From: a candidate division Zixibacteria bacterium HGW-Zixibacteria-1
Lineage (GTDB): Bacteria > Zixibacteria > MSB-5A5 > GN15 > PGXB01
Length of the DNA stretch: 63,858 nucleotides
Direction: 5' to 3'
Assembly (NCBI GenBank): GCA_002838945.1
Contig: PGXB01000018.1
Coordinates: forward strand, 1 to 63,858
The translations under genes were made by a program, and so were the position numbers. This document shows, in pieces, positions 1-63,858 of the stretch. The notes under the pieces are model-generated. The model was given only the letters and a program-made list of their open reading frames with translations. It did not search any database and had not been told where the DNA came from. Within the stretch, counting starts at the first letter, position 1, and every line of letters begins with the position of its first letter.

Positions 1-42
1 GGGCCGTGCATCATGGGTGATTGGACACTGTCCGGTTATTGA
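1..42 (+). CDS. Possible 3' end of an upstream gene (partial)
   Basis: Frame 1 stays open from the first base to a TGA at 40-42, and a strong intrinsic terminator begins 23 bases later. That is what the tail of a plus-strand gene would look like. Only 13 residues are visible, so no family can be named. Frame 2 is also open across this stretch and runs through the terminator, so the call rests only on the terminator position. Confidence 0.3.
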   Translation, partial: GPCIMGDWTLSGY

Positions 43-65
43 TGAAGAAACCGCCTGGTATTATG

Positions 66-98
66 GAAGCAAGGTCGAAAGACCTTGCTTCTTTTTTT
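66..98 (+). terminator. Intrinsic terminator, 11-bp stem with GAAA loop
   Basis: GAAGCAAGGTC (66-76) pairs perfectly with GACCTTGCTTC (81-91) across a GAAA tetraloop and is followed by seven T residues. It ends the transcript entering from the left edge. Confidence 0.9.
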
Positions 99-201
99 GC
101 CCTCAGTCGGCCGATCCAATAACCCATTGACAAAATGAACCTTTTTAATTTATTGATGTTTAATACTTGAAGAGAATGGCATATGCCGGAAGGCAAATGC
201 A

Positions 202-1293
202 TTGGAGATGAAGTTGAAGGATCCTGAACTGATATCGAAATCAATTTATTATCAACTGGCCGACTTATTCGAAATATCGGCGATCTATAATCATAACGAT
301 CGATTGATATTCCGTGCCCGGCCGTACGCCGACAGGGAAAGCGCCGTCGCCAAAATGCACAGCCGCCTTCACCCCTCCGGTTTTATCGCTGATGTCAACG
401 AGGATGCCGCCGGCCTTCTGATCGTTGTCAGAAGAGATGAATCTCTCAGGATACCATGGATCAACATCCTCCTTTTCCTGGGGACGCTGATAACAATGTT
501 CCTGGCACCGTTGATGTGGCGCCTGGACGTCGATGTCCTCCTCAATCCTAAAGCGATCCTTGAGTACCTTGGGCAGCCGGAAGCCTTCCGGGAAGGTATC
601 GAATTTACAATTGCCTTGATCACGATTCTGCTCTTTCATGAATTCGGACATTATCTGGCCGGAAAGCGGCGGGGGGTTTTTATGTCCCTGCCGTATTTTC
701 TCCCTGCACCCAATATTGCCGGAACATTCGGAGCCGTAATAAAATCCCGGTCTCCAATCACCAACCGCCGTGACCTGATTGAGGTCGGCGCCGCCGGACC
801 GCTGGCCGGATTCATTATTGCCGTAATCGTCATATCCATCGGGTTTGCCAATGCCCAGCTTCTTGAGATAACCACCGAAGGCTGGAGCCTTGGAGAATCG
901 ATGCTGATCAAATTATTGGGGTGGCTGATAATCGGCCCGCTTCCCGACGGCTATGCCATCAAGTTATCTCCGGTAATTATTGCGGGCTGGGTGGGGCTCC
1001 TGGTCACAATGCTCAACCTGTTGCCGCTCGGACAGTTAGATGGGGGACATATTGTTTACGGACTCTTTGGAAGGACGCAACATAGACTCAGCAGGCTCTT
1101 TTTCGCCATGATGGTGGCCCTGGGATTCTGGTGGCCGGGATGGTGGTTTTTCGGAGTTCTGGTGTTCTTATTCGGTATTAAACACCCGCCGACGGTGAAT
1201 GACTCGATGAAAGTACCCCGTTCGACCCGTCTTCTTGGATATATTGCGATTGTTATATTTGTGATCAGCTTTGTACCGGTGCCGTTCTCGTAA
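202..1293 (+). CDS. Site-2 protease family membrane metalloprotease (peptidase M50)
   Basis: Integral-membrane zinc protease of the M50 family, which cleaves substrates within or next to the membrane. The zinc-binding HEFGH lies at residues 146-150 in a hydrophobic helix. The second family motif, NLLPLGQLDGGH (about 272-283), supplies the aspartate ligand. Several further hydrophobic segments follow, and no PDZ domain is seen. The start chosen is TTG 202, about 9 bases after GGAAGG (187-192); ATG 208 is a close alternative. About 360 residues suits the plant EGY/bacterial YwhC-like branch. The last 29 bases overlap the 3' end of the convergent HD-GYP gene. The substrate is unknown. Confidence 0.85.
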   Translation: MEMKLKDPELISKSIYYQLADLFEISAIYNHNDRLIFRARPYADRESAVAKMHSRLHPSGFIADVNEDAAGLLIVVRRDESLRIPWINILLFLGTLITMFLAPLMWRLDVDVLLNPKAILEYLGQPEAFREGIEFTIALITILLFHEFGHYLAGKRRGVFMSLPYFLPAPNIAGTFGAVIKSRSPITNRRDLIEVGAAGPLAGFIIAVIVISIGFANAQLLEITTEGWSLGESMLIKLLGWLIIGPLPDGYAIKLSPVIIAGWVGLLVTMLNLLPLGQLDGGHIVYGLFGRTQHRLSRLFFAMMVALGFWWPGWWFFGVLVFLFGIKHPPTVNDSMKVPRSTRLLGYIAIVIFVISFVPVPFS

Positions 1294-2782
1294 TGAATGT
1301 ATCCTGATTGACTTTGCCGTCGGTCCCATATACGGTCAGGCAGTCAATCAAACCTTCGGAATAGGCCTCCAAAAATGCATCCACAATATCCGGGTCAAAT
1401 TGAAGACCCTTGAATTTGATCAATTCATCCAGTGCCTTCGGGGCATCAGCGCCCGGACGATAAGGCCGGTCGGACATGATGGCATCAAAGGTATCCACGA
1501 CCGCCAGCAGCCGTCCTTCGACGGGAATATTTTTTCCTTCGAGCCCCTGAGGGTACCCCTTTCCATCATACCGTTCATGATGGGTAAGGACGTACGGAAT
1601 GACCGGCTCAAGAAAGGGTATACCGCGCAAAATTCTGGCCCCCATCTCGGGATGTTTTTGCATCGTGGCCATTTCATCCGCTGTTAATCTGCCGGGTTTA
1701 TTGAGAATGGCATCGGGGACACCGATTTTCCCGATATCGTGCAGGATGCTTCCATAGCGCAGCTCCAGCATTTTTTCATTATTCCAGCCAAGCTTGCGGG
1801 CGATGACTTTGGCCACCCGGTAAACGCGTGAGGTATGTCCGGCGGTGTAGATGTCGCGGGCTTCAACCGCATTGGCCAGGGCCTTTATTGTCAGCAGGTA
1901 TGATTTGCGCAGGTTACGATCCATAAAATTACTTTCGACAGCCGAGGCCGCGGTCGATGTCAAGAGTGAAAGCATATGCTCCTGACCCGGAGTGATATAA
2001 TTGAAACTATTCAGGCACACGAGGTTGAGGTAACCGATATTCAACCCTTTGGAAACAAGGGGATATACCACAAATGATCGTTTGAATGTCTTTTCCTCTT
2101 TATCGATTTCATCATTGAAAGTTTGCGGTCTGTTCAGCCCAAGAGTCAGCGCGCCGTTCAGACCGTTTCCCCTCAGGAAATCATCAATTTGGGTATCGGC
2201 ATCGGTATATGACAGGCAGCGCAGCCGGTACTTGTTTGCCTTGCGGTCCAGCAGAATCAGGGAGGCCGCCGTTGCGGCCAGTGCCTGCACCGCCGAGTTT
2301 ACAATCTGGTCAAGAAGCTCATCCAGTCCGACCCCATGCGTAAAGGTCTCGCTTATCTTCATCAATTCGAGCTGACTCCGCAATTCGACGTTCTCACGTT
2401 TGACGCGCTGATGTTCCAGACCGCGTTTGATTGTCGATTTCAGATCTTCCAATTTGAACGGTTTTATCAGGTAATCATATCCACCCTTCTTGAGAACCGA
2501 TATGGCTGTCTTTACGGTCGGGTAGCCGGTCATCAGAATGACGACGGCATCCGGATGATTCTGAAGGGTCTTTTCAAGAATCTGAACGCCGGAATAATCT
2601 CCCATGACAAGATCGGTCAGAACCAGGTCAATACCTTTTTCAGAAATGAAGTTGATGGCTTTCTGGGGGTCGGTAAATTTGTGCACACGGAAGCTGTCAA
2701 ATTCGCTGAGAGCTTCCATTATAATATTGCAAACATACTTTTCGTCATCAATTACAACGATATTTTTGGTATCTTTATTCAT
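1265..2782 (-). CDS. Response regulator with REC, GAF-like and HD-GYP domains (c-di-GMP phosphodiesterase)
   Basis: Cytoplasmic two-component output protein predicted to hydrolyse cyclic di-GMP. Residues 1-120 are a receiver domain with acidic residues at D12-D13 and phospho-acceptor D57 in LVLTDLVM. A central GAF-like domain (about 150-290) follows a helical linker. The C-terminal half is HD-GYP: GHTSRV, the metal-binding HDIGKIG, HPEMGARIL, THHERYDGKGYP and DTFDAIMSDRPYR. All catalytic signature residues are present, so it should be active. No partner histidine kinase is adjacent. Its tail overlaps the convergent protease gene by 29 bases. Confidence 0.92.
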   Translation of the reverse strand: MNKDTKNIVVIDDEKYVCNIIMEALSEFDSFRVHKFTDPQKAINFISEKGIDLVLTDLVMGDYSGVQILEKTLQNHPDAVVILMTGYPTVKTAISVLKKGGYDYLIKPFKLEDLKSTIKRGLEHQRVKRENVELRSQLELMKISETFTHGVGLDELLDQIVNSAVQALAATAASLILLDRKANKYRLRCLSYTDADTQIDDFLRGNGLNGALTLGLNRPQTFNDEIDKEEKTFKRSFVVYPLVSKGLNIGYLNLVCLNSFNYITPGQEHMLSLLTSTAASAVESNFMDRNLRKSYLLTIKALANAVEARDIYTAGHTSRVYRVAKVIARKLGWNNEKMLELRYGSILHDIGKIGVPDAILNKPGRLTADEMATMQKHPEMGARILRGIPFLEPVIPYVLTHHERYDGKGYPQGLEGKNIPVEGRLLAVVDTFDAIMSDRPYRPGADAPKALDELIKFKGLQFDPDIVDAFLEAYSEGLIDCLTVYGTDGKVNQDTFITRTAPVQS

Positions 2783-2911
2783 CCCCGACGTTCCTTAAAA
2801 TTAAGGCAAATATCCCGTAGCAACATATATCTCCATATCGGAATAAATTCCGGGGCCGGACATAGTGATTCTACCAAATGTATTAAAATTGTTCTTTATG
2901 TGGGAGAAAAC

Positions 2912-3781
2912 CTACTGTTGACGATATTGCTCGCCGGCATGGTAGGAAGAACGCACCAGCGGCCCCGAAAAAACCGATTTTATGCCTGTTTCGCGGGCCT
3001 TTGAGGCCAGGGCTTCAAATTCGGACGGATGATAGTACCTTATAACGGGGTGATGTTTTTTTGACGGAGACAGATATTGACCGATCGTAAGAAAGGCGAC
3101 TCCGGCTGTATGAAGGTCGGCAAACACCTCTAGAAGTTCCGCCTCCGTTTCACCCAAGCCGACCATAAGACCCGATTTGACCGCCGCCCGAGCATCATCA
3201 GCGGCATATCTTAAAACTTCGAGCGACCTTCTATAAACGGCTCCCGGGCGGACAGTCCGGTAGAGCCGGGGAACGGTTTCGACATTATGATTGAAAATGT
3301 CCGGGCCGGCATCAAGGACAATGCCGACCTGATCGAAAATTCCCTTGAAATCAGGCGTAAGGACTTCAATGGAGATATCTCGTTTCAACTCGCGTATGGC
3401 CCTGATAACTTTCGCAAATTGACCGGCGCCCCCATCGGGGAGATCATCCCTGGTGACTGAAGTAATAACGGCATGACTGATACCCAGAATCTCCACGGTT
3501 CGGGCTACGCGCGCCGGTTCTTCGTCCTCGATCGGCGCCGCCTGCCCCGGAGTGACATTACAAAAGGAGCAGTTACGCGTGCAGTTTGGCCCCATTATCA
3601 AAAATGTGGCGGTCCCCGAAGAAAAACATTCGCCGCGATTGGGACAATTGGCCTCCTGACAGACAGTATGAAGATTATGCTCTTTCAGAAGCGATTGTAC
3701 TTCGAGATATTTATGGTTACCGCAGGCCCTGACTTTGAGCCAGGGGGGCTTGCCGTTTGATTCTTTTGAATTCGTTTCCAT
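2912..3781 (-). CDS. lipA: Lipoyl synthase LipA
   Basis: Radical SAM enzyme that inserts two sulfur atoms into protein-bound octanoyl groups to make lipoyl cofactors. At 289 residues it has normal family length. The family-specific auxiliary cluster cysteines are C41, C46 and C52 (CQEANCPNRGEC). The radical SAM cluster is C67, C71 and C74 (CTRNCSFC). VITSVTRDDLPDGGAGQFA and the C-terminal GPLVRSSYHAGE (RSSY supplies the serine ligand of the auxiliary cluster) are characteristic. It starts at ATG 3781. No lipB or lipoyl-dependent complex gene is next to it. Confidence 0.95.
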   Translation of the reverse strand: METNSKESNGKPPWLKVRACGNHKYLEVQSLLKEHNLHTVCQEANCPNRGECFSSGTATFLIMGPNCTRNCSFCNVTPGQAAPIEDEEPARVARTVEILGISHAVITSVTRDDLPDGGAGQFAKVIRAIRELKRDISIEVLTPDFKGIFDQVGIVLDAGPDIFNHNVETVPRLYRTVRPGAVYRRSLEVLRYAADDARAAVKSGLMVGLGETEAELLEVFADLHTAGVAFLTIGQYLSPSKKHHPVIRYYHPSEFEALASKARETGIKSVFSGPLVRSSYHAGEQYRQQ

Positions 3782-3920
3782 GGCCTAAATGTTTAATTTT
3801 TATACACCCTTTCAGTTCCACTCGCAAAACCGCGGCATTACTTAATCCGCCGTCTTAAGTTAATGAAAATACGCACGATATCAAGAGTAGTATAATTTTT
3901 TCTGCAAAAAGGAGTTCTCT

Positions 3921-6025
3921 ATGGCTCGAAAGGCTGTGTTATTCCTGTTTGCCTTCTTTATTTTGTGCTGGTCGGCGAACGGGCTTGATTTTAAGAATGG
4001 CGCGCATATAGATTTCCTGTCCGAGACAATCCCCGAAAGCTATTTTACCGCTCCCAATTTTGCCACCTCCGAATTATGCACAGTCAGACACGACGTTGAT
4101 GGAGACTTGATGAAGGTAACTCACTGGCTGCTGGGGGACGAGCTCTACAAATCATTTCAGAATCCCGGACTGTCCTGTGATGGGCCATATCCCTTTACGG
4201 TCGAGGAAGTGTATATGGTGCTGTGGTTCGACAGGTTGTGTACCCTCTATGTTTCGGTTGATGTCGAAACGGCGAATCTGACCAATCCGAGTTGCCCCTT
4301 TCCGGGGAACCTGCTGTCGATTTCATCGACGTACATGATGGTCGTTCCGGGCTCGGGATTGTATCAACTGGGACTTCCGCTTGATTCTCCGGCGGTTGTC
4401 AATGAGCCGTATTTCGCCGGCTTCTATTTTGCAGATTATGTCGACACTCTATCGGGAGCATCGCCGGTAACCGATGTTGTCCCGAGACCCTGCGTATCCT
4501 ATAATATCTGGGATACCGAAATAGGATTCGTGGATTTATACAATACCGGCTTTCCCTCTTTCCCGCGATTCCCCGGCCGGCTCCTGCTTTATTCGACAGG
4601 AACACCGGGTGGTCAGGGAGATGTGGAACCGGAGCCATCGGTGACAATTCTTAAGCCTTACTATAACGAAATCGTCGTGGATGATATTACATATGGGCCG
4701 CCGAAGCATCGGGAAGCGGTATCATTGATTATATGAAGTTCGAATATCGCCCCCAAGCCGGCTCATGGATTGAAATCGGCCGTGACGATGACGGCAGTTC
4801 CGCTATCCGAAATGGAATCGATCCGGCTGTGCCCGGCGACGGCTTCAGCAGATCATGGGATTATTCCGGTTTGTCGGAAGGAATATACTGGCTAAGGGCC
4901 ACTGTCTATGATACGCTGGGAAGATTCGATGCCGATTCGGTCCTTGTTACAATAGATCCCACTCCGCCGATGCCGGCCCTGGTCAATCCGTTGCCGACCG
5001 ACACCGTCTGCCTTCCAATGATTCTCGAAATTACTACCCCCGATGAAAATGTCAGCCTGGTCAAATTCGAGAAAAAGACGGCAAAAATGACTTATGAAAT
5101 GCCGGTTGCGACGCTTAATCAAACTCCCTTCGGACCTCATTATTGCGGCCCCGTGGCCGGGGCGATTGCCGTAAAATACTGGTTCGACCAGGGCAATATC
5201 TACTGCATGCGCGAAGGCTCTAAATATCTGACCATTGATACCGTCGCCGCGCGGCTGGCCGACAACATGCTCACCGATGAAAATAATGGGACGTCCGATG
5301 ATATGTTCTATTATGGTCTTCAGCAGTACATCGTAACGCACGGCAATGAGCTTCGGCTCAATGCTTACCGTGATCCCGAATATCTTGATTATAGAATTCT
5401 TTTTCAGGAAAGAGAACTGGTGCTTATTCTCGGGCTATCGGGAGATCCCGGCGTTTATCTGGTCGCGGCCGGTGTCTCCGGTCTGGTCGATAATCAGGGG
5501 CGCTATTCAATCAGGGCATCCGATCCCCTTACGGGCGGCATAGTGGATACGTACTTGCGCGATATCGCCGGCAGCGCCGAAATATATTACAATGGAAGCT
5601 GGCATCATCTTGATATAATCATTACCGTCAACGGCTACAATCATACAGTCACCCGTGAATATATAGGCGCCGACAACTCATCCGCCGGCGGCTGGACCTT
5701 CGCCTGGAATTCCATCGACCTGCTTGAGGACTCCCTGTATTTTATTACCGCGACAGTCTCGGACGTTACCGGTCGAACCGCCATGAAAACATCGATGTCC
5801 CTTTATGGATGCGGTTTTTCATATGAGCCGGGCGATTACGACAATGACGGTTTAGCCAATATTGCGGACGCCTTGTTCTTGATTGATTACATTTATAAGG
5901 ACGGTGAGGCGCCGGTCGGGGGCGCGGGACGGGCCGATGCCAACTGTGACGGCAATATCGATTTGAATGATGTCATCTATGTCATAAAGTATGTCATGGC
6001 ACAGGGAGCCGCCCCCTGTTATTAA
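3921..6025 (+). pseudogene. Secreted C39-like peptidase/dockerin protein, interrupted by a frameshift near 4695
   Basis: Two open frames, 3921-4736 and 4733-6025, are best read as one gene of about 700 codons. Frame one is coherent up to about 4694 (VTILKPYYNEIVVDDITY). From about 4697 the other frame reads AAEASGSGIIDYMKFEYR, upstream of its nominal ATG at 4733, so one base seems to be missing in the G run at 4695-4697. The N terminus is a signal peptide (AVLFLFAFFILCWSANG). The second part has Ig-like segments, then a Peptidase_C39_2-like region with Q130 and C138 (TPFGPHYCGPVAG, counted from 4733) and D264. The usual catalytic His position appears to be V241. A dockerin-like repeat pair ends the protein (about 5830-6020). 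The frameshift may be real or a sequencing error. Confidence 0.7.
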
Positions 6026-6050
6026 AATTTATTCGGAATAAATTATAAGG

Positions 6051-6075
6051 GGAGCCGCCGAAGCGGCTCCTTTTT
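6051..6075 (+). terminator. Intrinsic terminator after the C39-like gene
   Basis: GGAGCCGC (6051-6058), loop CGAA, GCGGCTCC (6063-6070), then TTTTT. It separates the plus-strand gene from the convergent capsid cluster, whose last stop codon is at 6074-6076. Confidence 0.88.
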
Positions 6076-6412
6076 ATTTACGCGAGAGTGCGGCCGAAAC
6101 GGCTCGGCCGGCCACTTCGGTATCAATGCCGCATACTTCAATGACCTTGTCGACGGCCTCATCAAAATAGACGACCCATTCTTTATCGGGATACTTCCTG
6201 ACCAGATCGTCCGTTATCTCATCGGCGATGCAGGAAATATAGCGGGCATAGCGCCTTCGCTTTTCCACCACCAGAAAGGGAACCAGATATTTGCGGGTCA
6301 GCCAGACGACCAACGCCATGAATACAGCCCCGATGCCACCCGCGATGCCCAATATGTTGTTCAACATAAAATCAATAAATGAAACAAGAATGAATGTGAT
6401 CAGCGGAAACAT
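6074..6412 (-). CDS. Small membrane protein, last gene of the capsid cluster
   Basis: A 112-residue protein with two hydrophobic stretches near the N terminus (about residues 2-15 and 20-38) followed by a basic turn (RKY, EKRRRYAR) and a soluble acidic helical tail of about 60 residues. It starts at ATG 6412 after a strong AAAGGAGG. The position at the end of a virion operon and the two membrane segments would fit a holin-like protein, but the long soluble tail is not typical and no endolysin gene lies beside it. It could instead anchor or organise particles at the membrane. I do not recognise the family. Confidence 0.75.
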   Translation of the reverse strand: MFPLITFILVSFIDFMLNNILGIAGGIGAVFMALVVWLTRKYLVPFLVVEKRRRYARYISCIADEITDDLVRKYPDKEWVVYFDEAVDKVIEVCGIDTEVAGRAVSAALSRK

Positions 6413-6430
6413 AATACCTCCTTTTGTTAA

Positions 6431-7873
6431 TTACCAAGTCATCAGCCAGCCTGGCTGATTGGGTACGGTTACTCTCTCCCGAAATATTGTCCCGTCGGTA
6501 CGAGACACGGTTATCTCGTAGCGGGTGGTATCAGGATCCAGCATATTATTGGGGATCAGGTCCAGATAGAAATAACCATTTTCATTCGAAGTGGTCTTTA
6601 CTTTAAATGGCGAAATCAGACCTGCCCCGGCCCTGGTCACGCCGGCGGGAAGCCAGGCGGTTATTTCGGCGCCCGCCTGAGGATTGCCGCTGATACCATA
6701 TATAAAACCATACAGGCGGCACAAGGATGGCATCGACGGCTCACCGGGATCAAACCGGTATCCGTAAACCGTATCAGTGCCCGGCCCCGAAATAACAAGT
6801 GTATCGAAATTGTCGAATATATAACCGGGAGAAAAACAGACCGCCAGCAGGCTGTCGGCGTCCAGATTGAATCCGGCATAACCGTCATTGCCTGATTTTC
6901 CAAGAGCTATCAAGGCCGATTGCTCCAAATTGCGTATGGCAATATTGACTCCGGGAATCACCTGATTTATTATGCTGTCTAAAATAATAACATCATAAGA
7001 GTACAGTCCGCTGCTAATACCTATCTGGCCCCGATAAGCCAGCGAGTCCTCGAGGACTCGATTGGCCACGGTATCCGCCGCCGTCCCCCCTATTTCGACG
7101 GCGTGGACTCTCGGATAGGAATCCTCCCGAACACTCATGGAATCAATCAAAACAGTATAATAGGTGCCTTGGAATTTTGAGGCGGTCAGCGCCGCATCGT
7201 GTATTTTATTGGCATCAATAGCCGCAATACCTATTTCCGTGGCATCCAGAGTTCCGATGACATTATCCAGATCGACGGCGGCATATCCGCCGGATGAAAC
7301 CGCCAGTTTTCTTCCGGCCGTAACAGGCTGCAGCACCCATTGCGACTGGCTTTCGAGACTGTCGATTATTTTCGAGAGAGAATCCAGAACATTGTTAACG
7401 CTGTCCACCACCCGGCGCGCCCAGGCAGCCGAATCAAGGCTGTATTCCAAAGGAGAATTTACTACCTGGAAAAAACCGCCGGTTGATGTTATCAGATCGG
7501 CATCGCTGTTATCATCGATCATCAAAATATATGAATAAAGCCCGTTGACCGGATTGGCCCCATCCAGCACCGAAACCCTCTCGACAAATACGTATGATTT
7601 CCCGCCATCAAAATCCTCCCAGTCACAACTTTTTATCCGGGTATCATTGTACGCCATAGAGTCGCGATAGGATATTGCTCCACCGGGATAAAAAATGGCC
7701 AGATATACGGAATCTCCCGACATCAGGTCAACCGGATTCCCTAGAGAATCGAGCGGTGCAAAAGGTATCGCCAGCGTGTCCCGATATGGCCCGTTGCTGA
7801 CAAGACCGTAGCTCCATGCCGTGCAAAATGAAACAATTGATAAAGCCAGACTCAACAAAATCGCTTTTCGCAT
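6431..7873 (-). CDS. Exported fibre-like protein of the capsid cluster
   Basis: A 480-residue protein starting at ATG 7873 behind GGAGGGGGG. The N terminus (MRKAILLSLALSIVSFCTAW) is a Sec signal peptide, which is unusual for a virion gene. An N-terminal beta domain is followed by a short helical stretch (RVVDSVNNVLDSLSKIIDSL, about 155-174) that could trimerise. Then come SSGGYAAVDLDNV and LDATEIGIAAIDANKIHD, which resemble tail-fibre or baseplate segments. The C terminus is a carboxypeptidase-regulatory-like beta domain (LYGFIYGISGNPQAGAEITA) ending in a short beta tail. The likely role is receptor binding or the outer surface of the particle, by position and composition only. Confidence 0.72.
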   Translation of the reverse strand: MRKAILLSLALSIVSFCTAWSYGLVSNGPYRDTLAIPFAPLDSLGNPVDLMSGDSVYLAIFYPGGAISYRDSMAYNDTRIKSCDWEDFDGGKSYVFVERVSVLDGANPVNGLYSYILMIDDNSDADLITSTGGFFQVVNSPLEYSLDSAAWARRVVDSVNNVLDSLSKIIDSLESQSQWVLQPVTAGRKLAVSSGGYAAVDLDNVIGTLDATEIGIAAIDANKIHDAALTASKFQGTYYTVLIDSMSVREDSYPRVHAVEIGGTAADTVANRVLEDSLAYRGQIGISSGLYSYDVIILDSIINQVIPGVNIAIRNLEQSALIALGKSGNDGYAGFNLDADSLLAVCFSPGYIFDNFDTLVISGPGTDTVYGYRFDPGEPSMPSLCRLYGFIYGISGNPQAGAEITAWLPAGVTRAGAGLISPFKVKTTSNENGYFYLDLIPNNMLDPDTTRYEITVSRTDGTIFRERVTVPNQPGWLMTW

Positions 7874-7891
7874 ATTTTCCCCCCTCCGGTA

Positions 7892-9208
7892 TTAGTAAAG
7901 TGATATGTCCATATATTTATCTTCACGGCCGGATACCTCGCTGCCGCCAAGTATTTTCCGCCTTCGGGCCGGCATTTGAGAACCACCGGATTCGACCGTA
8001 TACTCGATATAGGTGCTGAATCCGTCATTTTTGCTGAAATATCCGGACAGACTGTCGGGTACATTCCAGCCGGTCAAGTCGAAATATTTTACATCGCCCC
8101 AACCGGTCGCATCGGCATGTACTCGAAGTTTGTTGTTAGTGGAATTATAGCCCTGGAATGAAGCAATATATGTTATTCCCGGATTCAGGTGCCCGGCCAT
8201 GGGACACTCTTCCCAGTGGGCCGAAGTATCGGTTATATCAACGGTGGCAGAAGAGGCATGATATGTCGAGCTGCCAAGATCAGTACCCTTTGTATATGAA
8301 TGGACCTTGATCTGCAATACTCCCTCAATATCACCGTTTACATCGCAATAAACATATCCGCCGGTAATTTCACCCTCCCCGGTTTCCGCCTGACCGACAT
8401 TCCATAGCACATTATGTCGATAGTTGACAATGGTCAGCCCCCAGGCCCCGACGGAGGTCTTGCCGAATGTCGGATCGACGACGATCGGATATGCGGCATT
8501 TTCAAGAAAACTTTCCGGGATATCAATCGTCATAAGGCCGGCCAGCGTGTCAATATTCATCCAACACCGGGCCGAGTCGCCCCGGCTGTCATAAATAAGC
8601 GGCCGTTTAATATGAAAGGCCTTACCGGTGGCATAGCTCTCATAGAGAGTATCGCACCCGTTTATGTATCTCCGGTTGTGGCGCCGATTGGAGTGATATA
8701 CCGCATAAGAACCTTGTGCCCAGTCCGGGCCGGTGACCGAGAAATAATCATCAAAAAAAGCCGAATCCTGATAGTAAAACGTCAGGTTTTTCGAGTCTAT
8801 TTCAAATTTCAGGACATTCGATTTCGGGACAGTGTCAAACCGCATTTCCCATTCCAGACTGCCGTCATCAAGCAAATACAGGCTAATGGCCAGATCGCTG
8901 TCGGCAATGCAATCAATTTGGGGATTATTATTTATTGTTTTCATCGAAGCCACGGCGACTGATCCAAAACCTGTCGGGATCAGATCAACAATAAAGCAGC
9001 ACTCTTTACCCCAGGCATTAATCCCCAGGGTCGGCTGAAAGTTTTCGGCCAGCGAATCGCCGACAACAAAAGTTAAAGAACGGTCTTTGCGATTAGTCAT
9101 ATGACTTCCCCGATCAACGTCATAAACAGCATACATGGAATTTCCACTGCTGCCTGCACTTGCCCCGGTGACAAGACCGACAAATAATATCAACAGCGCT
9201 TCAAGCAT
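7892..9208 (-). CDS. Exported beta-rich protein of the capsid cluster
   Basis: I place the start at ATG 9208 (438 residues) because GGGAGGG lies a few bases upstream and the protein then begins with a signal peptide (MLEALLILFVGLVTGASA). A longer frame to 9313 adds a basic, non-export N terminus. The body is beta-rich. ENAAYPIVVDPTFG (about residues 247-260) resembles a motif common in phage structural and RHS-like surface proteins. It lies 25 bases after the preceding gene and 18 before the next. Together with 6431-7873 it forms a pair of exported proteins inside a capsid operon. No enzyme motif is seen. Confidence 0.72.
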   Translation of the reverse strand: MLEALLILFVGLVTGASAGSSGNSMYAVYDVDRGSHMTNRKDRSLTFVVGDSLAENFQPTLGINAWGKECCFIVDLIPTGFGSVAVASMKTINNNPQIDCIADSDLAISLYLLDDGSLEWEMRFDTVPKSNVLKFEIDSKNLTFYYQDSAFFDDYFSVTGPDWAQGSYAVYHSNRRHNRRYINGCDTLYESYATGKAFHIKRPLIYDSRGDSARCWMNIDTLAGLMTIDIPESFLENAAYPIVVDPTFGKTSVGAWGLTIVNYRHNVLWNVGQAETGEGEITGGYVYCDVNGDIEGVLQIKVHSYTKGTDLGSSTYHASSATVDITDTSAHWEECPMAGHLNPGITYIASFQGYNSTNNKLRVHADATGWGDVKYFDLTGWNVPDSLSGYFSKNDGFSTYIEYTVESGGSQMPARRRKILGGSEVSGREDKYMDISLY

Positions 9209-9233
9209 AGTACCCTCCCGGACTTGGTATGAA

Positions 9234-9488
9234 TTATGACTCTTTTTTGGTTCTCTTCTGTTTTTTCTTTGCCGGCTTCGAGCCGCCGGGCAGTGTTTCC
9301 CGGCGAAGTTCATCGATCATATCCCAGAATTTTTTCTCCGCCTTTCCCGTAACCGATAGTTTGTTTTTCATGTCAATCACCTTTAAAAGATCTCCGATTT
9401 TAACGGATTCGTAATTCAATCCCTTATGTATCTTCTGTTTCAAATCCTCGAGCATCTCAAGGTCGGTAAGATTCTTCTCTTCTTCCAT
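9234..9488 (-). CDS. Small lysine-rich helical protein
   Basis: An 84-residue protein, mostly helical (NLTDLEMLEDLKQKIHKG and KKFWDMIDELRRE), ending in a strongly basic tail (KPAKKKQKRTKKES) that could bind nucleic acid. The start at ATG 9488 lies 4 bases after the stop of the 9493-9879 gene, and the ribosome site is weak, so translation is probably coupled. Size and basic tail are compatible with a DNA-binding packaging factor such as a small terminase, but no helix-turn-helix is evident. Function unknown. Confidence 0.7.
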   Translation of the reverse strand: MEEEKNLTDLEMLEDLKQKIHKGLNYESVKIGDLLKVIDMKNKLSVTGKAEKKFWDMIDELRRETLPGGSKPAKKKQKRTKKES

Positions 9489-9492
9489 GAGA

Positions 9493-9879
9493 TTATGAAG
9501 CCTTCAAAACATGTCCCGTCTCGTATATGAAGAAATCGACACTGACAGGTCCCGGTGCGGCCGGATCGCGCGCGATCCTGAAACCGGTGTTCGATTCATC
9601 ACCGGCCAGATACGCCTGATAGGGAGATCTGGGCCGAATCAATACACGCGGCGATTCAATCGACGATGGCAGGGGGTTCCCGTAGTGATCAATGAGTTCC
9701 TCGAATCGGATATCCTGGGCGGCTCCTCCGATTGTCGATCGGCCGAACATTAACCGGCTTGTACTTTCAACGGTCTCCACGGCGAGATAATGCATTTCGG
9801 CATCGTCAGCCGTTCCCCAGATGACAACATCGCGCACTACCCACATTCTTCGGCCCAAAAGAAAATTTATGGATTGCAT
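9493..9879 (-). CDS. Small beta-rich protein of the capsid cluster
   Basis: A 128-residue protein starting at ATG 9879 behind a perfect AAGGAGG (7-base spacing). Predicted all-beta, with no signal peptide or membrane segment. It sits where connector or tail-completion genes usually lie, 11 bases after the connector-like gene. I do not recognise the family. It could be a head completion or stopper protein by position. Confidence 0.7.
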   Translation of the reverse strand: MQSINFLLGRRMWVVRDVVIWGTADDAEMHYLAVETVESTSRLMFGRSTIGGAAQDIRFEELIDHYGNPLPSSIESPRVLIRPRSPYQAYLAGDESNTGFRIARDPAAPGPVSVDFFIYETGHVLKAS

Positions 9880-9890
9880 GGCGCCTCCTT

Positions 9891-10703
9891 TTATGAATGA
9901 ACAGGTCGGCTTAATCGGCCGGCCTGAGCTCTGAAAGATTTGAGAAGACTATCGTAATCGCTTCGATAGCTTTCTGCAATGACCAGCCATGCCGATGCCG
10001 CCTGGTGACCATTTGCAGCAGTAATCAGATCTCCGGCGGCAGCCATCCGGCAGACCAGCGAGACGGCAAAATATGTCGCCGCCGCCTGAAGTGCGGCATC
10101 GGCTCCAAACTGACGATGCGGATCGACCTGCTTTTCGACTATGGCATTAGCCTCGGAAACCGCCTCATTTATCAATTCATCATCGATTCGGCTCATGGAT
10201 AGTTCATAATCGACCAGAACTGTTTGACCGGCCTGAATATTGCCGCCGCCAAGCCGTCGTATCATGCCCGCCGTGTAATCAATGCTGTAGTCGCTCCCTT
10301 CGATATATATAGAGTAATGATAGTACCACACGGCAACCCGGCCATCGACCGGGATAGCGCCGCCATCAATCGATTTAATAATACCGTTTGTGGAATCAAC
10401 CGAGTAATCGATGTTCTCGCGGTAAATCTTACCCAGGGAGCTGTTAGAGGCCACCGTCACCGAATTGGACGTCAGGTGTTCGTTACTCAACGTCACTGTG
10501 CCGTTTACTACCATGACATCTTCGAATACCGGTGAATAGTCTTTAATTGCCTTGACCACAATTGAGTTCTCGACAAGGTTGCGCCCCGGAAGATTGATCC
10601 ATTCCTGGTCGGAAAAAACCACAGGGTGGTCCAGACGCAGCCCGGTGGCGCTCTCATCGAAACTTATATGCCTTCTGACCAGATCAGCGTTTGTGTATGA
10701 CAT
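9891..10703 (-). CDS. Head-completion/connector-like protein with two beta modules
   Basis: A 270-residue protein. The N terminus (MSYTNADLVRRHI) and the helical C terminus (DDELINEAVSEANAIVEKQV, then ALQAAATYFAVSLVCRMAAA) look like phage head-tail connector proteins of the gp6 kind. Between them lie two similar beta modules: IYRENIDYSVDSTNGIIKSI to VAVWYYHY, and IYIEGSDYSIDYTAGMIRRL to VLVDYEL. The start at ATG 10703 abuts the stop of the preceding gene (10704) and follows GGAG. The fold assignment is a pattern judgement. Confidence 0.68.
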   Translation of the reverse strand: MSYTNADLVRRHISFDESATGLRLDHPVVFSDQEWINLPGRNLVENSIVVKAIKDYSPVFEDVMVVNGTVTLSNEHLTSNSVTVASNSSLGKIYRENIDYSVDSTNGIIKSIDGGAIPVDGRVAVWYYHYSIYIEGSDYSIDYTAGMIRRLGGGNIQAGQTVLVDYELSMSRIDDELINEAVSEANAIVEKQVDPHRQFGADAALQAAATYFAVSLVCRMAAAGDLITAANGHQAASAWLVIAESYRSDYDSLLKSFRAQAGRLSRPVHS

Positions 10704-12119
10704 TTAGCACTCCATTAATATAAAGGCCCCGACCTTCGCGACAGCACTTACATGAGTCCCGACAGGGCCGGTGTTAAATTCGGAGGTGACGACAGCTCTG
10801 ATCCAGAAAAGGTAATTGTCATTAAGCCTATTTTTCTGCCAGTTATTCGGTACTGAGATCATGTCATCCCACAGCATATAATCCTTCTCAATATCTTCAA
10901 GGTTAAAGCTGCCCCCCTCCGGCTCGAAACTTGCCCAGTCCTGCCCATTAAAGTACTGCCAGCTTATATTGCCCCCGCTTCCGGGAACCGACAGAATTAT
11001 ATGCAGGAAGTGAAACCTGTTTTGCATTCCCAGGTACAACGCGTCACCGGGCATCTTAAGTAGAGTCGAGGTTCCTGAATAAAACATATCACCGGCAACA
11101 CTATCCGCCGCCTGCGCCGTGAGATCCTGGTAAGAGGCAAAAGTTGAACTGTAGCAGATTGCTTCATCGAATGGTCGGGAAGATTCAATCATTTCCAGCG
11201 GCTCCGTGAAACTGCTTCCCTGACGACGGCAGCACAGAACCCTCCGTTGATTATCGATAAATTCCGACAGGTACACTACGTAGGGATTATTGTTGAAATA
11301 GCGCAGCTGCGGAAAATCGCCGCCGCTTTCATCAATAACGGCAACACCGCTCCACTTGCTTCCGTCAAATTCGCGGAAAGACAAGGTACCGCTATCGAAG
11401 GTAACACCGACCCGATTATCGGCCGAAATTGCCGTATCGAAATTATCATCAAATCCGGAGCCGGTGGCAATGTCCTCCTCATCTTCCCAAAGCTCCAGAA
11501 AAATATGTTTTCTGCGACAGGACAGACGGGTACCATCGATTGTGTAAATGAGGTATGTGTACGATCCCATTGACTGGACCTTCGACCAGGCCGATGAGAC
11601 TCCGGATGCGATTTCGTATCCATAACTTGACGGCCCGTTGCCCCAGTTTTCCCCCCGGTCAATGGAGTGCTTGGCATTGATATAGTACTGTCCAGACGAG
11701 ATCCTCGTCCATGACACCCAGAGCTTATCCGGCTGTTGAAGTTCAATTGACGGATTCAGATTATTGTCGGAGTCATAAATGGTGTGGACATCACTAACCG
11801 CCCATAGTCCATATATAAAAGTCAATTTGCGGCATACCAGATTATTGTTGATCGCAAGGGTGTATGCCAGGTACATATTATTCTCATCATCCATAACGGC
11901 GTCAAAAGGGTTGTCGGCACAGTCATTTAAGATGTTGATTGGCGCTACCCAGGTGGTATAAGGATAATCGGCATAGGTTAACTTGATCTCGGACGGCGAG
12001 GTCTGCATCAGAATAACGATTCTTCCGGCAAACTGACCGGATTGGACCTTGAAGACCTTCTTGCCGGGACTGAGACCGGCGCCATTTATGGCCGAACTGT
12101 TGACCAGATGATTTTGCAT
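10704..12119 (-). CDS. Asp-box beta-propeller-like virion protein
   Basis: I choose ATG 12119 (471 residues) because AAGGAG lies 5 bases upstream; the frame opens 5 codons earlier. The first about 330 residues are repeated beta-strand units typical of a sialidase-like propeller, with one clear Asp-box (SIDRGENWG, about residue 158). The C-terminal third has ISWQYFNGQDWASFEP and PNNWQKNRLNDNYLFWIRA, a pattern seen in phage baseplate and adhesin proteins. No catalytic sialidase residues can be assigned, so a binding role (glycan or cell surface) is more likely. It is the first gene after the major capsid protein, separated by a hairpin. Confidence 0.65.
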   Translation of the reverse strand: MQNHLVNSSAINGAGLSPGKKVFKVQSGQFAGRIVILMQTSPSEIKLTYADYPYTTWVAPINILNDCADNPFDAVMDDENNMYLAYTLAINNNLVCRKLTFIYGLWAVSDVHTIYDSDNNLNPSIELQQPDKLWVSWTRISSGQYYINAKHSIDRGENWGNGPSSYGYEIASGVSSAWSKVQSMGSYTYLIYTIDGTRLSCRRKHIFLELWEDEEDIATGSGFDDNFDTAISADNRVGVTFDSGTLSFREFDGSKWSGVAVIDESGGDFPQLRYFNNNPYVVYLSEFIDNQRRVLCCRRQGSSFTEPLEMIESSRPFDEAICYSSTFASYQDLTAQAADSVAGDMFYSGTSTLLKMPGDALYLGMQNRFHFLHIILSVPGSGGNISWQYFNGQDWASFEPEGGSFNLEDIEKDYMLWDDMISVPNNWQKNRLNDNYLFWIRAVVTSEFNTGPVGTHVSAVAKVGAFILMEC

Positions 12120-12134
12120 TGTACTCCTTTCCAT

Positions 12135-12161
12135 CAGGCCCGGAAAGACTTTCCGGGCCTG
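12135..12161 (-). promoter_or_regulatory. Perfect hairpin between the major capsid gene and the next gene
   Basis: CAGGCCCGGAA (12135-12145) and TTCCGGGCCTG (12151-12161) form an 11-bp perfect stem with loop AGACT. There is no T run on either side, so it is probably an mRNA-stabilising or attenuating hairpin, not a full terminator. It would let capsid mRNA accumulate above the downstream genes. Confidence 0.7.
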
Positions 12162-12179
12162 CTCTATAATCGCAACCGG

Positions 12180-13283
12180 CTATTCAAAAACAGTGTCAAG
12201 AATCATCGATGCTTCCCTGATGACCTTGGCGTAGGCGACCGATTCCGATATGACCGCCTCTTCGAAACGCTGCTCGATGATTTTATCGTACTCCACCATC
12301 AACGGCTGGGTGATAACCTCCTCGACCCCGAAACGTGAGTCCAATCCGATAATGAGATCTTCCGGGACCTCGTCACACCTCATCAGCGTCGCACCCAGCG
12401 GGCTGAATAGCTCGCCCTGTCCCTGGAACCGGTAACCGGCCATCGGATCCCTGAATTCATCCAGCGTCAGAATTGTCTTTAGCTTGCTGATGTGACAGAT
12501 GATTGTATTCATCTCAAACGGATCAAATTCCGCCCAGAGCGAAATAAGATCCTCGTACGTCAGCGAGCCTGAGACAGCGGCATTGACGGTCGCGGCCGGA
12601 TTGGCATTCCCGTCCCCGTTAAGAATGCAATTGATCACAAACGCGATTTTATCGGTTTGGAGTTTGAAACCGATGTACCACAGCAGAATCCGGAACTGTG
12701 CCGTGGTCCGGTAGCGAAGCGACTTATAGCTTGCCTTCAAACCCAACCCGTATTCCGGGACATTGATCGAATGCGTCTGCTCAGTCACATGGATCTGCGG
12801 AATTTCGGCCCCCTCGCCGATCGGCCGAAGCGAAAACTTGTCGGTCGCCGAAGTATCCACATGAAACGGCGTGTAGCGATTATTGCTGATGGTCGTTGAG
12901 TTTGCCAGAAGCGAAGCCAGCTCCGGCCGCATCGCCTGACCCTTTTTAATCTCCCGAAGAATAAATTCCGGCATCAGGGCCGGAGCCTTTTGATAGAACT
13001 GATCGACCAGCGTGGGATTTTTTCCGCCCAGTTTGATTCCGGCCAGAGCCAGTTGCCGCTCGAAGGCATCAAGCGGTGACCCGGGCAATGAAGGATCATA
13101 TTCGGCCGTTTCCAGGAGCTCGCTGAGTGTCATTCCTTTGGTCTCGGCCTCCAGATAAGTCTCCCGGTCAACCCGTATTTCCGAAGAACGGCCGAAATCT
13201 ATCGGGCCGCTCGGTTCCCGCCCGGCCAGGTCCAGTTTTTCCTGATCCGTCAACTCGGTTTTGAGAAATTTATTAAAATCCAC
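12180..13283 (-). CDS. Major capsid protein, HK97-fold type
   Basis: Predicted shell protein of the particle, 367 residues, starting at GTG 13283 behind GGAGGGG. The first about 130 residues are charged and helical like a scaffold (delta) domain. The rest shows HK97-type features: KFSLRPIGEGAEIPQIHV (E-loop/N-arm region), a long spine-like helix around ILLWYIGFKLQTDKIAFVIN, and the C-terminal strand set IIGLDSRFGVEEVITQPLMV. It follows the decoration gene by 12 bases, the usual protease-decoration-capsid order. Confidence 0.82.
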   Translation of the reverse strand: MDFNKFLKTELTDQEKLDLAGREPSGPIDFGRSSEIRVDRETYLEAETKGMTLSELLETAEYDPSLPGSPLDAFERQLALAGIKLGGKNPTLVDQFYQKAPALMPEFILREIKKGQAMRPELASLLANSTTISNNRYTPFHVDTSATDKFSLRPIGEGAEIPQIHVTEQTHSINVPEYGLGLKASYKSLRYRTTAQFRILLWYIGFKLQTDKIAFVINCILNGDGNANPAATVNAAVSGSLTYEDLISLWAEFDPFEMNTIICHISKLKTILTLDEFRDPMAGYRFQGQGELFSPLGATLMRCDEVPEDLIIGLDSRFGVEEVITQPLMVEYDKIIEQRFEEAVISESVAYAKVIREASMILDTVFE

Positions 13284-13295
13284 TTTTCCCCTCCT

Positions 13296-13718
13296 TTAGT
13301 TAAGATAAAGCGTGCAGTCGGTCGTACCATTCACCTCCAGGACCGTCCCGCGGGCAAGATTGCCACCGGCCGGATCGCCGGCTCCCAGAGCCGGAGCCTG
13401 TTTAACGGTTCCGCCAACACCTCCGACAACCCTGTTGCCGACCACCGGGTAGGTCGCCACAATCGGCAGCCGACAGATACCGCCGATTTGTACCGTGGCC
13501 AGACGTTCGCCGTTGTCACGATCCGTCAGGGTCAACGCGATTAGTTTGCCGAGCAGCCGGGCGCCGTCGGTACAGGGCCCTGTTTCATAATTGCCCGTCA
13601 GCATAACCGCTTTGCCGATATCGGCGTCCTTCAGGTCATCGATCCCGCCGGTCTGAGCAATTTTAAATGTCGCCAGGACCGGTGCAATGGCCTCAAGATT
13701 TTGTTCTCTTATTGACAT
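13296..13718 (-). CDS. Capsid decoration/stabilisation protein
   Basis: 140 residues from ATG 13718, which sits 5 bases after AAGGAG; a GTG two codons upstream is the alternative. A small beta protein with IAQTGGIDDLKDADIGKAV, LTGNYETGPC and a Gly/Ala-rich C terminus, resembling head decoration proteins encoded directly upstream of HK97-type capsid genes. Expected to sit on the capsid exterior. The function is inferred from position and composition. Confidence 0.65.
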   Translation of the reverse strand: MSIREQNLEAIAPVLATFKIAQTGGIDDLKDADIGKAVMLTGNYETGPCTDGARLLGKLIALTLTDRDNGERLATVQIGGICRLPIVATYPVVGNRVVGGVGGTVKQAPALGAGDPAGGNLARGTVLEVNGTTDCTLYLN

Positions 13719-13796
13719 GTTCACTCCTTTACATTTATTCTTTCAGTTTATAGAGACGGGTATATTCCCACTTTGCCTCCGGGCATCAGCCCTCGG

Positions 13797-14210
13797 TTAA
13801 ATCTTATGCTCCATCCAGTTTCCTGCCGGCGCCCGTCTTGATGACATTCCCGCATACTTGAAACTGGCCGGAAAATTTTTCCTAAAACGTGAGGCCGTCC
13901 GGCGGTACAGCAATATCAGTTCTTTGGCCTGGATTCCTTCAAGGGATTCCGAAAGTTGAGAAATTATTCGCATATCATCGTCCTCCGGATGGCATACAAC
14001 CAGCGCCTTGAGCATTCCCATTATCCGCATTCGGTAATCATCTTTTATCAAATGCAATTCCTCGGCGGGATTTTCGCCGCCGGCGTCGCCGTCCCATAAT
14101 TGAGTCAACAGACTCGTCAGTTTATCGAAATCGATCAGCTCGATGGCGCTTTTCTCCAGGCACCTGCATGCTTCCTTGAGCATGGTCTTATCTTCCTTCG
14201 TTATTTTCAC
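13797..14210 (-). CDS. Small helical protein between protease and decoration genes
   Basis: 137 residues, almost entirely helical and charged, starting at GTG 14210, two bases after the stop of the protease-ligase gene; GGGGAA overlaps that stop. An internal ATG at codon 10 with GAAGGAAG upstream is a possible alternative start. The position between protease and capsid is where a scaffold often lies, but the sequence gives no family match that I recognise. Confidence 0.65.
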   Translation of the reverse strand: MKITKEDKTMLKEACRCLEKSAIELIDFDKLTSLLTQLWDGDAGGENPAEELHLIKDDYRMRIMGMLKALVVCHPEDDDMRIISQLSESLEGIQAKELILLYRRTASRFRKNFPASFKYAGMSSRRAPAGNWMEHKI

Positions 14211-14212
14211 TT

Positions 14213-16042
14213 TTATTCCCCTTGTTCTGAAGAACCCTTATTGGCATTAGTTTTATAAAAAACAAACTGCCTGTTACCATTCTTCACGGCCGGCCTTAAT
14301 AAATAATCTCCATTCAGCGGACCCTGCATGGAGAATCTGAGGGCATCGCCGTCTTCTGCAAGATCAACTACCGAACCTTCACCAATGAGCTTTTCCGGAT
14401 GTGGATCATGATATTCCACTCGTTCAGCAAAAAACCAGCGTCCCACATCGAGCAGTGTACTATCATAGCGATTAAATTTGTAGGCGGTTGATTTTGATTT
14501 ATCATTCAAAATCAGGATGACATCGTTATCGAGCCGGAATAGCGAATATTCGTCACTTTGCTGCCTTACCGCGATATTGTCGAGCAGCAGTCCGATATCA
14601 TCCGGCTGCCCGTCGCAGGCGGAAAGACCCATAATTCGTGGCCGTGCCAATTCAACCTTATCCTGCAATGTCCTGATAGAACAAACTTCCAGTTCAACGA
14701 TACTTCCCTCGTTCCATTCGCTGCCGGCATAAACACCATCGGATATATCCGCCGCCTTTCCATCAGCCATGCAGGCTAAGGTATATCGATAACCGGCACC
14801 CGCTTTCTCCCGGCTCTTGACCGTGGCTGAAAGACGCCTGTGATTGGTGAACAAATATTTGTCGGATGAATTTGATTCGAAGATTTCGACACCGTACCTG
14901 GTGGCACATCGTCCAAAGCCCTGAGATATATCTTCACCTTTCAGAATTAGAGTCGGAATCAGCATTTCCGACTGGTCCCGGAAGAGTTCCTCAAGCTTCT
15001 TTCGCCTCTCGCATCCGGCTGCATCATTGAAATTTTCACCACCCTGTGCAATCAGATCGATTATCTTCAAATCCAGGCGCCGTACAGCCGATTTTTTTCC
15101 GTTCAGATATCGAACGACCTCATCGACCGTCTGTCTTTCTTTTCCGCAGCAGCCGATCAATCGGCCTTCAACCACAAAATCATTGCCGGGCAGTTTCAGT
15201 TCTGAAATAAACTTGCGAAGGATATTCGATTCGATTACGTTTCCGTCGGCGCCATGCGGCTGAACCTTCCCATTTTTCCTGACCAGAAACATTCTTATTG
15301 CTTCATAGGCGGGCATCATAAGGTAAGAGGCATTTTTATCAAGACGGTCGAACGACCAGAGCCGCCGAGATGGCCTGAATAAATCCTCCGGCTTCTCTTC
15401 AGATGAAATCCCCTCCTTTTCTCCATCGAAAAACAGCCGGTCCGTTATAGAAGTATCCCTTACCGATCCGCGATAGACCAGCGACGTCTCCAGCACCTTC
15501 AATATCTGCCGGTAATTGAAACAGGCCTGTTTTGTTTGTCCGCCGTCGGTTTCATAATTCTCCAATGGACGGTGCCGGCACTGTCTTATATCCGATCCGC
15601 ATATCGAACACTCTGGAAGATTAAAGATAAAGCTGATGGAGCATTCCTTGTAGATCCCGGCATCGATATTTTTCCGTAAATCTTCACCCTTGTCGCCCTT
15701 CTTCAGCCAATAGAAGTAAACTTTCACCCAGTTGGCGCCGTCACGCACGACAGCTTCGGCGTGGAAATTCCGGGCAATGGGAAGGCTGTCTTTGCGATGC
15801 CCGATCAGAACCGGGCTGTCGATCAACAGCTCTATCAGCCGAGCATGTTCGTCGGCCGGAAATCTTCCCCCATGGCTGTTGACCTGATCGGAGACGATAT
15901 ACATCGCCCTGATGTAAACATCATCCGCGGTCAATCTGGCGGGCGGCCTGATATTGCCATTGATCTTATCTATCAGGTCCGGCGGTATTTCGCGGTCCGT
16001 TTCGACCAGCGAGGCAGTCAATTTACCCAAAAGTTCTTTCAT
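14213..16042 (-). CDS. Capsid maturation protease fused to a ligase-like (nucleotidyltransferase + OB) domain lacking its catalytic lysine
   Basis: 609 residues from ATG 16042, placed by GGGAGG 4 bases upstream; the frame extends to a TTG at 16075. Residues about 70-165 look like a phage prohead protease: LLIGHRKDSLP with H82, ECSISF with candidate serines S135/S137, then a Cys/His knot (ECSICGSDIRQCRH). Residues about 225-475 follow the order of an ATP-dependent DNA ligase: PAYEAIR (244-250) sits where ligases have PKYDGxR, then NDFVVEGRL (motif III), LDLKIIDLIAQGG (IIIa), YGVEIFES (IV) and an OB-like tail ending LARPRIMGL. The nucleophilic Lys is replaced by A245, so the domain is probably a non-catalytic DNA or nucleotide binder. 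Residues 480-609 are unassigned. Confidence 0.7.
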   Translation of the reverse strand: MKELLGKLTASLVETDREIPPDLIDKINGNIRPPARLTADDVYIRAMYIVSDQVNSHGGRFPADEHARLIELLIDSPVLIGHRKDSLPIARNFHAEAVVRDGANWVKVYFYWLKKGDKGEDLRKNIDAGIYKECSISFIFNLPECSICGSDIRQCRHRPLENYETDGGQTKQACFNYRQILKVLETSLVYRGSVRDTSITDRLFFDGEKEGISSEEKPEDLFRPSRRLWSFDRLDKNASYLMMPAYEAIRMFLVRKNGKVQPHGADGNVIESNILRKFISELKLPGNDFVVEGRLIGCCGKERQTVDEVVRYLNGKKSAVRRLDLKIIDLIAQGGENFNDAAGCERRKKLEELFRDQSEMLIPTLILKGEDISQGFGRCATRYGVEIFESNSSDKYLFTNHRRLSATVKSREKAGAGYRYTLACMADGKAADISDGVYAGSEWNEGSIVELEVCSIRTLQDKVELARPRIMGLSACDGQPDDIGLLLDNIAVRQQSDEYSLFRLDNDVILILNDKSKSTAYKFNRYDSTLLDVGRWFFAERVEYHDPHPEKLIGEGSVVDLAEDGDALRFSMQGPLNGDYLLRPAVKNGNRQFVFYKTNANKGSSEQGE

Positions 16043-16281
16043 AAAACCTCCCTCATAAGACCCCCCGATGACCAAATTACCATCAAATTGATGCAGAAAT
16101 TGTTCACGCTATTTTATGCAAACGCTTTCATAGAAGAGACATGATTTCTACACCCAATAACGCGTGTTTTCAATAGCCATTGCCGGACAATGACTTACCG
16201 CGAGCCCAACAATCTTTCGGGACGGCACGACAGTTGCGTGGAATGTATATGGAAATTGGATTACTTTTTTTGAGGTTTATT

Positions 16282-16401
16282 ATGGTTGTCTATCGAGCAA
16301 AAAAAAGAAGCATGTTCAAATGGATCTTGGCGGCCATACTGTTTATTTCCGCACTGTGCGTCACCTTCAGTGACGTTTATGGTGCCGTCTCTTCTATTTA
16401 A
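16282..16401 (+). CDS. Possible small membrane/exported peptide, antisense to the capsid cluster
   Basis: A 39-residue frame on the strand opposite to the cluster. ATG 16282 follows GAGGT (16272-16276). The translation has a basic start (YRAKKRS) and one hydrophobic helix (MFKWILAAILFISALCVTF), like a small toxin or a signal-peptide remnant. An ATG at the MFK codon is an alternative start. It is followed by three hairpins, the last resembling a terminator. No homology is recognised; it may be chance. Confidence 0.35.
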   Translation: MVVYRAKKRSMFKWILAAILFISALCVTFSDVYGAVSSI

Positions 16402-16406
16402 CCGTG

Positions 16407-16429
16407 CATATATCATCTTTTGATATATG
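16407..16429. repeat. Inverted repeat 1 of 3
   Basis: CATATATCA (16407-16415) and TGATATATG (16421-16429), 9-bp stem, 5-base loop, AT-rich. An operator is as likely as an RNA hairpin. Confidence 0.6.
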
Positions 16430-16434
16430 ATCTT

Positions 16435-16465
16435 ATGCTTACATTCGGCATCAAAATGTAAGCAT
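16435..16465. repeat. Inverted repeat 2 of 3
   Basis: ATGCTTACATT (16435-16445) and AATGTAAGCAT (16455-16465): perfect 11-bp arms with a 9-base spacer. Arm length and spacing fit a dimeric regulator site or an RNA hairpin. Confidence 0.65.
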
Positions 16466-16485
16466 CGCGATATCACTTAATACGG

Positions 16486-16514
16486 CCTGCATCCGAGTAA
16501 ATCGGATGCAGGTT
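16486..16514 (+). terminator. Inverted repeat 3 of 3, terminator-like
   Basis: CCTGCATCCGA (16486-16496), loop GTAAA, TCGGATGCAGG (16502-16512), followed by TTAATTTTAT. It could end the small plus-strand frame. On the minus strand it lies just after the terminase stop and would be a stem without a T tract. Confidence 0.6.
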
Positions 16515-16522
16515 AATTTTAT

Positions 16523-17824
16523 CTACACTATTCCCAATCGCGGCTTTATTATCGGACTGTCCGGCTTGTACAGCGGCCAGAGAGAAAGAGCCAGGGCCAT
16601 GACGCCGTCAAAAGTATTATTATCGTCCCACCTGGCCTCCCGAAGCTCATCTTCCAGCGACCAGATGCGCCCATTCTCATCAGGCATTTCCCAGCGGTGA
16701 TATTTAACCCGCTGCATACTGTGAAACAGCTCCAGATTGCTCAGCAATTCGCCTTTTGACTTATGCGAAAATATAAAGGAGGTCGGATTCAGATCCTGCA
16801 ACTGCGAAACGACCACGTCTCCCAATCCGGTAGCGTCTATGACAAGCTGACCGGGGAATTGTCTTTGCTGCATGCGAATTTTCTCAAGAATAATGTTCCA
16901 GTCCCACTTTTTTATTCTGGTCAGAGAAACTACGGCGGCAATACCGTCTTTTACGCCAATCGTAATACCGACCGTCGCCGTCTTCTTTCGCGCCAGATCC
17001 CAGCCCGAAATAAACCTGACCGCGCGATCTTCCCGTGCCAGCGGAACGGTTTCATCCTTCACATTGATTAAAGCCGCATCGATATATTTGCCCGGAATGA
17101 TCTCGCCGCCGGAATCGACGAACTGCCCCATGATATTTTGAGCCACCCGCTTGTCACTGAGATATTTTAGCTGAAGATCCAAATAGTCATGCGAGATGTA
17201 TTCATTTTCCCGCGTATCGCCGAACTGCACGTAGCCGTCTTCTGTGCGATCTCTCAATTCCAGCATCTTCCGGTAAAACCAATTCCGACCGTTGGGTGTC
17301 GACACCAGGTCGAGTTTGCCCATCCGGTCGGCCAGCCTCATCTTGATCACCTCATTGACGACATATTCGGCTTCCGGATCGAAAGCAATCTCGTCGAAAA
17401 TAAAATAATCATAGTCGTTCCCGAGCAGGTATTCCCCCCGCCGCTGAGTTGAACGCGCCTCGATTACCGCGCCATTGCCCATTATGAGACGGGGATACGG
17501 CGTCGACACCATTTTTTTTATCAAACCCTTGATGCGACAGGATGTCTCCAGAATTCGCAAAACCGTTTTGAATATTATACCGGCTTGATCCTGGGTGATG
17601 CTGGCTGTAACCACATGGTATTTGCCGGAGCGATCATACCGCAAATCCCTGACCCTGAACAGGGCATGATGTATTATCTTGATCGCCTCGGCATATGATT
17701 TCCCCCAGCGATTGCCGGTGACCAGAAGATTCTCGCTCCGATTGCTTTCGGAAAGCCATTTTATCTGGCCCGGGTGCGGCTTAATATCCAGAAAATTCCC
17801 GGCAAAAAAAGGGATGTCGTACAT
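16523..17824 (-). CDS. Phage large terminase subunit (TerL)
   Basis: DNA-packaging motor: an N-terminal ATPase and a C-terminal RNase H-like nuclease, 433 residues. Walker A is GNRWGKS (37-43) and Walker B with the catalytic Glu is FIFDE (142-146). The coupling motif STPNGRNW follows at about 177-184. The nuclease acidic residues are D277 (SGWDLAR), D331 (LVIDATG) and D407 (NTFDGVMALAL). All are intact, so packaging activity is plausible. ATG 17824 lies 35 bases after the portal stop and has only a weak ribosome site. No small terminase gene is recognised upstream. Confidence 0.93.
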   Translation of the reverse strand: MYDIPFFAGNFLDIKPHPGQIKWLSESNRSENLLVTGNRWGKSYAEAIKIIHHALFRVRDLRYDRSGKYHVVTASITQDQAGIIFKTVLRILETSCRIKGLIKKMVSTPYPRLIMGNGAVIEARSTQRRGEYLLGNDYDYFIFDEIAFDPEAEYVVNEVIKMRLADRMGKLDLVSTPNGRNWFYRKMLELRDRTEDGYVQFGDTRENEYISHDYLDLQLKYLSDKRVAQNIMGQFVDSGGEIIPGKYIDAALINVKDETVPLAREDRAVRFISGWDLARKKTATVGITIGVKDGIAAVVSLTRIKKWDWNIILEKIRMQQRQFPGQLVIDATGLGDVVVSQLQDLNPTSFIFSHKSKGELLSNLELFHSMQRVKYHRWEMPDENGRIWSLEDELREARWDDNNTFDGVMALALSLWPLYKPDSPIIKPRLGIV

Positions 17825-17859
17825 AGCACGACGCCAGTCGCTTCTTCGAAACAGATTAC

Positions 17860-19119
17860 CTATATCAGACCACCTGCTTTGGCAACGGCATCATCTTTCG
17901 TGATCAAGCCGGCTGCGTATAGTCTCAGAAGATTATCGATCCTGCTCTTGTCGATATCGGCCCGATCCGACGCCAGATATGAAATCGTGTTGTCAAAACG
18001 ATACCGGCACCTGCAGGCAAATCCTTTCAGGGCCAGTTCAATATTACCCATCCATTCCATGAATCTGGCCGTCTGGCGCTGGACCGAAATCACCTGCCTC
18101 ATCACCAGGTCATATTTGAACTGCGCCCAGTTATGAGTCGTCCCGTAACTGTAGCCCAGCATGAACGGCGAGAGATTCGTCCCGGCACAAATCTCCTCGA
18201 CCATCGCCCGATGATTCAAAAACCAGGAATGTGTTGCACCCTGCATGTTCCGCGGGCCGACATAGTCGATCTTGATATTATCCCAGGTAACCGGATTGTC
18301 TTCGGGACGACAATCCCGAATCATCGAGACCGTTTCGTCGAAATACTCATTGACGCGCTCGGCGTAAGCATCATCCGATTCCCCCGACATCTTCTCGGGT
18401 GGTGCAATTTGAACATGCAGCCGGTGATAGCCGGCATTATGTGTCGCCAGCCTCATGTCATCCACTAACTGCTGTTCGATATAAGCCACGAACGGGATAG
18501 CGCCAAGCATCGAACGCCCCAGTCCGCTGCCGGTATCAGAATTTAAGCCAAGATAATAGAAATCTTCACTATCCAGCCTTACCTCACCTTTGTCGGTCTG
18601 ATAAACCAGGACACCCTCGCCGATTTGATCGGATAAAGTAATGTCTGATGGGTCAATCGGCTGAAAATGATCGATGCCGCTCATATCGGGTGCAATCAAT
18701 AGAAATCCCGCAAAAGCCCCGTCGGTAAAAAGAGCATTGAACAAGAGCGGCATAAATGACTCGATTCCGGCCGTTTTTTGAAAATGGTGCGGATAAGCTC
18801 GAAGGCACATATTATCCAGGCACACAATCGCGCCCGCGCGCATCTGGTTAGATACCGAATCAATAATCTCATATCCGCCCGGAGCGGATGACAATCTGCT
18901 CCAGGTCCATATGCAGGAATTCAAAACCGGGATCGTGTCCCGGAGAAACCGATACAAGCCAATCCTGAAGCTGTTGCCGACATTTCCCTGACTCCGCCAT
19001 ACAAATCTCTTGTCCCTGTGGTCCCCTGACCCCACAAATGGAAATAAATTTTCCGTCTGTGAGCCGATTTTGACCATTTCATTACTTCTCAAGAAACTTT
19101 TCCTTCTTCTATTAATCAT
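17860..19119 (-). CDS. Phage portal protein
   Basis: Ring-forming protein of the capsid vertex through which DNA is packaged. I choose ATG 19119 (419 residues) because AGGAGG lies 7 bases upstream; the frame opens 15 codons earlier without a ribosome site. The portal signature is the region MVEEICAGTNLSPFMLGYSY followed by WAQFKYDLVMRQVISVQRQT, in which a core helix runs through the tunnel. Upstream, SDITLSDQ and VYQTDKGEVRLDSEDFYYLG are the usual wing strands. First gene of the cluster. Confidence 0.85.
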   Translation of the reverse strand: MINRRRKSFLRSNEMVKIGSQTENLFPFVGSGDHRDKRFVWRSQGNVGNSFRIGLYRFLRDTIPVLNSCIWTWSRLSSAPGGYEIIDSVSNQMRAGAIVCLDNMCLRAYPHHFQKTAGIESFMPLLFNALFTDGAFAGFLLIAPDMSGIDHFQPIDPSDITLSDQIGEGVLVYQTDKGEVRLDSEDFYYLGLNSDTGSGLGRSMLGAIPFVAYIEQQLVDDMRLATHNAGYHRLHVQIAPPEKMSGESDDAYAERVNEYFDETVSMIRDCRPEDNPVTWDNIKIDYVGPRNMQGATHSWFLNHRAMVEEICAGTNLSPFMLGYSYGTTHNWAQFKYDLVMRQVISVQRQTARFMEWMGNIELALKGFACRCRYRFDNTISYLASDRADIDKSRIDNLLRLYAAGLITKDDAVAKAGGLI

Positions 19120-19432
19120 ATTATTACCTCCTCTATTAATGGGCCGGTCACGAATTAACAACAAATTGGTGGTGTTTTTGCTTTGGAATCATGGCCGAAT
19201 CACTAAAGAAGATATTCATAATAAGGCGCAACTTGATTTACTACAATTGATTACAAATATTGTTCGAATCACTTATAGCACTGCAAGTTATTATGATTTT
19301 GGAAACAACCCTTTTGATCACGATTATAATTGGAGCTTGGTCAACTATTCATCCGGCAATGGCGAATTACCGTCACCCGGTTATCCATGTGATATTTTTT
19401 TCGATTTTGACTGAAGTGACGCCCAATACGCC

Positions 19433-19467
19433 ATTGACACGTCATCAGCGCGTCAATTATTGTCAAT
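19433..19467. promoter_or_regulatory. Candidate operator: ATTGACA / TGTCAAT inverted repeat
   Basis: ATTGACA (19433-19439) and TGTCAAT (19461-19467) are perfect 7-bp arms 21 bases apart, with an extra GTCAAT at 19452-19457. It lies about 315 bases upstream of the portal start and may bind a regulator of the capsid cluster. Evidence is only the symmetry and position. Confidence 0.35.
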
Positions 19468-19505
19468 AGAAAAAAAGTGATGTAATTTTTGATAAGTTCG
19501 CTCTC

Positions 19506-19534
19506 AAAAACCGGGGTTGATTCTCCGGTTTTTT
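19506..19534. terminator. Terminator-like hairpin
   Basis: AAAAACCGG (19506-19514) and CCGGTTTTTT (19525-19534) can pair, giving a stem with an A tract and a T tract, i.e. a bidirectional shape. No gene clearly ends here, so it may insulate the divergent capsid and lipoprotein promoters. Confidence 0.55.
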
Positions 19535-19638
19535 ATTTAACGAGACCTTGACACGCCACAATTTTTTCATATTTTGAGCGGAATCTTTTAATGTTTGCCG
19601 GGTTATAAACAGGGAAGTTGAACTTTTAGCCAGTCGCA

Positions 19639-21171
19639 TTGGATACCGCTTTGAAAACACAATTACGCCCGACCCTGATAATCATTTCTGCAATCCTGCT
19701 GGCAGCTGCTCTGCTTTCAGGAGGCTGTTCCGGAGAGAAGAGCAAGGACATTGTCTATAGTGCTGAGAAATTGTATCATCAGGCTGACAAATTACGGCAA
19801 AAGGCCGGTATAAAACCGGAAATAAAAAATACTGATATTTACAACCAGCTTAAAGAGGCATATTTTAAGACCACTGAATATTGCTGGAATAATATTGATT
19901 CCCTGCCGGTTGAACAATACCCCGATGAACGGAAAAATCTTCAGTCGGTTGGCTTTATGGCAACCAATCGACTGACCCAGATATATTCTGCCGAAAAAGA
20001 CTATGATTCGGTGATTTTTGTTGTCAGCCAGTTGTTGCATTTTACCGATCTCGAGGGAGTCGAACTCCTGACGGCCCGCTTCAATTTAGCTCGGGCCTAC
20101 CAGTCCAGAGGTGATCTGGCCGACGCGGTAAGTATCTATCATTCACTGCTTGACACTTTCTATCCGCCTGTAACCGAGAATAATGAAATAATCGCTATGG
20201 TCCTGAATCTTCCCCTTCAAGTCGTCAAAACCTACCAAGTCATAGGTAATGACTCCCTGGCTGCAATTGAGGGCAATATAGCGGAACAATATTATAATCG
20301 TTTGATAACAGATTGGCCCAATTCCGCTCTCGAAAAGGCGGCAATAGGCAATCTGGCCCGGATTTATTATGATGAGGCACGGTGGGATAATGCCATTGAG
20401 CAACTCAGCAAGCTTACCGATTCCAGCGGCCGGGTTGATGTCGAGGCGGCCATGATGACCGCGGGAATTCTTATCAACGGGAAAAAACAATATGATCGAG
20501 CCATTGGAATTTTTGATGACTTACTCAGCCGTGTTTCCGACACTACCCTTATTCCCGTCATTTTGCTGAGAAAGGGAATCGCCCTGTTCGAGAAAAAAGA
20601 TTACCGGGGGTGTCGGACATTGATGTCGCAAATCAGCGACGAATATGACTACTTCTACCGGCAGAATCCAACCCCGCAAAAGTATGTCGCCCTTTCATTT
20701 GAAAAACTTGGTGAGTGGAATAGGGCCGAAAATGAATATAAATGGCTGATAGATAATTATTCCGTCACGGAGCCCGCCTTCGATGCCCACCTGACCATTG
20801 CAGAGCATTATAAGAAATTGAACAACATAGAGTTATCTGACTCATGGTTTAAGCGGGCCGATGAGTTCTACAACAGCATGGCCAGCCGTTATTCCGGAAG
20901 CGTGGTGGAAGCCTCCGCCATATCATACCTGGCCGAATCGGCCCGAAGGCGCGAAAAATGGGAGCTTGCCGCCAGATACCTCGAGGAATTGTACAAACGG
21001 TTTCCATCGACCGACCATGGCCGACGGGCACTTATCAGCGCGGCTGACGTTTACCGGGAAAAACTGAATAATGGCATTCGCGCCGATTCTTTGGTCGATC
21101 TGCTTAAAAGGGAACTAATACCACTCGACGATGGTAAAAATATTAGCAATATGTCCGAAAACAATAAGTAA
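19639..21171 (+). CDS. TPR-repeat lipoprotein
   Basis: 510 residues. The N terminus is a lipoprotein signal with lipobox LSGGC, so it is predicted to be membrane-anchored in the periplasm. The remainder is a chain of helical tetratricopeptide repeats (for example FNLARAYQSRGDLADAVSIY and ALEKAAIGNLARIYYDEARW), resembling BamD/YbgF-like scaffold proteins. The frame starts with TTG 19639; a TTG at 19651 is also possible, and no strong ribosome site marks either. The next gene follows after 35 bases, so they may be cotranscribed. The partner is unknown. Confidence 0.78.
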   Translation: MDTALKTQLRPTLIIISAILLAAALLSGGCSGEKSKDIVYSAEKLYHQADKLRQKAGIKPEIKNTDIYNQLKEAYFKTTEYCWNNIDSLPVEQYPDERKNLQSVGFMATNRLTQIYSAEKDYDSVIFVVSQLLHFTDLEGVELLTARFNLARAYQSRGDLADAVSIYHSLLDTFYPPVTENNEIIAMVLNLPLQVVKTYQVIGNDSLAAIEGNIAEQYYNRLITDWPNSALEKAAIGNLARIYYDEARWDNAIEQLSKLTDSSGRVDVEAAMMTAGILINGKKQYDRAIGIFDDLLSRVSDTTLIPVILLRKGIALFEKKDYRGCRTLMSQISDEYDYFYRQNPTPQKYVALSFEKLGEWNRAENEYKWLIDNYSVTEPAFDAHLTIAEHYKKLNNIELSDSWFKRADEFYNSMASRYSGSVVEASAISYLAESARRREKWELAARYLEELYKRFPSTDHGRRALISAADVYREKLNNGIRADSLVDLLKRELIPLDDGKNISNMSENNK

Positions 21172-21206
21172 TAACCATAATTACGGATTGGATTGATGGA
21201 GGAAAA

Positions 21207-21785
21207 ATGAGTTTAGCAAAACGGATGATACTGGCAGCCATAATGTTGCTGGTACTTTCGACGACCCTTATGGCACAGGATGATCAGTACGGCATGATTG
21301 ACACGATTTATGCCGAACCGTATCAGATTGATGCCAAGAATTGGGCTGTCAATGTATCTATGTTCAATGATGAAGAAATTCTTGCGCTTTCTGTTCCCCT
21401 GGTTTTCAATGCCGGGAAAACAGCCATTGTTGCCGATTCCACCATATTCAAAGGCGGAGTCGCGGAAGCATTCCGGGTAAAGCATGCGCGTGTCGATACT
21501 TCTACTCAGTGCGTTACGATTGGACTAATCGCTGATGTCGGCATTTCGGTCCCCCCGATTCCACCGGGAAAAGGCAGAGTGGCTACCATATTCCTGTCAG
21601 CTCTCGATAAATCCGAATTCAAACTTCTGTCAGTGGATACCACGACCACTCCCCCGGGAAATAATCTTCAATTGGTTAAACCGCCGACAGAAGGTATCGT
21701 CCCGGCCTTCGTGGTGAAAAAAGCGGATAAGGTCGAAAAAGAAAAAATGGAAGAAAAAGCAAAGGTCGAAAAGAAGGAAGGTTGA
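21207..21785 (+). CDS. Secreted cohesin-like domain protein with a charged tail
   Basis: 192 residues. Signal peptide (MSLAKRMILAAIMLLVLSTTLMAQ), then one beta-sandwich of the cohesin/carbohydrate-binding type (AVNVSMFNDEEILALSVPLV, DSTIFKGG, QCVTIGLIADVGISVPPIPP). The protein ends in a highly charged Lys/Glu segment (KADKVEKEKMEEKAKVEKKE). Such domains commonly pair with dockerin-like modules, and the window has two dockerin-type proteins. GGAGGA precedes ATG 21207, and a terminator follows. Surface or extracellular assembly role inferred. Confidence 0.7.
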   Translation: MSLAKRMILAAIMLLVLSTTLMAQDDQYGMIDTIYAEPYQIDAKNWAVNVSMFNDEEILALSVPLVFNAGKTAIVADSTIFKGGVAEAFRVKHARVDTSTQCVTIGLIADVGISVPPIPPGKGRVATIFLSALDKSEFKLLSVDTTTTPPGNNLQLVKPPTEGIVPAFVVKKADKVEKEKMEEKAKVEKKEG

Positions 21786-21816
21786 TTTCTCTTTTCGATA
21801 ATTTCTAATATTACAG

Positions 21817-21848
21817 GGCCCGATTTTCACTTAAATCGGGCCTTTTTT
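21817..21848. terminator. Intrinsic terminator between convergent genes
   Basis: GGCCCGATTT (21817-21826) and AAATCGGGCC (21833-21842), followed by TTTTTT. It ends the cohesin-like gene and lies against the stop of the nuclease gene on the other strand. Confidence 0.9.
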
Positions 21849-23055
21849 ATTGGCCCTTGTAATATGTCCGGATCGTGTCCCGCCTCTTTTTGACCAAATA
21901 CTTCGAAAGCTTTTCCGCGAGATCGTGCGGTAATTTTTCTCTGACATAAAAATCTTTATACAAAATATTTTGATCAAGCTTGAAACACTCATCAAGGCCG
22001 GCATTTCTAATGTACATCGAAATCTCGAGATATGCTTCTTCGTCATCGGTCTTACCGGGGAAAGCTTGGGTTTCCTGGCTCGATATGGTTATGCTTCCCC
22101 GCGGGGCCGCCAGGTTTGAAACATCATAATTGGTGCAATACCGAACAATATCTTCCTTCAATGCTTTCAATTTTGATTCAAGCTTCTTTTTTTCGTCATT
22201 GATGACCAGATACTCCTCGGCCAGCCTTCGGCCCTGCTCGGCATCGAATTCAACCGCGATCTCATCCTCAATCGCCAGTCGATGTCGCTTGGCCGGACAT
22301 AATTCAAAGTAAACACACCAGTCGCATATGGCCGATTCGCGGGGCGGGAAATTATCTTCGATAACGGCCAGTTCAATTTCAAGGATTTTCTGGAAAACCC
22401 GGTATCTTATCTCTTCCAGCTTATCTTCATCCATGACCGTTTTCATCTCGGTGCCCTGCCGCAAGAAAATCTGTTTCAATTCGATTCTTTCGAAATCGGG
22501 CCATAAATATCTTACTCCCATCTGGTACAGCCCCATCTGCTCATCGTCATTGAGAAGCTGCTGGGTCGGCAGAAAAGCCTTGGTCTTGTAATCGACAATC
22601 TCGACTACTCCGTCTTTGCGAATGCTGATCCTGTCGATTTTGCCGCTGATGCTGAAGCGGCCGGCGGGATCAAGCGGGAACGATATATTTTTCTCCAGTG
22701 CCAGCGTATCGCCGTCGTCGAATGGCTTATATTTTTCATAGTACTTGGTCAGGGCCTCGGTGCCGACTTTTATATAATCCTCGACTCCCAGGTTCTCGCG
22801 GGTGACCTTTATTGACTCCTTGTCCGGCCCTTCCCAGTATTCATTATAACTCGCCAGAAGCTCTTCAAGGGTCTGCACCCGCCCGTTCATCTTCATTGTG
22901 TAAAGCTTCTCCAGGGAGTGATGTACCGCCGCGCCTAGAAAAGCCTCGACACTCACCGGCTTCTCGACCGCCGCTTTTTCGATATATTGGAACTTGTATT
23001 GTCTGGGGCATGTATTGAATGTTCCGATCCTGGAATTACTGTAGGAGCGCGCCAT
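21847..23055 (-). CDS. PD-(D/E)XK nuclease with 4Fe-4S cysteines (RecB/AddB/Cas4-like)
   Basis: 402 residues from ATG 23055, chosen because AGGAGG lies 5 bases upstream; the open frame extends 23 codons further. The nuclease core is ISGKIDRISIRKDG and VEIVDYKTK, giving D and DYK of the PD-(D/E)XK site. One cysteine near the N terminus (TFNTCPRQYKFQY) and a C-terminal CDWCVYFELC cluster are the layout of an iron-sulfur-stapled RecB-family exonuclease, as in AddB and Cas4. No helicase or cas genes are adjacent, so it is likely a stand-alone DNA repair nuclease. Confidence 0.85.
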   Translation of the reverse strand: MARSYSNSRIGTFNTCPRQYKFQYIEKAAVEKPVSVEAFLGAAVHHSLEKLYTMKMNGRVQTLEELLASYNEYWEGPDKESIKVTRENLGVEDYIKVGTEALTKYYEKYKPFDDGDTLALEKNISFPLDPAGRFSISGKIDRISIRKDGVVEIVDYKTKAFLPTQQLLNDDEQMGLYQMGVRYLWPDFERIELKQIFLRQGTEMKTVMDEDKLEEIRYRVFQKILEIELAVIEDNFPPRESAICDWCVYFELCPAKRHRLAIEDEIAVEFDAEQGRRLAEEYLVINDEKKKLESKLKALKEDIVRYCTNYDVSNLAAPRGSITISSQETQAFPGKTDDEEAYLEISMYIRNAGLDECFKLDQNILYKDFYVREKLPHDLAEKLSKYLVKKRRDTIRTYYKGQ

Positions 23056-23130
23056 TATACCTCCTGAATAAATAATTTCATCGATTGACAAATTATACGC
23101 CTCCCGCGATATGAAATCAATCACAAAAAA

Positions 23131-23152
23131 AACCGGCCCATAAGGGCCGGTT
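23131..23152 (-). terminator. Intrinsic terminator after the outer-membrane protein gene
   Basis: AACCGGCCC (23131-23139) and GGGCCGGTT (23144-23152). Read on the minus strand it is followed by a run of T residues (the A run at 23125-23130). Confidence 0.9.
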
Positions 23153-23185
23153 CAAAGATTGGTTGGTGATTCCTAAATTTGGTTA

Positions 23186-23779
23186 TTACGGCAGTGAAAA
23201 GACCAGTCCAGCCGTAAAGGTATTGACTTTCGCGGTTTCATAAGGCATATCGATCCAGTTGAGTCGATATTCGGCATTCAGCTTGAGCGGAAAGGCCGGC
23301 AAGCCGATTTCGAAACCGGTCATCAGGTGATAACCCATTCTGGTCTCGGTCGTCGAAATGCTCTCGGCTTCATCAGCCAATGCCCAGGTAGCCGGGTAAT
23401 CAACGTCAAATCCGACATTGTGAGTCGCCAGGCCGGCGCCGAAATAAGGCGTCGCAAACGGCAGCTCAAACGGATATACGGCTGACGCTGAAAACAGCAG
23501 ATCGCGGGTCTTGAAATCAACGGTTTCACCAAGAATTGAATAAGAATCACTTCTCCAGGCATATTCACCGCTGACGATTACATCGAACATGGGTATGGAT
23601 GAAAATCTTACTTGAAGTCCACCCAGAGCCATATTACTATTATCCTCGCTGGGGGTTGACAGTGAGGGTTGGTCATAATTTGTCAGCAATCCACCTTTAA
23701 CGCCGAAGGATACTCCAGTCAACGCAAAGGAAGGCGCTGCAAACGCCAGACAAAACATGACGATTAATAGTTTTTTCAT
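23186..23779 (-). CDS. Outer-membrane beta-barrel protein
   Basis: 197 residues from ATG 23779, preceded by AAGGAGG. Signal peptide (MKKLLIVMFCLAFAAPSFA), then alternating hydrophobic strands typical of an eight-stranded barrel (for example VSFGVKGGLLTNYD and YHLMTGFEIGLPAFPLKLNA), ending in the aromatic/hydrophobic strand TAGLVFSLP. Family resembles outer-membrane proteins of the OmpA-barrel/opacity type. It is a monocistronic unit ending in its own terminator. Confidence 0.78.
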   Translation of the reverse strand: MKKLLIVMFCLAFAAPSFALTGVSFGVKGGLLTNYDQPSLSTPSEDNSNMALGGLQVRFSSIPMFDVIVSGEYAWRSDSYSILGETVDFKTRDLLFSASAVYPFELPFATPYFGAGLATHNVGFDVDYPATWALADEAESISTTETRMGYHLMTGFEIGLPAFPLKLNAEYRLNWIDMPYETAKVNTFTAGLVFSLP

Positions 23780-23897
23780 GTTGCCTCCTTGGTTTCCTTT
23801 AATTATCGACATCTTACAGGATATATTTACCCCATTTTGGGGCGGAAAACCAAAAACGACATTCAGCCACTAAATTTGCAAAAGATTATAAAAAAAA

Positions 23898-23916
23898 GCC
23901 GGTCGTGACGACCGGC
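23898..23916 (-). terminator. Intrinsic terminator of the pyr operon
   Basis: GCCGGTCG (23898-23905), loop TGA, CGACCGGC (23909-23916). On the minus strand it is followed by TTTTTTT. It lies 90 bases past the pyrF stop. Confidence 0.85.
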
Positions 23917-24006
23917 CGATGAATTATCTGATCAGTTTTAGAACACCCGGGTATTTTTTTCCGGTTATGCCCGAATTACCTTTTCTATAATCGAATCAGG
24001 GTAAAA

Positions 24007-24837
24007 TCAGATATTAGCCTCGTCGTTCTTCTTGCGAAGGCCGTTAATTACACCATTCAACTTTTCGACCTCGGCCCTGGCGGCGTCGGCAAAATCGCTT
24101 CCCGATGAAGCATACAGTACCGAGCGTGAAATATTTAGAATGGCCGGATGCTTAAAATTGTCGGTGCCGTAAGTAACCGCCTTTTCCAGGTCACCGCCCT
24201 GCGCTCCGACTCCGGGAATCAGAATCGGCATGTCACCGGCCACTCGGCGGATATCGGCCAATTGCTCCGGATGCGTTGCCCCGACAACCAGGCCAAGGTT
24301 ATTTTCCTTGTTCCAGTAAGCTACCTTTTCGGCCACATACATGTAAATAGGCTTATTTACCACATGCATCAATTGAAAATCCCGACTGCCCGGATTTGAG
24401 GTCAGGCAAAGAATAAACGCCCCTTTGCCTTTATGATCCAGGAACGGCCGGATTGAATCATAGCCCATATATGGATTGATGGTCACCCAGTCCGCATTAA
24501 GGCGTTCGAACATGGCGTTGGCATAATGCGCGGCGGTATTGCCGATATCGCCTCGTTTGCCGTCGGCAATAACAATAAGATCGTCCGGAATTTTTTGTAT
24601 GATTTTTTCAAGAAGCGATAACCCTTCGGGACCGCGCTCCTCGAAAAAGGCCAGGTTTGGTTTATAGGCGCAGACTATATCCTTGGTGGCCTCGATTATC
24701 GCCACCGCAAAATCATACCATCCTTTAATCGATGTCGCATAATCGGACGGAAGCCTTTTCTGATCCAAATCGAGACCAACACACAGCATCGAGCGGTTCT
24801 TTTCCTGAACCGCCTTTATGTCATTAACTGGATTCAT
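24007..24837 (-). CDS. pyrF: Orotidine 5'-phosphate decarboxylase
   Basis: Final step of de novo UMP synthesis: decarboxylates OMP. 276 residues, the type 2 length. LCVGLDLDQKRLPSDYA and the catalytic IADGKRGDIGNTAAHYANAM carry the Lys/Asp pair. I choose ATG 24837 with GAGGAA upstream; a TTG codon directly before it is possible. The start overlaps the pyrD stop, so translation is coupled. Last gene of a run of overlapping genes. Confidence 0.95.
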   Translation of the reverse strand: MNPVNDIKAVQEKNRSMLCVGLDLDQKRLPSDYATSIKGWYDFAVAIIEATKDIVCAYKPNLAFFEERGPEGLSLLEKIIQKIPDDLIVIADGKRGDIGNTAAHYANAMFERLNADWVTINPYMGYDSIRPFLDHKGKGAFILCLTSNPGSRDFQLMHVVNKPIYMYVAEKVAYWNKENNLGLVVGATHPEQLADIRRVAGDMPILIPGVGAQGGDLEKAVTYGTDNFKHPAILNISRSVLYASSGSDFADAARAEVEKLNGVINGLRKKNDEANI

Positions 24838-25751
24838 CAATATTTCCTCAGCTTACCTGTCAATTCCCTGATATTGCTTAATTTATTATGTAAAAGATAT
24901 TTTTGCAATCCTTTAACGATTTTAATCGGTGCATCCGGCTCCACAAACAAACCGGTTCCGACCTGAACAGCGCTGGCCCCGCACAGAAAGAATTCAATAA
25001 CGTCGGTCCAGTTCATTATTCCGCCGATTCCGATTATCGGTATTTTGACCGCGTTGTAAACCTGATAAACCATGGCCAGGGCCACCGGCTTAATGGCCGG
25101 CCCCGACAGCCCGCCCGTATTGTTGGTCAGCCTTGGACGGTATGTCTCAATATCGACCGCCATGCCCACCAGCGTGTTTATAACCGACAGGGCATCGGCC
25201 CCCCCTGCTTCACAGGCCAGGGCAATGACTTTGATGTCAGAGACATTGGGCGACAGCTTGGCGATAACCGGCCTCGGAAAGACCTTCTTCACCGCGGCAA
25301 CCGCCTGCTCGGCTCGCGCCGGATCCTTGGCAATCTCCATTCCCGACTCAACGTTCGGGCATGAAAAATTCAATTCCACCATATCGGCCCGGGGACAGTC
25401 GGCCAGCCGTCGCGATATTTCGACATATTCCTCCAGCTTTGCCCCGGCGACATTGACCACGACAACGGTCTTAAATTTCTCAAGAAAAACCAGCTTTTCT
25501 TCAATAAACCGATCCACCCCGACATTGGCCAGCCCGATGGCATTAAGCATTCCAGCTTCGGTTTCGGCCGTCCGGGGCGGCGGATGTCCCTCACGCGGTT
25601 TGACCGTAATCGACTTGGTGACAATTCCCCCCAGCAGGGAAAGATCAAAAACATCAGCCAGTTCCTCCCCATAACCGCAGGTCCCGGAAGCGGTCAAAAT
25701 AGGGTTGCTGAATTTTACTCCGGCAATTTCGACTGATAGATCCGGTCTCAT
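24837..25751 (-). CDS. pyrD: Dihydroorotate dehydrogenase, class 1B catalytic subunit
   Basis: Oxidises dihydroorotate to orotate using FMN; class 1B enzymes pass electrons through PyrK to NAD+. 304 residues. The active-site cysteine is C131 in NFSCPNVESG; SITVKPREGHPPPR, MLNAIGLANVG and the FMN phosphate site GIGGIMNWTDVIEF are family-typical. Its ATG overlaps the pyrK stop (ATGA), and its stop overlaps pyrF. Confidence 0.95.
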   Translation of the reverse strand: MRPDLSVEIAGVKFSNPILTASGTCGYGEELADVFDLSLLGGIVTKSITVKPREGHPPPRTAETEAGMLNAIGLANVGVDRFIEEKLVFLEKFKTVVVVNVAGAKLEEYVEISRRLADCPRADMVELNFSCPNVESGMEIAKDPARAEQAVAAVKKVFPRPVIAKLSPNVSDIKVIALACEAGGADALSVINTLVGMAVDIETYRPRLTNNTGGLSGPAIKPVALAMVYQVYNAVKIPIIGIGGIMNWTDVIEFFLCGASAVQVGTGLFVEPDAPIKIVKGLQKYLLHNKLSNIRELTGKLRKY

Positions 25752-26539
25752 ATAAGCACCTCCCCGACATCATAAACCGGACCCTCCCGGCAAATCCTGG
25801 TATAGCCGCCCGCCCGAAGCGGCTTAATACAGCCCAGGCAAATACCGATCCCGCAGGGCATGGGCGCTTCCAGGGACAGCTGCCCCGGCAGGCCAATATT
25901 CCGGGCAAGCTCATCCACTGCTTTCAGCATTCCCTCAGGACCACAGGCGTAAATCCGATATTTGCCGTCCGACATATTGATCGTATTAGTTATGGCCTCG
26001 CTGACAAATCCGCGGTAACCATAGGAACCATCATCAGTGGAGGGATAGAATTTCAGACCCAGTTTCCTGATACGATTCATCTCGACCAGATCTTCTTTTG
26101 ATGCCCCGCCATAGAAGTAGAGAACTTTGTCGGGGTCATGGCCCTTTTCCAGAATTTGCTTGGCCAGAAGATAAATCGGCGGCATACCGATTCCCCCGGC
26201 GGCGAGAATCACCGATTCCCTTTTCGATGGAAATTTAAAGCCGTTGCCAAGCGGCCCCATGATGCCCAGGTCGGCGTCTTTCTCAAGCCGCGCCATCAGC
26301 GCCGTGCCACGCCCGAACACCTTGAAGATTATGCTTATTTGCCTTTTGTCCGGGTCAAAATCATAAATCGAGAAAGCCCTTCTGAAGAACAGATTTGTCG
26401 CCGGTTGTTTTACATGAATAAACTGACCCGGTTTGATCGATTTGGTCATGCTAAAAGGGGCCAGGTCAAAAATAAAATTTCCCCGGCCCAATGACCTTTT
26501 CTTGATTAATTTGGCATTTTCTACGACAATTTTGCTCAT
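25748..26539 (-). CDS. pyrK: Dihydroorotate dehydrogenase electron-transfer subunit
   Basis: FAD- and [2Fe-2S]-binding partner of class 1B PyrD. 263 residues. FAD-binding motif RRAFSIYD (53-60), NAD-binding ILAAGGIGMPPIYLLA (111-126), and the C-terminal cluster ligands C229, C234, C237 and C250. The start overlaps the stop of the TPR lipoprotein gene by ATGA; the stop overlaps pyrD. Confidence 0.94.
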   Translation of the reverse strand: MSKIVVENAKLIKKRSLGRGNFIFDLAPFSMTKSIKPGQFIHVKQPATNLFFRRAFSIYDFDPDKRQISIIFKVFGRGTALMARLEKDADLGIMGPLGNGFKFPSKRESVILAAGGIGMPPIYLLAKQILEKGHDPDKVLYFYGGASKEDLVEMNRIRKLGLKFYPSTDDGSYGYRGFVSEAITNTINMSDGKYRIYACGPEGMLKAVDELARNIGLPGQLSLEAPMPCGIGICLGCIKPLRAGGYTRICREGPVYDVGEVLI

Positions 26540-28632
26540 CTTAAGTCCGAAGGAAGCCTTATATAATATTTATAAACAAACCATCTGCCGACCAGATCGG
26601 CAGTGATCCAGAAAGTCGGAAACTCGGCCGATAAGACCGCTTCGGTCGCCTCATCGTTAAGCTCTTCGGATGGTGTCGGATTCATAAGTTTCAAATCTTC
26701 GACCCTGCCGAAAGCGTCAATTTTCAATTGAAAATAAAGGTAACCTTCAAAGTTCGTATAATATGCCGCCGGCGGATAGCGGAACTCGCGATCGAACCTC
26801 GACGGTTCCCCCTGAGTTTGAAAAAGTGTCGTCCCGCTGGGCCCGATAAAATACCTCTCCTCCGGCGTCATGAATTTGGTTGTGTCATCGACCGACGGCC
26901 CGGTGGAATCTCGCAGGTCGTCAGCGCCCGCTTCCGTAAACAATGAATCTTTGTTGTCATCGTCCTCGCGGGCTATGCGCGGCTTGACCGTCAGCTTCCT
27001 GTCGGCCGCTTTACCGAATTCGGTCGTGGAGAATGAATCCGCAAAATAGGCATAGGCATAATATAATGTCGAATCACCGGGGCTCTCATAATTTTCGACC
27101 AGCCACAGCAGGGCATATTTTGACTGCAAATTGTACGATGACCGGGGGAAACTATCCGCCACATATTGATAATAAAATCTGGCCGAATCAATATTGTTTT
27201 CATCAAAAATAAATTCTTCCGCCTTTTTATAGTATACCTCGGCATAACCGGTATCCGCGAGCGTTCCCCTCAGCCCGAGCAGGTCAAATGCTTCGGGAAC
27301 AAAATCGGAACGGGGATACGCCTTTACCATATTCCGCAGAGTGGTGTCGAAGGCCAGAGTATCATCATAATAATCACGTTCCATAAGCGCTATGGCAATC
27401 TGCGCCTTTGGCGCGACATAAGCATCGGGAAAACTGGTCGCAATATATTTGAATTCCTGCAGCGCCGAGTCGGGCTTATCAAGTTTAGTCAAATACAATT
27501 CCGCAAGAAGGTATTGGGATTCGGCCGCCTTATCGACCTCCTGTTCGGAGGCCGACGAATCAGGACTCTTCAGTCCCAGATATTCCTCGAGCTTGCCGAT
27601 ATTGGTCGAATGCTCCAGGGCGTCCTGATAGATATCGCTGGTTCCGCCGGCTGCCTTGGCTTTATCATAATACTCTTTGGCCTTTTTATAATCTTCATAT
27701 TCATGCTGATAAAGCAGTCCCAGATAATAATTGGCCAAAGCCCCCTTGGGGTGCCTTGGGTTTTCCGTTGCAACCTGGTCATATATCTCTTCGGCAAGAA
27801 ACATATCCCCCTGCCATTCATAACCCTGGGCCAGCATCATTTTTATGGAAGGCAGAGAATCAAAATACATCTCGTTCTTGGCAAGATTAGTGAAGTATTC
27901 CATGCCCTTTTCGATATTGTTGGTATAATAATAGCATTCACCAAGCCTGAAATTCACTTTATACTCATCATTCTTGCTTAGCTCATAATTGGATAACTCA
28001 AGGTATGTCTTGATTGCGTCCTGGAACCGAAATCTGGTGAACTGACCATCGGCAATATACATCTTGGCAAGAATCTTATCTTCATTATTTCCAAGAGAAT
28101 CGATTATTGATGCAAAGTAAGGCTGTGCTTTGGCAAATTCCTTTTCACCATAATAATATTCGCCGAGTGCCAAAGCCGCCTCCGCTTTGATTTCTTTATC
28201 CTTCCCTTCGCTAAAAAGATCCTGAAACAGCGCCATGGCATCTTCTTCATCGCCAACCTTCAGCTTGGCCTTGGCCAGATACAATTGCGATTCTTTGTAA
28301 TAACCCGATTTGGGGAAATTAGCAATCAGTTCCCGGAATCTTTTTGATGCCTTGCCGTAGTCCTCGGTGTAAAAATACGACACTCCGTTTACATACAGGG
28401 CATCATCATAATACTTGGAGTTGGGATATTTTTCAATAATCTTCTCTGATTTCTCGATGGCCTGTTTGTACTGCCCGGTCGCGACCCTGCCGCCCCGGCT
28501 CTTGCTGTCCTTTCTCTTCGACTCGGCATCATTGAATGCCTTGCGGGCAAGGTAAAAAGTGTTATAGTAAACACACCCGGTCCCCATCGAAAGAACCAGC
28601 GCCAAAATCAGTAATTTAATAAGTCGATTCAT
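26536..28632 (-). CDS. TPR lipoprotein with C-terminal TonB-like domain
   Basis: 698 residues from ATG 28632, chosen because it gives a lipoprotein signal (MNRLIKLLILALVLSMGTGC); the open frame extends 22 codons further. Residues about 30-560 are tetratricopeptide repeats (KYYDDALYVNGVSYFYTEDY and many similar units). The last about 75 residues look like a TonB C-terminal domain: GYLYFQLKIDAFGRVEDLKL then LNDEATEAVLSAEFPTFWIT. A TPR scaffold fused to a TonB-type end suggests an envelope assembly role. It overlaps the radical SAM gene by 17 bases and pyrK by 4. Confidence 0.8.
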   Translation of the reverse strand: MNRLIKLLILALVLSMGTGCVYYNTFYLARKAFNDAESKRKDSKSRGGRVATGQYKQAIEKSEKIIEKYPNSKYYDDALYVNGVSYFYTEDYGKASKRFRELIANFPKSGYYKESQLYLAKAKLKVGDEEDAMALFQDLFSEGKDKEIKAEAALALGEYYYGEKEFAKAQPYFASIIDSLGNNEDKILAKMYIADGQFTRFRFQDAIKTYLELSNYELSKNDEYKVNFRLGECYYYTNNIEKGMEYFTNLAKNEMYFDSLPSIKMMLAQGYEWQGDMFLAEEIYDQVATENPRHPKGALANYYLGLLYQHEYEDYKKAKEYYDKAKAAGGTSDIYQDALEHSTNIGKLEEYLGLKSPDSSASEQEVDKAAESQYLLAELYLTKLDKPDSALQEFKYIATSFPDAYVAPKAQIAIALMERDYYDDTLAFDTTLRNMVKAYPRSDFVPEAFDLLGLRGTLADTGYAEVYYKKAEEFIFDENNIDSARFYYQYVADSFPRSSYNLQSKYALLWLVENYESPGDSTLYYAYAYFADSFSTTEFGKAADRKLTVKPRIAREDDDNKDSLFTEAGADDLRDSTGPSVDDTTKFMTPEERYFIGPSGTTLFQTQGEPSRFDREFRYPPAAYYTNFEGYLYFQLKIDAFGRVEDLKLMNPTPSEELNDEATEAVLSAEFPTFWITADLVGRWFVYKYYIRLPSDLR

Positions 28633-29530
28633 AAGACAAATGCTGTATAAAACCATTTCCCAGACCGGCATCATAAAACGTATCGACCGCTTTGTCAAAC
28701 TCTTTGACGGTCAAACGACGATTTATTTTCTCATCATCGATCGCCTTATATGCCGGAAAATACTGGCTCATTAATGAAACATACACATCTTCGGAGATTT
28801 CTTCAGCAAGAAATTTAAATATTTCCTGAGAACCCGAAATATTGTTCGGAAGAACCAAATGCCGGATCAAAATTCCTTTTACCGCCAAACCCCTGTCATC
28901 CATCTCAAGATTGCCAACCTGGCGATACATTTCCCTGACCGCCGCCCGATTGACGGCGACATAATTGTCGCAGCCTGAATATTTTTTTGCCAGTCGGTCA
29001 TCATTGTATCGCATATCCGCCAGATATATGTCTATTATACCCTCAAGGAGCTTGAGAATTCCCAATTTTTGATAGCCCGAGCAGTTATAAACGATCGGCA
29101 GGGTTAAACCGGCTTCTCGCGCCCGGCCAAGCGCCAGCAATATCATGGGAAGCATATGATCCGGCGTAACAAAATTGATATTGTCGGCGCCCCGTTTCTG
29201 CAATTCAAGCATCATATCGCGGCACTCATCAATCGATACGAATGAGCCGGTGCCCATCTGAGAGATAGGATAATTCTGGCAGTATTTGCAGAAAAGAGAA
29301 CAATTAGCCAAAAATATCGTTCCTGATCCTCCACCACCCGACAAGGGCGGCTCCTCGCCCCCATGAAGATTATAGCTGGCCACCTTTAATTCGGTGCCAC
29401 TGTTGCACTTGCCCCGCTCTCCCTGAAAACGGTTGACCCGGCATTCGTGGGGACAGATCTCGCATTCACTCAATGATTCAAAAAGAGTTTCGCCGACTTT
29501 GATAATTTCCGACGCCGTTTTTCTTGTCAT
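28616..29530 (-). CDS. PflX-like radical SAM protein
   Basis: 304 residues. The N-terminal cysteines (CEICPHECRVNRFQGERGKC) and the radical SAM triad CSLFCKYC match the PflX/COG1313 branch, related to pyruvate-formate-lyase-activating enzymes. The substrate protein of this branch is not established, and no glycyl-radical enzyme is nearby. The start overlaps the stop of the sirtuin gene (ATGA at 29527-29530). Confidence 0.85.
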   Translation of the reverse strand: MTRKTASEIIKVGETLFESLSECEICPHECRVNRFQGERGKCNSGTELKVASYNLHGGEEPPLSGGGGSGTIFLANCSLFCKYCQNYPISQMGTGSFVSIDECRDMMLELQKRGADNINFVTPDHMLPMILLALGRAREAGLTLPIVYNCSGYQKLGILKLLEGIIDIYLADMRYNDDRLAKKYSGCDNYVAVNRAAVREMYRQVGNLEMDDRGLAVKGILIRHLVLPNNISGSQEIFKFLAEEISEDVYVSLMSQYFPAYKAIDDEKINRRLTVKEFDKAVDTFYDAGLGNGFIQHLSYESTY

Positions 29531-30267
29531 TCTTTCATTCTCTCGACAATCCGGGGAAGTATCTCTCCTGATTTGCCATGAAGGGCACAGTCAGCGATAT
29601 CACTCAAAGGCGTCGGTTCCAGGTTGACCTCCACCAGATAGGCCCCGTTGCGTTTCGCCGTCAACGGCATCGAAGCGGCCGGATAAACCAGCGCCGAGGT
29701 TCCGATGGAAAAAAAGAGCTCGGCCCTCTCGGAAGCATCAATGGCATTATTTATGGCTTGAGCCGGCAAAAGCTCGCCAAACCAGACCACGCCCGGCCTT
29801 AAATATCCACCACACTCGCACCTGGGAACAGCCGCTTCCGTAATTTCGATCTCCCCTTTGAAGGGTCGTCCGCAATCCAGACATTTATTCTGAGCAATGT
29901 TGCCGTGCAATTCCAAAATATTTCTTGAACCGGCCACCTGATGAAGGTTGTCGACATTCTGAGTTATCAGCGTGAAATCCTCAAAATGATTTTCAAGTTC
30001 GACGAGTGCATAATGCCCCGGATTCGGTTTCACCTGGTTAATTAATTCCCGACGATACATATACCATTCCCAAACCAGTTGCGGATTATCCATAAATGCC
30101 TCAACCGTCGCGAGTTCCTCGGCCCGGAATTTCTTCCACAAACCCTCTTTGCCGCGGAAAGTGGGCACACCCGATTCGGCCGATATCCCGGCCCCGGTCA
30201 AGACCGCAACCCTTTTGGCCGATCTTAACGCCTTTAACAATTCTGACGGCAATGCAATCATTGGCAT
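29527..30267 (-). CDS. cobB: Sir2-family NAD-dependent protein deacylase
   Basis: Removes acyl groups from lysines while consuming NAD+. 246 residues: GAGISAESGVPTFRG (NAD site), TQNVDNLHQ and LELHGN with the catalytic His, and a zinc site from two CxxC-like pairs (CLDCG and CECG). YMYRR in the substrate pocket has the YxxR spacing that marks class III desuccinylase/demalonylase sirtuins. Start ATG 30267; ATG 30261 is an alternative and neither has a strong ribosome site. First gene of the overlapping run down to pyrF. Confidence 0.92.
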   Translation of the reverse strand: MPMIALPSELLKALRSAKRVAVLTGAGISAESGVPTFRGKEGLWKKFRAEELATVEAFMDNPQLVWEWYMYRRELINQVKPNPGHYALVELENHFEDFTLITQNVDNLHQVAGSRNILELHGNIAQNKCLDCGRPFKGEIEITEAAVPRCECGGYLRPGVVWFGELLPAQAINNAIDASERAELFFSIGTSALVYPAASMPLTAKRNGAYLVEVNLEPTPLSDIADCALHGKSGEILPRIVERMKE

Positions 30268-30344
30268 AAAATACGAAATTTCCGCAAGCCGGGAAACTGT
30301 TATTTATAGTTTGTTTTGTCACTGATTCGGACTAAATTAGCATT

Positions 30345-31859
30345 ATGTGGAAGAAACCGGCCTTCACACTGGTCGCTGTCTGCTTGGCCTTGCTGATTGC
30401 GGAAACGACAGCCAGAATTGCCGAAACCGGCTTTTCAAAAAAGACTCCGGAAACGGCCGAAAATCTCGGGTGGCAGCCCCGATTCTTCAACTCGTTTCTC
30501 GGCTGGCATGAGAGCGATCCGGAGCTTTTATGGAAATTCAAAAAAAACATCAACAACCCCTTGATTAAAACTAATTCTCAGAACCTTCTGGGCGATGAAA
30601 TCCCGAATGAAAAAGAGAAAAATGTTTTCCGCATTTTGCTCCTTGGCGATTCTTCCCCGGTCGGTCTCGGACTGAAATCACGAAACCAGGCCTTTGGCGA
30701 GATTCTTCGTTATATGCTCGACCTTGAATTTCATGGAAATCGAAAATTCGAGCTGATAAACGCCGCCGTCTCCGGATATAGCAGTGAACAAATATGGCGG
30801 TTTCTGCAAAAAAAGGGCTGGGTCCTCCAACCGGACCTGGTCCTGCTCTATTGCGGCAATAACGATGCTTCCATCTCGGGCCAATGTCGTGACCTTGACC
30901 TCTTTCAAAAGCAGAGGCTGAAAAATATCCGCCGTCTCTGTTCGCATTCGGCGCTTTACCGTATTCTGAAAAATCTGTTGCTTTCTTTATCCGGAACTGA
31001 TGCACCGGAGGCTCATTCTCTGAAATTAAGAGTCCCGCCCGAAAGATATACCGAAAATCTGGAAAATATAATCGAACAGTGCCACCGGCATAATTGCCCG
31101 TTAATCATTCTTAAACCGCCGGTTCCTTTGTTGTGGCCGGCCGGTCTTCAGTTTCGGGCGCTGGCCCATGTTAGTGATGAAAGCGGCGAGTTAATTTTCC
31201 CGGATGAACTTCGACTTTTGCTGCGAAGACCTTTAAAGTACTGCATAAATCCGGAGATGTTTCATAAGCTGTACGGCGAGGGCGATGTGTTTACAAGGAC
31301 CGTCTATGGTTCCGCCCACACTGATACTCTTCCATCCGATTCGGTAGCTTCACTATATTTACGGCAGCTTGAAGAAGAACCTGAGGATCCCGGCGCTGCC
31401 AATAATCTTGGCGTTTACTGCTGGGGTATTAAAGACTATGTCAAAGCCGACAGTTTGTTGCGCAAGGCACGATCCAACTATATGAAACATCATGATGCCG
31501 AAAGCAATTGCGGGGCGGTGGCCGCCGGCTCCCCTTTTCTTTTCAACATCGGCATTAATCTACTCTCGCAGTCCGGCAGCGATTCGAGTCTCTTTGACAC
31601 TTCTTCAGATGTATATAAGTATCTGGATTCGGCCTGCCAGGCCGATTATTTCTCCCTGCGCATCAAGCGATCATATCAGCGGATTATTGACTCTTTATCC
31701 GAATTGAAAAAAATTTACATGATCGACCTGCCGAAGCTCTTCGCCACGGAAAGAAATGAAGCCCTCTTCATTGATCATTGCCACCCCACCGCCGAAGGAC
31801 ACCGGATGATTGCTTCGGCGATTCTTGAAACAATTGTCAAAAACAAAATTGTAAAATAA
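30345..31859 (+). CDS. Membrane-anchored SGNH/GDSL-like hydrolase with a TPR-like segment
   Basis: 504 residues. An N-terminal hydrophobic stretch (FTLVAVCLALLIAETTA) is probably an anchor. SGNH blocks: LLLGDSSPVGLGL (block I, nucleophile Ser), AAVSGYSSEQ (II), YCGNNDAS (III) and DHCHPTAEGHRMIA (V, Asp/His). All catalytic blocks are present. Residues about 345-375 (GAANNLGVYCWGIKDYVKAD) look like a TPR unit inserted before the last block. Probable substrate is an acyl or acetyl ester of envelope glycans; not shown. Divergent from the sirtuin gene, 77 bases apart. Confidence 0.8.
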   Translation: MWKKPAFTLVAVCLALLIAETTARIAETGFSKKTPETAENLGWQPRFFNSFLGWHESDPELLWKFKKNINNPLIKTNSQNLLGDEIPNEKEKNVFRILLLGDSSPVGLGLKSRNQAFGEILRYMLDLEFHGNRKFELINAAVSGYSSEQIWRFLQKKGWVLQPDLVLLYCGNNDASISGQCRDLDLFQKQRLKNIRRLCSHSALYRILKNLLLSLSGTDAPEAHSLKLRVPPERYTENLENIIEQCHRHNCPLIILKPPVPLLWPAGLQFRALAHVSDESGELIFPDELRLLLRRPLKYCINPEMFHKLYGEGDVFTRTVYGSAHTDTLPSDSVASLYLRQLEEEPEDPGAANNLGVYCWGIKDYVKADSLLRKARSNYMKHHDAESNCGAVAAGSPFLFNIGINLLSQSGSDSSLFDTSSDVYKYLDSACQADYFSLRIKRSYQRIIDSLSELKKIYMIDLPKLFATERNEALFIDHCHPTAEGHRMIASAILETIVKNKIVK

Positions 31860-31862
31860 AAA

Positions 31863-31882
31863 GGCGGGCTGTCAGACCCGCC
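31863..31882 (-). terminator. Terminator between convergent genes
   Basis: GGCGGG (31863-31868) and CCCGCC (31877-31882). Read on the minus strand the stem is followed by TTTTTATTTT, so it ends the TSP3-dockerin gene; it lies next to the SGNH gene stop. Confidence 0.8.
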
Positions 31883-31901
31883 CTGAGTGTCACTTTTCTT
31901 T

Positions 31902-34061
31902 CTATGGGCACGCCGGCGCCGGCCCGCCCTTATATAAGTAATTAATTAGATAAGTTACATCCAGAATATTTGTGTTTCCGTCTTCGTTTATATCACCGGC
32001 TTCGGGAGGAATGGGTGCAGAACCGCCCTTGTACAAATAACTGATCAGAAATGTCACATCCAGGATATTAATATTGCCTTCACCGTTTACATCGCCGCAA
32101 ATAAACTCGCAGGCATCACCGACCCCGTCAAGATCACCGTCGGCCTGATCCGTATTATAAACCGACGGGCAATTATCCGCCGCGCAGATATTTTGAGGAA
32201 AACCCGGATTCCCGTATCCATCGCCGTCAATGTCCGTGCAATCGTCACAACTGTCGCCGGCGCCGTCACCGTCAAAATCGACCTGGTCGCTGTTTGCCGC
32301 ACCGGGGCAATTATCGCATATATCTCCGACACCGTCTGCGTCGCCATCCTCCTGGAGCGGATTCGGCGTTCCGGGGCAGTTGTCGATAGTGCACGTATTT
32401 GCTGCGAAACCGGGATCACCGAAACCGTCGCCGTCATTGTCGGTGCACTCATCGCAGGCATCGCCGACACCGTCGGAATCGTAATCAGCCTGATCGCTAT
32501 TGGCGTCAGTAGGACAGTTGTCGCACAGATCGCCGATCATATCACCGTCCACATCGCTCTGATTGGCATTGGCATTATAAGGGCAATTGTCACATAAATC
32601 GCCGAAACCGTCACCATCGACGTCATCCTGTCCGCTGTTGGCGACATTCGGGCAATTATCGTCAAAGAAGAAAACACCATCCCCGTCGCTGTCGAGAAGA
32701 TCCAGCCGCTTCATATCAAGATAAACATCATCGCTGCCCGCAATCTGATACTCGAACAGTACTTTCAATCCGCCATCCCCGATATCGGCTGTACGGTATT
32801 CATCAACTACTATCTGGTTCGAACCGCTCACCCTTTCCGGGCTGCTCCAATCGGCTCCCCCATTGACACTGTAACTGGCAAAAAGGTGATTATTACTTAC
32901 GAAGGTACACACAAATGTGCTGTCATTCACATGCGAGATTTCAGGAAAATTCTCAGGCGAAGCCGTGGCAGCAATAACGCTCATATTGGTCAGGCTGTTC
33001 AGATCGCCGTCATTGGCAAACCAGCAGACGATATCCTTATTGTCGGGAAGCGAATCATTATAAGTCGCGGCAGCTATCACGATATGGTTATCATAGGCTG
33101 CTACTACCGGATAAATAATATGTTGATCAGGATCAGTAAAATTTTTCTCCAGCGCTACTGTGCCGGAATCCCAGACACCATAGATATCCTGCCTGACAAA
33201 CAACTGAAACTGGTCGTCATCCGAATCATACCGATCATAAACAGAATATGCCCTCATCCCGACCGGATCGATATCGGCCGAAGTGGTCTTGCAACTGTCA
33301 AGTGTTGTATGATAGCTTATCATTGCCGTCGAGGGGCCGACCAGATACATTATATGCGGCGCGTCATAAAGATTATAACCGGGATAAGTGCGGCTCAAAA
33401 CCATCGACTGGTAGCCCCAGTGCCATGATTCAAGGCTGTTGTCGCAAGCTATTTCATTCATTTTCATACTGTGCCATCCCTGACCAGCGTAACTGGCCCA
33501 GCCGACCGACCAGGTGTAGGCATCCATCGGATCGGGGATTTCCATAAGCATAAAGGCGGCGCCGTTCTGAAAATCGAGCGGCGGAACGAAAGTCCCGTAA
33601 AATTGCGTTCCCTCGCCCCAGTAATCAATCGACGGGTACATCCCGCCCCGCAGGTCAAGATAGCAGCATGTCGTCCAGTTGGCACCGTCATCATCCGAGC
33701 CGTTCCAGAACATATAGCTGTTTAAATCTGCTCCTTCATAATACTCAAATCCGCGGACAAGCGTATCGGCGCCATTATCGCCCAGAGCCGGATGGTACAT
33801 TCCGGTCAAAGTCGATTTTTCGCCGGTGGCCTTATTCAAATCATTCAAAAGGCCGGGCAGTCTTTCATCCCCATAGCGGTATTTCTCGAATTCAACCGCC
33901 TGATACTGCGGTTTTTCGGATATTATCGAAGTCTTGACTTCGCCGTCTGAATATAATCTTTGCCGCAGCGAGGGTTTTTCTGCCTGTACCGGGCAGAATG
34001 AAACTAATAGAAGTGTAATCACTGCAAACAGCCATCCGATTTTTCTTAAATAAATATTCAT
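31902..34061 (-). CDS. Secreted thrombospondin type-3 repeat protein with C-terminal dockerin-like repeats
   Basis: 719 residues from ATG 34061, with GAGGTG 6 bases upstream. Signal peptide (WLFAVITLLLVSFCPVQA). Residues about 90-450 are a beta-rich, probably propeller-like region (WASYAGQGWHSMKMNE, SYSVNGGADWSSPERVSG). Residues about 455-650 are calcium-binding TSP3 repeats (DNCPNVANSGQDDVDGDGFG and six or so more). Residues about 655-719 are two dockerin-like units (GDVNGEGNINILDVTFLISY, GDINEDGNTNILDVTYLINY) each followed by LYKGG. An extracellular or cell-surface location is likely. The dockerin type is the main lineage clue in the window. Confidence 0.9.
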   Translation of the reverse strand: MNIYLRKIGWLFAVITLLLVSFCPVQAEKPSLRQRLYSDGEVKTSIISEKPQYQAVEFEKYRYGDERLPGLLNDLNKATGEKSTLTGMYHPALGDNGADTLVRGFEYYEGADLNSYMFWNGSDDDGANWTTCCYLDLRGGMYPSIDYWGEGTQFYGTFVPPLDFQNGAAFMLMEIPDPMDAYTWSVGWASYAGQGWHSMKMNEIACDNSLESWHWGYQSMVLSRTYPGYNLYDAPHIMYLVGPSTAMISYHTTLDSCKTTSADIDPVGMRAYSVYDRYDSDDDQFQLFVRQDIYGVWDSGTVALEKNFTDPDQHIIYPVVAAYDNHIVIAAATYNDSLPDNKDIVCWFANDGDLNSLTNMSVIAATASPENFPEISHVNDSTFVCTFVSNNHLFASYSVNGGADWSSPERVSGSNQIVVDEYRTADIGDGGLKVLFEYQIAGSDDVYLDMKRLDLLDSDGDGVFFFDDNCPNVANSGQDDVDGDGFGDLCDNCPYNANANQSDVDGDMIGDLCDNCPTDANSDQADYDSDGVGDACDECTDNDGDGFGDPGFAANTCTIDNCPGTPNPLQEDGDADGVGDICDNCPGAANSDQVDFDGDGAGDSCDDCTDIDGDGYGNPGFPQNICAADNCPSVYNTDQADGDLDGVGDACEFICGDVNGEGNINILDVTFLISYLYKGGSAPIPPEAGDINEDGNTNILDVTYLINYLYKGGPAPACP

Positions 34062-34246
34062 GTGCAGCACCTCGTTATCTAAAAGCTTTGTGCAGTTTCT
34101 TCTTTTATTTCATGCGCAGACATACTGAGCCCGCGCTTAAATTGTGGAAAACAAAGAATACTAATAAATCCGAAGTCGGTTTTCGGAGCTATTTAAATAT
34201 AGATGAAAATGTCAGGCTGTCAACTCAATAATATTAATTATTCAAG

Positions 34247-35194
34247 TCAGTCTTCCCGGCGGCTCAGCAACCCGTTGATGATAATCTCCACGGCATCATC
34301 TTCGTCAAGCCCACGTGACATAAGAGTTTCAAGCTGCTTGCTGTCAACGCTTCCGATAGCCGCCTCATGGGTGATATGCGCCTTAGGGTGACGCACTTCC
34401 ACGATCGGAATCGCCGTTGCCATGCCCTCATCCTGGACTATTTCCTTGCAATCAACATGGCCGCGGGCAAACGCCGCCGTCGCCGTCATTTTGTTATAGA
34501 CTTCGGCCCTGGCTTGATCCCTGACAGCTATTTTCGAAATCAGCACGCCCCGGGCGTATTCGCCGTTAAGATGCCCTGTTTCCCTGATCTTAATAATATC
34601 ATCCTTGCGGCCGCTTATCCGGGCCGTCATATCGACCACACTGTATGAATCGCCGCTGGTCTCATAATCTATATCAATCAGACCGACCCGGCCCTTGATG
34701 AGCTCGAATTCCGTCTTGAAAATCGCCTTCTTTCCGACCTGAACAACCGCCTTCGGATATACCTTGACGCCTCCCTCAGGACTGTGGACATGCTTCTCGA
34801 AATAATTATATTCGGCGCCGTCGCCGATTCTGAGTTTGGCATCCATAATATGCTGAACATCGACCGCCTTGGGGAAAACGCAGTGCGCCAGCAGTGAAAT
34901 TTTGGAACCGGCGCCGATATCGACATCCATAATAATGCGCTGGACCCCTGTCTTGGGAAGCATCCCGAAACACAGATGCACCGGCTTCTCGACAACCGTG
35001 CCCGGGTCAAGCTTCATGACCATGTCGATACCATCTTCGAGTTCCTTGACCGTGATATTCAAACCGGGAACGGCATGCATGCCCAGAACATGATTGCCGT
35101 TGATTACCAGATGCGCCGTATCGGGGTCTTTGAGGTTCGGGTCAGTATCGGTGTACTTGTACAATTCATTTATCGTTTGTAGATCGGTCGTCAT
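34247..35194 (-). CDS. SufBD-like Fe-S assembly scaffold of a two-gene system
   Basis: 315 residues, the short archaeal-type SufB/SufD form, composed of the beta-helix core (MDVDIGAGSKISLLAHCVFP, RIGDGAEYNYFEKHVHSPEG) and the C-terminal conserved end (EVRHPKAHITHEAAIGSVDS, MSRGLDEDDAVEIIINGLL). It overlaps sufC by 4 bases (35191-35194). With only SufC beside it and no sufS, sufE or second sufB/D, this matches the minimal two-gene SUF-like arrangement (SMS) described for anaerobic lineages. Forms a Fe-S scaffold with the SufC ATPase. Confidence 0.85.
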   Translation of the reverse strand: MTTDLQTINELYKYTDTDPNLKDPDTAHLVINGNHVLGMHAVPGLNITVKELEDGIDMVMKLDPGTVVEKPVHLCFGMLPKTGVQRIIMDVDIGAGSKISLLAHCVFPKAVDVQHIMDAKLRIGDGAEYNYFEKHVHSPEGGVKVYPKAVVQVGKKAIFKTEFELIKGRVGLIDIDYETSGDSYSVVDMTARISGRKDDIIKIRETGHLNGEYARGVLISKIAVRDQARAEVYNKMTATAAFARGHVDCKEIVQDEGMATAIPIVEVRHPKAHITHEAAIGSVDSKQLETLMSRGLDEDDAVEIIINGLLSRRED

Positions 35195-35934
35195 GGCTGC
35201 TCTCCGATAATCTGCAGATTGGGAAAATTCTTGTGATCACACGGCAGGCAGTTGCGCTCGAAATATTTCCTGATCCGGCTCACGGTACCTTTATCCACCA
35301 TGCGCCCATGACAGAGAAGAAACGCATGTTCGGCCTGGTCCAGAACGGCGAGACTGTGGGTGATAAGGATAACCGTCGTGCCGTCGTCACGAAGCATCCT
35401 GACCGCCTCAAAAATCCGCTCGATCGATTCTATATCGATTCCGGAGTCGGGTTCATCGAGCAGAGCCACTTTCGGCCGCATCGCCAGAATTGTGGCCAGC
35501 TCGACTTTTTTACGCTCACCGCCGCTGAGGGTCTTGTCGGCCGCCCGTTTCCAGTATTCAGCGGGATCAAGCCCGACCTTGGCCAGAATCGATTTTAGAT
35601 TGTCGTCATCCTTGTCTTTGGCCGAGGCCCGGATAAAATCGCGAATCGGCAAACCCTCGAACCGCGCCGGTTCCTGCCAGGCCAGGGTGATACCGCGCTT
35701 GGCGCGCTCATCGACACTTAAATTCTTAATCGACTCGCCATTGAATTTTATGTCCCCTTCGACATTAGTATAGCCGGACAGCCCCATAATCACCGCCGCC
35801 AGGGTCGATTTACCCGCCCCGTTGGGGCCGACCACGGCATGGACATGCCCTTCCCAAAAATCTATACTGAGACCGTTTAAGATCGCTTTACCGTTTAGCT
35901 GGAGTTTTAAGTTCTCCACTGCCAGAATACCCAT
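35191..35934 (-). CDS. sufC: SufC-type ABC ATPase
   Basis: 247 residues from ATG 35934, with AAGGAA upstream; a TTG two codons earlier is possible. Walker A GPNGAGKST, signature LSGGERKKVELATILAMRPK, Walker B VALLDEPDSGID, and the Q-loop AWQEPARFEG. Cytoplasmic ATPase that drives conformational changes in the SufBD scaffold encoded immediately downstream. A C-terminal extension holds two cysteines (NCLPCDHKN). Confidence 0.92.
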   Translation of the reverse strand: MGILAVENLKLQLNGKAILNGLSIDFWEGHVHAVVGPNGAGKSTLAAVIMGLSGYTNVEGDIKFNGESIKNLSVDERAKRGITLAWQEPARFEGLPIRDFIRASAKDKDDDNLKSILAKVGLDPAEYWKRAADKTLSGGERKKVELATILAMRPKVALLDEPDSGIDIESIERIFEAVRMLRDDGTTVILITHSLAVLDQAEHAFLLCHGRMVDKGTVSRIRKYFERNCLPCDHKNFPNLQIIGEQP

Positions 35935-36096
35935 AGTCAATTCCTTCCGTCATTCGGCTCAGCGGCATAAATTGCATGGCCTCGCCACCGCCGCAACTTA
36001 CTATATTTCCATATAATAAACACAAAACACCGACTCTTGTCATCTGATTTTGCGATTTTTTTTGTGTAATTTGCGAAAGAAGAAAATGGAGCAATG

Positions 36097-37515
36097 TCAA
36101 TTAAGCGAGACGGCCTCGACCAAATTCAAACCCCGTTCAAGGACTTTATAATTATTTACGGTAGTCACGCTTATAACATTCCCGGCCTCATCGAGAAATT
36201 CAATCGTCAGATCGTATTCCCCCGGCGCGATCTCGAAATCGCCGACATAAATCCGCCCCGGCAACAAATGCGAACAGCGCAAATCGGCGTTTTCGGTAAT
36301 ATCGGCCCCGATATCGATGGCCGCTTTTTTAAGCCAGCCGTCCAGTCCTCCGGTATCGGCTTTCTTTTTCATTTTGTACGTTGTCAGCCCTTTGAAAATC
36401 GCCCGCGCCACCGTCCTGAGATAGATCAGCGATTTTTTGGCCTCGAATGTCTCCGTCGCCACTTTCGAAATATCTTCGATCAACTGCAATTCTCCGATGA
36501 ACATGGAATCGGCCGTGACCCGAATCCGGGTGATTACCGACGGCCGCTCGATTATCTTGGGAATAGCCAGCTTGAAATAAAAATCCTGCGAAACCTTCAT
36601 CGGAATATGGCCGTATTCGGTGTCCTGGCGCCATGGGTCGGTATAGAGAATCTGCACCAGATTGAGATCTTTATCGGTGCGGATTCGAAGATTCAGCGCC
36701 TCCTTGACCGGCGAAAGCCCCGCCAGGCCGACAATACTCAAAATCGACTTGTCTTCGGAGTAATATTTCACCTCGGGCATTTCGAAATCATAAATATACG
36801 GTTGTTCGCGGAAAGCGCTGACCAGAAAATCATGATCGATCCGGGCATCATCAAGCCGCCCGTCAGCCGCATAAATGTGCATGCTCAAATACCGGGCAAA
36901 AGCGGCATTATTGAATCTGACCTTCTCCGCGCTGTATTTGATATCCACCCGCGCGGTATCCTCCTCGGCCCCCTGATTGTACCGTGCCGCCATATCGCCA
37001 TATTTTTGTTCGAGTAATTCCAGTTTTTCGTTGGCCCGGCGTATTTCCACAAAAGCATCATCAAACCTGTCCATCACGATAAAATTAAGCGCCTTGACAA
37101 GATTGGAATACAATATTTCATAATCCTCGCCGGAATAATCGAGCACATTATCATTAAGCAACAGCGACGTTGCCGCCTTGGAAATGCTTTTGGTAAACAA
37201 TTCCCGGGCGGCATCCTCCGCCTCGGTCAGTTTGTTATTGCTGGAATCGAACTGATCGGCGTAATGATAGGCCAGTCCGGCATCAAGATAGTACAAAAAG
37301 CGGTCTTTTTCCTTGTATTTGCCTTTCTCCTTCGCTTCTTCGATTTTCTCCACCGAAGCCTTATAATCGCCTTCGCGAAGCTCCTCCGTTATCGGGTCAT
37401 AGAAGGCATTCTGTGTCGAAAGTGAGGCGCACCCGGATTGCAAAACAAGGCACAACAGCAGCATTATTGCTGCTGTCATGCCTGATATATATATTCTATG
37501 GATCGGGTTTACCAC
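36097..37515 (-). CDS. COG3014-type lipoprotein
   Basis: 472 residues with a lipoprotein signal (lipobox LQSGC). TPR-like helices in the first 200 residues (YYLDAGLAYHYADQFDSSNN) and beta-rich C-terminal half. It starts at GTG 37515 and overlaps the lpoB stop (37509) by 7 bases, so the two are translated together. In other bacteria COG3014 lipoproteins are encoded beside lpoB. It is probably periplasmic and linked to cell-wall synthesis. Confidence 0.78.
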   Translation of the reverse strand: MVNPIHRIYISGMTAAIMLLLCLVLQSGCASLSTQNAFYDPITEELREGDYKASVEKIEEAKEKGKYKEKDRFLYYLDAGLAYHYADQFDSSNNKLTEAEDAARELFTKSISKAATSLLLNDNVLDYSGEDYEILYSNLVKALNFIVMDRFDDAFVEIRRANEKLELLEQKYGDMAARYNQGAEEDTARVDIKYSAEKVRFNNAAFARYLSMHIYAADGRLDDARIDHDFLVSAFREQPYIYDFEMPEVKYYSEDKSILSIVGLAGLSPVKEALNLRIRTDKDLNLVQILYTDPWRQDTEYGHIPMKVSQDFYFKLAIPKIIERPSVITRIRVTADSMFIGELQLIEDISKVATETFEAKKSLIYLRTVARAIFKGLTTYKMKKKADTGGLDGWLKKAAIDIGADITENADLRCSHLLPGRIYVGDFEIAPGEYDLTIEFLDEAGNVISVTTVNNYKVLERGLNLVEAVSLN

Positions 37516-38108
37516 TTGGTCTTGCCCTGAGATATTTCCTTCTTGATTTTCTTCGTACCGATCCAGACTTTTTCCATCGACTCGATATTGATCATCTCCA
37601 GGTCGGTCTGGTAATAAACGACCTTGATTCCTTCAACCTGATCGACAATGGTCTTAATGGCGCCCATCAGGATAAAATCGGCCCCGGTTTCATTACGGAT
37701 TTTCTTCATCGTCTCTTTAGAGGCAAAATCCTGCTGGTCAAACCTCTCACCGCGGATTTCATCCCGCTGCCCGCTGCTGGCCACAAAACGAACCTTGCCC
37801 GAATTGATCAGCTCGCGCTCGAAATCGGCCGTAAAAGTTTCGGTGTCGATATGTTCGGAGCTCATATTCCGTATCGTCCCGACCGTTACCACCGGCTTAT
37901 TACCGGTTGCGGCCGCAAAATCTGTTATCCAGACACGCGCCACCGCGTCGGTTATCATCTCCTGCGCCACCAGGCGGGCGTCGGTGTCGTTCCAATTCCC
38001 GCTCAAATCGGTCTGAGTTTCGGGATCGATGCGGGTAACCTGGGTCGATGAACCGCCGCATCCGGCCACCAGTAACCCCATCAGCATCAGAATTACTACA
38101 TGTTTCAC
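37509..38108 (-). CDS. lpoB: LpoB-like activator of penicillin-binding protein
   Basis: 199 residues, GTG 38108 start with GGGAG upstream. Lipobox LVAGC at the N terminus, then the LpoB domain: DPETQTDLSGNWNDTDARLV, VTVGTIRNMSSEHIDTETFT, FERELINSGKVRFVA, ETGADFILMGAI. In proteobacteria LpoB activates PBP1b from the outer membrane; here no PBP gene is adjacent. Confidence 0.85.
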   Translation of the reverse strand: MKHVVILMLMGLLVAGCGGSSTQVTRIDPETQTDLSGNWNDTDARLVAQEMITDAVARVWITDFAAATGNKPVVTVGTIRNMSSEHIDTETFTADFERELINSGKVRFVASSGQRDEIRGERFDQQDFASKETMKKIRNETGADFILMGAIKTIVDQVEGIKVVYYQTDLEMINIESMEKVWIGTKKIKKEISQGKTKW

Positions 38109-38322
38109 TTTTGACTCCCTTCAAAAAACATATTTTCGTTATTCTATAGTCTTATATCAGATATTGCTGGATATATCTTTATACAAACAAGCTGAAATTT
38201 CAACAAAAAGTTATATTGTGGGGAATTCACGGTTCCGCCAAAAACCGTAACATAATTGCCGTAGACAATTCACATTTCAATGCGGCATTGCCTGCAATGT
38301 TCATTATCCAAGCTGTTACAAA

Positions 38323-38961
38323 TTATACAAGATTCTGCAAACGTCTGATTTCCGATTTTATATCATCTATTACTTCAATATTTTGAATTTCCTTGGAACC
38401 ATCCTTTTTTATTGAAATAACATAAAATACTTTCCCTTGATATTTTTTGGAAAACTTTATATGAGTTAATTTTTGCAATTCTCTTTCCTTATAAATCTGT
38501 GTTATGTGTGAGACATCACTTGCTGGTTTAATTTGTAATCCAATATATTTGCCATCAATATCAATATAGAAATCAACATTGAATAACCTGTCCCACTCAT
38601 CAGGTGCAGGCTCAATTCGCTGTTCCAATATTTTTTCCAATTGGCCATAAACCGTTTTGATTTCTGTCAAATATCCATCGTAAGTCCTGTTTATCACCAA
38701 ATTATATATGTAATCAATACAATCATTTTCATTTATTGAATCAATCTCAGCGGCAAGCACTTCAGTAATCTTTATATAAAGTCTACGGCCCAACTCTTCG
38801 ATATGTTCTCGTGATTTAATATTCTGGAAGTAATAATTTTCCCACTCCTCCAAATTCTTTGGGGCGCATTTCCTTATAGCCTCTGAGACAGCGCCAACAT
38901 TTCTCTTGAAATTGAATTGAAAACGATTAGTCGCAGAATTAAGTAGCCACTCTTTTGCCAT
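38323..38961 (-). CDS. Type II restriction endonuclease, MjaI-like
   Basis: 212 residues, AT-rich. AKEWLLNSATNRFQFNFKRN and the spacing of NVGAVSEAIRKCAPKNLEEW resemble MjaI-family endonucleases, which cut CTAG. A possible catalytic core is VDFYIDIDGKYIGLQIKPAS (D..D...QIK, a PD-(D/E)XK variant). The start ATG 38961 has AGGGA upstream and overlaps the methyltransferase gene by 23 bases. Low GC relative to neighbours suggests acquisition. Family assignment from memory of sequence pattern only. Confidence 0.6.
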   Translation of the reverse strand: MAKEWLLNSATNRFQFNFKRNVGAVSEAIRKCAPKNLEEWENYYFQNIKSREHIEELGRRLYIKITEVLAAEIDSINENDCIDYIYNLVINRTYDGYLTEIKTVYGQLEKILEQRIEPAPDEWDRLFNVDFYIDIDGKYIGLQIKPASDVSHITQIYKERELQKLTHIKFSKKYQGKVFYVISIKKDGSKEIQNIEVIDDIKSEIRRLQNLV

Positions 38962-40255
38962 TATATCCCTTTTTCAACTTATTTAATGATACATTTGTGA
39001 TTGCAGTAGAATCATCGACCAAAGCCAATCCATATTTAACCAAATGTGCATTAATAAATGTCTTGTTTTTTAAATAGAGGTAGCAAAGTAAATTATTGTC
39101 TGAATCATACTTAATTTTATCAAATTTTAAGAATACTTTTTTGCCCTTTACCTTACTTATGAGAAATTCATTAAATTCCATTAATTGATTTTCATTTACT
39201 TTAATGCCTGCCAATTTGACTGACAAACCATTATCTAATAATAGCTTGTTATTGGGCAATATTTTCTTTACTGTATAGTAATCTTGCTTTTCCTTTGTAC
39301 CTGAATCAATCTTTGAACCAAAGGATAGCTTCTTTATATCAATTTTTTTGTCAAATGCAACTGGATCTTTGAAATTATATGGAAAGGATTTCATTTTTTT
39401 AAAAAAGTCAATATTGGGAGAACTGGATATAATGAACTCAATTTCATAATCTTTCTCAAAGATATCACCTTTGTCTAATTTTAATTTATTGATGATTACT
39501 TCTTTAAAATCCTGATTAATTTCATATCCTATTGAATTTCTTTGAAGATTTTTTGCCGCTAAAATCGTCGTTCCACTACCCAAGAAAGGATCTAAAACAG
39601 TGTCTCCAACAAAGCTAAACATCTTTATAAGTCTACGAGGTAATTCCTCTGGAAACATTGCCAAATGGCCATTTTGCTTTTCGCCCGCAAAATTCCAATG
39701 GCCATTAAAATAAAGATTCCATTCCTCTTTGCTTAATATTGACTGCTGCTTCTGCCTTTTTTCGACTTTTGGTACATCTCCATATTTCTTAAAAATCAAG
39801 ATAAATTCATAATCTATTTTCAATATTCCGTTTCTTGGATACGGGAATGAGCCCATTATGGTCGCACCACCTGTAGTATTACAAGTTGTTACCTTTTGCC
39901 AAATTATTGCCCCCATATAATCAAATCCTATTGTCTCACAGAATTTGATTATTTCAGTTCTAATTGGGATAACCTTGTATCTTCCATAATAGACCGAGCG
40001 AGCAAATTGATCACCGATATTAATGCATAGTCGGCAACCCTTGTGTAAGACTCTGTGGCATTCTGACCATACTAGATTTAGATTATTTATATATTGTTCA
40101 TATGTATCATTAAAACCTATTTGATTTTCCTTGCCATAGTCTTTTAATTGCCAATAGGGCGGTGATGTAACTACCAAATGAACACTTTCATTTGGAATTA
40201 TTGCGAGTTCACGCGAATCGCCAAAAACTATTTTATGTGAAGTTTTCATAACCAA
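38939..40255 (-). CDS. DNA methyltransferase (N4-cytosine/N6-adenine) with degenerate SNase-like C-terminal domain
   Basis: 438 residues if started at TTG 40255; ATG 40249 is possible. TSPPYW (30-35, motif IV) comes before DPFLGSGTT (222-230, motif I), the beta-class order. SPPY is usual for N4-cytosine enzymes. Residues about 325-415 (VKLAGIKVNENQLMEFNEFL, LLCYLYLKNKTFINAHLVKY) look like a staphylococcal-nuclease/thermonuclease fold. The family's catalytic Arg/Asp positions are not conserved (VKL instead of VRL, NNLL instead of GRLL, no DGDT), so this tail is probably a binding module. It protects host DNA from the downstream endonuclease. AT-rich; likely horizontally acquired. Confidence 0.8.
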   Translation of the reverse strand: MVMKTSHKIVFGDSRELAIIPNESVHLVVTSPPYWQLKDYGKENQIGFNDTYEQYINNLNLVWSECHRVLHKGCRLCINIGDQFARSVYYGRYKVIPIRTEIIKFCETIGFDYMGAIIWQKVTTCNTTGGATIMGSFPYPRNGILKIDYEFILIFKKYGDVPKVEKRQKQQSILSKEEWNLYFNGHWNFAGEKQNGHLAMFPEELPRRLIKMFSFVGDTVLDPFLGSGTTILAAKNLQRNSIGYEINQDFKEVIINKLKLDKGDIFEKDYEIEFIISSSPNIDFFKKMKSFPYNFKDPVAFDKKIDIKKLSFGSKIDSGTKEKQDYYTVKKILPNNKLLLDNGLSVKLAGIKVNENQLMEFNEFLISKVKGKKVFLKFDKIKYDSDNNLLCYLYLKNKTFINAHLVKYGLALVDDSTAITNVSLNKLKKGYNGKRVAT

Positions 40256-40459
40256 ATAATATATTCCTTTTTCAATAATATGACATCACTAATATAATAA
40301 TTTTATTAAATCTTTTGTAACTCATTCTGTTCCAGCTTACTTTATTCGTTTTTTATGGGCATTAGGACATCATTAATATAGATGACTTTCGGATAATATA
40401 CTTATCAAGACTTACCTCTATTTGTCTACATTTACTGATTGCCCGAACTACATATCACT

Positions 40460-41209
40460 TTACAGCATCAACGCCCCGCCGGAGACCGCAATGTAATTAC
40501 CCGTCACAAACCCGGCATCGTCGCGGACCACCATCAGCACCGCACCGGCGATATCTTCCGGCTGGCCCACGCGCTTCATCGGTGTCATTCTGGCCGAATC
40601 TTCAATCCGCTCCTTCGGCAGCCATGAAGTCGCATCGGTGATAGTCAGCCCCGGCGCGACCGTGTTGACCCGGATACCGAATGGTCCCAGTTCCAGCGCC
40701 AACGACTTCATCAAGCCGTCCACTCCCGACTTGGCCGTGGTGTGGGAGCTGAATCCGAAGCCCGGATGCCGCGACAACCCGCTGCTGATTCCGACTATAC
40801 ACCCCTTCTTGCGCTCGATCATCTGCGGTATGACAAGCTGCGCCGGATGGAAAAAGCCGCGGATTTCACCCAGCACCTTGTTTTCGAATTCTTCCGTGGT
40901 CAGTTCCATAAAAGCCTTCCATGGCACACTGGCGCCGGCATTGAGAACCAAAATGTCGATCTTGCCCAATTCGGCATTAGTCTTCTTCACCATTTCGGCG
41001 ACCTCGTCGCGCTTGCGGACGTCGGCCTGGACCATAATCGCTTTGCCGCCATTATCAATGATTTCCTTGACCACCGCTTCAGCCGGTCCCTTACTCTGAA
41101 AATAATTAACCGCCACTGCCGCGCCATGCCGCGCCAGCAGTTTCGCCGTCGCCGCGCCGATTCCCCGGCTGGCGCCGGTTACCAATGCCACTTTCCCTTT
41201 GAGTTCCAT
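40460..41209 (-). CDS. Short-chain dehydrogenase/reductase, Tyr-to-His active-site variant
   Basis: 249 residues, the classical SDR length. Cofactor motif TGASRGIG (11-18), NAG (90-92), ISS (141-143), and FPPG-equivalent VNTVAPGLTITDATSW. The usual catalytic Tyr of YxxxK is H156 in HTTAK (156-160), as in a subset of 3-oxoacyl-ACP-reductase-like SDRs. AAGGAG precedes ATG 41209. Substrate unknown; next to no fatty-acid genes. Confidence 0.85.
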   Translation of the reverse strand: MELKGKVALVTGASRGIGAATAKLLARHGAAVAVNYFQSKGPAEAVVKEIIDNGGKAIMVQADVRKRDEVAEMVKKTNAELGKIDILVLNAGASVPWKAFMELTTEEFENKVLGEIRGFFHPAQLVIPQMIERKKGCIVGISSGLSRHPGFGFSSHTTAKSGVDGLMKSLALELGPFGIRVNTVAPGLTITDATSWLPKERIEDSARMTPMKRVGQPEDIAGAVLMVVRDDAGFVTGNYIAVSGGALML

Positions 41210-41330
41210 AGCTGACTCCTTCCGATTTATGCCTTTTGATAATTAAATATTTCTATTCTCATATATTAATAATCACAAATCCTAAAACAGATGTCAATGT
41301 ACATCAGACAGGAAAAAAACCAGACAAAAA

Positions 41331-41354
41331 AAAGGCGGCCCGAAAGCCGCCTTT
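41331..41354 (-). terminator. Intrinsic terminator of the GH57/MlaD unit
   Basis: AAAGGCGGC (41331-41339) and GCCGCCTTT (41346-41354); on the minus strand a long T run follows (A run at 41325-41330). Confidence 0.88.
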
Positions 41355-41368
41355 GAGATTTCATAACA

Positions 41369-43558
41369 TCACAATTTCTGAACCGGCGTTTCCTGCCCCC
41401 TGGCCAAAAATCTGCGCGGGAGATTTTCCGGTTTGCCCGAAAACAGCAGGAAAGACACTTCGAACGGAACCCCCTTCTTGAGCGAAATATCGAATATATT
41501 CACAATCGAGGTTCCCTGGTACACTTTCTCGAAACCACCCTCAGAAAGGGAAATAGTGAATATCGGCACCTGCCAGACTTCCCCCTCGCGGTCAGGCATG
41601 ACCGCTATTACAAGCTTGCCCCAGTCATCATTCAGGATGGTCGATGTAAATCCTTTGTGTGAATTTACGGCATCAAGGAAACTGTTTTCAGGTCTGACGC
41701 CGCCGAACGTTATATAGCGGTCATCGGCATGACCTGCCAGCAGGTTGAAATTGTTCTCCACCGCAAAACGAATCCCGGAGATATTATCCTTTTCGGCGGT
41801 CAGGCTGTAATTGACGCTGATGACATCCGAATCTTTCTGGAAATAGTAGCTTTTTACGATAGTCAGCGGCTTAATGCCATCCTCACGCCAGAGATGCCCG
41901 TTTCTCTTCAACCGAACCGTCCCGGCATCGCCGCCGGGGCTGTACTGCCACGGCTCCAGCACGAAATCGCCGTCATCGCCGAACTTCCCCGAAGCAAACT
42001 TATTGATATCGGTGTCCGATTTTATAAAATGATCCACAAAGCACCGACGCAAATACCAATCTTCGGCCAGAAGCTTGTTCAAACCGGTTTCTTTGGTCAG
42101 CACCAGATCATGAATCGATTCGGTTTCATCGCTTTCCGTCGTGTCGCCGTCAAGTTTGGCGGTGGCTAATTTGCGATGGTACCCCTCCAGCCTGCGGGTA
42201 AGCGTATCGGTAATCGAAAAAGCGGCTTCACGGTTATCCAGTTCGACCAGCGTTCCTCCATAAGATGGCTTTATAATGGCATAAAATTTATTGGTCGTAA
42301 CCAGCACTTCGCTGTGCCCGTCGCTGTCATAATCGACCATAGTTTTCTGCACTTCTTCAAGTTCGGGGGTCAATAGGTTTTCCGCCGATATGATATTGCT
42401 GTAAATGGCACTCCTTATATGCGCCAAATATAACCCGCCAAAAACACCGTGCCAATAGGGGCAGTTGCACTGGGCGGCATAAAGATGGTGCCGGGCCTGG
42501 TCGAACGGGTCATGACGCGTCGGATTCTGCCTGATGAACTGCTCCAGCTTATTTGAGACATGCAGCATCCGCTTGTGCATCATATTGACTTCTTCATACT
42601 TGGCCAAAAAACTGCGCCAGTGTCCGCCCCGCACGAACCGGCCATACCGCTCCAGCTTGCCCGATTCCTTGAGCCATTTTTCGAATTCTTCATATTCCAC
42701 GAACGCCTTCGCCGGAAGCGACCAGTGCAACATCTCGGCATATGAAGCTGTCGGCAGATACACCCTTCCAACCGGCCTGGTTACCGCCGCCTGACCCAGC
42801 GTAATCACTTCAAGCCAATCCGAGTTATCAGACAGCGCCGTAAAAAATTCCTCCAGCCATCCGTCCGTATAACAGTGCCGATGCGTCTTGGGCCAGACGC
42901 CGAATTTCTCGCCGTCATCGGCATACACGGCCAATCCACCCGGATTTTTTTCGGCCTGCCGTTTCAACTCATCGATCACTTTCTCGACCGTTCCGAATGG
43001 AATCCGGTAACGAAGTTTCTTTTGTATCGGCAGCAGCTTCACGACAGCGCCTTCCTCCTCGGTCAGAAAAACCCCCTTCAAATCATCCGGCTCCATCCCG
43101 GTGTAGATGAAATGTGTATCGTCTATCGGAAGGTATTCAACGCCGGCCTTCTTGAGCGCTTTCGGAAGGTGCGGCTCCCAGACCCGCTCGGTCAGCCATA
43201 ATCCGGTCGGATCAACGCCAAACTGGCCGTAAAGATAGCGGCTGAGCATTTCTATTTGACCATGCTTGTCGCGATCCGGAATCATGGGCAAAATCGGCTC
43301 ATAAAAGCCGCCGGTCATTAGCTCCAGTCGTTCATCATATATAAGTTTCTGAACCAGATCGAAATATTTTATATCCATCTCACCCTGCCAGGTCCATAAA
43401 ATGCCCGACTGGTGGAGCGACATTTTTAGTTTATCGAACTTTTCGAATAATTCCAGGAAGGGTTTGTAAGCCAGTTTGTGGGCCTGTTTAAAAACCGAGT
43501 CGAAATTCCCAATCGGCTGGTGGTTATGAATTCCTATGGCCAGCTTAAACTTCTCCAT
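41369..43558 (-). CDS. GH57 4-alpha-glucanotransferase / alpha-amylase family protein
   Basis: 729 residues, the usual length. N-terminal motif IGIHNHQPIGNFDSVF; catalytic nucleophile Glu in LTERVWEPHLPKAL and the acid/base Asp in YADDGEKFGVWPKT; the C-terminal part has the DUF1925/DUF1926 beta domains. Rearranges alpha-1,4-glucans such as glycogen; cytoplasmic, since no signal peptide is seen. The ATG at 43558 overlaps the stop of the upstream mlaD-like gene (TAATG), so the two are translationally coupled. Confidence 0.92.
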   Translation of the reverse strand: MEKFKLAIGIHNHQPIGNFDSVFKQAHKLAYKPFLELFEKFDKLKMSLHQSGILWTWQGEMDIKYFDLVQKLIYDERLELMTGGFYEPILPMIPDRDKHGQIEMLSRYLYGQFGVDPTGLWLTERVWEPHLPKALKKAGVEYLPIDDTHFIYTGMEPDDLKGVFLTEEEGAVVKLLPIQKKLRYRIPFGTVEKVIDELKRQAEKNPGGLAVYADDGEKFGVWPKTHRHCYTDGWLEEFFTALSDNSDWLEVITLGQAAVTRPVGRVYLPTASYAEMLHWSLPAKAFVEYEEFEKWLKESGKLERYGRFVRGGHWRSFLAKYEEVNMMHKRMLHVSNKLEQFIRQNPTRHDPFDQARHHLYAAQCNCPYWHGVFGGLYLAHIRSAIYSNIISAENLLTPELEEVQKTMVDYDSDGHSEVLVTTNKFYAIIKPSYGGTLVELDNREAAFSITDTLTRRLEGYHRKLATAKLDGDTTESDETESIHDLVLTKETGLNKLLAEDWYLRRCFVDHFIKSDTDINKFASGKFGDDGDFVLEPWQYSPGGDAGTVRLKRNGHLWREDGIKPLTIVKSYYFQKDSDVISVNYSLTAEKDNISGIRFAVENNFNLLAGHADDRYITFGGVRPENSFLDAVNSHKGFTSTILNDDWGKLVIAVMPDREGEVWQVPIFTISLSEGGFEKVYQGTSIVNIFDISLKKGVPFEVSFLLFSGKPENLPRRFLARGQETPVQKL

Positions 43559-44460
43559 TAAAACAACTCCACTTTCAAGTCAATATATTTGCGGGGATTT
43601 TCCCTGATATCATTTATTAAGGCATCGAGATTGGAAGCGGTTTTTCGCAAGTCATCATACAATCGACGGTCATCGACCAGCATCTGAATCGTTCCATCAC
43701 CCTTATTGAGGTTGTCGGCGAACTCACGGGCCGCTTTCGACATCTGTTCCAGATCCGTCACTACCCCGTCCATCCGGCGTGAAACATCCTCAACCCGGAC
43801 CAGCGTCGAATCGACCTTTTCGGTGCTTCCCGAAACCAGTTTTTTCAATCCTTTCGATGCCGCCAGAAAATTCTCGGCGGTTTTGTCGAAATTATTACGA
43901 TTCCGCTCCAGGTATTCCGCGAGCGATTCCGAAAGTTTTTCAAAATTGCCGATGGCATTGGATAGTTTGTCGAGATTCTCGTCGGAAGCAATCGAGCCTT
44001 TGATGGCAAACACCAGATTTCGCAACTCGGTGGTCATCTCCCCCATCATTCCCATAACTTCAGGAATGCCGGTATCATATGAACCCTGCGCCGGAATCGA
44101 CAAATCCAGCGGTTCTTCGGATGCCCCCGGCCGAACCGCCACGAACCGCTCACCCATCAGACCGATATTTTTGACGGTGAAAGAGGCATCCTTTTGGAGT
44201 CCCACTTCCTTGCTCATAGTCATAGTGACCAGCACGCCGCCTTCATGAAGAGTCATATTTTTGACCTTCCCCATGCGGATGCCGGAAACCATCACCGGGT
44301 TCCCTTTGGCCAGCGAGCCAACCTCTTCGAAAACCACCAGAACCGGCTGATATTCCTGGCCGAAGCGATATCCCTGTATCCAGAAAATCGCCGCCGACAG
44401 AATAATGAGACCGGCAATGATGAGAAGCCCGACTCTGAATTCTACGTTTTTGGATGCCAT
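43558..44460 (-). CDS. MlaD/MCE-family lipid-transport protein
   Basis: 300 residues. One N-terminal membrane helix (VGLLIIAGLIILSAAIFWI), then the MCE domain (VFEEVGSLAKGNPVMVSGIR, FTVKNIGLMGERFVAVRPGA), then a long helical segment of periplasmic coiled-coil type (about 160-270). Predicted to form a periplasmic ring or tunnel for lipid trafficking between membranes. Unusually, no MlaE permease or MlaF ATPase is adjacent. It is followed by the GH57 gene via a TAATG overlap. Confidence 0.85.
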   Translation of the reverse strand: MASKNVEFRVGLLIIAGLIILSAAIFWIQGYRFGQEYQPVLVVFEEVGSLAKGNPVMVSGIRMGKVKNMTLHEGGVLVTMTMSKEVGLQKDASFTVKNIGLMGERFVAVRPGASEEPLDLSIPAQGSYDTGIPEVMGMMGEMTTELRNLVFAIKGSIASDENLDKLSNAIGNFEKLSESLAEYLERNRNNFDKTAENFLAASKGLKKLVSGSTEKVDSTLVRVEDVSRRMDGVVTDLEQMSKAAREFADNLNKGDGTIQMLVDDRRLYDDLRKTASNLDALINDIRENPRKYIDLKVELF

Positions 44461-44549
44461 AACTTTATCCCGTACTAAAACAATTCGGTAACATCACATT
44501 TCATCTTAACTTATCGGGAGACAATATACAACCGAAATTATGAACGAAA

Positions 44550-45470
44550 TCAGAGGGATTTGTAGATCGTCAGATAGCTTCTATATCTGAAAGCTGCTAT
44601 CCGGCCTTCAGTTACCGCCTTTTTGACAGCACAATCCGGCTCGTGAGTATGGCTGCATCCGGTAAAACGACAGCCGTCGCGAAACTCTTCCATTTCCGGG
44701 AAAAAGCGCGCCAAATCTCCGCATTCGACATCCCACAACCCGAGAACCTTCAACCCGGGGCTGTCCACGACATAGCCGCCATTGGGTAATTCATACAATT
44801 CCACCCTGGTGGTGGTGTGGACACCCTTATCGGTGCTTTCGGAAACGGCCGCCACTCTTATATTCAAACCGGGAATTAGGTGATTGAGAATAGTAGATTT
44901 GCCTACTCCGGAGTGGCCGGCGAAAATTGTGATATGGTCGGCCAGATCCTTTGTCAGATTATCGAAACCTTCCCCGGTCACCGCCGATAAAATATGGCAA
45001 CTTATGCCGAGACGGTTATAACCTTCCTGAAGCTCCGCAACCACGGCAGGGCGCCCCAGATCGATTTTATTTAAAATAATAATTGGTCGTAAATTCCCGA
45101 TCTCGGCTGATATTAAAAACCGGTCGATTAAGCCCGGCTTGAGCGGTGGCTGCATGACAGACACGACCGCCGCCAGTTGATCGATATTGGCCGCAATAAC
45201 CTGTTTCCTGGAGTCCATACCCTTGGCCGGACGGAAAAACATCGAGCGACGTTTTTCGACCTGTTCGATCATACCGGTTCCGTCGGGGTTGACGGATATG
45301 TATACTTCATCACCTACGGCAACCGGTGTTACCGCATCAGTATTGTATTTTACTTTTCCACGAATTTCGCAGGGGATCTCTTTATGCTGCGATCTTACAA
45401 TAAAGGCCTTCCCATGCCCCCGGATGACGATCCCCTTAACGTTTTGGAAAGAAATAATCGTCCTCCTCAA
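44550..45470 (-). CDS. rsgA: Ribosome small-subunit-dependent GTPase RsgA (start uncertain)
   Basis: Circularly permuted GTPase that assists 30S maturation. The order of G motifs is NKIDL (G4), GHSGVGKST (G1), DSPG (G3), then a zinc knuckle CRFTGCSHTHEPDC. The open frame starts at TTG 45470, immediately after an in-frame TAA, and AGGAGG (45462-45467) falls inside codons 2-3. The spacing fits a start at ATT 45455 (6 bases) better. The start is thus either TTG 45470 or a rare ATT at 45455/45458. It overlaps the small ORF upstream. Confidence 0.9.
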   Translation of the reverse strand: MRRTIISFQNVKGIVIRGHGKAFIVRSQHKEIPCEIRGKVKYNTDAVTPVAVGDEVYISVNPDGTGMIEQVEKRRSMFFRPAKGMDSRKQVIAANIDQLAAVVSVMQPPLKPGLIDRFLISAEIGNLRPIIILNKIDLGRPAVVAELQEGYNRLGISCHILSAVTGEGFDNLTKDLADHITIFAGHSGVGKSTILNHLIPGLNIRVAAVSESTDKGVHTTTRVELYELPNGGYVVDSPGLKVLGLWDVECGDLARFFPEMEEFRDGCRFTGCSHTHEPDCAVKKAVTEGRIAAFRYRSYLTIYKSL

Positions 45471-45597
45471 TTAGCAAATCACGCCAGTCCGTCTTCTTCT
45501 TTGATTTCTGGCTCTTCTTGATCTTCTGATCCCTTTCCTTGCTGCGGACGGAATCATTGCGTTTGTGCGACTTTTTGCCTTGTTTGTCTGACATCAT
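45436..45597 (-). CDS. Small basic protein upstream of rsgA
   Basis: 53 residues from ATG 45597 (or 52 from ATG 45594), ending at TAA 45436-45438 inside the rsgA reading frame. AGGACAAGG lies just upstream. The translation is Lys/Ser-rich (SDKQGKKSHKRND, KKSQKSKKKTDWRDLL) and ends in acidic then basic residues (EEDDYFFPKR). The rsgA Shine-Dalgarno lies within its last codons. Its size and charge fit a ribosome-binding small protein. Homology unknown. Confidence 0.55.
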   Translation of the reverse strand: MMSDKQGKKSHKRNDSVRSKERDQKIKKSQKSKKKTDWRDLLIEEDDYFFPKR

Positions 45598-45847
45598 GAC
45601 CTTGTCCTAAAAATAACAACAGTTTGAATTATTGATATAATTATTATCGGAATATTCTTTATAATTTTTTAGATATTCTCTTCAATTTGTAGACATAAAG
45701 AAATACATCTTCCTGTGATTTAAAAATACACTACCTTCAAAAAAAAATCAACAGAAATATGCTGATTTTTGTTAAATATAAATGTTATTGAAGATGAATA
45801 TCAAAAGTTATATATTGATTTATTACTCATGAAACGTAGGATAAAAA
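45598..45847. other. AT-rich divergent intergenic region upstream of secA
   Basis: About 250 bases between the small basic ORF and secA. Strongly AT-rich. It should carry both promoters; I could not assign clear -35/-10 boxes. No hairpin of note was seen. Confidence 0.6.
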
Positions 45848-48800
45848 ATGGCAAATATAATTACTAAAATATTCGGAACCAAACATGACCGGGATATAAA
45901 AAAAATACGCCCGCTTGTCGAAGAAATAAATGAATTTTATCAGCAGTATCAATCCCTGACTGAAGAGCAACTGACCGCCAAAACCGATGAATTCAAAAAA
46001 CGTCTGGAGGAAGGTGAAACCCTCGAAGATATTCTGCCCGAAGCTTTTGCCGTAGTTAAGGATGCCTGCCGCCGGCTGTGTGGAACCAAGTGGGACGTGG
46101 CCGGGATGGAGATGGAATGGAATATGGTTCCTTACGACGTTCAACTTATTGGCGGCGCGGTTTTACATCAGGGGAAAATCGCCGAGATGGCCACCGGTGA
46201 AGGCAAAACCCTGGTGGCGACCCTTCCGATATATCTTAACGCGTTGAGCGGCAAAGGAGTACACCTCGTTACCGTCAACGACTATCTGGCCAAACGCGAT
46301 AGCCAGTGGATGGGTAGAATTTATGAATTCCTCGGATTAACGGTCGGATGCATCCAGAATGATATGACCAATGCGGAACGCAGAATTGAATATAATAAGG
46401 ATATCACCTACGGAACCAATAATGAATTCGGCTTCGATTATCTCCGCGATAATATGGCCCAGACCGTCGAGGACCGCGTCCAGCGCGGTTACAATTATGC
46501 CATCGTCGACGAAGTCGACTCGGTATTGATCGACGAAGCCAGGACGCCTCTTATTATTTCCGGTCAGGTGGAAAGCCTCATCCATAAAAGATATTCCGAG
46601 ATGAATCCGATTGTCGAAACTCTCGTTCGCAAACAGACCAATCTCGTTAATGAAAAAATATCGAAAGCCGAAAGACTATTGCAAGCGGAAAATTCCGACG
46701 GCCAGTTCGAGGCCGGGCAACTGCTTCTGGCGGCCCGCAAAGGCGCTCCCAAAAATAAAAAATATCTGAAACTGGTTCAGGAACCGGGTATTCTCAATAT
46801 TATCAATCAAGTTGAATCTACTTACATGCGCGACAAGAAATTACACGAAATGGACGAGACTCTTTATTATGTTATAGATGAAAAAGAAAACTCGATTAAC
46901 CTGACCGATAACGGCCGCAGCCAATTCTCGCGCGAAGAACAGGAACTTTTTACAATCCCTGATATCACTGAAGCGTTGTCGCAGCTTGAGGGCGATGACT
47001 CGATGACACCGGAAGAAAAGACCGCAAAAATTGATGAGCTCTACCGCCTGCATTCTGAGCGTTCCGAAAAAGTGCACACAATTGGCCAGCTTCTGAAAGC
47101 CTACTCACTTTTCGAAAAGGATGTCGAATATGTCGTTCAGGATGACCGGGTCATGATTGTCGATGAGTTCACCGGCCGTATCCTGCCCGGGCGGCGTTAT
47201 TCCGACGGCCTGCATCAAGCTATCGAGGCCAAGGAAAAAGTGCGTATAGAAAGCGAATCCCAAACCCTTGCCACAATTACGCTTCAGAACTATTTCCGTA
47301 TGTATGACAAGCTGGCCGGTATGACCGGAACCGCCGAAACCGAGGCCCAGGAATTATTTGATATTTATAAACTCGATGTCGTTTGTATTCCGACCAATGA
47401 GCCGGTCCGAAGGATCGACTCCAATGATGTCATATACCGGACCCGACGCGAAAAATATAATGCCATTGTCAACGAAATCATCGATTGCTTTAATGCCGGC
47501 CGCCCGGTTCTTGTGGGAACGGTTTCCGTCGAAGTATCTGAAACCCTTTCGCGCATGTTGAAACGTACAAAAATTCCGCATAATGTTCTCAATGCCAAGT
47601 TCCATCAGATGGAAGCGGAAATTGTCTCCAAGGCGGGACATAAAGGGTCGGTGACCATTGCCACCAATATGGCCGGCCGCGGAACCGATATCAAGCTCGG
47701 CCCCGGCGTGGTAAAACACGAGAATTGCGCCCTGAAAGACCCCCGAACCGATGAGGAAATCTGCCCCTTTATTGATGAGCTTAAATGCCGCGAAAACGTC
47801 CCCTGCGGACTGCATATTATCGGCACCGAGCGTCATGAATCGCGGCGTATCGACCGCCAGTTGCGAGGACGTTCCGGCCGCCAGGGCGACCCCGGTTCTT
47901 CCAGCTTCTTTCTGTCTCTTGAAGATGATCTTATGCGCCTGTTCGGCTCCGACCGGCTGGGCCGGATTATGGATCGACTGGGCGTGCAGGAAGGCGAGGT
48001 TATCGCCCACCCAATGGTCAACAAAGCCATCGAACGCGCCCAGAAACGGGTCGAAATGCAGAATTTCGCTATACGTAAGCATACTCTTGAATATGACGAT
48101 GTCATGAACTCGCAGCGCGAGGTTATCTATGACCGCCGACTGGCCGCCTTGGAGCGCGAATCGATTAAAGAAGAGATCATGGAACTGATCGAATCGGTCC
48201 TGCAGACGATTATCGACAATTATTGCCCGCCCAAGGAATATCCGGAAAACTGGAACCTGATCGAATTCAAAGCCGAGCTTTTGCGTGTTTACCTTCTTAA
48301 CCTGGAATTTCGTCAGGAAGACATTCCGAACCTGACCCGCGAAAAGCTTTTTGACCAGGTACATAAGGCGGTTCTTACTTTCTATGAACAAAAAGAAAGA
48401 TTGTACGGCGAGGATATCATGCGCCGGCTCGAGCGCTATGCCGTTCTTACTACCATCGACCGGCATTGGCGCGACAATATGTACGAGATGGATCAGCTTA
48501 AGACCGGTATCGGGCTGAGGGCCTATGGTCAGCGCGATCCGCTGGTCGAGTACAAGCGCGAAGCGTACCGGATTTTCGCCGAAATGATCCAGACGGTCGA
48601 CAAGGATATTGTCGGAATGGTTTTCAAGCTGCAGGTACGGATGCCGGAAAAATCCCGCGAGGAGCGCCGCCGCGAAGCACAGAAGGAAGTCACCGCCATC
48701 CATCAGGAGACGGTCGGTATGGGCTTCGGCTCGGCGACACAGGCCGAGGAAGCCAATCCGATGGCGGACGCCTCGAAACGCGGCAAAGCCAAACCGATCC

Positions 48801-48889
48801 GCCGGGAAGTGGAAAAAGTGGGCCCCAATGACCCCTGCCCCTGCGGCTCCGGGAAAAAATACAAAAAATGCCACGGCCGAATGGAATAA
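45848..48889 (+). CDS. secA: Protein translocase ATPase SecA
   Basis: Motor of Sec-dependent export, cytoplasmic/peripheral membrane. 1013 residues, longer than the about 850-900 of many bacteria; the extra length lies in the preprotein cross-linking region (about residues 240-430), as in Bacteroidetes-type SecA. Walker [10 protein letters not shown] is near residue 115, [16 protein letters not shown] follows, and the C-terminal zinc motif [13 protein letters not shown] is intact. AGGA precedes ATG 45848. Transcribed alone or with the phosphatase gene 78 bases downstream. Confidence 0.97.
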
Positions 48890-48967
48890 ACTTGGTTTGA
48901 ATTATTGCAAATCGGATGCATCTTTATATAAATCCTGTCGTAAGAATTTCATAAAAGATATAATGAT

Positions 48968-49378
48968 ATGACCAATATCCTTTTTGTTTGCAGCGGTAAT
49001 TCCGTCCGGTCGCAGATGGCTGAAGGGCTGGCCCGACATCTCGGCAACGGCGACTGTGAAATCAAATCGGCCGGGATTACACCCATCGGCGTCCACTCCG
49101 CCGCCGCAAAATCAATGAATGAAATAGGCATCGATATTTCGGCCCACACCTCCGATCATCTCAGCCGTGATTTGCTCGACTGGGCCGATTATGTTGTCAC
49201 CCTGTGCAATTCGGTCATGATTGCCTTTCCCGTGCTTCCTCCCCGAACCAAACATATTCACTGGGATATTCCCAATCCTGACCGTTATTACGACAGTCCC
49301 GAACTGCAATTGAAGGGTTTTGCCCGCGTCAGAGATTTGTTAAAGGAAAAAATCGAAAAATTATTTGAAGAGATATAA
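48968..49378 (+). CDS. Low-molecular-weight phosphatase / arsenate reductase-like protein
   Basis: 136 residues. The P-loop C8-x5-R14 (FVCSGNSVRSQMAEG) is intact. The ArsC resolving-cysteine region reads LCNSVMIAFPVLPP: C80 is present but the second Cys is missing, and the general-acid position reads NPD, not DP. So it is probably a phosphatase or a variant arsenate reductase, not a thioredoxin-coupled ArsC. Weak ribosome site. The HAD gene follows after 9 bases, suggesting an operon. Confidence 0.75.
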   Translation: MTNILFVCSGNSVRSQMAEGLARHLGNGDCEIKSAGITPIGVHSAAAKSMNEIGIDISAHTSDHLSRDLLDWADYVVTLCNSVMIAFPVLPPRTKHIHWDIPNPDRYYDSPELQLKGFARVRDLLKEKIEKLFEEI

Positions 49379-49387
49379 TAACTGAAA

Positions 49388-50071
49388 ATGATACATACCA
49401 TATTCTTCGATATCGGCGGCACCCTGGTGACTGGAACATCGGGCCTGCATATGCTTGCCCGAAGACTGGATGCTTCTCGGGAATCGGAAGTTTTCCAATC
49501 CCTTAAAGATGATTTCATGGCCATATATCTCGATGAGAATCCGCCGCGCTTTTATACTATCAAGGAAATCCTGGCCCTGACCGCCCAACAAACAGCCGCC
49601 CGGTTTGGACTGCCCGATGTCGGCAGCGAGGTTGTCGGGCTTTATCGCACCGCTTATCTGGAGCAGGGCTATATGTATGATGACACGGTGGAAACTCTCA
49701 AGAGACTTAAGGCGGACGGTATTAAAATCATTTTGATCAGTGACGCCGATGATGATGTCCTGGTGACACAGCTTAAGAATTTCGGCATCTGGGACTATTT
49801 CGATCATACCATTATATCGAGCATCACGCGGGCCTACAAGCCGTCGGAAAAAGTCGTCGCCAAAGCACGGGAATATTGCGACGAACCACGATCCGGCGTC
49901 CTCTTTGTCGGTGATACCATCGTGGATATAAAAACCGCGCAGAAGATGAGTGTCACATCGGTTCTTATAAACCGCGAAAATAATTTCAAGCTTGACGCTG
50001 ATTACAAAATCACCGGATTAAATCAGCTCTTTGATATAATTCCGGCATTGAATGAAAAACAAAAGGAGTAA
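49388..50071 (+). CDS. HAD-superfamily hydrolase
   Basis: 227 residues. Motif I reads FFDIGGTL: nucleophile D8 is kept but the second Asp is G10. Motif II is in IILISDADDD, motif III Lys in SSITRAYKPSEK, and motif IV is GVLFVGDTIVDI. Loss of the second Asp in motif I could weaken phosphatase activity or favour another reaction. Cytoplasmic. It sits between the phosphatase and M16 genes; the M16 start is 2 bases after its stop. Confidence 0.75.
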   Translation: MIHTIFFDIGGTLVTGTSGLHMLARRLDASRESEVFQSLKDDFMAIYLDENPPRFYTIKEILALTAQQTAARFGLPDVGSEVVGLYRTAYLEQGYMYDDTVETLKRLKADGIKIILISDADDDVLVTQLKNFGIWDYFDHTIISSITRAYKPSEKVVAKAREYCDEPRSGVLFVGDTIVDIKTAQKMSVTSVLINRENNFKLDADYKITGLNQLFDIIPALNEKQKE

Positions 50072-50072
50072 T

Positions 50073-51611
50073 ATGAAGCTGACATTGAGGCTATGCGCCA
50101 TACTGTTGTTAATCCTTCCGGCGGCTCTTTTGGCGGCCGATGACGGCCTGCAGTTTCCGGTGCAGGAATTCAAGCTCGACAATGGTATGACTTTTCTCGT
50201 CGTAGAACGGCACACCGCCCCCGTTTTTTCAGGCTATATCTGTGTCGGGGTCGGGTCGGCCTATGAGAAAATCGGCAATATCGGTTCCGCCCATCTTCTT
50301 GAGCATATGATGTTCAAGGGTTCGCAGGAAGTCGGGACCACCGACTACCCGGCGGAAAAAGATCTCATGGCCAAGGAAGATTCTGTATGGGCCGCGATCG
50401 ACGATGCCATGAAACTAACCCGGTACATCCGGCTGAATGAACCCGAAAAACTTGAGCAGCATCTCAAGTATATCGAAGATCTCAGGATTATTCTTGATTC
50501 CCTTGCCCAGGCCAGCTCCCAGTACGTCATCCAGAATGAATATGACGAAATCTACAGCCGCAACGGCTCCGCCCAATCCAACGCCACCACCGGATATGAT
50601 TTTACTTACTACTATCTCTCGCTCCCCGCCAACCGGCTGGAACTCTGGTTCAATATGGAAGCAGGGCGGCTTCTTCATCCCGCCTTTCGCGAGTTTTTCC
50701 CGGAGCGCGATGTTGTCAGCGAGGAGCGCCGGCAATCGGTCGAAAACTCACCTGATGCCAAGCTTTTCGAGCAATTGATCGGAACCGCCTTCATTGCGCA
50801 TCCATATCAGATATTCTGGGAATGGCAGTCGGAGGTTCATGAACTCACCCGGACCGATTTGCAGCAGTTTTTCGATACTTATTATATTCCCCAGCGCATT
50901 ACGGTTGCAATAGTGGGCGATGTCAACCTGGATGAAGTCAAAAAGTTTGCCGAGGAGTATTTCGGACCGATGCCCCGCGGCCGCGACCCCGAACCGATTT
51001 ACACCGTCGAACCGCCGCAGCCGGGCGAACGCAGGCTCGAGGTCGAATTCGATGCCAACCCGGCGGTGTCGATTGCTTATCACAAAACCGCTTTTGATGA
51101 TCCGGAAGAACCGACCTTCAGCGTTATCCAGAGACTGCTTGGTGAGGGCCGCACCTCACGACTCTACAAATCCCTCGTACTCGACCAGCAGCTCTGTGTC
51201 GATGTCGGCATTTACACCTTCCCCGGAAACTACCTGGGCGATCTGCACCCCAATATAATCTATATTGATGCCTACCCTAAAGAAGGTGTTTCCACAGATA
51301 CCGTCGAAAACGCCGTCTATGCCGAACTCCAAAAATTGGCCACGGTGCCGGTTGACACCAGTGAACTGGCCAAAGTTAAAAACAACATTGATGCCGATTT
51401 TGTCTGGAGCGCCTATACCAACATGGGATTGGCCATGTTTCTCGCCCAGGCTCAAAATCTGGCTCATGACTGGCATTATCTGTCGAAAATGAGAGAGCGC
51501 CTTAAAGCCGTCACGCCTGAAGATATCATGGCGGTCGCTGCAAAATATTTCACGAAGGAAAATCGCACTGTTGCCACGCTTGTTCCGACCAAGAAAGGAG
51601 GCGACCAATGA
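50073..51611 (+). CDS. M16 metallopeptidase, catalytic subunit
   Basis: 512 residues from ATG 50073, placed by AGGAGT 5 bases upstream. Signal peptide (RLCAILLLILPAALLAAD), so periplasmic. Zinc motif HLLEHMMFKG (HxxEH) plus the distal Glu region are present. It is followed through an ATGA overlap by a non-catalytic M16 subunit, the usual heterodimer organisation of bacterial M16B proteins. Confidence 0.9.
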   Translation: MKLTLRLCAILLLILPAALLAADDGLQFPVQEFKLDNGMTFLVVERHTAPVFSGYICVGVGSAYEKIGNIGSAHLLEHMMFKGSQEVGTTDYPAEKDLMAKEDSVWAAIDDAMKLTRYIRLNEPEKLEQHLKYIEDLRIILDSLAQASSQYVIQNEYDEIYSRNGSAQSNATTGYDFTYYYLSLPANRLELWFNMEAGRLLHPAFREFFPERDVVSEERRQSVENSPDAKLFEQLIGTAFIAHPYQIFWEWQSEVHELTRTDLQQFFDTYYIPQRITVAIVGDVNLDEVKKFAEEYFGPMPRGRDPEPIYTVEPPQPGERRLEVEFDANPAVSIAYHKTAFDDPEEPTFSVIQRLLGEGRTSRLYKSLVLDQQLCVDVGIYTFPGNYLGDLHPNIIYIDAYPKEGVSTDTVENAVYAELQKLATVPVDTSELAKVKNNIDADFVWSAYTNMGLAMFLAQAQNLAHDWHYLSKMRERLKAVTPEDIMAVAAKYFTKENRTVATLVPTKKGGDQ

Positions 51612-53008
51612 AACGAAATATTATAGTCAGCGCCGTCGTATTGCTTCTGACGTTGCCGGTCCTTGCGGAAAATCCGCGCGATATGGTTTTCCCGGCAATT
51701 CAGTTCGACTCTCCCGAACCGGATCGATGGGTTGCCGATAATGGCATTGTAGTTTTCTTCCTTGAAGATCACCAGTTGCCGGCCGTCGTTGGTCAGGCTA
51801 TTATCCGCGGCGGAGATGTCTATGACCCGGCCGACAAAGTCGGCTTATCAGAAATTACCGCGACCCTTATCCGCTCCGGCGGGGCCGGAAACCGGACCCC
51901 CGGTCAGGTCGATGCCGACCTCGATTTCGTCGGGGCGCGTATATCCAGCTCATCATCGGCTGACGCCCTGTCAATGAGCCTGCAATGTCTGAAAAAAGAC
52001 ATTGACCCTGTTTTTCAGATATTTGCCGATATGCTGATTGATCCCCGTTTTGATACGGCCAAGATTACGATGGAAATTTCCAACAAAAAGGACCGTATTC
52101 TCCGGCAAAATGACGACCCCGGATCGGTTGCGCGCCGCATTTTCTATGAAACCATTTACAAAGGTCATCCGTACGGAAATTATGCAACGCTGGAATCGGT
52201 CGGCAAAATAAACCGTGATGATATTATCGCCCTTCATGATAAATATTATTCACCCGACAACTGCTTTCTTGCCTTTTCGGGAGACATGACTTCGGATGAA
52301 CTGAAAGCATTGATAAATAAATATCTGTCTCGCTGGCAGAAAACGGGAACGATCCCGGTGCCTCCGCCGCAGGCGACTATGCAGTATCAGCCGGGTGTAT
52401 ATTATGCCTACAAGGATATCAATCAGGCCAATATTCGCTTCGGCCACCAGAGCATGGATACCAAAAATCCCGACCGTCATGCCATGGAAATCATGAATTT
52501 CTGTCTTGGAAGCGGCGGCTTTTCGTCGCGCCTCGCCAAGCAGGTCAGGACCACCGCCGGACTGGCCTATGGAGTCGGCTGCTTCGATTATCAAAGACCT
52601 CTCATGGGAACCTTTTTTGGTTATTGCCTTACCCGTTCCGATGCCATGGGGCAGGCAACCCGGATGATGATCGATATTATTAACGATGTGCGGCAAAATG
52701 GCATCACTAAAGATGAAATGGAACTGGCCCGGGATGCCATAATTAACAGCTATGTTTTCAACTATGACACTCCGGCCAAAATTGTGACGGCCAAGGCCAA
52801 TCTTGAATATTTCGGTTTTCCGCTCGATCAGATGGAGAAGGATATTCAGGATTACAAGGCGATAACACTTGAAGATTGCAACCGGGTCGCCGGAAAATAT
52901 CTCGACCTCAGTAAAGATGTGATCGTCTTTGTCGGAAACAGGGATATCTTCGATACACCTATCGAGACCTTCGGCCCGGTTACCGAAATTTCATTGGAGA
53001 CAAAATAG
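51608..53008 (+). CDS. M16 metallopeptidase-like, non-catalytic subunit
   Basis: 466 residues. Signal peptide (NIIVSAVVLLLTLPVLA). The fold is that of M16 (ADKVGLSEITATLIRSGGAG), but the HxxEH zinc motif is absent: that region reads GLSEITATL. It has the R/Y-rich late domain typical of the inactive partner. AGGAGG precedes ATG 51608, which overlaps the previous stop. Probably a periplasmic heterodimer with the preceding gene; a terminator follows. Confidence 0.88.
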   Translation: MKRNIIVSAVVLLLTLPVLAENPRDMVFPAIQFDSPEPDRWVADNGIVVFFLEDHQLPAVVGQAIIRGGDVYDPADKVGLSEITATLIRSGGAGNRTPGQVDADLDFVGARISSSSSADALSMSLQCLKKDIDPVFQIFADMLIDPRFDTAKITMEISNKKDRILRQNDDPGSVARRIFYETIYKGHPYGNYATLESVGKINRDDIIALHDKYYSPDNCFLAFSGDMTSDELKALINKYLSRWQKTGTIPVPPPQATMQYQPGVYYAYKDINQANIRFGHQSMDTKNPDRHAMEIMNFCLGSGGFSSRLAKQVRTTAGLAYGVGCFDYQRPLMGTFFGYCLTRSDAMGQATRMMIDIINDVRQNGITKDEMELARDAIINSYVFNYDTPAKIVTAKANLEYFGFPLDQMEKDIQDYKAITLEDCNRVAGKYLDLSKDVIVFVGNRDIFDTPIETFGPVTEISLETK

Positions 53009-53034
53009 GCCTCCTATTACCGCAGTAATATGAA

Positions 53035-53068
53035 AACACCGCCCCAAAACCGGGGTGGTGTTTTTTTT
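53035..53068 (+). terminator. Intrinsic terminator after the M16 pair
   Basis: ACACCGCCCC (53036-53045), loop AAAACC, GGGGTGGTGT (53052-53061) with one G-T pair, then a T run to 53068. Confidence 0.9.
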
Positions 53069-53181
53069 GCGAAGGAATTATCCCGGTAATCAAATTAATC
53101 CAGCCTGCCGTATTTACAAATTCCGAACCTTTCTTTATATTCATCCATGTCGTCTAAACCCGATATCAAAAGGAATGTTGT

Positions 53182-54171
53182 ATGCGAATCAAAATTTGTA
53201 TTGCAATAATTGTAATGGTGTTTGCCTTTCAAACATCTTCAGCCGAATATAAGGCAAGTTTTCTTTTGGGCCCCACAATCAGCCAAAGTTTTGGTCACTG
53301 TAATTATAATTTGAATACGCTTGCAGGTTATAATAATGGTACTGCAATATATGCTCAAAGCAAACTAGAATTTCCAATTTCCGCTACTCTATTGGGCGCG
53401 AGAATGAGCTGTTTCTTAATCAAAGATAAGAAGAGAAATTGGATATTTTCATTAGCCGCAGCTACCAATACAAGTAACCCTCAGGGTAAAATGAAAGATA
53501 CTGATTGGTACACTATAGTCGGTTATGGTGATTTGCAAATTAGCTATACTGAGTCCGATGCAAAATTCTCATATATAACAATCGATTTTGAGATTATGCG
53601 AAGAATATACTCAATGAATAATGCTCACACTTACATCCTAGCTGGCTTTCGATCTCAAATGCTTGATTATGATATAAAAGGGTTCAAAGGCCGACAAATT
53701 TATTTCATAGATGATACAACTTATGATTACATAGATATTTATGGAGATGTAAGAGCACTCAGCTACAAGGTATCATATTTATCACCGATGGCCGGTTTCT
53801 ATTATGACCTCGGCATTGGCGAGACATCTTCATTGAACCTGATGGCCGCCTATATGTTAACCTTTGCCGATGATTATGATTATCATATTTTAAGAAACAA
53901 GTATTCGGAAGCGCATGGCACCGGAAATGGTTTTTACTCGAAGCTGAATTTCCAGTACAGCTCTATTGATGCGAATCAATCATATAAACCATTCTTCAGT
54001 ATTTATGCCGAGTTTTTTACAACCAAAATATCAACTGGCCAGACTCAGGAGTGGTACGGCGATGACCCGATCTCGGAAGAAGACGACACCGGAAACGTTA
54101 TCGAGGATATCCCCCACGAAATTACCACGCTTCAATTCCATATAGGATTGAGCTTCGGCCTCGCCTTTTAA
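53182..54171 (+). CDS. Outer-membrane beta-barrel protein (AT-rich)
   Basis: 329 residues. Signal peptide (IKICIAIIVMVFAFQTSSA). Many amphipathic strands (YKASFLLGPTISQSFGHC, LSYKVSYLSPMAGFYYDLGI) end in LQFHIGLSFGLAF, the typical C-terminal aromatic strand of barrels. AAGGAA precedes ATG 53182. Codon use is visibly more AT-rich than in neighbouring genes, suggesting a recent acquisition or relaxed composition. The following hydrolase starts 8 bases after its stop. Confidence 0.72.
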   Translation: MRIKICIAIIVMVFAFQTSSAEYKASFLLGPTISQSFGHCNYNLNTLAGYNNGTAIYAQSKLEFPISATLLGARMSCFLIKDKKRNWIFSLAAATNTSNPQGKMKDTDWYTIVGYGDLQISYTESDAKFSYITIDFEIMRRIYSMNNAHTYILAGFRSQMLDYDIKGFKGRQIYFIDDTTYDYIDIYGDVRALSYKVSYLSPMAGFYYDLGIGETSSLNLMAAYMLTFADDYDYHILRNKYSEAHGTGNGFYSKLNFQYSSIDANQSYKPFFSIYAEFFTTKISTGQTQEWYGDDPISEEDDTGNVIEDIPHEITTLQFHIGLSFGLAF

Positions 54172-54179
54172 GTAAAAGC

Positions 54180-55040
54180 ATGCTCAATATCGACGGCATC
54201 ATAAGAAAACGCGAAACGGTCGCCTGCACTCCGACAGGGCTGGCGACCGTCAGGCAGTACTACAGCGCCGATGTCATCGAGTCGACTATCGTCGAAAGAA
54301 TCTCCTATCTCTCCGACGGCCTCAATATTAACGGCTATACCGCCCGCCCGAAGGATAAAGGCATCTATCCGGTTTTGATCTGGAACCGCGGCGGCACCGA
54401 GGAGCACGGCGCGCTCGACGATATCCGCGCCCACCTGATCCTGGCATCCACCGCCGCCTGGGGTTATGTCGTTCTGGCCACCCAGTACCGCGGCAATGTC
54501 GGCTCGGACGGTGTCGAGGACTGGGGCGGCGACGACCTGCATGATGCCCTCAATATGATCGAAGTGGCCAAAAATCTCGATGAGTGCGATACCTCGCGTA
54601 TCGCTATTGAAGGCGCCAGCCGGGGCGGCATGACCACCTATCGCGCCCTCCTGGAATACGACCGGTTCAAATGTGCCATTGTTCATGCCGGGATTACCGA
54701 TGTTCCCTCGCTGATAAAAATCCGCCCACAATTCGGACAGTTTGTTAATAAGCGATACAGCGATCTCACCGAAGATGCGAAAAACCGGGAGCTGCAAAAA
54801 ATCTCGGCTGTTTATTTCGCGGAAAAACTGCCCGGACAAACCCCAATTCTAATCATGCACGGCACCGATGACAACATCGTGCCTATCGAACAATCGGAAG
54901 CCCTGGTGGCACAATTGGAGAAATATGGCATCCCGCACCAGTTTGTTCGAATCGAGGGTGGAACCCATGTTGCCCTCAAAGACGGCAGCTACCGGGAAAT
55001 CGATCGCCTCCGCCGGGCCTGGCTGGAAAAATACCTCTAA
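54180..55040 (+). CDS. Alpha/beta hydrolase, prolyl-oligopeptidase-like
   Basis: 286 residues, no signal peptide seen. Nucleophile elbow GASRGGMTT, oxyanion-side motif WNRGGTEEHG, Asp in HGTDDNIVPIEQSEAL, and His in EGGTHVAL. The catalytic triad Ser/Asp/His is thus present. Probable peptidase or esterase. A terminator follows at 55055-55088. Confidence 0.85.
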   Translation: MLNIDGIIRKRETVACTPTGLATVRQYYSADVIESTIVERISYLSDGLNINGYTARPKDKGIYPVLIWNRGGTEEHGALDDIRAHLILASTAAWGYVVLATQYRGNVGSDGVEDWGGDDLHDALNMIEVAKNLDECDTSRIAIEGASRGGMTTYRALLEYDRFKCAIVHAGITDVPSLIKIRPQFGQFVNKRYSDLTEDAKNRELQKISAVYFAEKLPGQTPILIMHGTDDNIVPIEQSEALVAQLEKYGIPHQFVRIEGGTHVALKDGSYREIDRLRRAWLEKYL

Positions 55041-55054
55041 GCAATTTTCATATA

Positions 55055-55088
55055 AAAAGCCGGAGCCAATTCTGGCCCCGGCCTTTTA
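55055..55088 (+). terminator. Terminator after the alpha/beta hydrolase
   Basis: AAAAGCCGG near 55055-55063 pairs with CCGGCC (55078-55083) and TTTT follows; the inner GCC/GGC adds base pairs with one mismatch and one bulge. Confidence 0.65.
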
Positions 55089-55215
55089 TATCGTCAACCC
55101 ACCCTGTTCAGAGCGGGCCGCCAAATGTTCTACGCATTAATTAAAATAAAGATGAACTAAGTTGGATATTATTATTGAATCAAAAGCAAATGTGACCCGA
55201 CAGTAAAAAACCTGA

Positions 55216-56766
55216 TTATAAATAAGATTCCAATATTCTGAAGGCATCCGGCAGAAATTCGATCAAGTCGCTGGCAATCAACGACCTTTTCCCATACTCC
55301 GCCGCCGCCAGATCACCGGACAAACCATGGACATATATTCCGCAAATCGCCGCATCAATCGGCTTCATCCCCTGCGCCAGAAATGATCCGATTATCCCGG
55401 AGAGAACATCGCCGGTGCCGCCGGTCGCCATGCCGTCATTACCGGTCGGATTGAGATACATTTGCCCGTCAGTATCGACCACCACCGTCGGCGACCCTTT
55501 ATATACAATAACCGCCTTATATTTGCGGGCGTATTTCCTGATTAAATCGAATTTTTCATACAGATCATCGGGGATACTCTCATCGATCAATCGCTTAAAT
55601 TCTCCCGGGTGCGGCGTCAAAACCAGTCCGGGATGTTCTCCCTCCAGAGCGGCGCGGTCCTTCTCGAAAGCATTCAGACCGTCGGCATCGATAATGGCCG
55701 GTTTGTCGAGCAAAGCCACCAGACGCTGGATCAAATCTCTTGTCTCGAAATGCCGGCCGATTCCCGGCCCGATAATCACGGCATCGTTTTCGGCAATTTT
55801 CATTTTTATTTCGCCCAGACCACGTTTGGCCAGCGCGCCTTTTTTGGCGACATCGGGCAAAGGATAAGTCATCGGCTCGGTCAACTTCACTTCGAGAATA
55901 TGATTCAGTGACTGCGGGCACCCCACGGTCACCAGTCCCGCCCCGGATCGGGCCGAAGCATTGGCCGCCATGGCCGCTGCACCGGTCAGACCGGTCGATC
56001 CGGCCAATATGAACAACTTGCCGAAATCCCCCTTATGGCCATCCGGTCGGCGTTTCGGAAGTAAATCCGCCGCCATATCAATGGTGATCAGATTTTCCTT
56101 AATACCGAATGAGTCAACGACTTCGTCGGGAATGCCGATCGGTATTACTTCGATATAACCGGCCAACTCCCGCCCGGGTGAATGATACAATCCGATTTTG
56201 GGCAGAGCCAGCGTAAATGTATAATCGGCTACAATGACCGCACCCTCATGATGCCCGGTATCGACATTCAACCCCGATGGGCAATCAATGGCAATAACAG
56301 GAACACTCTGCGTATTGATGTACTCAATCATTCCCGCCAATAATCCACTGGGGACGCCCTCGAAACCGGTCCCGAAAATGGCATCGATGATATAATCCGC
56401 CTCGAGGGAATCGGGCAATTGATCAGCCGAGCCTATGCCGTTGATATTAATATCCATCTCGCGCGCCCGGCCGAAATTAAGAGCGGCATCGGCGGATAAT
56501 TTCTCGACAGGCGCCGGGTAAAATATTGTCACACTGGCGCCGGACTGATGCAAATATCTCCCGACGACAAAACCGTCTCCCCCATTGTTGCCCTTGCCGC
56601 AAAAGATGCCGATTTTCTTGCCCTGAAGATTTTGAAGGATCAAATCCCTGATTCTCTCGGCAATTCCGCGTCCGGCATTTTCCATCAGTTCCGGGCCGGG
56701 AATACCTTTCATCTCGATTGCCTCTTTGTCAATCAGGCGCATCTGTTCGGCGGTTACAAGTTTCAT
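55216..56766 (-). CDS. nnr: Bifunctional NAD(P)H-hydrate repair enzyme (epimerase and dehydratase)
   Basis: Repairs damaged NAD(P)HX. 516 residues. The YjeF_N epimerase half (about 1-215) has CGKGNNGGDGFVVGRYL; the C-terminal ADP-dependent dehydratase half has GSTGLTGAAAMAANASARSG and NDGMATGGTGDVLSG. It overlaps the lon stop by 4 bases (ATGA). Confidence 0.93.
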   Translation of the reverse strand: MKLVTAEQMRLIDKEAIEMKGIPGPELMENAGRGIAERIRDLILQNLQGKKIGIFCGKGNNGGDGFVVGRYLHQSGASVTIFYPAPVEKLSADAALNFGRAREMDININGIGSADQLPDSLEADYIIDAIFGTGFEGVPSGLLAGMIEYINTQSVPVIAIDCPSGLNVDTGHHEGAVIVADYTFTLALPKIGLYHSPGRELAGYIEVIPIGIPDEVVDSFGIKENLITIDMAADLLPKRRPDGHKGDFGKLFILAGSTGLTGAAAMAANASARSGAGLVTVGCPQSLNHILEVKLTEPMTYPLPDVAKKGALAKRGLGEIKMKIAENDAVIIGPGIGRHFETRDLIQRLVALLDKPAIIDADGLNAFEKDRAALEGEHPGLVLTPHPGEFKRLIDESIPDDLYEKFDLIRKYARKYKAVIVYKGSPTVVVDTDGQMYLNPTGNDGMATGGTGDVLSGIIGSFLAQGMKPIDAAICGIYVHGLSGDLAAAEYGKRSLIASDLIEFLPDAFRILESYL

Positions 56767-59147
56767 GAGTTTTTCTTCCTGCCTGATTTTTTCTTCTCGC
56801 CAGGCGCATCATCCAAAGCCTGCCTTAGAACCTCGCTGGCATCGGATACAAATATGAACTTTATCTCTTTCTTTATCTCCGCCGGCACTTCAATTATATC
56901 CTTCTTATTTTCTTTCGGAAGAATCACCGTCTTTACTCCGGCCCGATAAGCCGCCAGAAGCTTTTCCTTCAAGCCGCCGATCGGCAGCACTTCACCGCGC
57001 AGGGTGATTTCTCCGGTCATGGCCAGCTGCGGCTTGACCGGCCGCCCGGAAAGAATCGAGGCCAGCGCCGTGGCCATCGTTATTCCGGCCGAGGGACCAT
57101 CCTTGGGTGTGGCGCCCGAAGGTACATGGATATGTATCTCATGATGATCGCAAATGTCTGACTTGATGCCCAGGGCGTCGCAATTCGACCGCACATAAGA
57201 CAGGGCCGCCATCGCCGACTCTTTCATGATATCTCCAAGATGGCCGGTCAGGATCAAATCCTTCTTGCCTTTCATCATGGTTGCTTCAATAAACAAAATC
57301 TCACCGCCGACCGAGGTCCAGGCCAGCCCCGGCACCACGCCGATCCGCCCCTTTTTGGAGACAACTTCGCGCGAGAATCGCTGCGGCCCCAGATATTTCT
57401 GGATATCACCGCCGGCAACCATAAATTTCTTTTTCGAGCCGGCGGCAATCTTCCGGGCCACTTTGCGGCATACCGAAGCTATCTCACGTTCGAGGTTGCG
57501 TAAACCCGACTCGCGTGTATAGCCGTTTATCAGTTCCAAAATGCCGGTATCATCGATTTTCAAAACCCTGGCCGTTATCCCGTGGTTTTCAAGCTGCTTG
57601 GGAATCAGATGCCTCTTGGCGATTTCCAGCTTTTCCAGATCAGTGTAACCCGGAATCCGAATTATCTCCATCCGATCGCGAAGGACCGGCGGAATCGGAT
57701 CGAGCAGGTTGGCCGTTGTGATAAACATCACTTTCGACAAATCAAACGGCACTTCGAGATAATGATCCGAGAAAGAATCATTCTGTTCCGGATCGAGCAC
57801 TTCCAGAAGGGCGCTCGACGGATCACCGCGGAAATCACTGCCTATTTTGTCGACCTCATCGAGCATAATGATCGGATTATTGGAGCCGGCCCGCTTGATG
57901 CTCTGCACTATCCGTCCCGGAAGCGCCCCGATATAGGTTCGGCGGTGTCCGCGTATCTCGGCTTCATCCCGCATCCCGCCAAGCGATATCCGCTCAAAAC
58001 TGCGCCCCATCGCCCGCGCTATCGAGCGCCCCAGTGAAGTTTTGCCGACCCCGGGCGGTCCGACAAAACAAAGAATCGGCCCTTTAACGTCGCTTTTCAG
58101 CTTGCGCACCGCCAGGTATTCCAGAATGCGATCCTTAACCTTGGTAAGATCATAATGGTCGTCGTCAAGAATCTTTTTGGCCTTACGGAGATTCAGGACA
58201 TCGGTCGTCGACACGGACCATGGCAGCATTATCAACCAGTCGAGGTATGTTCGTGAAACGGTGTACTCCGCGGAGGCCGGATTCATTCGCGAAAGCCGTT
58301 CCAGTTCTTTCTTCGCGGCGCTTCCGACCGTTTTCGGCATTTTTGCCTGTATTATTTTTTCTTCAAGTTCGTCCAGTTCGGCCCGGTCATCCTTTTCGCC
58401 CAGTTCTTTCTTGATCGCCTTGAGCTGTTCACGGAGAATAAAGTCACGCTGCATCTTGCCCAGTTCCGACTGCGCCTCGCTCTGGATTTTTTTCGAAATC
58501 TCCAGAACTTCCATTTCCTTGTTCACAATCGACATCATCTTTTGCAGGCGTTTGTAAACATCGCTCTCCTCGATGATCTGCTGTTTTTCGTTGATATCAA
58601 TACTCAGGTTGGAAGCAATCAGGTCGGTCAGCTTTGATGGTGTCTCCTGGTTGATGGCGGAAATATAAAGTTCCTCCGACAGGTTCGGCGATAGATCGAC
58701 GATTTTCTTAAGCTGCTCGATCAGATTGCGCTGCAGGGCCTCGGCTTTGAGGGAATGCACCGTTTTATCCGGAATCTCCTCGACTTCAGCCGTTAAATAC
58801 GGCTGCGTCTGGATGAAACGCTTGATTCTGATGCGAGCCAGCCCCTGAACCAGAAAGCGAATGGTCCCATCCGGGAAACGAAGCATCTTGAGAATATTGC
58901 CCGATGTCCCCACCCGGCGAATATCATCGGGGCCGGGATCCTCGGTAGCTTTATCGGATTGAAGGAAGACCCCGACCACACTGCCCTGCATCAGTGCTTC
59001 ATCGATTAACCGCGCCTGTTTCTGCTCGTTGGCAATCAAAGGCACGACCAGATGCGGAAAGACAACCATGCCGCGCACCGGCAGGATAGGCAGTATCTGG
59101 ATCTTGGACGATTTGCCGGAGTCTATTTTATCAATGCTTTTTTTCAT
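56763..59147 (-). CDS. lon: ATP-dependent protease Lon
   Basis: 794 residues, standard LonA length. N-terminal LON substrate domain ([20 protein letters not shown]), Walker [10 protein letters not shown], Walker [10 protein letters not shown], and protease domain with catalytic Ser near residue 685 ([16 protein letters not shown]) and Lys in [13 protein letters not shown]. The tail is basic (EKKKSGRKK). GGGAG precedes ATG 59147. Cytoplasmic protein quality control. Confidence 0.97.
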
Positions 59148-59192
59148 CTTTTTACTCCCTGTATGGATGTATTTCGGCTCCCGACCGTTATT

Positions 59193-60248
59193 CTATATAT
59201 TAAACCGGAAAAGAATAACATCGCCGTCCTGCACCACGTAATCCTTCCCTTCGACATGAAGCTTCGCGGCGGCCTTGAGAGCCGGAAGCGTCTTATATAT
59301 CATATAATCGTCATATGTGGCCACTTCCGCACGAATAAATCCTCTCTCGAAATCGGTATGAACCGTCCCCGCCGCTTTCGGGGCGGGACTTCCCTTCCGG
59401 AGCGTCCAGGCCCGGCACTCCGGCGGTCCCACCGTAAAAAACGTAATCAAACCAAGAAGTTTAAAGGATTTTCGGATGAACTTATCGACCACGGGCTTTT
59501 CAATATTCAACTCTTTTAAAAAGGCCTGCCGATCTTCATCCGATAAGACCGCCAGTTCCATTTCGATTTTGCCGCATATCACCGAAATATCGCGCATCCC
59601 CTCGCGGCAAAACTTCTCATACCCCGCGTATAGAGCCGCATAATCGGGAAGCATTTCCTCCGCAATATTAAACGTAATCAATTGAGGTTTAAGTGTCAAA
59701 AACGAGTATCCCCGGACTTCCTTCTTATCCTCTTCACTCAGGCCGATCTCAATGAGCAATTTGTCGTTATTCAGCGCTTCATGGCAGCGCTGAAGAACCT
59801 CAAGTTCACGGGCCCGCTCCTGGTGGCCGGTCAATTTGATGGTCCGCGCCAGTTTTTCGATATTGTGTTCAATTATCATAAGGTCCGATAAGACCATTTC
59901 ATCATTGAGCGCCTGCAAGTCCTGCTCAGGATGGGATCCGGGGCTGAAATTATCGACTACTATCACGATCGCATCGACCAGCCTTAAATCATGCAGAATT
60001 TCCAGGTCACCCCGGCCTTTCTTTCCCTTGCCGGTGAACCCGGGCGCATCCAGAAACTCTATCTCGGCATATGTTATCTTCTTGGGCTGATGTATATCGC
60101 TCAGTTCCGCAAGGCGTCGGTCGGGGACTTTTATTACCGCCCGATGCGAGGCCTGTGAATAATCGCCAACCGCTTCCTGTTGCCCTGATGCGGCGTTAAA
60201 TAGCGTCGTTTTGCCCGATTGAGGCAGTCCTACAATACCTAATTTCAT
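59193..60248 (-). CDS. YchF/Obg-like ATPase, PQSGKTT variant
   Basis: 351 residues, close to the usual 363. Walker A is GLPQSGKTT (not the common PNVGKST), G3 is FLDAPGF, and the G4 position reads FNIAEE, i.e. NxxE, which in YchF proteins goes with ATP preference. The C-terminal TGS-like end has ECRAWTLRKGSPAPKAAG. Resembles the DUF933-type YchF variant. Possible role in translation or stress response. Confidence 0.88.
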   Translation of the reverse strand: MKLGIVGLPQSGKTTLFNAASGQQEAVGDYSQASHRAVIKVPDRRLAELSDIHQPKKITYAEIEFLDAPGFTGKGKKGRGDLEILHDLRLVDAIVIVVDNFSPGSHPEQDLQALNDEMVLSDLMIIEHNIEKLARTIKLTGHQERARELEVLQRCHEALNNDKLLIEIGLSEEDKKEVRGYSFLTLKPQLITFNIAEEMLPDYAALYAGYEKFCREGMRDISVICGKIEMELAVLSDEDRQAFLKELNIEKPVVDKFIRKSFKLLGLITFFTVGPPECRAWTLRKGSPAPKAAGTVHTDFERGFIRAEVATYDDYMIYKTLPALKAAAKLHVEGKDYVVQDGDVILFRFNI

Positions 60249-60318
60249 AATTGCATTTTATCCTACATTGGAGAAATAAGCAAGTTTAAACACGGCACGT
60301 CCGTCCGCACAACTCACT

Positions 60319-61179
60319 CTAATTTAACTCTGTTTGGTCCGCCAGCGAACGAAGTATTTTCAGATTCTCAATATCCTCGTGCAAGTCATCACTCTTGGGT
60401 GTTTCCAGAATTTTCGGCACCCTGTTTAGACGCCGGTCATTCACAATATTCCTGAATGGTTCCAGCCCAAGCTCTCCTTCACCGATGTGCTCATGGCGGT
60501 CCTTTTTCGAGCCGAATGGCTTCTTGGAATCATTGAAATGGATGATTTGAAGCCGCTTCAATCCTATGATATCATCAAATTCCTTCATCGTGGCGCGGTA
60601 ATCCTTCGGATCCTGGAGCTTGTAACCGGCGGCAAAGATATGACAGGTGTCCAGACAAACCGAAACGCGGTTCTTATCTTCGACCATATCAATTATTCGC
60701 GCCAGTTGCTCGAACCTGTAACCGAGATTTGTCCCTTGCCCCGCCGTCGTTTCGATACATATCGATGTCTTGCCGTTTGGAAGTTCACCGAGAATGCGAT
60801 TGAATGCATCGGCGATCCGTTTCAACCCGGCCTCCTCGCCGGAACCGACATGTGACCCGGGATGCATGACCAGTTGGGGAATTTTCAAGACTTCGCAGCG
60901 CTCCATTTCAATTCTGAAAGCATCTATCGATTTTAGATACAACTCCTCATCGGGCGATCCGAGATTGATCAAATAGCTGGTATGGGCGCAGGCCGTTTTC
61001 ACGCCGCTTCTCTTTTGTTCGTCAAAAAAACGGGCGATTTCATCATCCGTCAAGGTCTTGGCTTTCCACTGGTTTGATTGCTTGGTAAATATCTGAATTA
61101 CAGTACAGCCGGCCTTCTCTCCGTCCAAAACGGCATTATAAACACCGCCCGCAATAGACATATGTGCGCCCAATAACAT
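60319..61179 (-). CDS. nfo: Endonuclease IV
   Basis: Apurinic/apyrimidinic endonuclease of base-excision repair. 286 residues. Zinc-ligand motifs: LLGAHMSIAGG, CAHTSYLINLGSP, VMHPGSHVG, ICIETTAGQGT, CLDTCHIFAAGY, IHFNDSKKPFGSKKDRHEHI with GEG after it. All metal-binding residues look intact. Confidence 0.95.
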   Translation of the reverse strand: MLLGAHMSIAGGVYNAVLDGEKAGCTVIQIFTKQSNQWKAKTLTDDEIARFFDEQKRSGVKTACAHTSYLINLGSPDEELYLKSIDAFRIEMERCEVLKIPQLVMHPGSHVGSGEEAGLKRIADAFNRILGELPNGKTSICIETTAGQGTNLGYRFEQLARIIDMVEDKNRVSVCLDTCHIFAAGYKLQDPKDYRATMKEFDDIIGLKRLQIIHFNDSKKPFGSKKDRHEHIGEGELGLEPFRNIVNDRRLNRVPKILETPKSDDLHEDIENLKILRSLADQTELN

Positions 61180-61599
61180 GCTTATTTCCCTTGTTTCTCG
61201 TTCTTGTTGTTTGCCAATAGTAACGCTTCACCATGCTCCACAGTTCCATATAAAGAACCATCCCTAAGAAAACAAAGATAAACCCCTTTTGGCAATGACT
61301 ATTTCAAACCAATAATCCCCGGACCCGACCATTGGGCAACTTATAAATATATGGGAAATTTCCCATAATTTATTTCATAAAATGGCCGCTGACGGGAAAG
61401 TAACCTCGCTGTAAAATGTCCTTCGTAATAAATTTTTTACAGAACTGGCCTTTCCGCCGACCACAACATATTCTCTGGCTTCAGGTTACAATCTATTTCA
61501 AATCGCCCCTTAAAAAATGGTCCGGATATGTCGAAATTATATATGGTTGGCAGATTATTTTCATGCTGTTTCTGTAAACCACGTAAGGAGTATTTCATA
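61180..61599. other. Gene-free region upstream of the pilin operon
   Basis: About 420 bases with no convincing gene. It contains a perfect 18-bp palindrome at 61350-61367 and the AAGGAG (61585-61590) that marks the start of the first pilin gene. No sigma-54 type promoter was seen with confidence. Confidence 0.6.
61350..61367. promoter_or_regulatory. 18-bp perfect palindrome, candidate operator
   Basis: TATGGGAAATTTCCCATA reads the same on both strands. It lies about 230 bases upstream of the pilin operon and 170 upstream of nfo (divergent), so it could control either. Confidence 0.4.
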
Positions 61600-61959
61600 A
61601 TGATATCACGCAATACCGATAAGGGCTTCACCATCATGGAAGTTCTTGTGTCAATTATTATTTTGACATTATCCCTGCTCCTTTTGCTGAATATGGCCAT
61701 GGTGGCCCTTGAAGCCAACGACTGGTCGAACAAAGCGACCGCATCCACCCAGCTCCTTCAGGACAAACTGGAGGAATTGCGGACGACAATGTCATTATCG
61801 AACGGCGTCGATACCCTGCAGGGTATTGAACGGCGATGGCAGGTCACCAAAACCGCCGATCATCTGAGAAGAATCGATATTATGGCATCGTGGCAGAATA
61901 ATCGCGGTGATTTGCTTCATAACAATATTACCGCCTATGTAAGAACCGACAGCACTTAG
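61600..61959 (+). CDS. Type IV pilin-like protein with class III signal (PilV-like)
   Basis: 119 residues from ATG 61600, with AAGGAG upstream; the frame is open 24 codons further. Prepilin signal KGFTIMEVLV with cleavage after the Gly (N-methylated Phe) and a Glu at position 5, followed by a hydrophobic helix. Small globular tail. Minor pilin of a type IV pilus or pseudopilus. The next gene starts 8 bases after its stop. Confidence 0.85.
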   Translation: MISRNTDKGFTIMEVLVSIIILTLSLLLLLNMAMVALEANDWSNKATASTQLLQDKLEELRTTMSLSNGVDTLQGIERRWQVTKTADHLRRIDIMASWQNNRGDLLHNNITAYVRTDST

Positions 61960-61967
61960 GTAACGCC

Positions 61968-62789
61968 ATGAAAAAAGCCCAAAGACATCTGAAGAATATT
62001 CAAGGCTTTTCATTGCTGGAAATCCTCATTGCGATGTTTTTATCGGCAGTCGTGCTGACTGTCATATTCAGGCTCTTTATTACCCAGCACAAGAACTGGT
62101 CGATTCAGGAACAAGTGACAGACATGCAGCAGAATGCGCGCGCCGCGATGGATGAACTGGGGCGGCAGATCCGTATGGCCGGGCATGAGCTCCCCCTCGG
62201 ATTACAGGGTATTATTGCATATAATACAAATCCCGACACCATCATTATTACCTATGCCGACGGCGGATGCGATGCCCCGACCGAAACCGATATGCCCCAG
62301 GCAACATCGGCAATCGACTGTAATGGCCATGATATTTCCTGCTTCTACGACGGTCAATGGGCTTATATCTTTCATCCGGATTCCGGCGGCGGTGAATTCT
62401 TCGAAATCAGCAACGTCGCAACCGGTTCCTCCCAGATCGAACACAACACTTGCCCATTATCCAAAGCATATGCCAGGGGCGCCATCGTGATTTCACTGCA
62501 ACGGATTAAGTACTTTATCGATAACACCGACTCTTTGCATCCCAATTTGATGATGGAACTTCCCGGCCGTTCGCCCCAGATTTATGCCGAGAATGTCGCC
62601 GACCTGCAATTCCGGTACACCATGAAAAACGGTTTGACGGTCGACGTCCCCGTCATAATTGATGATCTCAGAGAGGTGGAGATTTTTCTAATGGCCAAAA
62701 CCAGTCTGCCTGATTCGGATTTTCCGAATGACCCTTACCGGCAGGTACAATACACTTCCAGGATTAACCTGAGAAACTTCGACATTTGA
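61968..62789 (+). CDS. PilW-like minor pilin, copy 1
   Basis: 273 residues. Prepilin signal QGFSLLEILIAMFLSAVVLT with Glu at +5. The globular part has WSIQEQVTDMQQNARAAMDE and LGRQIRMAGHELPLGLQG. Nearly the same length and very similar sequence as the following gene, so a tandem duplicate. Operon with the PilV-like gene. Confidence 0.85.
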   Translation: MKKAQRHLKNIQGFSLLEILIAMFLSAVVLTVIFRLFITQHKNWSIQEQVTDMQQNARAAMDELGRQIRMAGHELPLGLQGIIAYNTNPDTIIITYADGGCDAPTETDMPQATSAIDCNGHDISCFYDGQWAYIFHPDSGGGEFFEISNVATGSSQIEHNTCPLSKAYARGAIVISLQRIKYFIDNTDSLHPNLMMELPGRSPQIYAENVADLQFRYTMKNGLTVDVPVIIDDLREVEIFLMAKTSLPDSDFPNDPYRQVQYTSRINLRNFDI

Positions 62790-62908
62790 GGCGTCACCGC
62801 AGTGGGAGAACACGACTATTGTAAAATGGTGGTGTTCTCACGTAACGAGCACATGAATTTTTTACTTATAAGGCCGCAATACGCAATAATAAAAGGGTGA
62901 GTAATTTT

Positions 62909-63730
62909 ATGAAGACAACCTTCAAAAAATTGAGAAATGAGCTGGGATTCTCCCTGCTGGAAATTTTAATCGCAATGTTTCTTTCGGCGGTCGTGCTGAC
63001 TGTCATCTTCAAAGTGTTTATCACTCAGCACCAGAACTGGTCGATTCAGGAACAGGTCACCGATATGCAGCAGAATGCCCGCGCCGCCATGGATGAACTG
63101 GGACGGCAGATTCGTATGGCCGGCCTCGAACTTCCTCTTGGCCTGCCCGGCATTATTGCCTATAATACCAACCCGGATACTATTATAGTCACTTATGCCG
63201 ACGGTGGCTGCGATGCCCCTGTCGAATGGACCATGCCTCTCCCCTCGTCGGAACTAAGGTGCGACGGCCATGATATTTCCTGCTTCCGCGACGGTCAATG
63301 GGTCTATATCTTTCACCCCGATTCAGGGGGTGGCGAGTTTTTCCAGATCAGTGAGGTGCAGACCGCGGCGGCCCATATACAGCATAATAAGAGTCCCTTG
63401 TCAAAATGTTATCCCAAAGGGGCGATTATTATCGCTTTGCAAAGAATCAAATACTACATAGATAACAGTGATTCGCTTCATCCGAATCTGATGATGCAGC
63501 TGCCCGGACAATCACCACAAATCTACGCCGAGAATGTTGTCGATCTGCAATTCAAGTACACCATGAAAAATAGCCTGATTTTCGATGTCCCGACGATAAT
63601 CGATGATATCAGGGCTGTCCAGGTAGTATTGACTGCAAGAACCGACCGGCCCGACCCGGATTTTCCGAACGACCCGTACCGCCTGAGACAATATACCTCT
63701 ATGGTCAACTTGCGAAATTACGACATTTGA
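62909..63730 (+). CDS. PilW-like minor pilin, copy 2
   Basis: 273 residues from ATG 62909, which matches copy 1 in length; the open frame starts four codons earlier at GTG 62897. Prepilin signal LGFSLLEILIAMFLSAVVLT. Largely identical to copy 1 through residue about 90 (TDMQQNARAAMDELGRQIRM) and still similar to the end, with differences concentrated in the middle. Both copies retain the prepilin peptidase site. Confidence 0.85.
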   Translation: MKTTFKKLRNELGFSLLEILIAMFLSAVVLTVIFKVFITQHQNWSIQEQVTDMQQNARAAMDELGRQIRMAGLELPLGLPGIIAYNTNPDTIIVTYADGGCDAPVEWTMPLPSSELRCDGHDISCFRDGQWVYIFHPDSGGGEFFQISEVQTAAAHIQHNKSPLSKCYPKGAIIIALQRIKYYIDNSDSLHPNLMMQLPGQSPQIYAENVVDLQFKYTMKNSLIFDVPTIIDDIRAVQVVLTARTDRPDPDFPNDPYRLRQYTSMVNLRNYDI

Positions 63731-63807
63731 TTTTTCCCGGAATACCGGAAGAGATAGAGGGTGAAGTTCCCCCGATTTAGTGGACACGGAGAAAGGATAC
63801 TATTATT

Positions 63808-63858
63808 ATGATTCTTTCTCATCCTGAGTCCCGAAGGACAGGAGGTGTTCAGATGTTG
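63808..63858 (+). CDS. Start of a further pilin-operon gene (partial)
   Basis: ATG 63808 opens a frame that runs off the window end. A second in-frame ATG at 63853 has AGGAGGT (63840-63845 approx.) 7-8 bases upstream and is the likelier start. Only 17 residues are visible. By position it could be a PilX-like minor pilin. Confidence 0.4.
   Translation, partial: MILSHPESRRTGGVQML

Follow-up and report, generated by a model that had tools for sequence, protein, structure and literature searches.

Bacteria of the phylum Zixibacteria seem to have domesticated a virus particle, which most likely serves to pass DNA from cell to cell. The thirteen-gene cluster concerned is of phage origin, is fixed in the chromosome at a site that members of the order have in common, is kept in single copy and has diversified together with its hosts. 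It is probably a viriform of ancient origin that is passed on vertically and acts in the manner of a gene transfer agent (GTA), which would package DNA and deliver it. Unusual here are the phylum-wide retention, the fusion of a protease to a DNA-ligase fold, the exported fibre-like proteins and the lack of a recognisable tail. No earlier report of this particle cluster was found in the open literature.

Head and packaging genes

The window, i.e. the whole stretch of 63,858 nucleotides that was analysed, contains thirteen successive open reading frames on the minus strand, running from 19119 to 6074. An additional 71-aa open reading frame at 16261-16476, in the gap between the terminase and protease genes, was matched in only three stretches and was left out of this number. 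Gene-family counts refer to 61 stretches, namely the window and 60 loci picked among the genomes with a match to the major capsid protein (MCP). The original prediction had proposed thirteen genes on one strand at these positions, with a portal protein, a large terminase with an intact active site, a decoration protein and an MCP, and a base composition like that of the host; all of this was confirmed. The portal protein (17860-19119; 419 aa from the ATG, with an open reading frame from a TTG that reaches 19164) matches phrog_3753 (6.7e-25), and the large terminase subunit TerL (16523-17824; 433 aa) matches phrog_2 (1.4e-32) and Pfam Terminase_6N (5.2e-9). The Walker and nuclease residues of TerL are intact: TGNRWGKS, DE144-145, D276, D330 and D406 are invariant in all 38 full-length proteins among the 42 sequences collected.

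The HK97-type MCP (12180-13283) matches phrog_3922 (4.9e-62), and the head decoration or cement-type protein next to it (13296-13724; phrog_4588, 3.1e-6) is found in 60 of the 61 stretches, the sole exception being a stretch that holds only the portal and TerL genes. The capsid genes are adjoined by p137 (13797-14210; 54/61 stretches), a conserved small protein that is a candidate for the scaffold. The GC content of the cluster is 0.495, versus 0.480 in the window outside it. PHROG and Pfam matching of the thirteen proteins gave no integrase, repressor or replication match.

Fusion of the prohead protease with a degenerate DNA ligase

The protease that had been predicted represents one half of a larger protein. 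The 620-aa protein (gene at 14213-16042, ATG at 16042 taken as start) joins a prohead protease to an ATP-dependent DNA ligase domain that is degenerate, i.e. a pseudo-ligase. It matches phrog_16951 (4.4e-15), an unnamed PHROG family, and its relative on contig L042 (4e-18 with the family profile) just passes the Pfam cut-off for Peptidase_S78_2/XkdF (24.9 bits versus 24); the phylum's own short forms of the protease had no such Pfam match. The ligase fold is seen in residues 216-496 of the structural model, which resemble the Pyrococcus furiosus DNA ligase 2cfm (VIA Z 21.1, rmsd 3.3 over 276), and the best Foldseek match is 4eq5 (3.3e-10), in structure lists that are filled by ligases and hardly probe the protease half. 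In the fusion of genome G109 the ligase domain PF01068 is recognised at 3.6e-30. The ligase of the ANMV-1 virus matches residues 327-713 (2e-17). Of the 52 phage records with a match, not one extends over 80% of the fusion.

The lysine of ligase motif I is replaced by alanine in the window protein and is kept, within KYDG, in only 4 of 60 fusion-family sequences, all of one clade (families f13 and f14), in an alignment of which only the columns of motif I (and IV) are meaningful, those of III and V being displaced by at least one position. An unrelated lysine falls into the motif I column in two short proteins of f16. Read from its sequence, the window protein, lacking this lysine, is not an active ATP-dependent DNA ligase. 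The degeneration of the domain shows that one activity has been lost in most bearers. The ligase domain is held in common with the archaeal and LigD-type ATP-dependent DNA ligases, but here it is joined to a prohead protease, and the fusion offers a biochemical handle on the fate of packaged DNA.

Neck, tail side and exported proteins

The connector-like protein of the original prediction (9891-10703; 58/61 stretches) indeed resembles neck adaptors by fold, as judged from its AlphaFold model (pLDDT 86.3, pTM 0.59), and is probably a head completion protein into which beta domains are inserted. The model matches a T4 neck chain with a VIA Z of 9.8 (103 residues) and the phage 812 neck with 8.7; the match to the RcGTA neck 6te8_B has a Z of 7.0 (84 residues), and unrelated human proteins are also found at Z 6-7. 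The neighbouring p476 (10704-12134; 58/61) is a probable beta-propeller and may form a nozzle or a receptor-binding part. Its homologue at L111 matches PF13088 (BNR_2) at 2.8e-4, below the cut-off, and its PDB profile matches are weak, the best being the uncharacterised 4irt (6.6e-4), with a neuraminidase at 0.064. A search of viral contigs gave no relatives of p476 and a single 17-residue match for TerL.

On the other side of the adaptor lie p128 (9493-9879; 56/61), a conserved neck-side protein and candidate stopper, and p84 (9234-9488; 50/61), a small basic protein that may be the small terminase; six loci of families f6, f15, f16 and f17 have its gene between those of portal and TerL. p128 had no PHROG, Pfam or PDB-sequence match; in the PDB sequence profiles the MCP had no match either and the adaptor matched at chance level. 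An N-terminal hydrophobic (export) segment is present in 17 of the 18 members of the family of p446 (7892-9208; ATG at 9208 taken as start) and in 46 of the 51 members of that of p480 (6431-7873). The latter is a putative exported fibre-like protein with a CarboxypepD_reg-like C-terminus (PF13620, 6e-4, below the cut-off). The last gene encodes p112 (6074-6412), a candidate holin with one hydrophobic segment, found in 24 of 27 members. Neither PHROGs nor Pfam yielded a firm match for p128, p446, p480 or p112, and p84, p446 and p112 were not recovered from all of the 61 stretches.

The cluster had been described as tailless, with the suggestion that tail genes might reside elsewhere in the genome. 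This description holds in so far as the window's genome had no match to sheath phrog_279 or tape measure PF10145; a contractile or siphovirus tail elsewhere in the genome was rejected on the absence of these two, an unrecognised tail being possible. Nor did the window's genome match the ordinary capsid PF05065. In the phylum, phrog_279 matches occur in 9 of the 132 genomes (best 5.2e-12) and PF10145 (PhageMin_Tail tape measure) matches in 9 as well, six of them above the cut-off. The description goes too far in view of the neck adaptor and the probable propeller, a possible nozzle, which may allow for a short tail. With no recognisable tail tube the route of delivery is hard to place. Similarly, the predicted lack of lysis genes holds for lysis enzymes, none of which was identified, but not necessarily for a holin, considering p112.

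Distribution and inheritance

The MCP is present in 111 of the 132 genomes of the phylum (73 of the 78 of high quality), the portal in 112 (70/78) and TerL in 115 (71/78), where the latter tally includes two weak matches (2.4e-6 in G030 and 3.4e-4 in G104) that lie outside the 113 used for distances. Two full copies of any of the three were found in no genome: multiple matches are partial pieces, and G066 has one distant extra TerL match. As a control, capsids of the ordinary HK97 kind (PF05065) were matched in 5 of the 132 genomes, two of which have several copies. Eight of the 132 genomes have none of the three genes, two of these being of high quality (G056, 98% complete; G011, 92%), and G010 (99% complete, one contig) has the MCP and portal and no TerL match. 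Thus, bacteria of the phylum can do without the system, or lose the motor from it. In addition, the TerL reading frame is interrupted by one stop codon in G042 and in G058, and the MCP of G027 is broken into two pieces 0.6 Mb apart.

Gene order is conserved and, within the order, so largely are the flanking host genes. The decoration and MCP genes are adjacent in 59 of 59 loci and the MCP and p476 genes in 57 of 59. The window's order contributes 29 loci. In 21 of the 26 that have a portal gene, its neighbour is the same divergent TPR gene (19639-21171 on the plus strand of the window, assigned by TPR hits), and in 22 of the 26 with p480 or p112 these are adjoined by the same convergent DUF7451-dockerin gene (3921-6025, plus strand, split into two open reading frames in the window). 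These flanking host genes mark the ancestral site and its other edge. Of the 66 genomes in which TerL and the MCP share a contig, 57 have TerL upstream of the MCP, on the same strand and at most 12 kb away. In the remaining nine the two are 15 kb to 1.29 Mb apart, where three are just 15-18 kb apart, the case of G027 reflects its broken MCP and assembly error is possible; the 36 of 102 genomes that have both genes on different contigs were not counted as split.

The trees are congruent with host groups. The MCP tree requires 18 label changes for 19 groups, which is the minimum (shuffled mean 50.2, with 0 of 200 as low), and the TerL and portal trees require 13 and 14 changes, again the minimum of 13 and 14, all three having been built by a quick method without bootstrap and compared with assigned codes for host families instead of a host gene tree. 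Virome sequences fall outside on a long branch of the MCP tree. MCP and TerL distances correlate with an r of 0.87 over 41 shared rows, a value that was reached in 0 of 999 permutations. The cluster genes are under purifying selection: in seven same-genus pairs dN/dS, where computable, is 0.013-0.11 for the MCP, 0.03-0.12 for TerL and 0.09-0.11 for the portal, and up to about 0.3 for the faster p137, p480, p84 and protease fusion, being undefined for several gene pairs with saturated dS. The att-like repeat search between flanks 5000-6500 and 19000-20500 gave no direct repeats of at least 12 bases. Single copy, conserved order at an orthologous site, host-congruent trees, low dN/dS and the lack of att-like repeats, the presence of which had been named at the outset as pointing to a prophage remnant, all agree with the domesticated DNA-packaging system of the original prediction.

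Proposed mode of action and alternatives

In a GTA-like system, the head and packaging module of a tailed phage would have been captured by an ancestor of the phylum and inherited vertically ever since. Under some condition, a subset of the cells would build a small HK97-type shell, which TerL, possibly with p84 as small subunit, would load with DNA of the chromosome. Maturation would fall to the protease, which would go into the prohead together with its tail of ligase fold; the adaptor, p128 and p476 would seal the portal vertex, the tail being very short or absent. The holin-like p112 might aid release, the exported p446 and p480 could act outside the cytoplasm in the attachment to, or recognition by, sister cells, and the DNA would be taken up by the recipient cells. 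A more far-reaching version, which we regard as rather doubtful, holds that the particle is as old as the phylum and that the protease takes along into the head a DNA ligase, which in one clade has a LigD-like 3'-end-processing domain, so that packaged host DNA would be healed or kept transferable; in most bearers the ligase would be a dead DNA-binding part, and the exported fibre-like proteins would serve donor-recipient recognition.

The same conservation would be expected of a domesticated DNA-packing particle with another role, such as PBSX-like killing, DNA export into the biofilm or service as a sacrificial or storage shell, with no delivery into recipients. Such a role is conceivable though unlikely. 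On the related L042 contig the protease belongs to the type of XkdF, a PBSX gene name, the Oscillospiraceae relative L149 has a contractile tail downstream of its head genes, and the exported proteins could have a surface role. Nevertheless, the puncturing device of PBSX is missing, as the contractile sheath (phrog_279) is absent from the window's genome and matched in so few others, and the invariant nuclease of TerL would be needless in a storage shell.

It is very improbable that the cluster is an old prophage lineage, or the result of repeated integrations of one related phage family, that is now decaying. The phage-type genes, the TerL stops in G042 and G058, the MCP pieces in G027 and the absence of TerL from G010 would fit such decay, but we found no att-like repeats at the borders and no patchy, multi-copy or host-incongruent distribution, patchiness being a feature of the ordinary capsids. 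A prophage remnant was therefore rejected on the single copy, the order-wide site, the congruent trees, the low dN/dS and the lack of att-like repeats. The least probable candidate is a satellite or capsid-only element to which a helper phage supplies the tail. Although a head and packaging gene set that lacks any recognisable tail would suit a satellite, satellites are mobile whereas the cluster is fixed and vertical, and with sheath and PhageMin_Tail matches each in 9 of 132 genomes no regular helper with such a tail is visible.

Significance and comparison with known systems

In the most familiar family of GTAs the confirmed members belong to one order, and 57.5% of 1,423 genomes of Alphaproteobacteria have RcGTA-like genes (Kogay et al. 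2022, PMC9662315). Few virus domestications in bacteria would be as broad as that of a particle cluster which most species of a phylum-level group keep in single copy, and this group would have in it a regular DNA-exchange route. Compared with GTAs by the criteria of Kogay et al. (PMC9662315), the cluster likewise has a caudoviricete-derived capsid, portal and terminase, and its genes are endogenised, sometimes at several loci, and inherited mostly vertically with the host. It differs in the phylum-level retention, the protease-ligase fusion, the exported fibre-like proteins and the fact that no tail tube was found. The criteria further ask that mostly random host DNA be encapsidated, that the particle be unable to package its own genes in full and that the DNA reach other cells, all of which the cluster would be predicted to do.

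The FpGTA of Faecalibacterium has a head and packaging operon of 10.5 kb, a possible small terminase in which no DNA-binding domain is obvious, and particles without an identifiable tail that were judged most likely podovirus-like (Borodovich et al. 2026, PMC12946183). By description only, the compact operon (13 kb here) and the possible small terminase are alike, whereas the second FpGTA operon, for baseplate, tail fibre, holin and endolysin (PMC12946183), was not found here. For Onthomonas, GTA-like packaging was reported without an operon (PMC12946183), and the head module that the cluster has in common with Oscillospiraceae provides an operon candidate for packaging of this type. The Oscillospiraceae loci came from a scan of genome contigs, with an alignment led by a virome MCP, in which 80 Clostridia-type loci were listed and 464 further relatives seen; the MCP identity among the matches listed (L134-L213) is 33-36%. 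The 80 listed loci all have the MCP, 78 the protease, 76 the portal and 35 the decoration protein. TerL is matched weakly in 6 of the 80 loci, and p476, the adaptor, p128, p84, p446, p480 and p112 in none. Among 101 genomes of the family, 39 have the head module matched, each of them once; one of these matches is a fragment and another is in the centre genome itself. The one locus scanned, L149, differs in having a contractile tail.

RcGTA (Rhodogtaviriformidae) has a long tail. The cluster would work alike in principle, and the fold of its neck adaptor is like that of the RcGTA neck at the Z of 7.0 given above.

Genomic setting of the capsid cluster

The phage capsid and packaging cluster that had been proposed to lie amid a host chromosome was confirmed. 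The ORF map of the window shows 13 consecutive minus-strand genes, running from 19119 down to 6074 and bordered on both sides by host genes. Those on one flank encode a TPR protein and a PD-(D/E)XK nuclease; those on the opposite flank encode a DUF7451-dockerin protein, a lipoyl-synthase-like radical SAM enzyme, an HD-domain response regulator and an M50 peptidase. PHROGs matches identified the portal, the large terminase subunit (TerL), the major capsid protein (MCP) and a decoration-type protein. The host-like composition noted originally also holds, the GC content being even (0.495 in the cluster vs 0.480 outside). Att repeats were sought, and no direct repeat of at least 12 bases is common to both cluster flanks; ARAGORN found no tRNA genes in the window. 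The flanking DUF7451-dockerin gene (3921-6025) consists here of two overlapping ORFs; its counterparts in relatives (e.g. loci L072 and L073) are undivided and about 700-800 aa long. Elsewhere in the window, a low-GC island at 38323-40255 (GC 0.33 over 38001-40000), which by eye appears to carry a restriction endonuclease and a DNA methyltransferase gene, was probably acquired recently.

Distribution and inheritance

We have searched 132 phylum genomes, which by assigned codes span 19 families and 85 genera, and found MCP in 111, TerL in 115 (two weak) and portal in 112; for the 78 high-quality genomes the numbers were 73, 71 and 70, respectively. MCP identity to the window sequence was mostly 55-82%. 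No genome has two full copies; where there were several matches they were partial or, in the case of G066, included a single additional, distant match to TerL. The common HK97 capsid family PF05065, searched for as a control, was found in 5 of the 132 genomes, with more than one match in two of them. Eight genomes matched none of the three genes; six of these are 72-83% complete, but G056 is 98% and G011 92% complete. In addition, the one-contig genome G010 (99%) matched MCP and portal and gave no TerL match. Loss of the genes thus occurs. At the G010 locus (L085), where TerL was not found, the portal and protease genes are separated by DUF7451/dockerin-type paralogues.

For the comparison of loci, 60 were drawn from 59 genomes, all MCP-positive and picked for long contigs and family spread. 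With the assigned family codes as host reference, the MCP tree (60 phylum and 13 virome rows) required 18 changes for 19 groups, which is the minimum (shuffled mean 50.2), the TerL tree (42 rows) 13 with a minimum of 13, and the portal tree (43 rows) 14 with a minimum of 14 (support for family f1: 64). In the MCP tree, a single branch sets off each of 13 of the 14 listed groups with at least two rows; the exception is f9, whose two rows lie at the base. Moreover, MCP and TerL distances are correlated (r 0.87 over 41 rows; equalled in 0 of 999 permutations). The low dN/dS that the original prediction had named as a check was found wherever it could be computed, in seven same-genus pairs: 0.013-0.11 for MCP, 0.03-0.12 for TerL and 0.09-0.11 for portal. 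Values were looser, up to about 0.3, for p137, p480, p84 and the protease fusion.

Gene order and shared site

Conservation of gene order, another check named originally, was likewise evident. The decoration-type gene adjoins MCP in all 59 loci that have MCP, and p476 does so in 57 of them; in 57 of 59, too, the adaptor and p128 come next after p476, in variable order. Within the window's order (29 loci) a divergent TPR gene stands beside portal in 21 of the 26 loci with portal, and a convergent DUF7451-dockerin gene at the other edge in 22 of the 26 with p480 or p112; in the other families (31 loci, some without these genes) the respective neighbours occur in three and none. One ancestral site is thus common to the order.

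TerL and MCP share a contig in 66 genomes. In 57 of these TerL lies upstream on the same strand at less than 12 kb (median 3.8 kb), and in nine the distance is 15 kb to 1.29 Mb; in three of the nine it is only 15-18 kb, and the G027 case reflects a broken MCP. Barring assembly error, widely separated modules can be neither mobilised nor packaged together. A C-terminal TerL piece lies apart from the main gene in G079 (L091), G081:C81:8376-8522, G121:C67:22-174 and G008:C11:153-425. In G079 it lies beside the protease, with the rest of TerL and portal 0.4 Mb away, as if the module had moved and left the TerL end behind. The MCP gene of the one-contig genome G027 is broken in two, with some 0.6 Mb between the parts and one part on each strand (L131 and G027:C1:2322220-2323002), reflecting either an inversion or an assembly error.

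The gap between TerL and protease (16076-16522) is occupied in several relatives by unrelated ORFs, often on the opposite strand, and is a tolerated insertion place. Relatives also have a conserved ORF, some 100 aa long, between protease and p137 (e.g. L073:11565-11864; 49 genomes, 16 families), which seems lost in the window, since there is no room for it.

Packaging motor and protease-ligase fusion

The terminase active site, originally described as intact, appears so throughout: Walker A (TGNRWGKS), DE144-145, D276, D330 and D406 are kept in 38 of 38 full-length TerL sequences, residues which, from general knowledge of terminases, we take to serve the ATPase and nuclease functions. The small basic protein p84, encoded between portal and TerL in six loci (f6, f15, f16, f17) and elsewhere mostly behind p128, is read as a small-terminase candidate.

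The N-terminal domain of the 620-aa protein matches phrog_16951. Its relative in contig L042 scores just above the Pfam threshold of the XkdF protease. The same part is matched (2e-7) by a protein of a Flavonifractor phage that is annotated 'major head and protease protein'. In 39 long homologues H82, S135, C145, C148 and C155 are invariant and H157 nearly so. The remainder of the G109 fusion is an ATP-dependent DNA ligase (PF01068 3.6e-30; phrog_114 4e-20), behind which LigD_N matches weakly (0.041). The C-terminal half of the window protein has no Pfam match; its model (pLDDT 86.8, pTM 0.56) aligns over 276 residues with the DNA ligase of Pyrococcus (2cfm; Z 21.1), and Foldseek ranks a further archaeal ligase, 4eq5, first (3.3e-10). 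Among 60 homologues, four (G103, G106, G107, G109) keep the motif I lysine in KYDG context, 35 have a ligase-like region without it, and 21 are short forms or pieces. Since it also occurs in early-branching families of the MCP tree (f9, f10), the distribution suggests that the fusion is old and has often been degraded since. None of the 52 matching phage records covers 80% of the full fusion. In phages, prohead proteases are established to act inside the shell, so the ligase part would probably be carried into it. The loci L087:7983-10187 and L115:12345-14624 (f13, f14) encode the protease together with a complete-looking ATP-dependent DNA ligase and a weak LigD-like 3'-phosphoesterase match.

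Neck-like and predicted exported proteins

By structure comparison the 270-aa protein resembles neck adaptors: it matched a T4 neck-assembly chain (Z 9.8; presumably gp13, judging by the chain numbering), the phage 812 neck (8.7), the Pa223 tail (8.5), SU10 (8.2) and the RcGTA neck (7.0). These matches align about 85-115 of the 270 residues and unrelated chains also reach Z 6-7, so the RcGTA match alone proves little. On weak evidence p476 is a probable beta-propeller, and, as nozzles of short-tailed phages are propellers, a nozzle candidate. In line with the original remark that no tape measure is visible, a search for tail genes elsewhere in the window's genome gave no tape-measure or sheath match. 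By a simple hydropathy rule, as opposed to a signal-peptide predictor, an N-terminal hydrophobic segment is present in 17 of 18 members of p446, 46 of 51 of p480 and 24 of 27 of p112; each of the other cluster proteins has it in no member or one, except the decoration-type protein (7 of 60). For a particle that is put together in the cytoplasm, predicted export of fibre-like proteins is unusual.

Relatives outside the phylum

MCP relatives were found in five unannotated faecal contigs among the phage records (29-37% identity) and in 11 viral contigs (32-36%). One of these MCPs (L040) shares 33-36% identity with eight sequences of the phylum, and a scan of named genomes with this MCP first in the query gave 544 relatives, the 80 listed being, by title, mostly Oscillospiraceae and other Clostridia. 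These 80 loci have in common with the window cluster MCP (80), protease (78), portal (76) and decoration protein (35), and none of its neck-side and exported genes. In the one locus scanned (L149:6197-18288), the genes that follow the capsid genes include those of a contractile tail (sheath, hub, wedge). The head module with this type of MCP is widespread in Oscillospiraceae (L134-L213), and within one family 39 of 101 genomes gave a single match each. In L132 (MT835508; 46.7 kb), deposited as a bacteriophage from human faeces, the minus strand encodes the head genes, whereas most ORFs around them are on the plus strand; the record may derive from the chromosome of an Oscillospiraceae host, a fragment of which ended up in a virome.

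Borodovich et al. (PMC12946183) attribute 3 of 25 events to GTA-like packaging in Oscillospiraceae for which they give no operon, and describe 40-nm particles with no identifiable tail for the Faecalibacterium gene transfer agent (GTA). The Oscillospiraceae head module may be the operon behind the GTA-like packaging reported for Onthomonas.

Comparison with gene transfer agents

Searches of the open-access PMC literature gave no report joining Zixibacteria with a gene transfer agent or capsid, and the six that join it with prophages look unrelated by title; among the matches listed, titles and abstract starts likewise gave no matching title on protease-ligase fusions, tailless GTAs or broad GTA surveys. 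Kogay et al. (PMC9662315) define GTAs by six features, which include own genes that cannot be packaged, random host DNA as cargo and delivery of that DNA. As far as genomes can tell, the cluster works like a GTA, and it is not filed as a proven one. The chief competing reading is a domesticated particle that is filled with DNA but does not deliver it. The candidacy as a domesticated system or GTA raised by the original prediction is upheld for the GTA-like reading by three of these six features: phage-derived proteins, endogenised and partly dispersed genes, and vertical co-diversification.

Follow-up and report, generated by a model that had tools for sequence, protein, structure and literature searches.

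A compact 13-kb cluster of 12 genes, all on the minus strand, lies amid housekeeping genes in the window, by which we mean the whole 63,858-nucleotide stretch of candidate division Zixibacteria bacterium HGW-Zixibacteria-1 that was analyzed. The portal protein (17860..19164) is identified by a match to PHROG 3753 portal (E=7e-25) and lies upstream of TerL throughout the phylum. The terminase large subunit TerL (16523..17824) exhibits Walker A/B motifs and nuclease Asp residues that do not vary across all 45 homologues aligned. A terminator-like inverted repeat of the GGCCTGCATCC/GGATGCAGGCC type is found at ~16480-16520, just past the TerL stop, and the ensuing protease-ligase gene may therefore have its own transcription start. 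Between these two genes lies a conserved small membrane/PEP-CTERM-like ORF (16180-16401, plus strand); about 40 loci of the order have its core (16285-16401; MVVYRAKKRSMFKWILAAILFISALCVTFSDVYGAVSSI) at the equivalent site, and the longer versions found in other families end with a PEP-CTERM-like anchor. This opposite-strand ORF may be associated with the cluster, as a surface component or as a regulator.

Downstream of the protease-ligase gene, and separating it from the decoration gene at a conserved position, a 137-residue protein (g137; 13797..14210) did not return any match in family searches and is a possible scaffold. It is followed by a virion structural/decoration-like protein of ~140 residues (13296..13724; PHROG 4588, E=3e-6), conserved phylum-wide, and by the HK97-type major capsid protein (MCP; 12180..13283), which reports a strong hit with PHROG 3922 major head protein (E=5e-62) and another with TIGR01554 below its cut-off (E=5e-4). 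The next ORF (10704..12134) encodes a β-propeller (AlphaFold pLDDT 92.8), whose top-ranking PDB match is a chain from the phage LME-1 portal-tail complex, ahead of sialidase and lectin propellers; judging by its model, it is a candidate short-tail nozzle or receptor-binding part. The Ig-like/tail-related protein encoded at 9891..10703, for which PHROG 807 is found in 29 of 32 homologues, is a candidate head-tail connector, its match to PHROG 5938 head-tail connector reaching only E=0.23. A protein of ~123-128 residues (9493..9879) is conserved across loci, and it is followed by a variable 473-residue protein (7892..9313), the position of which is conserved in part of the phylum, and by a 480-residue protein (6431..7873) with a weak tail-protein match (PHROG 1204, E=0.003). 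Both of these last two carry signal-peptide-like segments, near the N-terminus in the former and at the N-terminus in the latter, which is unusual for virion parts, and may be exported to the envelope. Lastly, a small membrane protein (6074..6412) is weakly assigned as holin-like by alignment with its homologues, 6 of 18 of which match PHROG 6918 holin (best E=0.0012), the window's own copy returning no match. Neither a tail tube, a tape measure, a small terminase nor an endolysin was recognized in the cluster; together, the LME-1-like propeller and the absence of a recognizable tape-measure or tube gene suggest, but do not prove, a short-tailed particle.

The protease-ligase gene itself (14213..16042, minus strand, ATG at 16042) encodes 609 residues, in which sequence, homologues and the AlphaFold fold delineate a prohead protease (residues ~1-200), a pseudo-DNA-ligase made up of a nucleotidyltransferase (NTase) domain (residues ~226-400) and an OB domain (residues ~400-480), and a degenerate remnant of a LigD-type phosphoesterase (residues ~490-600). 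The N-terminal prohead protease with a Cys/His knot proposed in the initial annotation is borne out by a PHROG 16951 match covering residues 34-216 (E=4e-15), by residues H82 and S135, which are invariant in 91 of 91 homologues (the numbering of this alignment begins ~10 codons further upstream than the 609-residue ORF), and by a C145/C148/C155/H157 (C-C-C-H) knuckle retained in 89-90 of the 91. Fold comparison with viral models matches the predicted structure of this domain to a protein from Siphoviridae sp. ctL7J9 named 'Prohead serine protease' (TMt 0.67, rmsd 2.8), while a profile search of the PDB restricted to this domain gave no match. Homologues are located in the head operons of phages; the one from Enterococcus phage fHoEfm07 is annotated as a head maturation protease and sits just upstream of the major head protein; it is this phage homologue alone, and not the window protein, that links the family to TIGR01543 proheadase_HK97 (E=1e-7, below the curated cut-off). 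With its conserved His/Ser fold and adjoining capsid genes, the N-terminal half is an HK97-type prohead protease. It shares its fold, its His and Ser residues, and its place between the portal/terminase and capsid genes with the HK97-family proteases (phrog_80, TIGR01543). It differs from that family in possessing the C-C-C-H knuckle and a (pseudo)ligase extension, from which it is separated by a linker modelled with low confidence (residues 192-215); its phage relatives in Jenst and fHoEfm07 (loci L064 and L065) carry, as judged by eye, a probable coiled-coil scaffold at the ligase position.

Regarding the C-terminal half, a Pfam scan of the window protein gave no match, and Pfam reports a single weak ligase match among 38 members; with the ligase half as query, phmmer and profile searches against the PDB rank DNA ligases first, although weakly (E 0.03-0.27). 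The AlphaFold model has a pLDDT of about 95 across residues 226-450, and its top 50 PDB fold matches are DNA ligases without exception (E about 1e-9 to 1e-7). The assignment thus relies on this fold together with those homologues whose motifs are intact, and the half following the protease, already described as ligase-like from the sequence, is predicted to adopt the nucleotidyltransferase plus OB fold of ATP-dependent DNA ligases. Motif I reads P244-A245-Y246-E247-A248-I249-R250 and, since the preceding Pro (P244) is invariant, A245 occupies the position of the nucleophilic Lys, with E247 and A248 following, exactly as first read. The catalytic Lys of motif I (KxDG) is therefore missing from the window protein, and is found only in two other families, f13 and f14. 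A245 is invariant inside the window's family. Outside it, the position is occupied by A, H, L, Y, R, F, S, V, D or C, and never by K within the window's order. The loss of the Lys hence stands, whereas the notion of A245 as a conserved signature is right in part, as it holds within the family and the residue drifts beyond it. Motifs III to V of the window-type ligase are also degraded, the alignments of this degenerate region being uncertain outside motif I. P244 and a G-K-x-R loop (G300, K301 and R303) vary little or not at all within the order. The last ~110 residues (~490-600) align to the LigD-type phosphoesterase domain and lack its His/Asp/Arg residues; neither this domain nor the phylum-wide phage-like cluster had been mentioned in the initial annotation. 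As far as its motifs indicate, the ligase of the window lineage has lost its adenylation site, i.e., it is a pseudo-ligase. A search of open-access papers found no published description of such a protease-pseudoligase fusion, in agreement with the novelty first claimed for it.

The ligase part takes several forms among the homologues. The motif I Lys is absent from 54 of the 60 ligase-bearing homologues (ANMV-1 virus being left out of this count) and present in six, all of which belong to f13 and f14 (G103, G104 and G106-G109). As the Lys-bearing families are the minority, the window protein is typical, and not an outlier among homologues that keep the Lys. The f13/f14 proteins retain motifs III, IIIa, IV and V, PF01068 is detected in the members scanned (E 1e-27 to 1e-31), and their C-terminal domain resembles the LigD phosphoesterase and keeps most of its His/Asp/Arg motif, with PF13298 remaining below cut-off. 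In the five f13/f14 genomes checked, the fused protein is the sole PF01068 ligase found, and its motifs suggest that it is active. At loci L083 and L084, a segment of ~80 residues ahead of the ligase bears a polymerase-beta-type NTase-like motif, as judged by eye; L082 is devoid of it. Reduction is seen elsewhere: family f4 has lost the OB domain, f6 and f12 have lost the ligase and retain the phosphoesterase-like tail, and f15-f17 and f19 have lost almost everything beyond the protease. In the ligase-domain tree, the branching of the dead versions mostly follows the families. In-frame stops or frame breaks occur in the protease-ligase of the single genomes G037 (L044 6011-7555) and G027, and in the propeller gene of G069 (L078 7337-8741), and reflect either local decay or sequencing error.

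The scanned flanking and nearby genes of the window are cellular, encoding radical SAM, TPR, OMP decarboxylase, SecA and Lon proteins, and no integrase or phage replication gene was found among them; the GC content and codon use of the cluster match those of the flanking genes. The protein was detected by a single-sequence search in 54 of the 60 nearest genomes and by a profile search in 121 of 132 Zixibacteria genomes, including 76 of the 78 high-quality ones. There is essentially one locus per genome, the extra rows being mostly split matches or contig breaks; most of these genomes are fragmented assemblies, and several are single contigs. The gene order is the same across the phylum. Within the window's order, 12 loci share both chromosomal neighbours and 16 share one, several of the latter being truncated by the end of a contig or by the limits of the stretch compared. 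Of 25 splits, the RpoB tree has 17 in common with a tree built from five cluster genes, where shuffling gave at most 3 (28 genomes from 18 families; approximate FastTree trees), and the cluster and RpoB distances are correlated (Mantel r 0.80, with none of 2000 permutations as high), the former being about twice the latter. Among the closest pairs, in f5 and g19 (dS about 0.5 or less), dN/dS ranges from 0.01 to 0.15 in the MCP and from 0.08 to 0.13 in the protease; the dead ligase part has values of 0.18-0.25, and the ligase-derived part evolves about 2-3 times faster than the protease. These values indicate that purifying selection also acts on the dead ligase part. This faster evolution, the loss of the OB domain in f4 and the absence of the ligase from several families make the ligase-derived part dispensable. 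The genomic data further indicate that the cluster is inherited vertically and co-diversifies with its host. Congruence with RpoB, low dN/dS and the invariant TerL residues fit selection on a working packaging machine, and not prophage decay. The initial view of the protease-ligase as a phage protein is accordingly replaced: it belongs to a vertically inherited, single-copy, gene transfer agent (GTA)-like cluster.

Beyond Zixibacteria, 7 of 254 sampled genomes matched. In a small second phylum (that of G185), 5 of 6 genomes carry homologues, including ligase-bearing ones without the Lys, the position being occupied by L in G185 and, by eye, by H in G389 and Q in G387. These loci (L166-L168 and L138, in G389, G387, G388 and G185) encode protease-NTase-pseudoligase proteins of 731-826 residues as well as a ligase-deleted version of 422 residues. 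In a third phylum (G286/G138; L169-L175), 35 of 39 genomes carry a protease-only homologue, and the gene order differs at several loci (MCP, g270, portal, protease). The co-diversification with RpoB is a result for Zixibacteria. As for viruses, neither the single protein nor the f13/f14 alignment retrieved relatives from viral contigs, while the scan with A1 returned three distant phage contigs sharing only the protease, as well as one that is Zixibacteria-like. The locus L134 (IMGVR_UViG_3300027896_005586), catalogued as viral in IMG/VR, is an f5-like, Zixibacteria-type cluster with a dockerin-like neighbour, and indicates that GTA-like loci can enter virus databases. In the fold comparison with viral models, A0A516LT18 (827 residues) ranks first (E=1.4e-19 over 580 columns) and may be a protease-ligase protein of a free virus. 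The DNA ligase of the archaeal virus ANMV-1 (KP703175) covers 90% of the f14 ligase query (E=1e-18) and, by eye, resembles f13/f14 in its arrangement of NTase-like, ligase, OB and phosphoesterase-like domains; unlike the fused proteins, it is a stand-alone protein of 866 residues devoid of a protease domain. The ANMV-1 ligase gene (L133 3200-5800) adjoins another whose product apparently has a MuF-type C-terminus (HEHCRC). This enzyme is possibly a head-module ligase in a free virus.

The fusion protein shares with LigD and the ATP-dependent DNA ligases the NTase plus OB fold and the motif order, and f13/f14 also keep the catalytic Lys and the phosphoesterase-like domain. It differs from them in the window lineage by the loss of the Lys and other catalytic residues, by its fusion with a capsid protease, and by the absence of Ku from all 20 genomes searched. 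A classical NHEJ role is unlikely, and was rejected, for want of Ku in these genomes. GTAs are defined by structural proteins derived from caudoviricetes, full endogenization, and vertical inheritance with host co-diversification, as well as by the packaging of mostly random host DNA, a head too small for their own genome, and delivery to other cells (PMC9662315). Functional GTAs have been described in some Alphaproteobacteria, a spirochete, a sulfate reducer and a methanogen, and the BhGTA cluster spans 16.3 kb (PMC9662315). With RcGTA, BaGTA and BhGTA (viriforms), the Zixibacteria cluster has in common head genes of caudoviricete origin (portal, TerL, protease and MCP), a compact endogenized arrangement on the chromosome (a single cluster with host-like GC content and codon use), vertical inheritance and co-diversification with the host, a likeness seen in gene content and inheritance. 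Unlike the tailed RcGTA and BhGTA, it has a nozzle-like propeller and no recognizable long tail, and it differs from all named GTAs by its host phylum, by its protease-ligase fusion and by being known here from its genes alone. No report of GTAs in Zixibacteria was found in open-access literature, which is weak evidence of absence. The cluster shows the computable part of the definition, and looks like an undescribed GTA.

We consider it probable that the window protein is the maturation protease of a vertically inherited, phage-derived GTA-like cluster, in which the shell of a dead ligase is kept as a non-catalytic part. Particles would form as the terminase and portal pack cellular DNA, mostly at random, into an HK97-type head, the protease would mature the procapsid and the holin-like protein would let the particles out for transfer to other cells; ComEC, present in 18 of 18 genomes, offers a possible, merely permissive route for DNA uptake. 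The C-terminal half would originate from a repair protein of NTase-ligase-3'-phosphoesterase type that became joined to the protease. Prohead proteases of HK97-type phages act inside the procapsid, and the ligase, being fused to the C-terminus of such a protease, would be carried into the head. In f13/f14, an active ligase would seal nicks in the packaged DNA or treat its ends, either within the head or once delivered, while in the window lineage the ligase shell would most likely assist the protease by binding DNA or acting as a scaffold. A capsid-bound pseudo-ligase that recognizes DNA ends or nicks, as initially suggested, is possible.

An alternative that accepts the GTA or GTA-like cluster holds that the ligase half of the window protein is a decaying passenger, fused a single time as an active capsid-borne enzyme, deprived of its use in most lineages and now eroding beside a protease that is retained. 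The free drift of the catalytic residues, the faster evolution of the ligase part, the missing OB domain of f4, the missing ligase of f12 and the near-complete truncation beyond the protease in f15-f17 and f19 make this rival serious. We nevertheless judge it unlikely, as the dead part is still constrained (dN/dS 0.18-0.25), its reading frame is open in nearly all genomes across a phylum-scale time, its fold is predicted with high confidence, and P244, G300, K301 and R303 hardly vary within the order. The near-invariance of K301 and R303 despite the loss of the canonical Lys could also be taken to mean that another residue, such as K301 of the G-K-x-R loop, supports a different nucleotide-transfer activity. 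However, motifs III to V are degraded too, and the loop does not look like a substitute, since it also occurs beside the canonical Lys in f14 and partly in f13, which renders this activity very improbable.

Other readings concern the particle as a whole. The absence of recognized long-tail genes, the propeller and the apparently exported proteins would suit a domesticated particle other than a GTA, i.e., a killing particle, a protein-cargo carrier or an anti-phage capsid. Such an identity is doubtful given that the terminase ATPase and nuclease residues, the portal and the maturation protease are kept phylum-wide, for which DNA packaging is the simplest explanation; to our knowledge, tailocins and encapsulins have no packaging terminase, portal or maturation protease. 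An ordinary prophage or remnant that repeatedly re-enters the same site would account for the phage-type genes, for the distant free-phage relatives of the portal, terminase and protease, and for the classification of L134 as viral. It is hardly tenable, and largely refuted, in view of the one copy per genome in 121 of 132 genomes, the host-congruent tree, the host-like composition, and the lack of integration or replication genes nearby.

We therefore return to the GTA-like cluster with a retained ligase shell. Its broader form, to which we give an even chance, is that a GTA is ancestral to Zixibacteria, with near-universal relatives in at least two other phyla, and that a repair ligase brought into the head through the protease fusion is active in two families and a non-catalytic capsid component elsewhere. 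If this is true, GTA-like exchange would probably be much older and wider than thought, given a cluster fixed across a candidate phylum and relatives elsewhere. The fusion would represent a possible route for a DNA-repair enzyme into a capsid, of which intact and dead natural versions can be compared.
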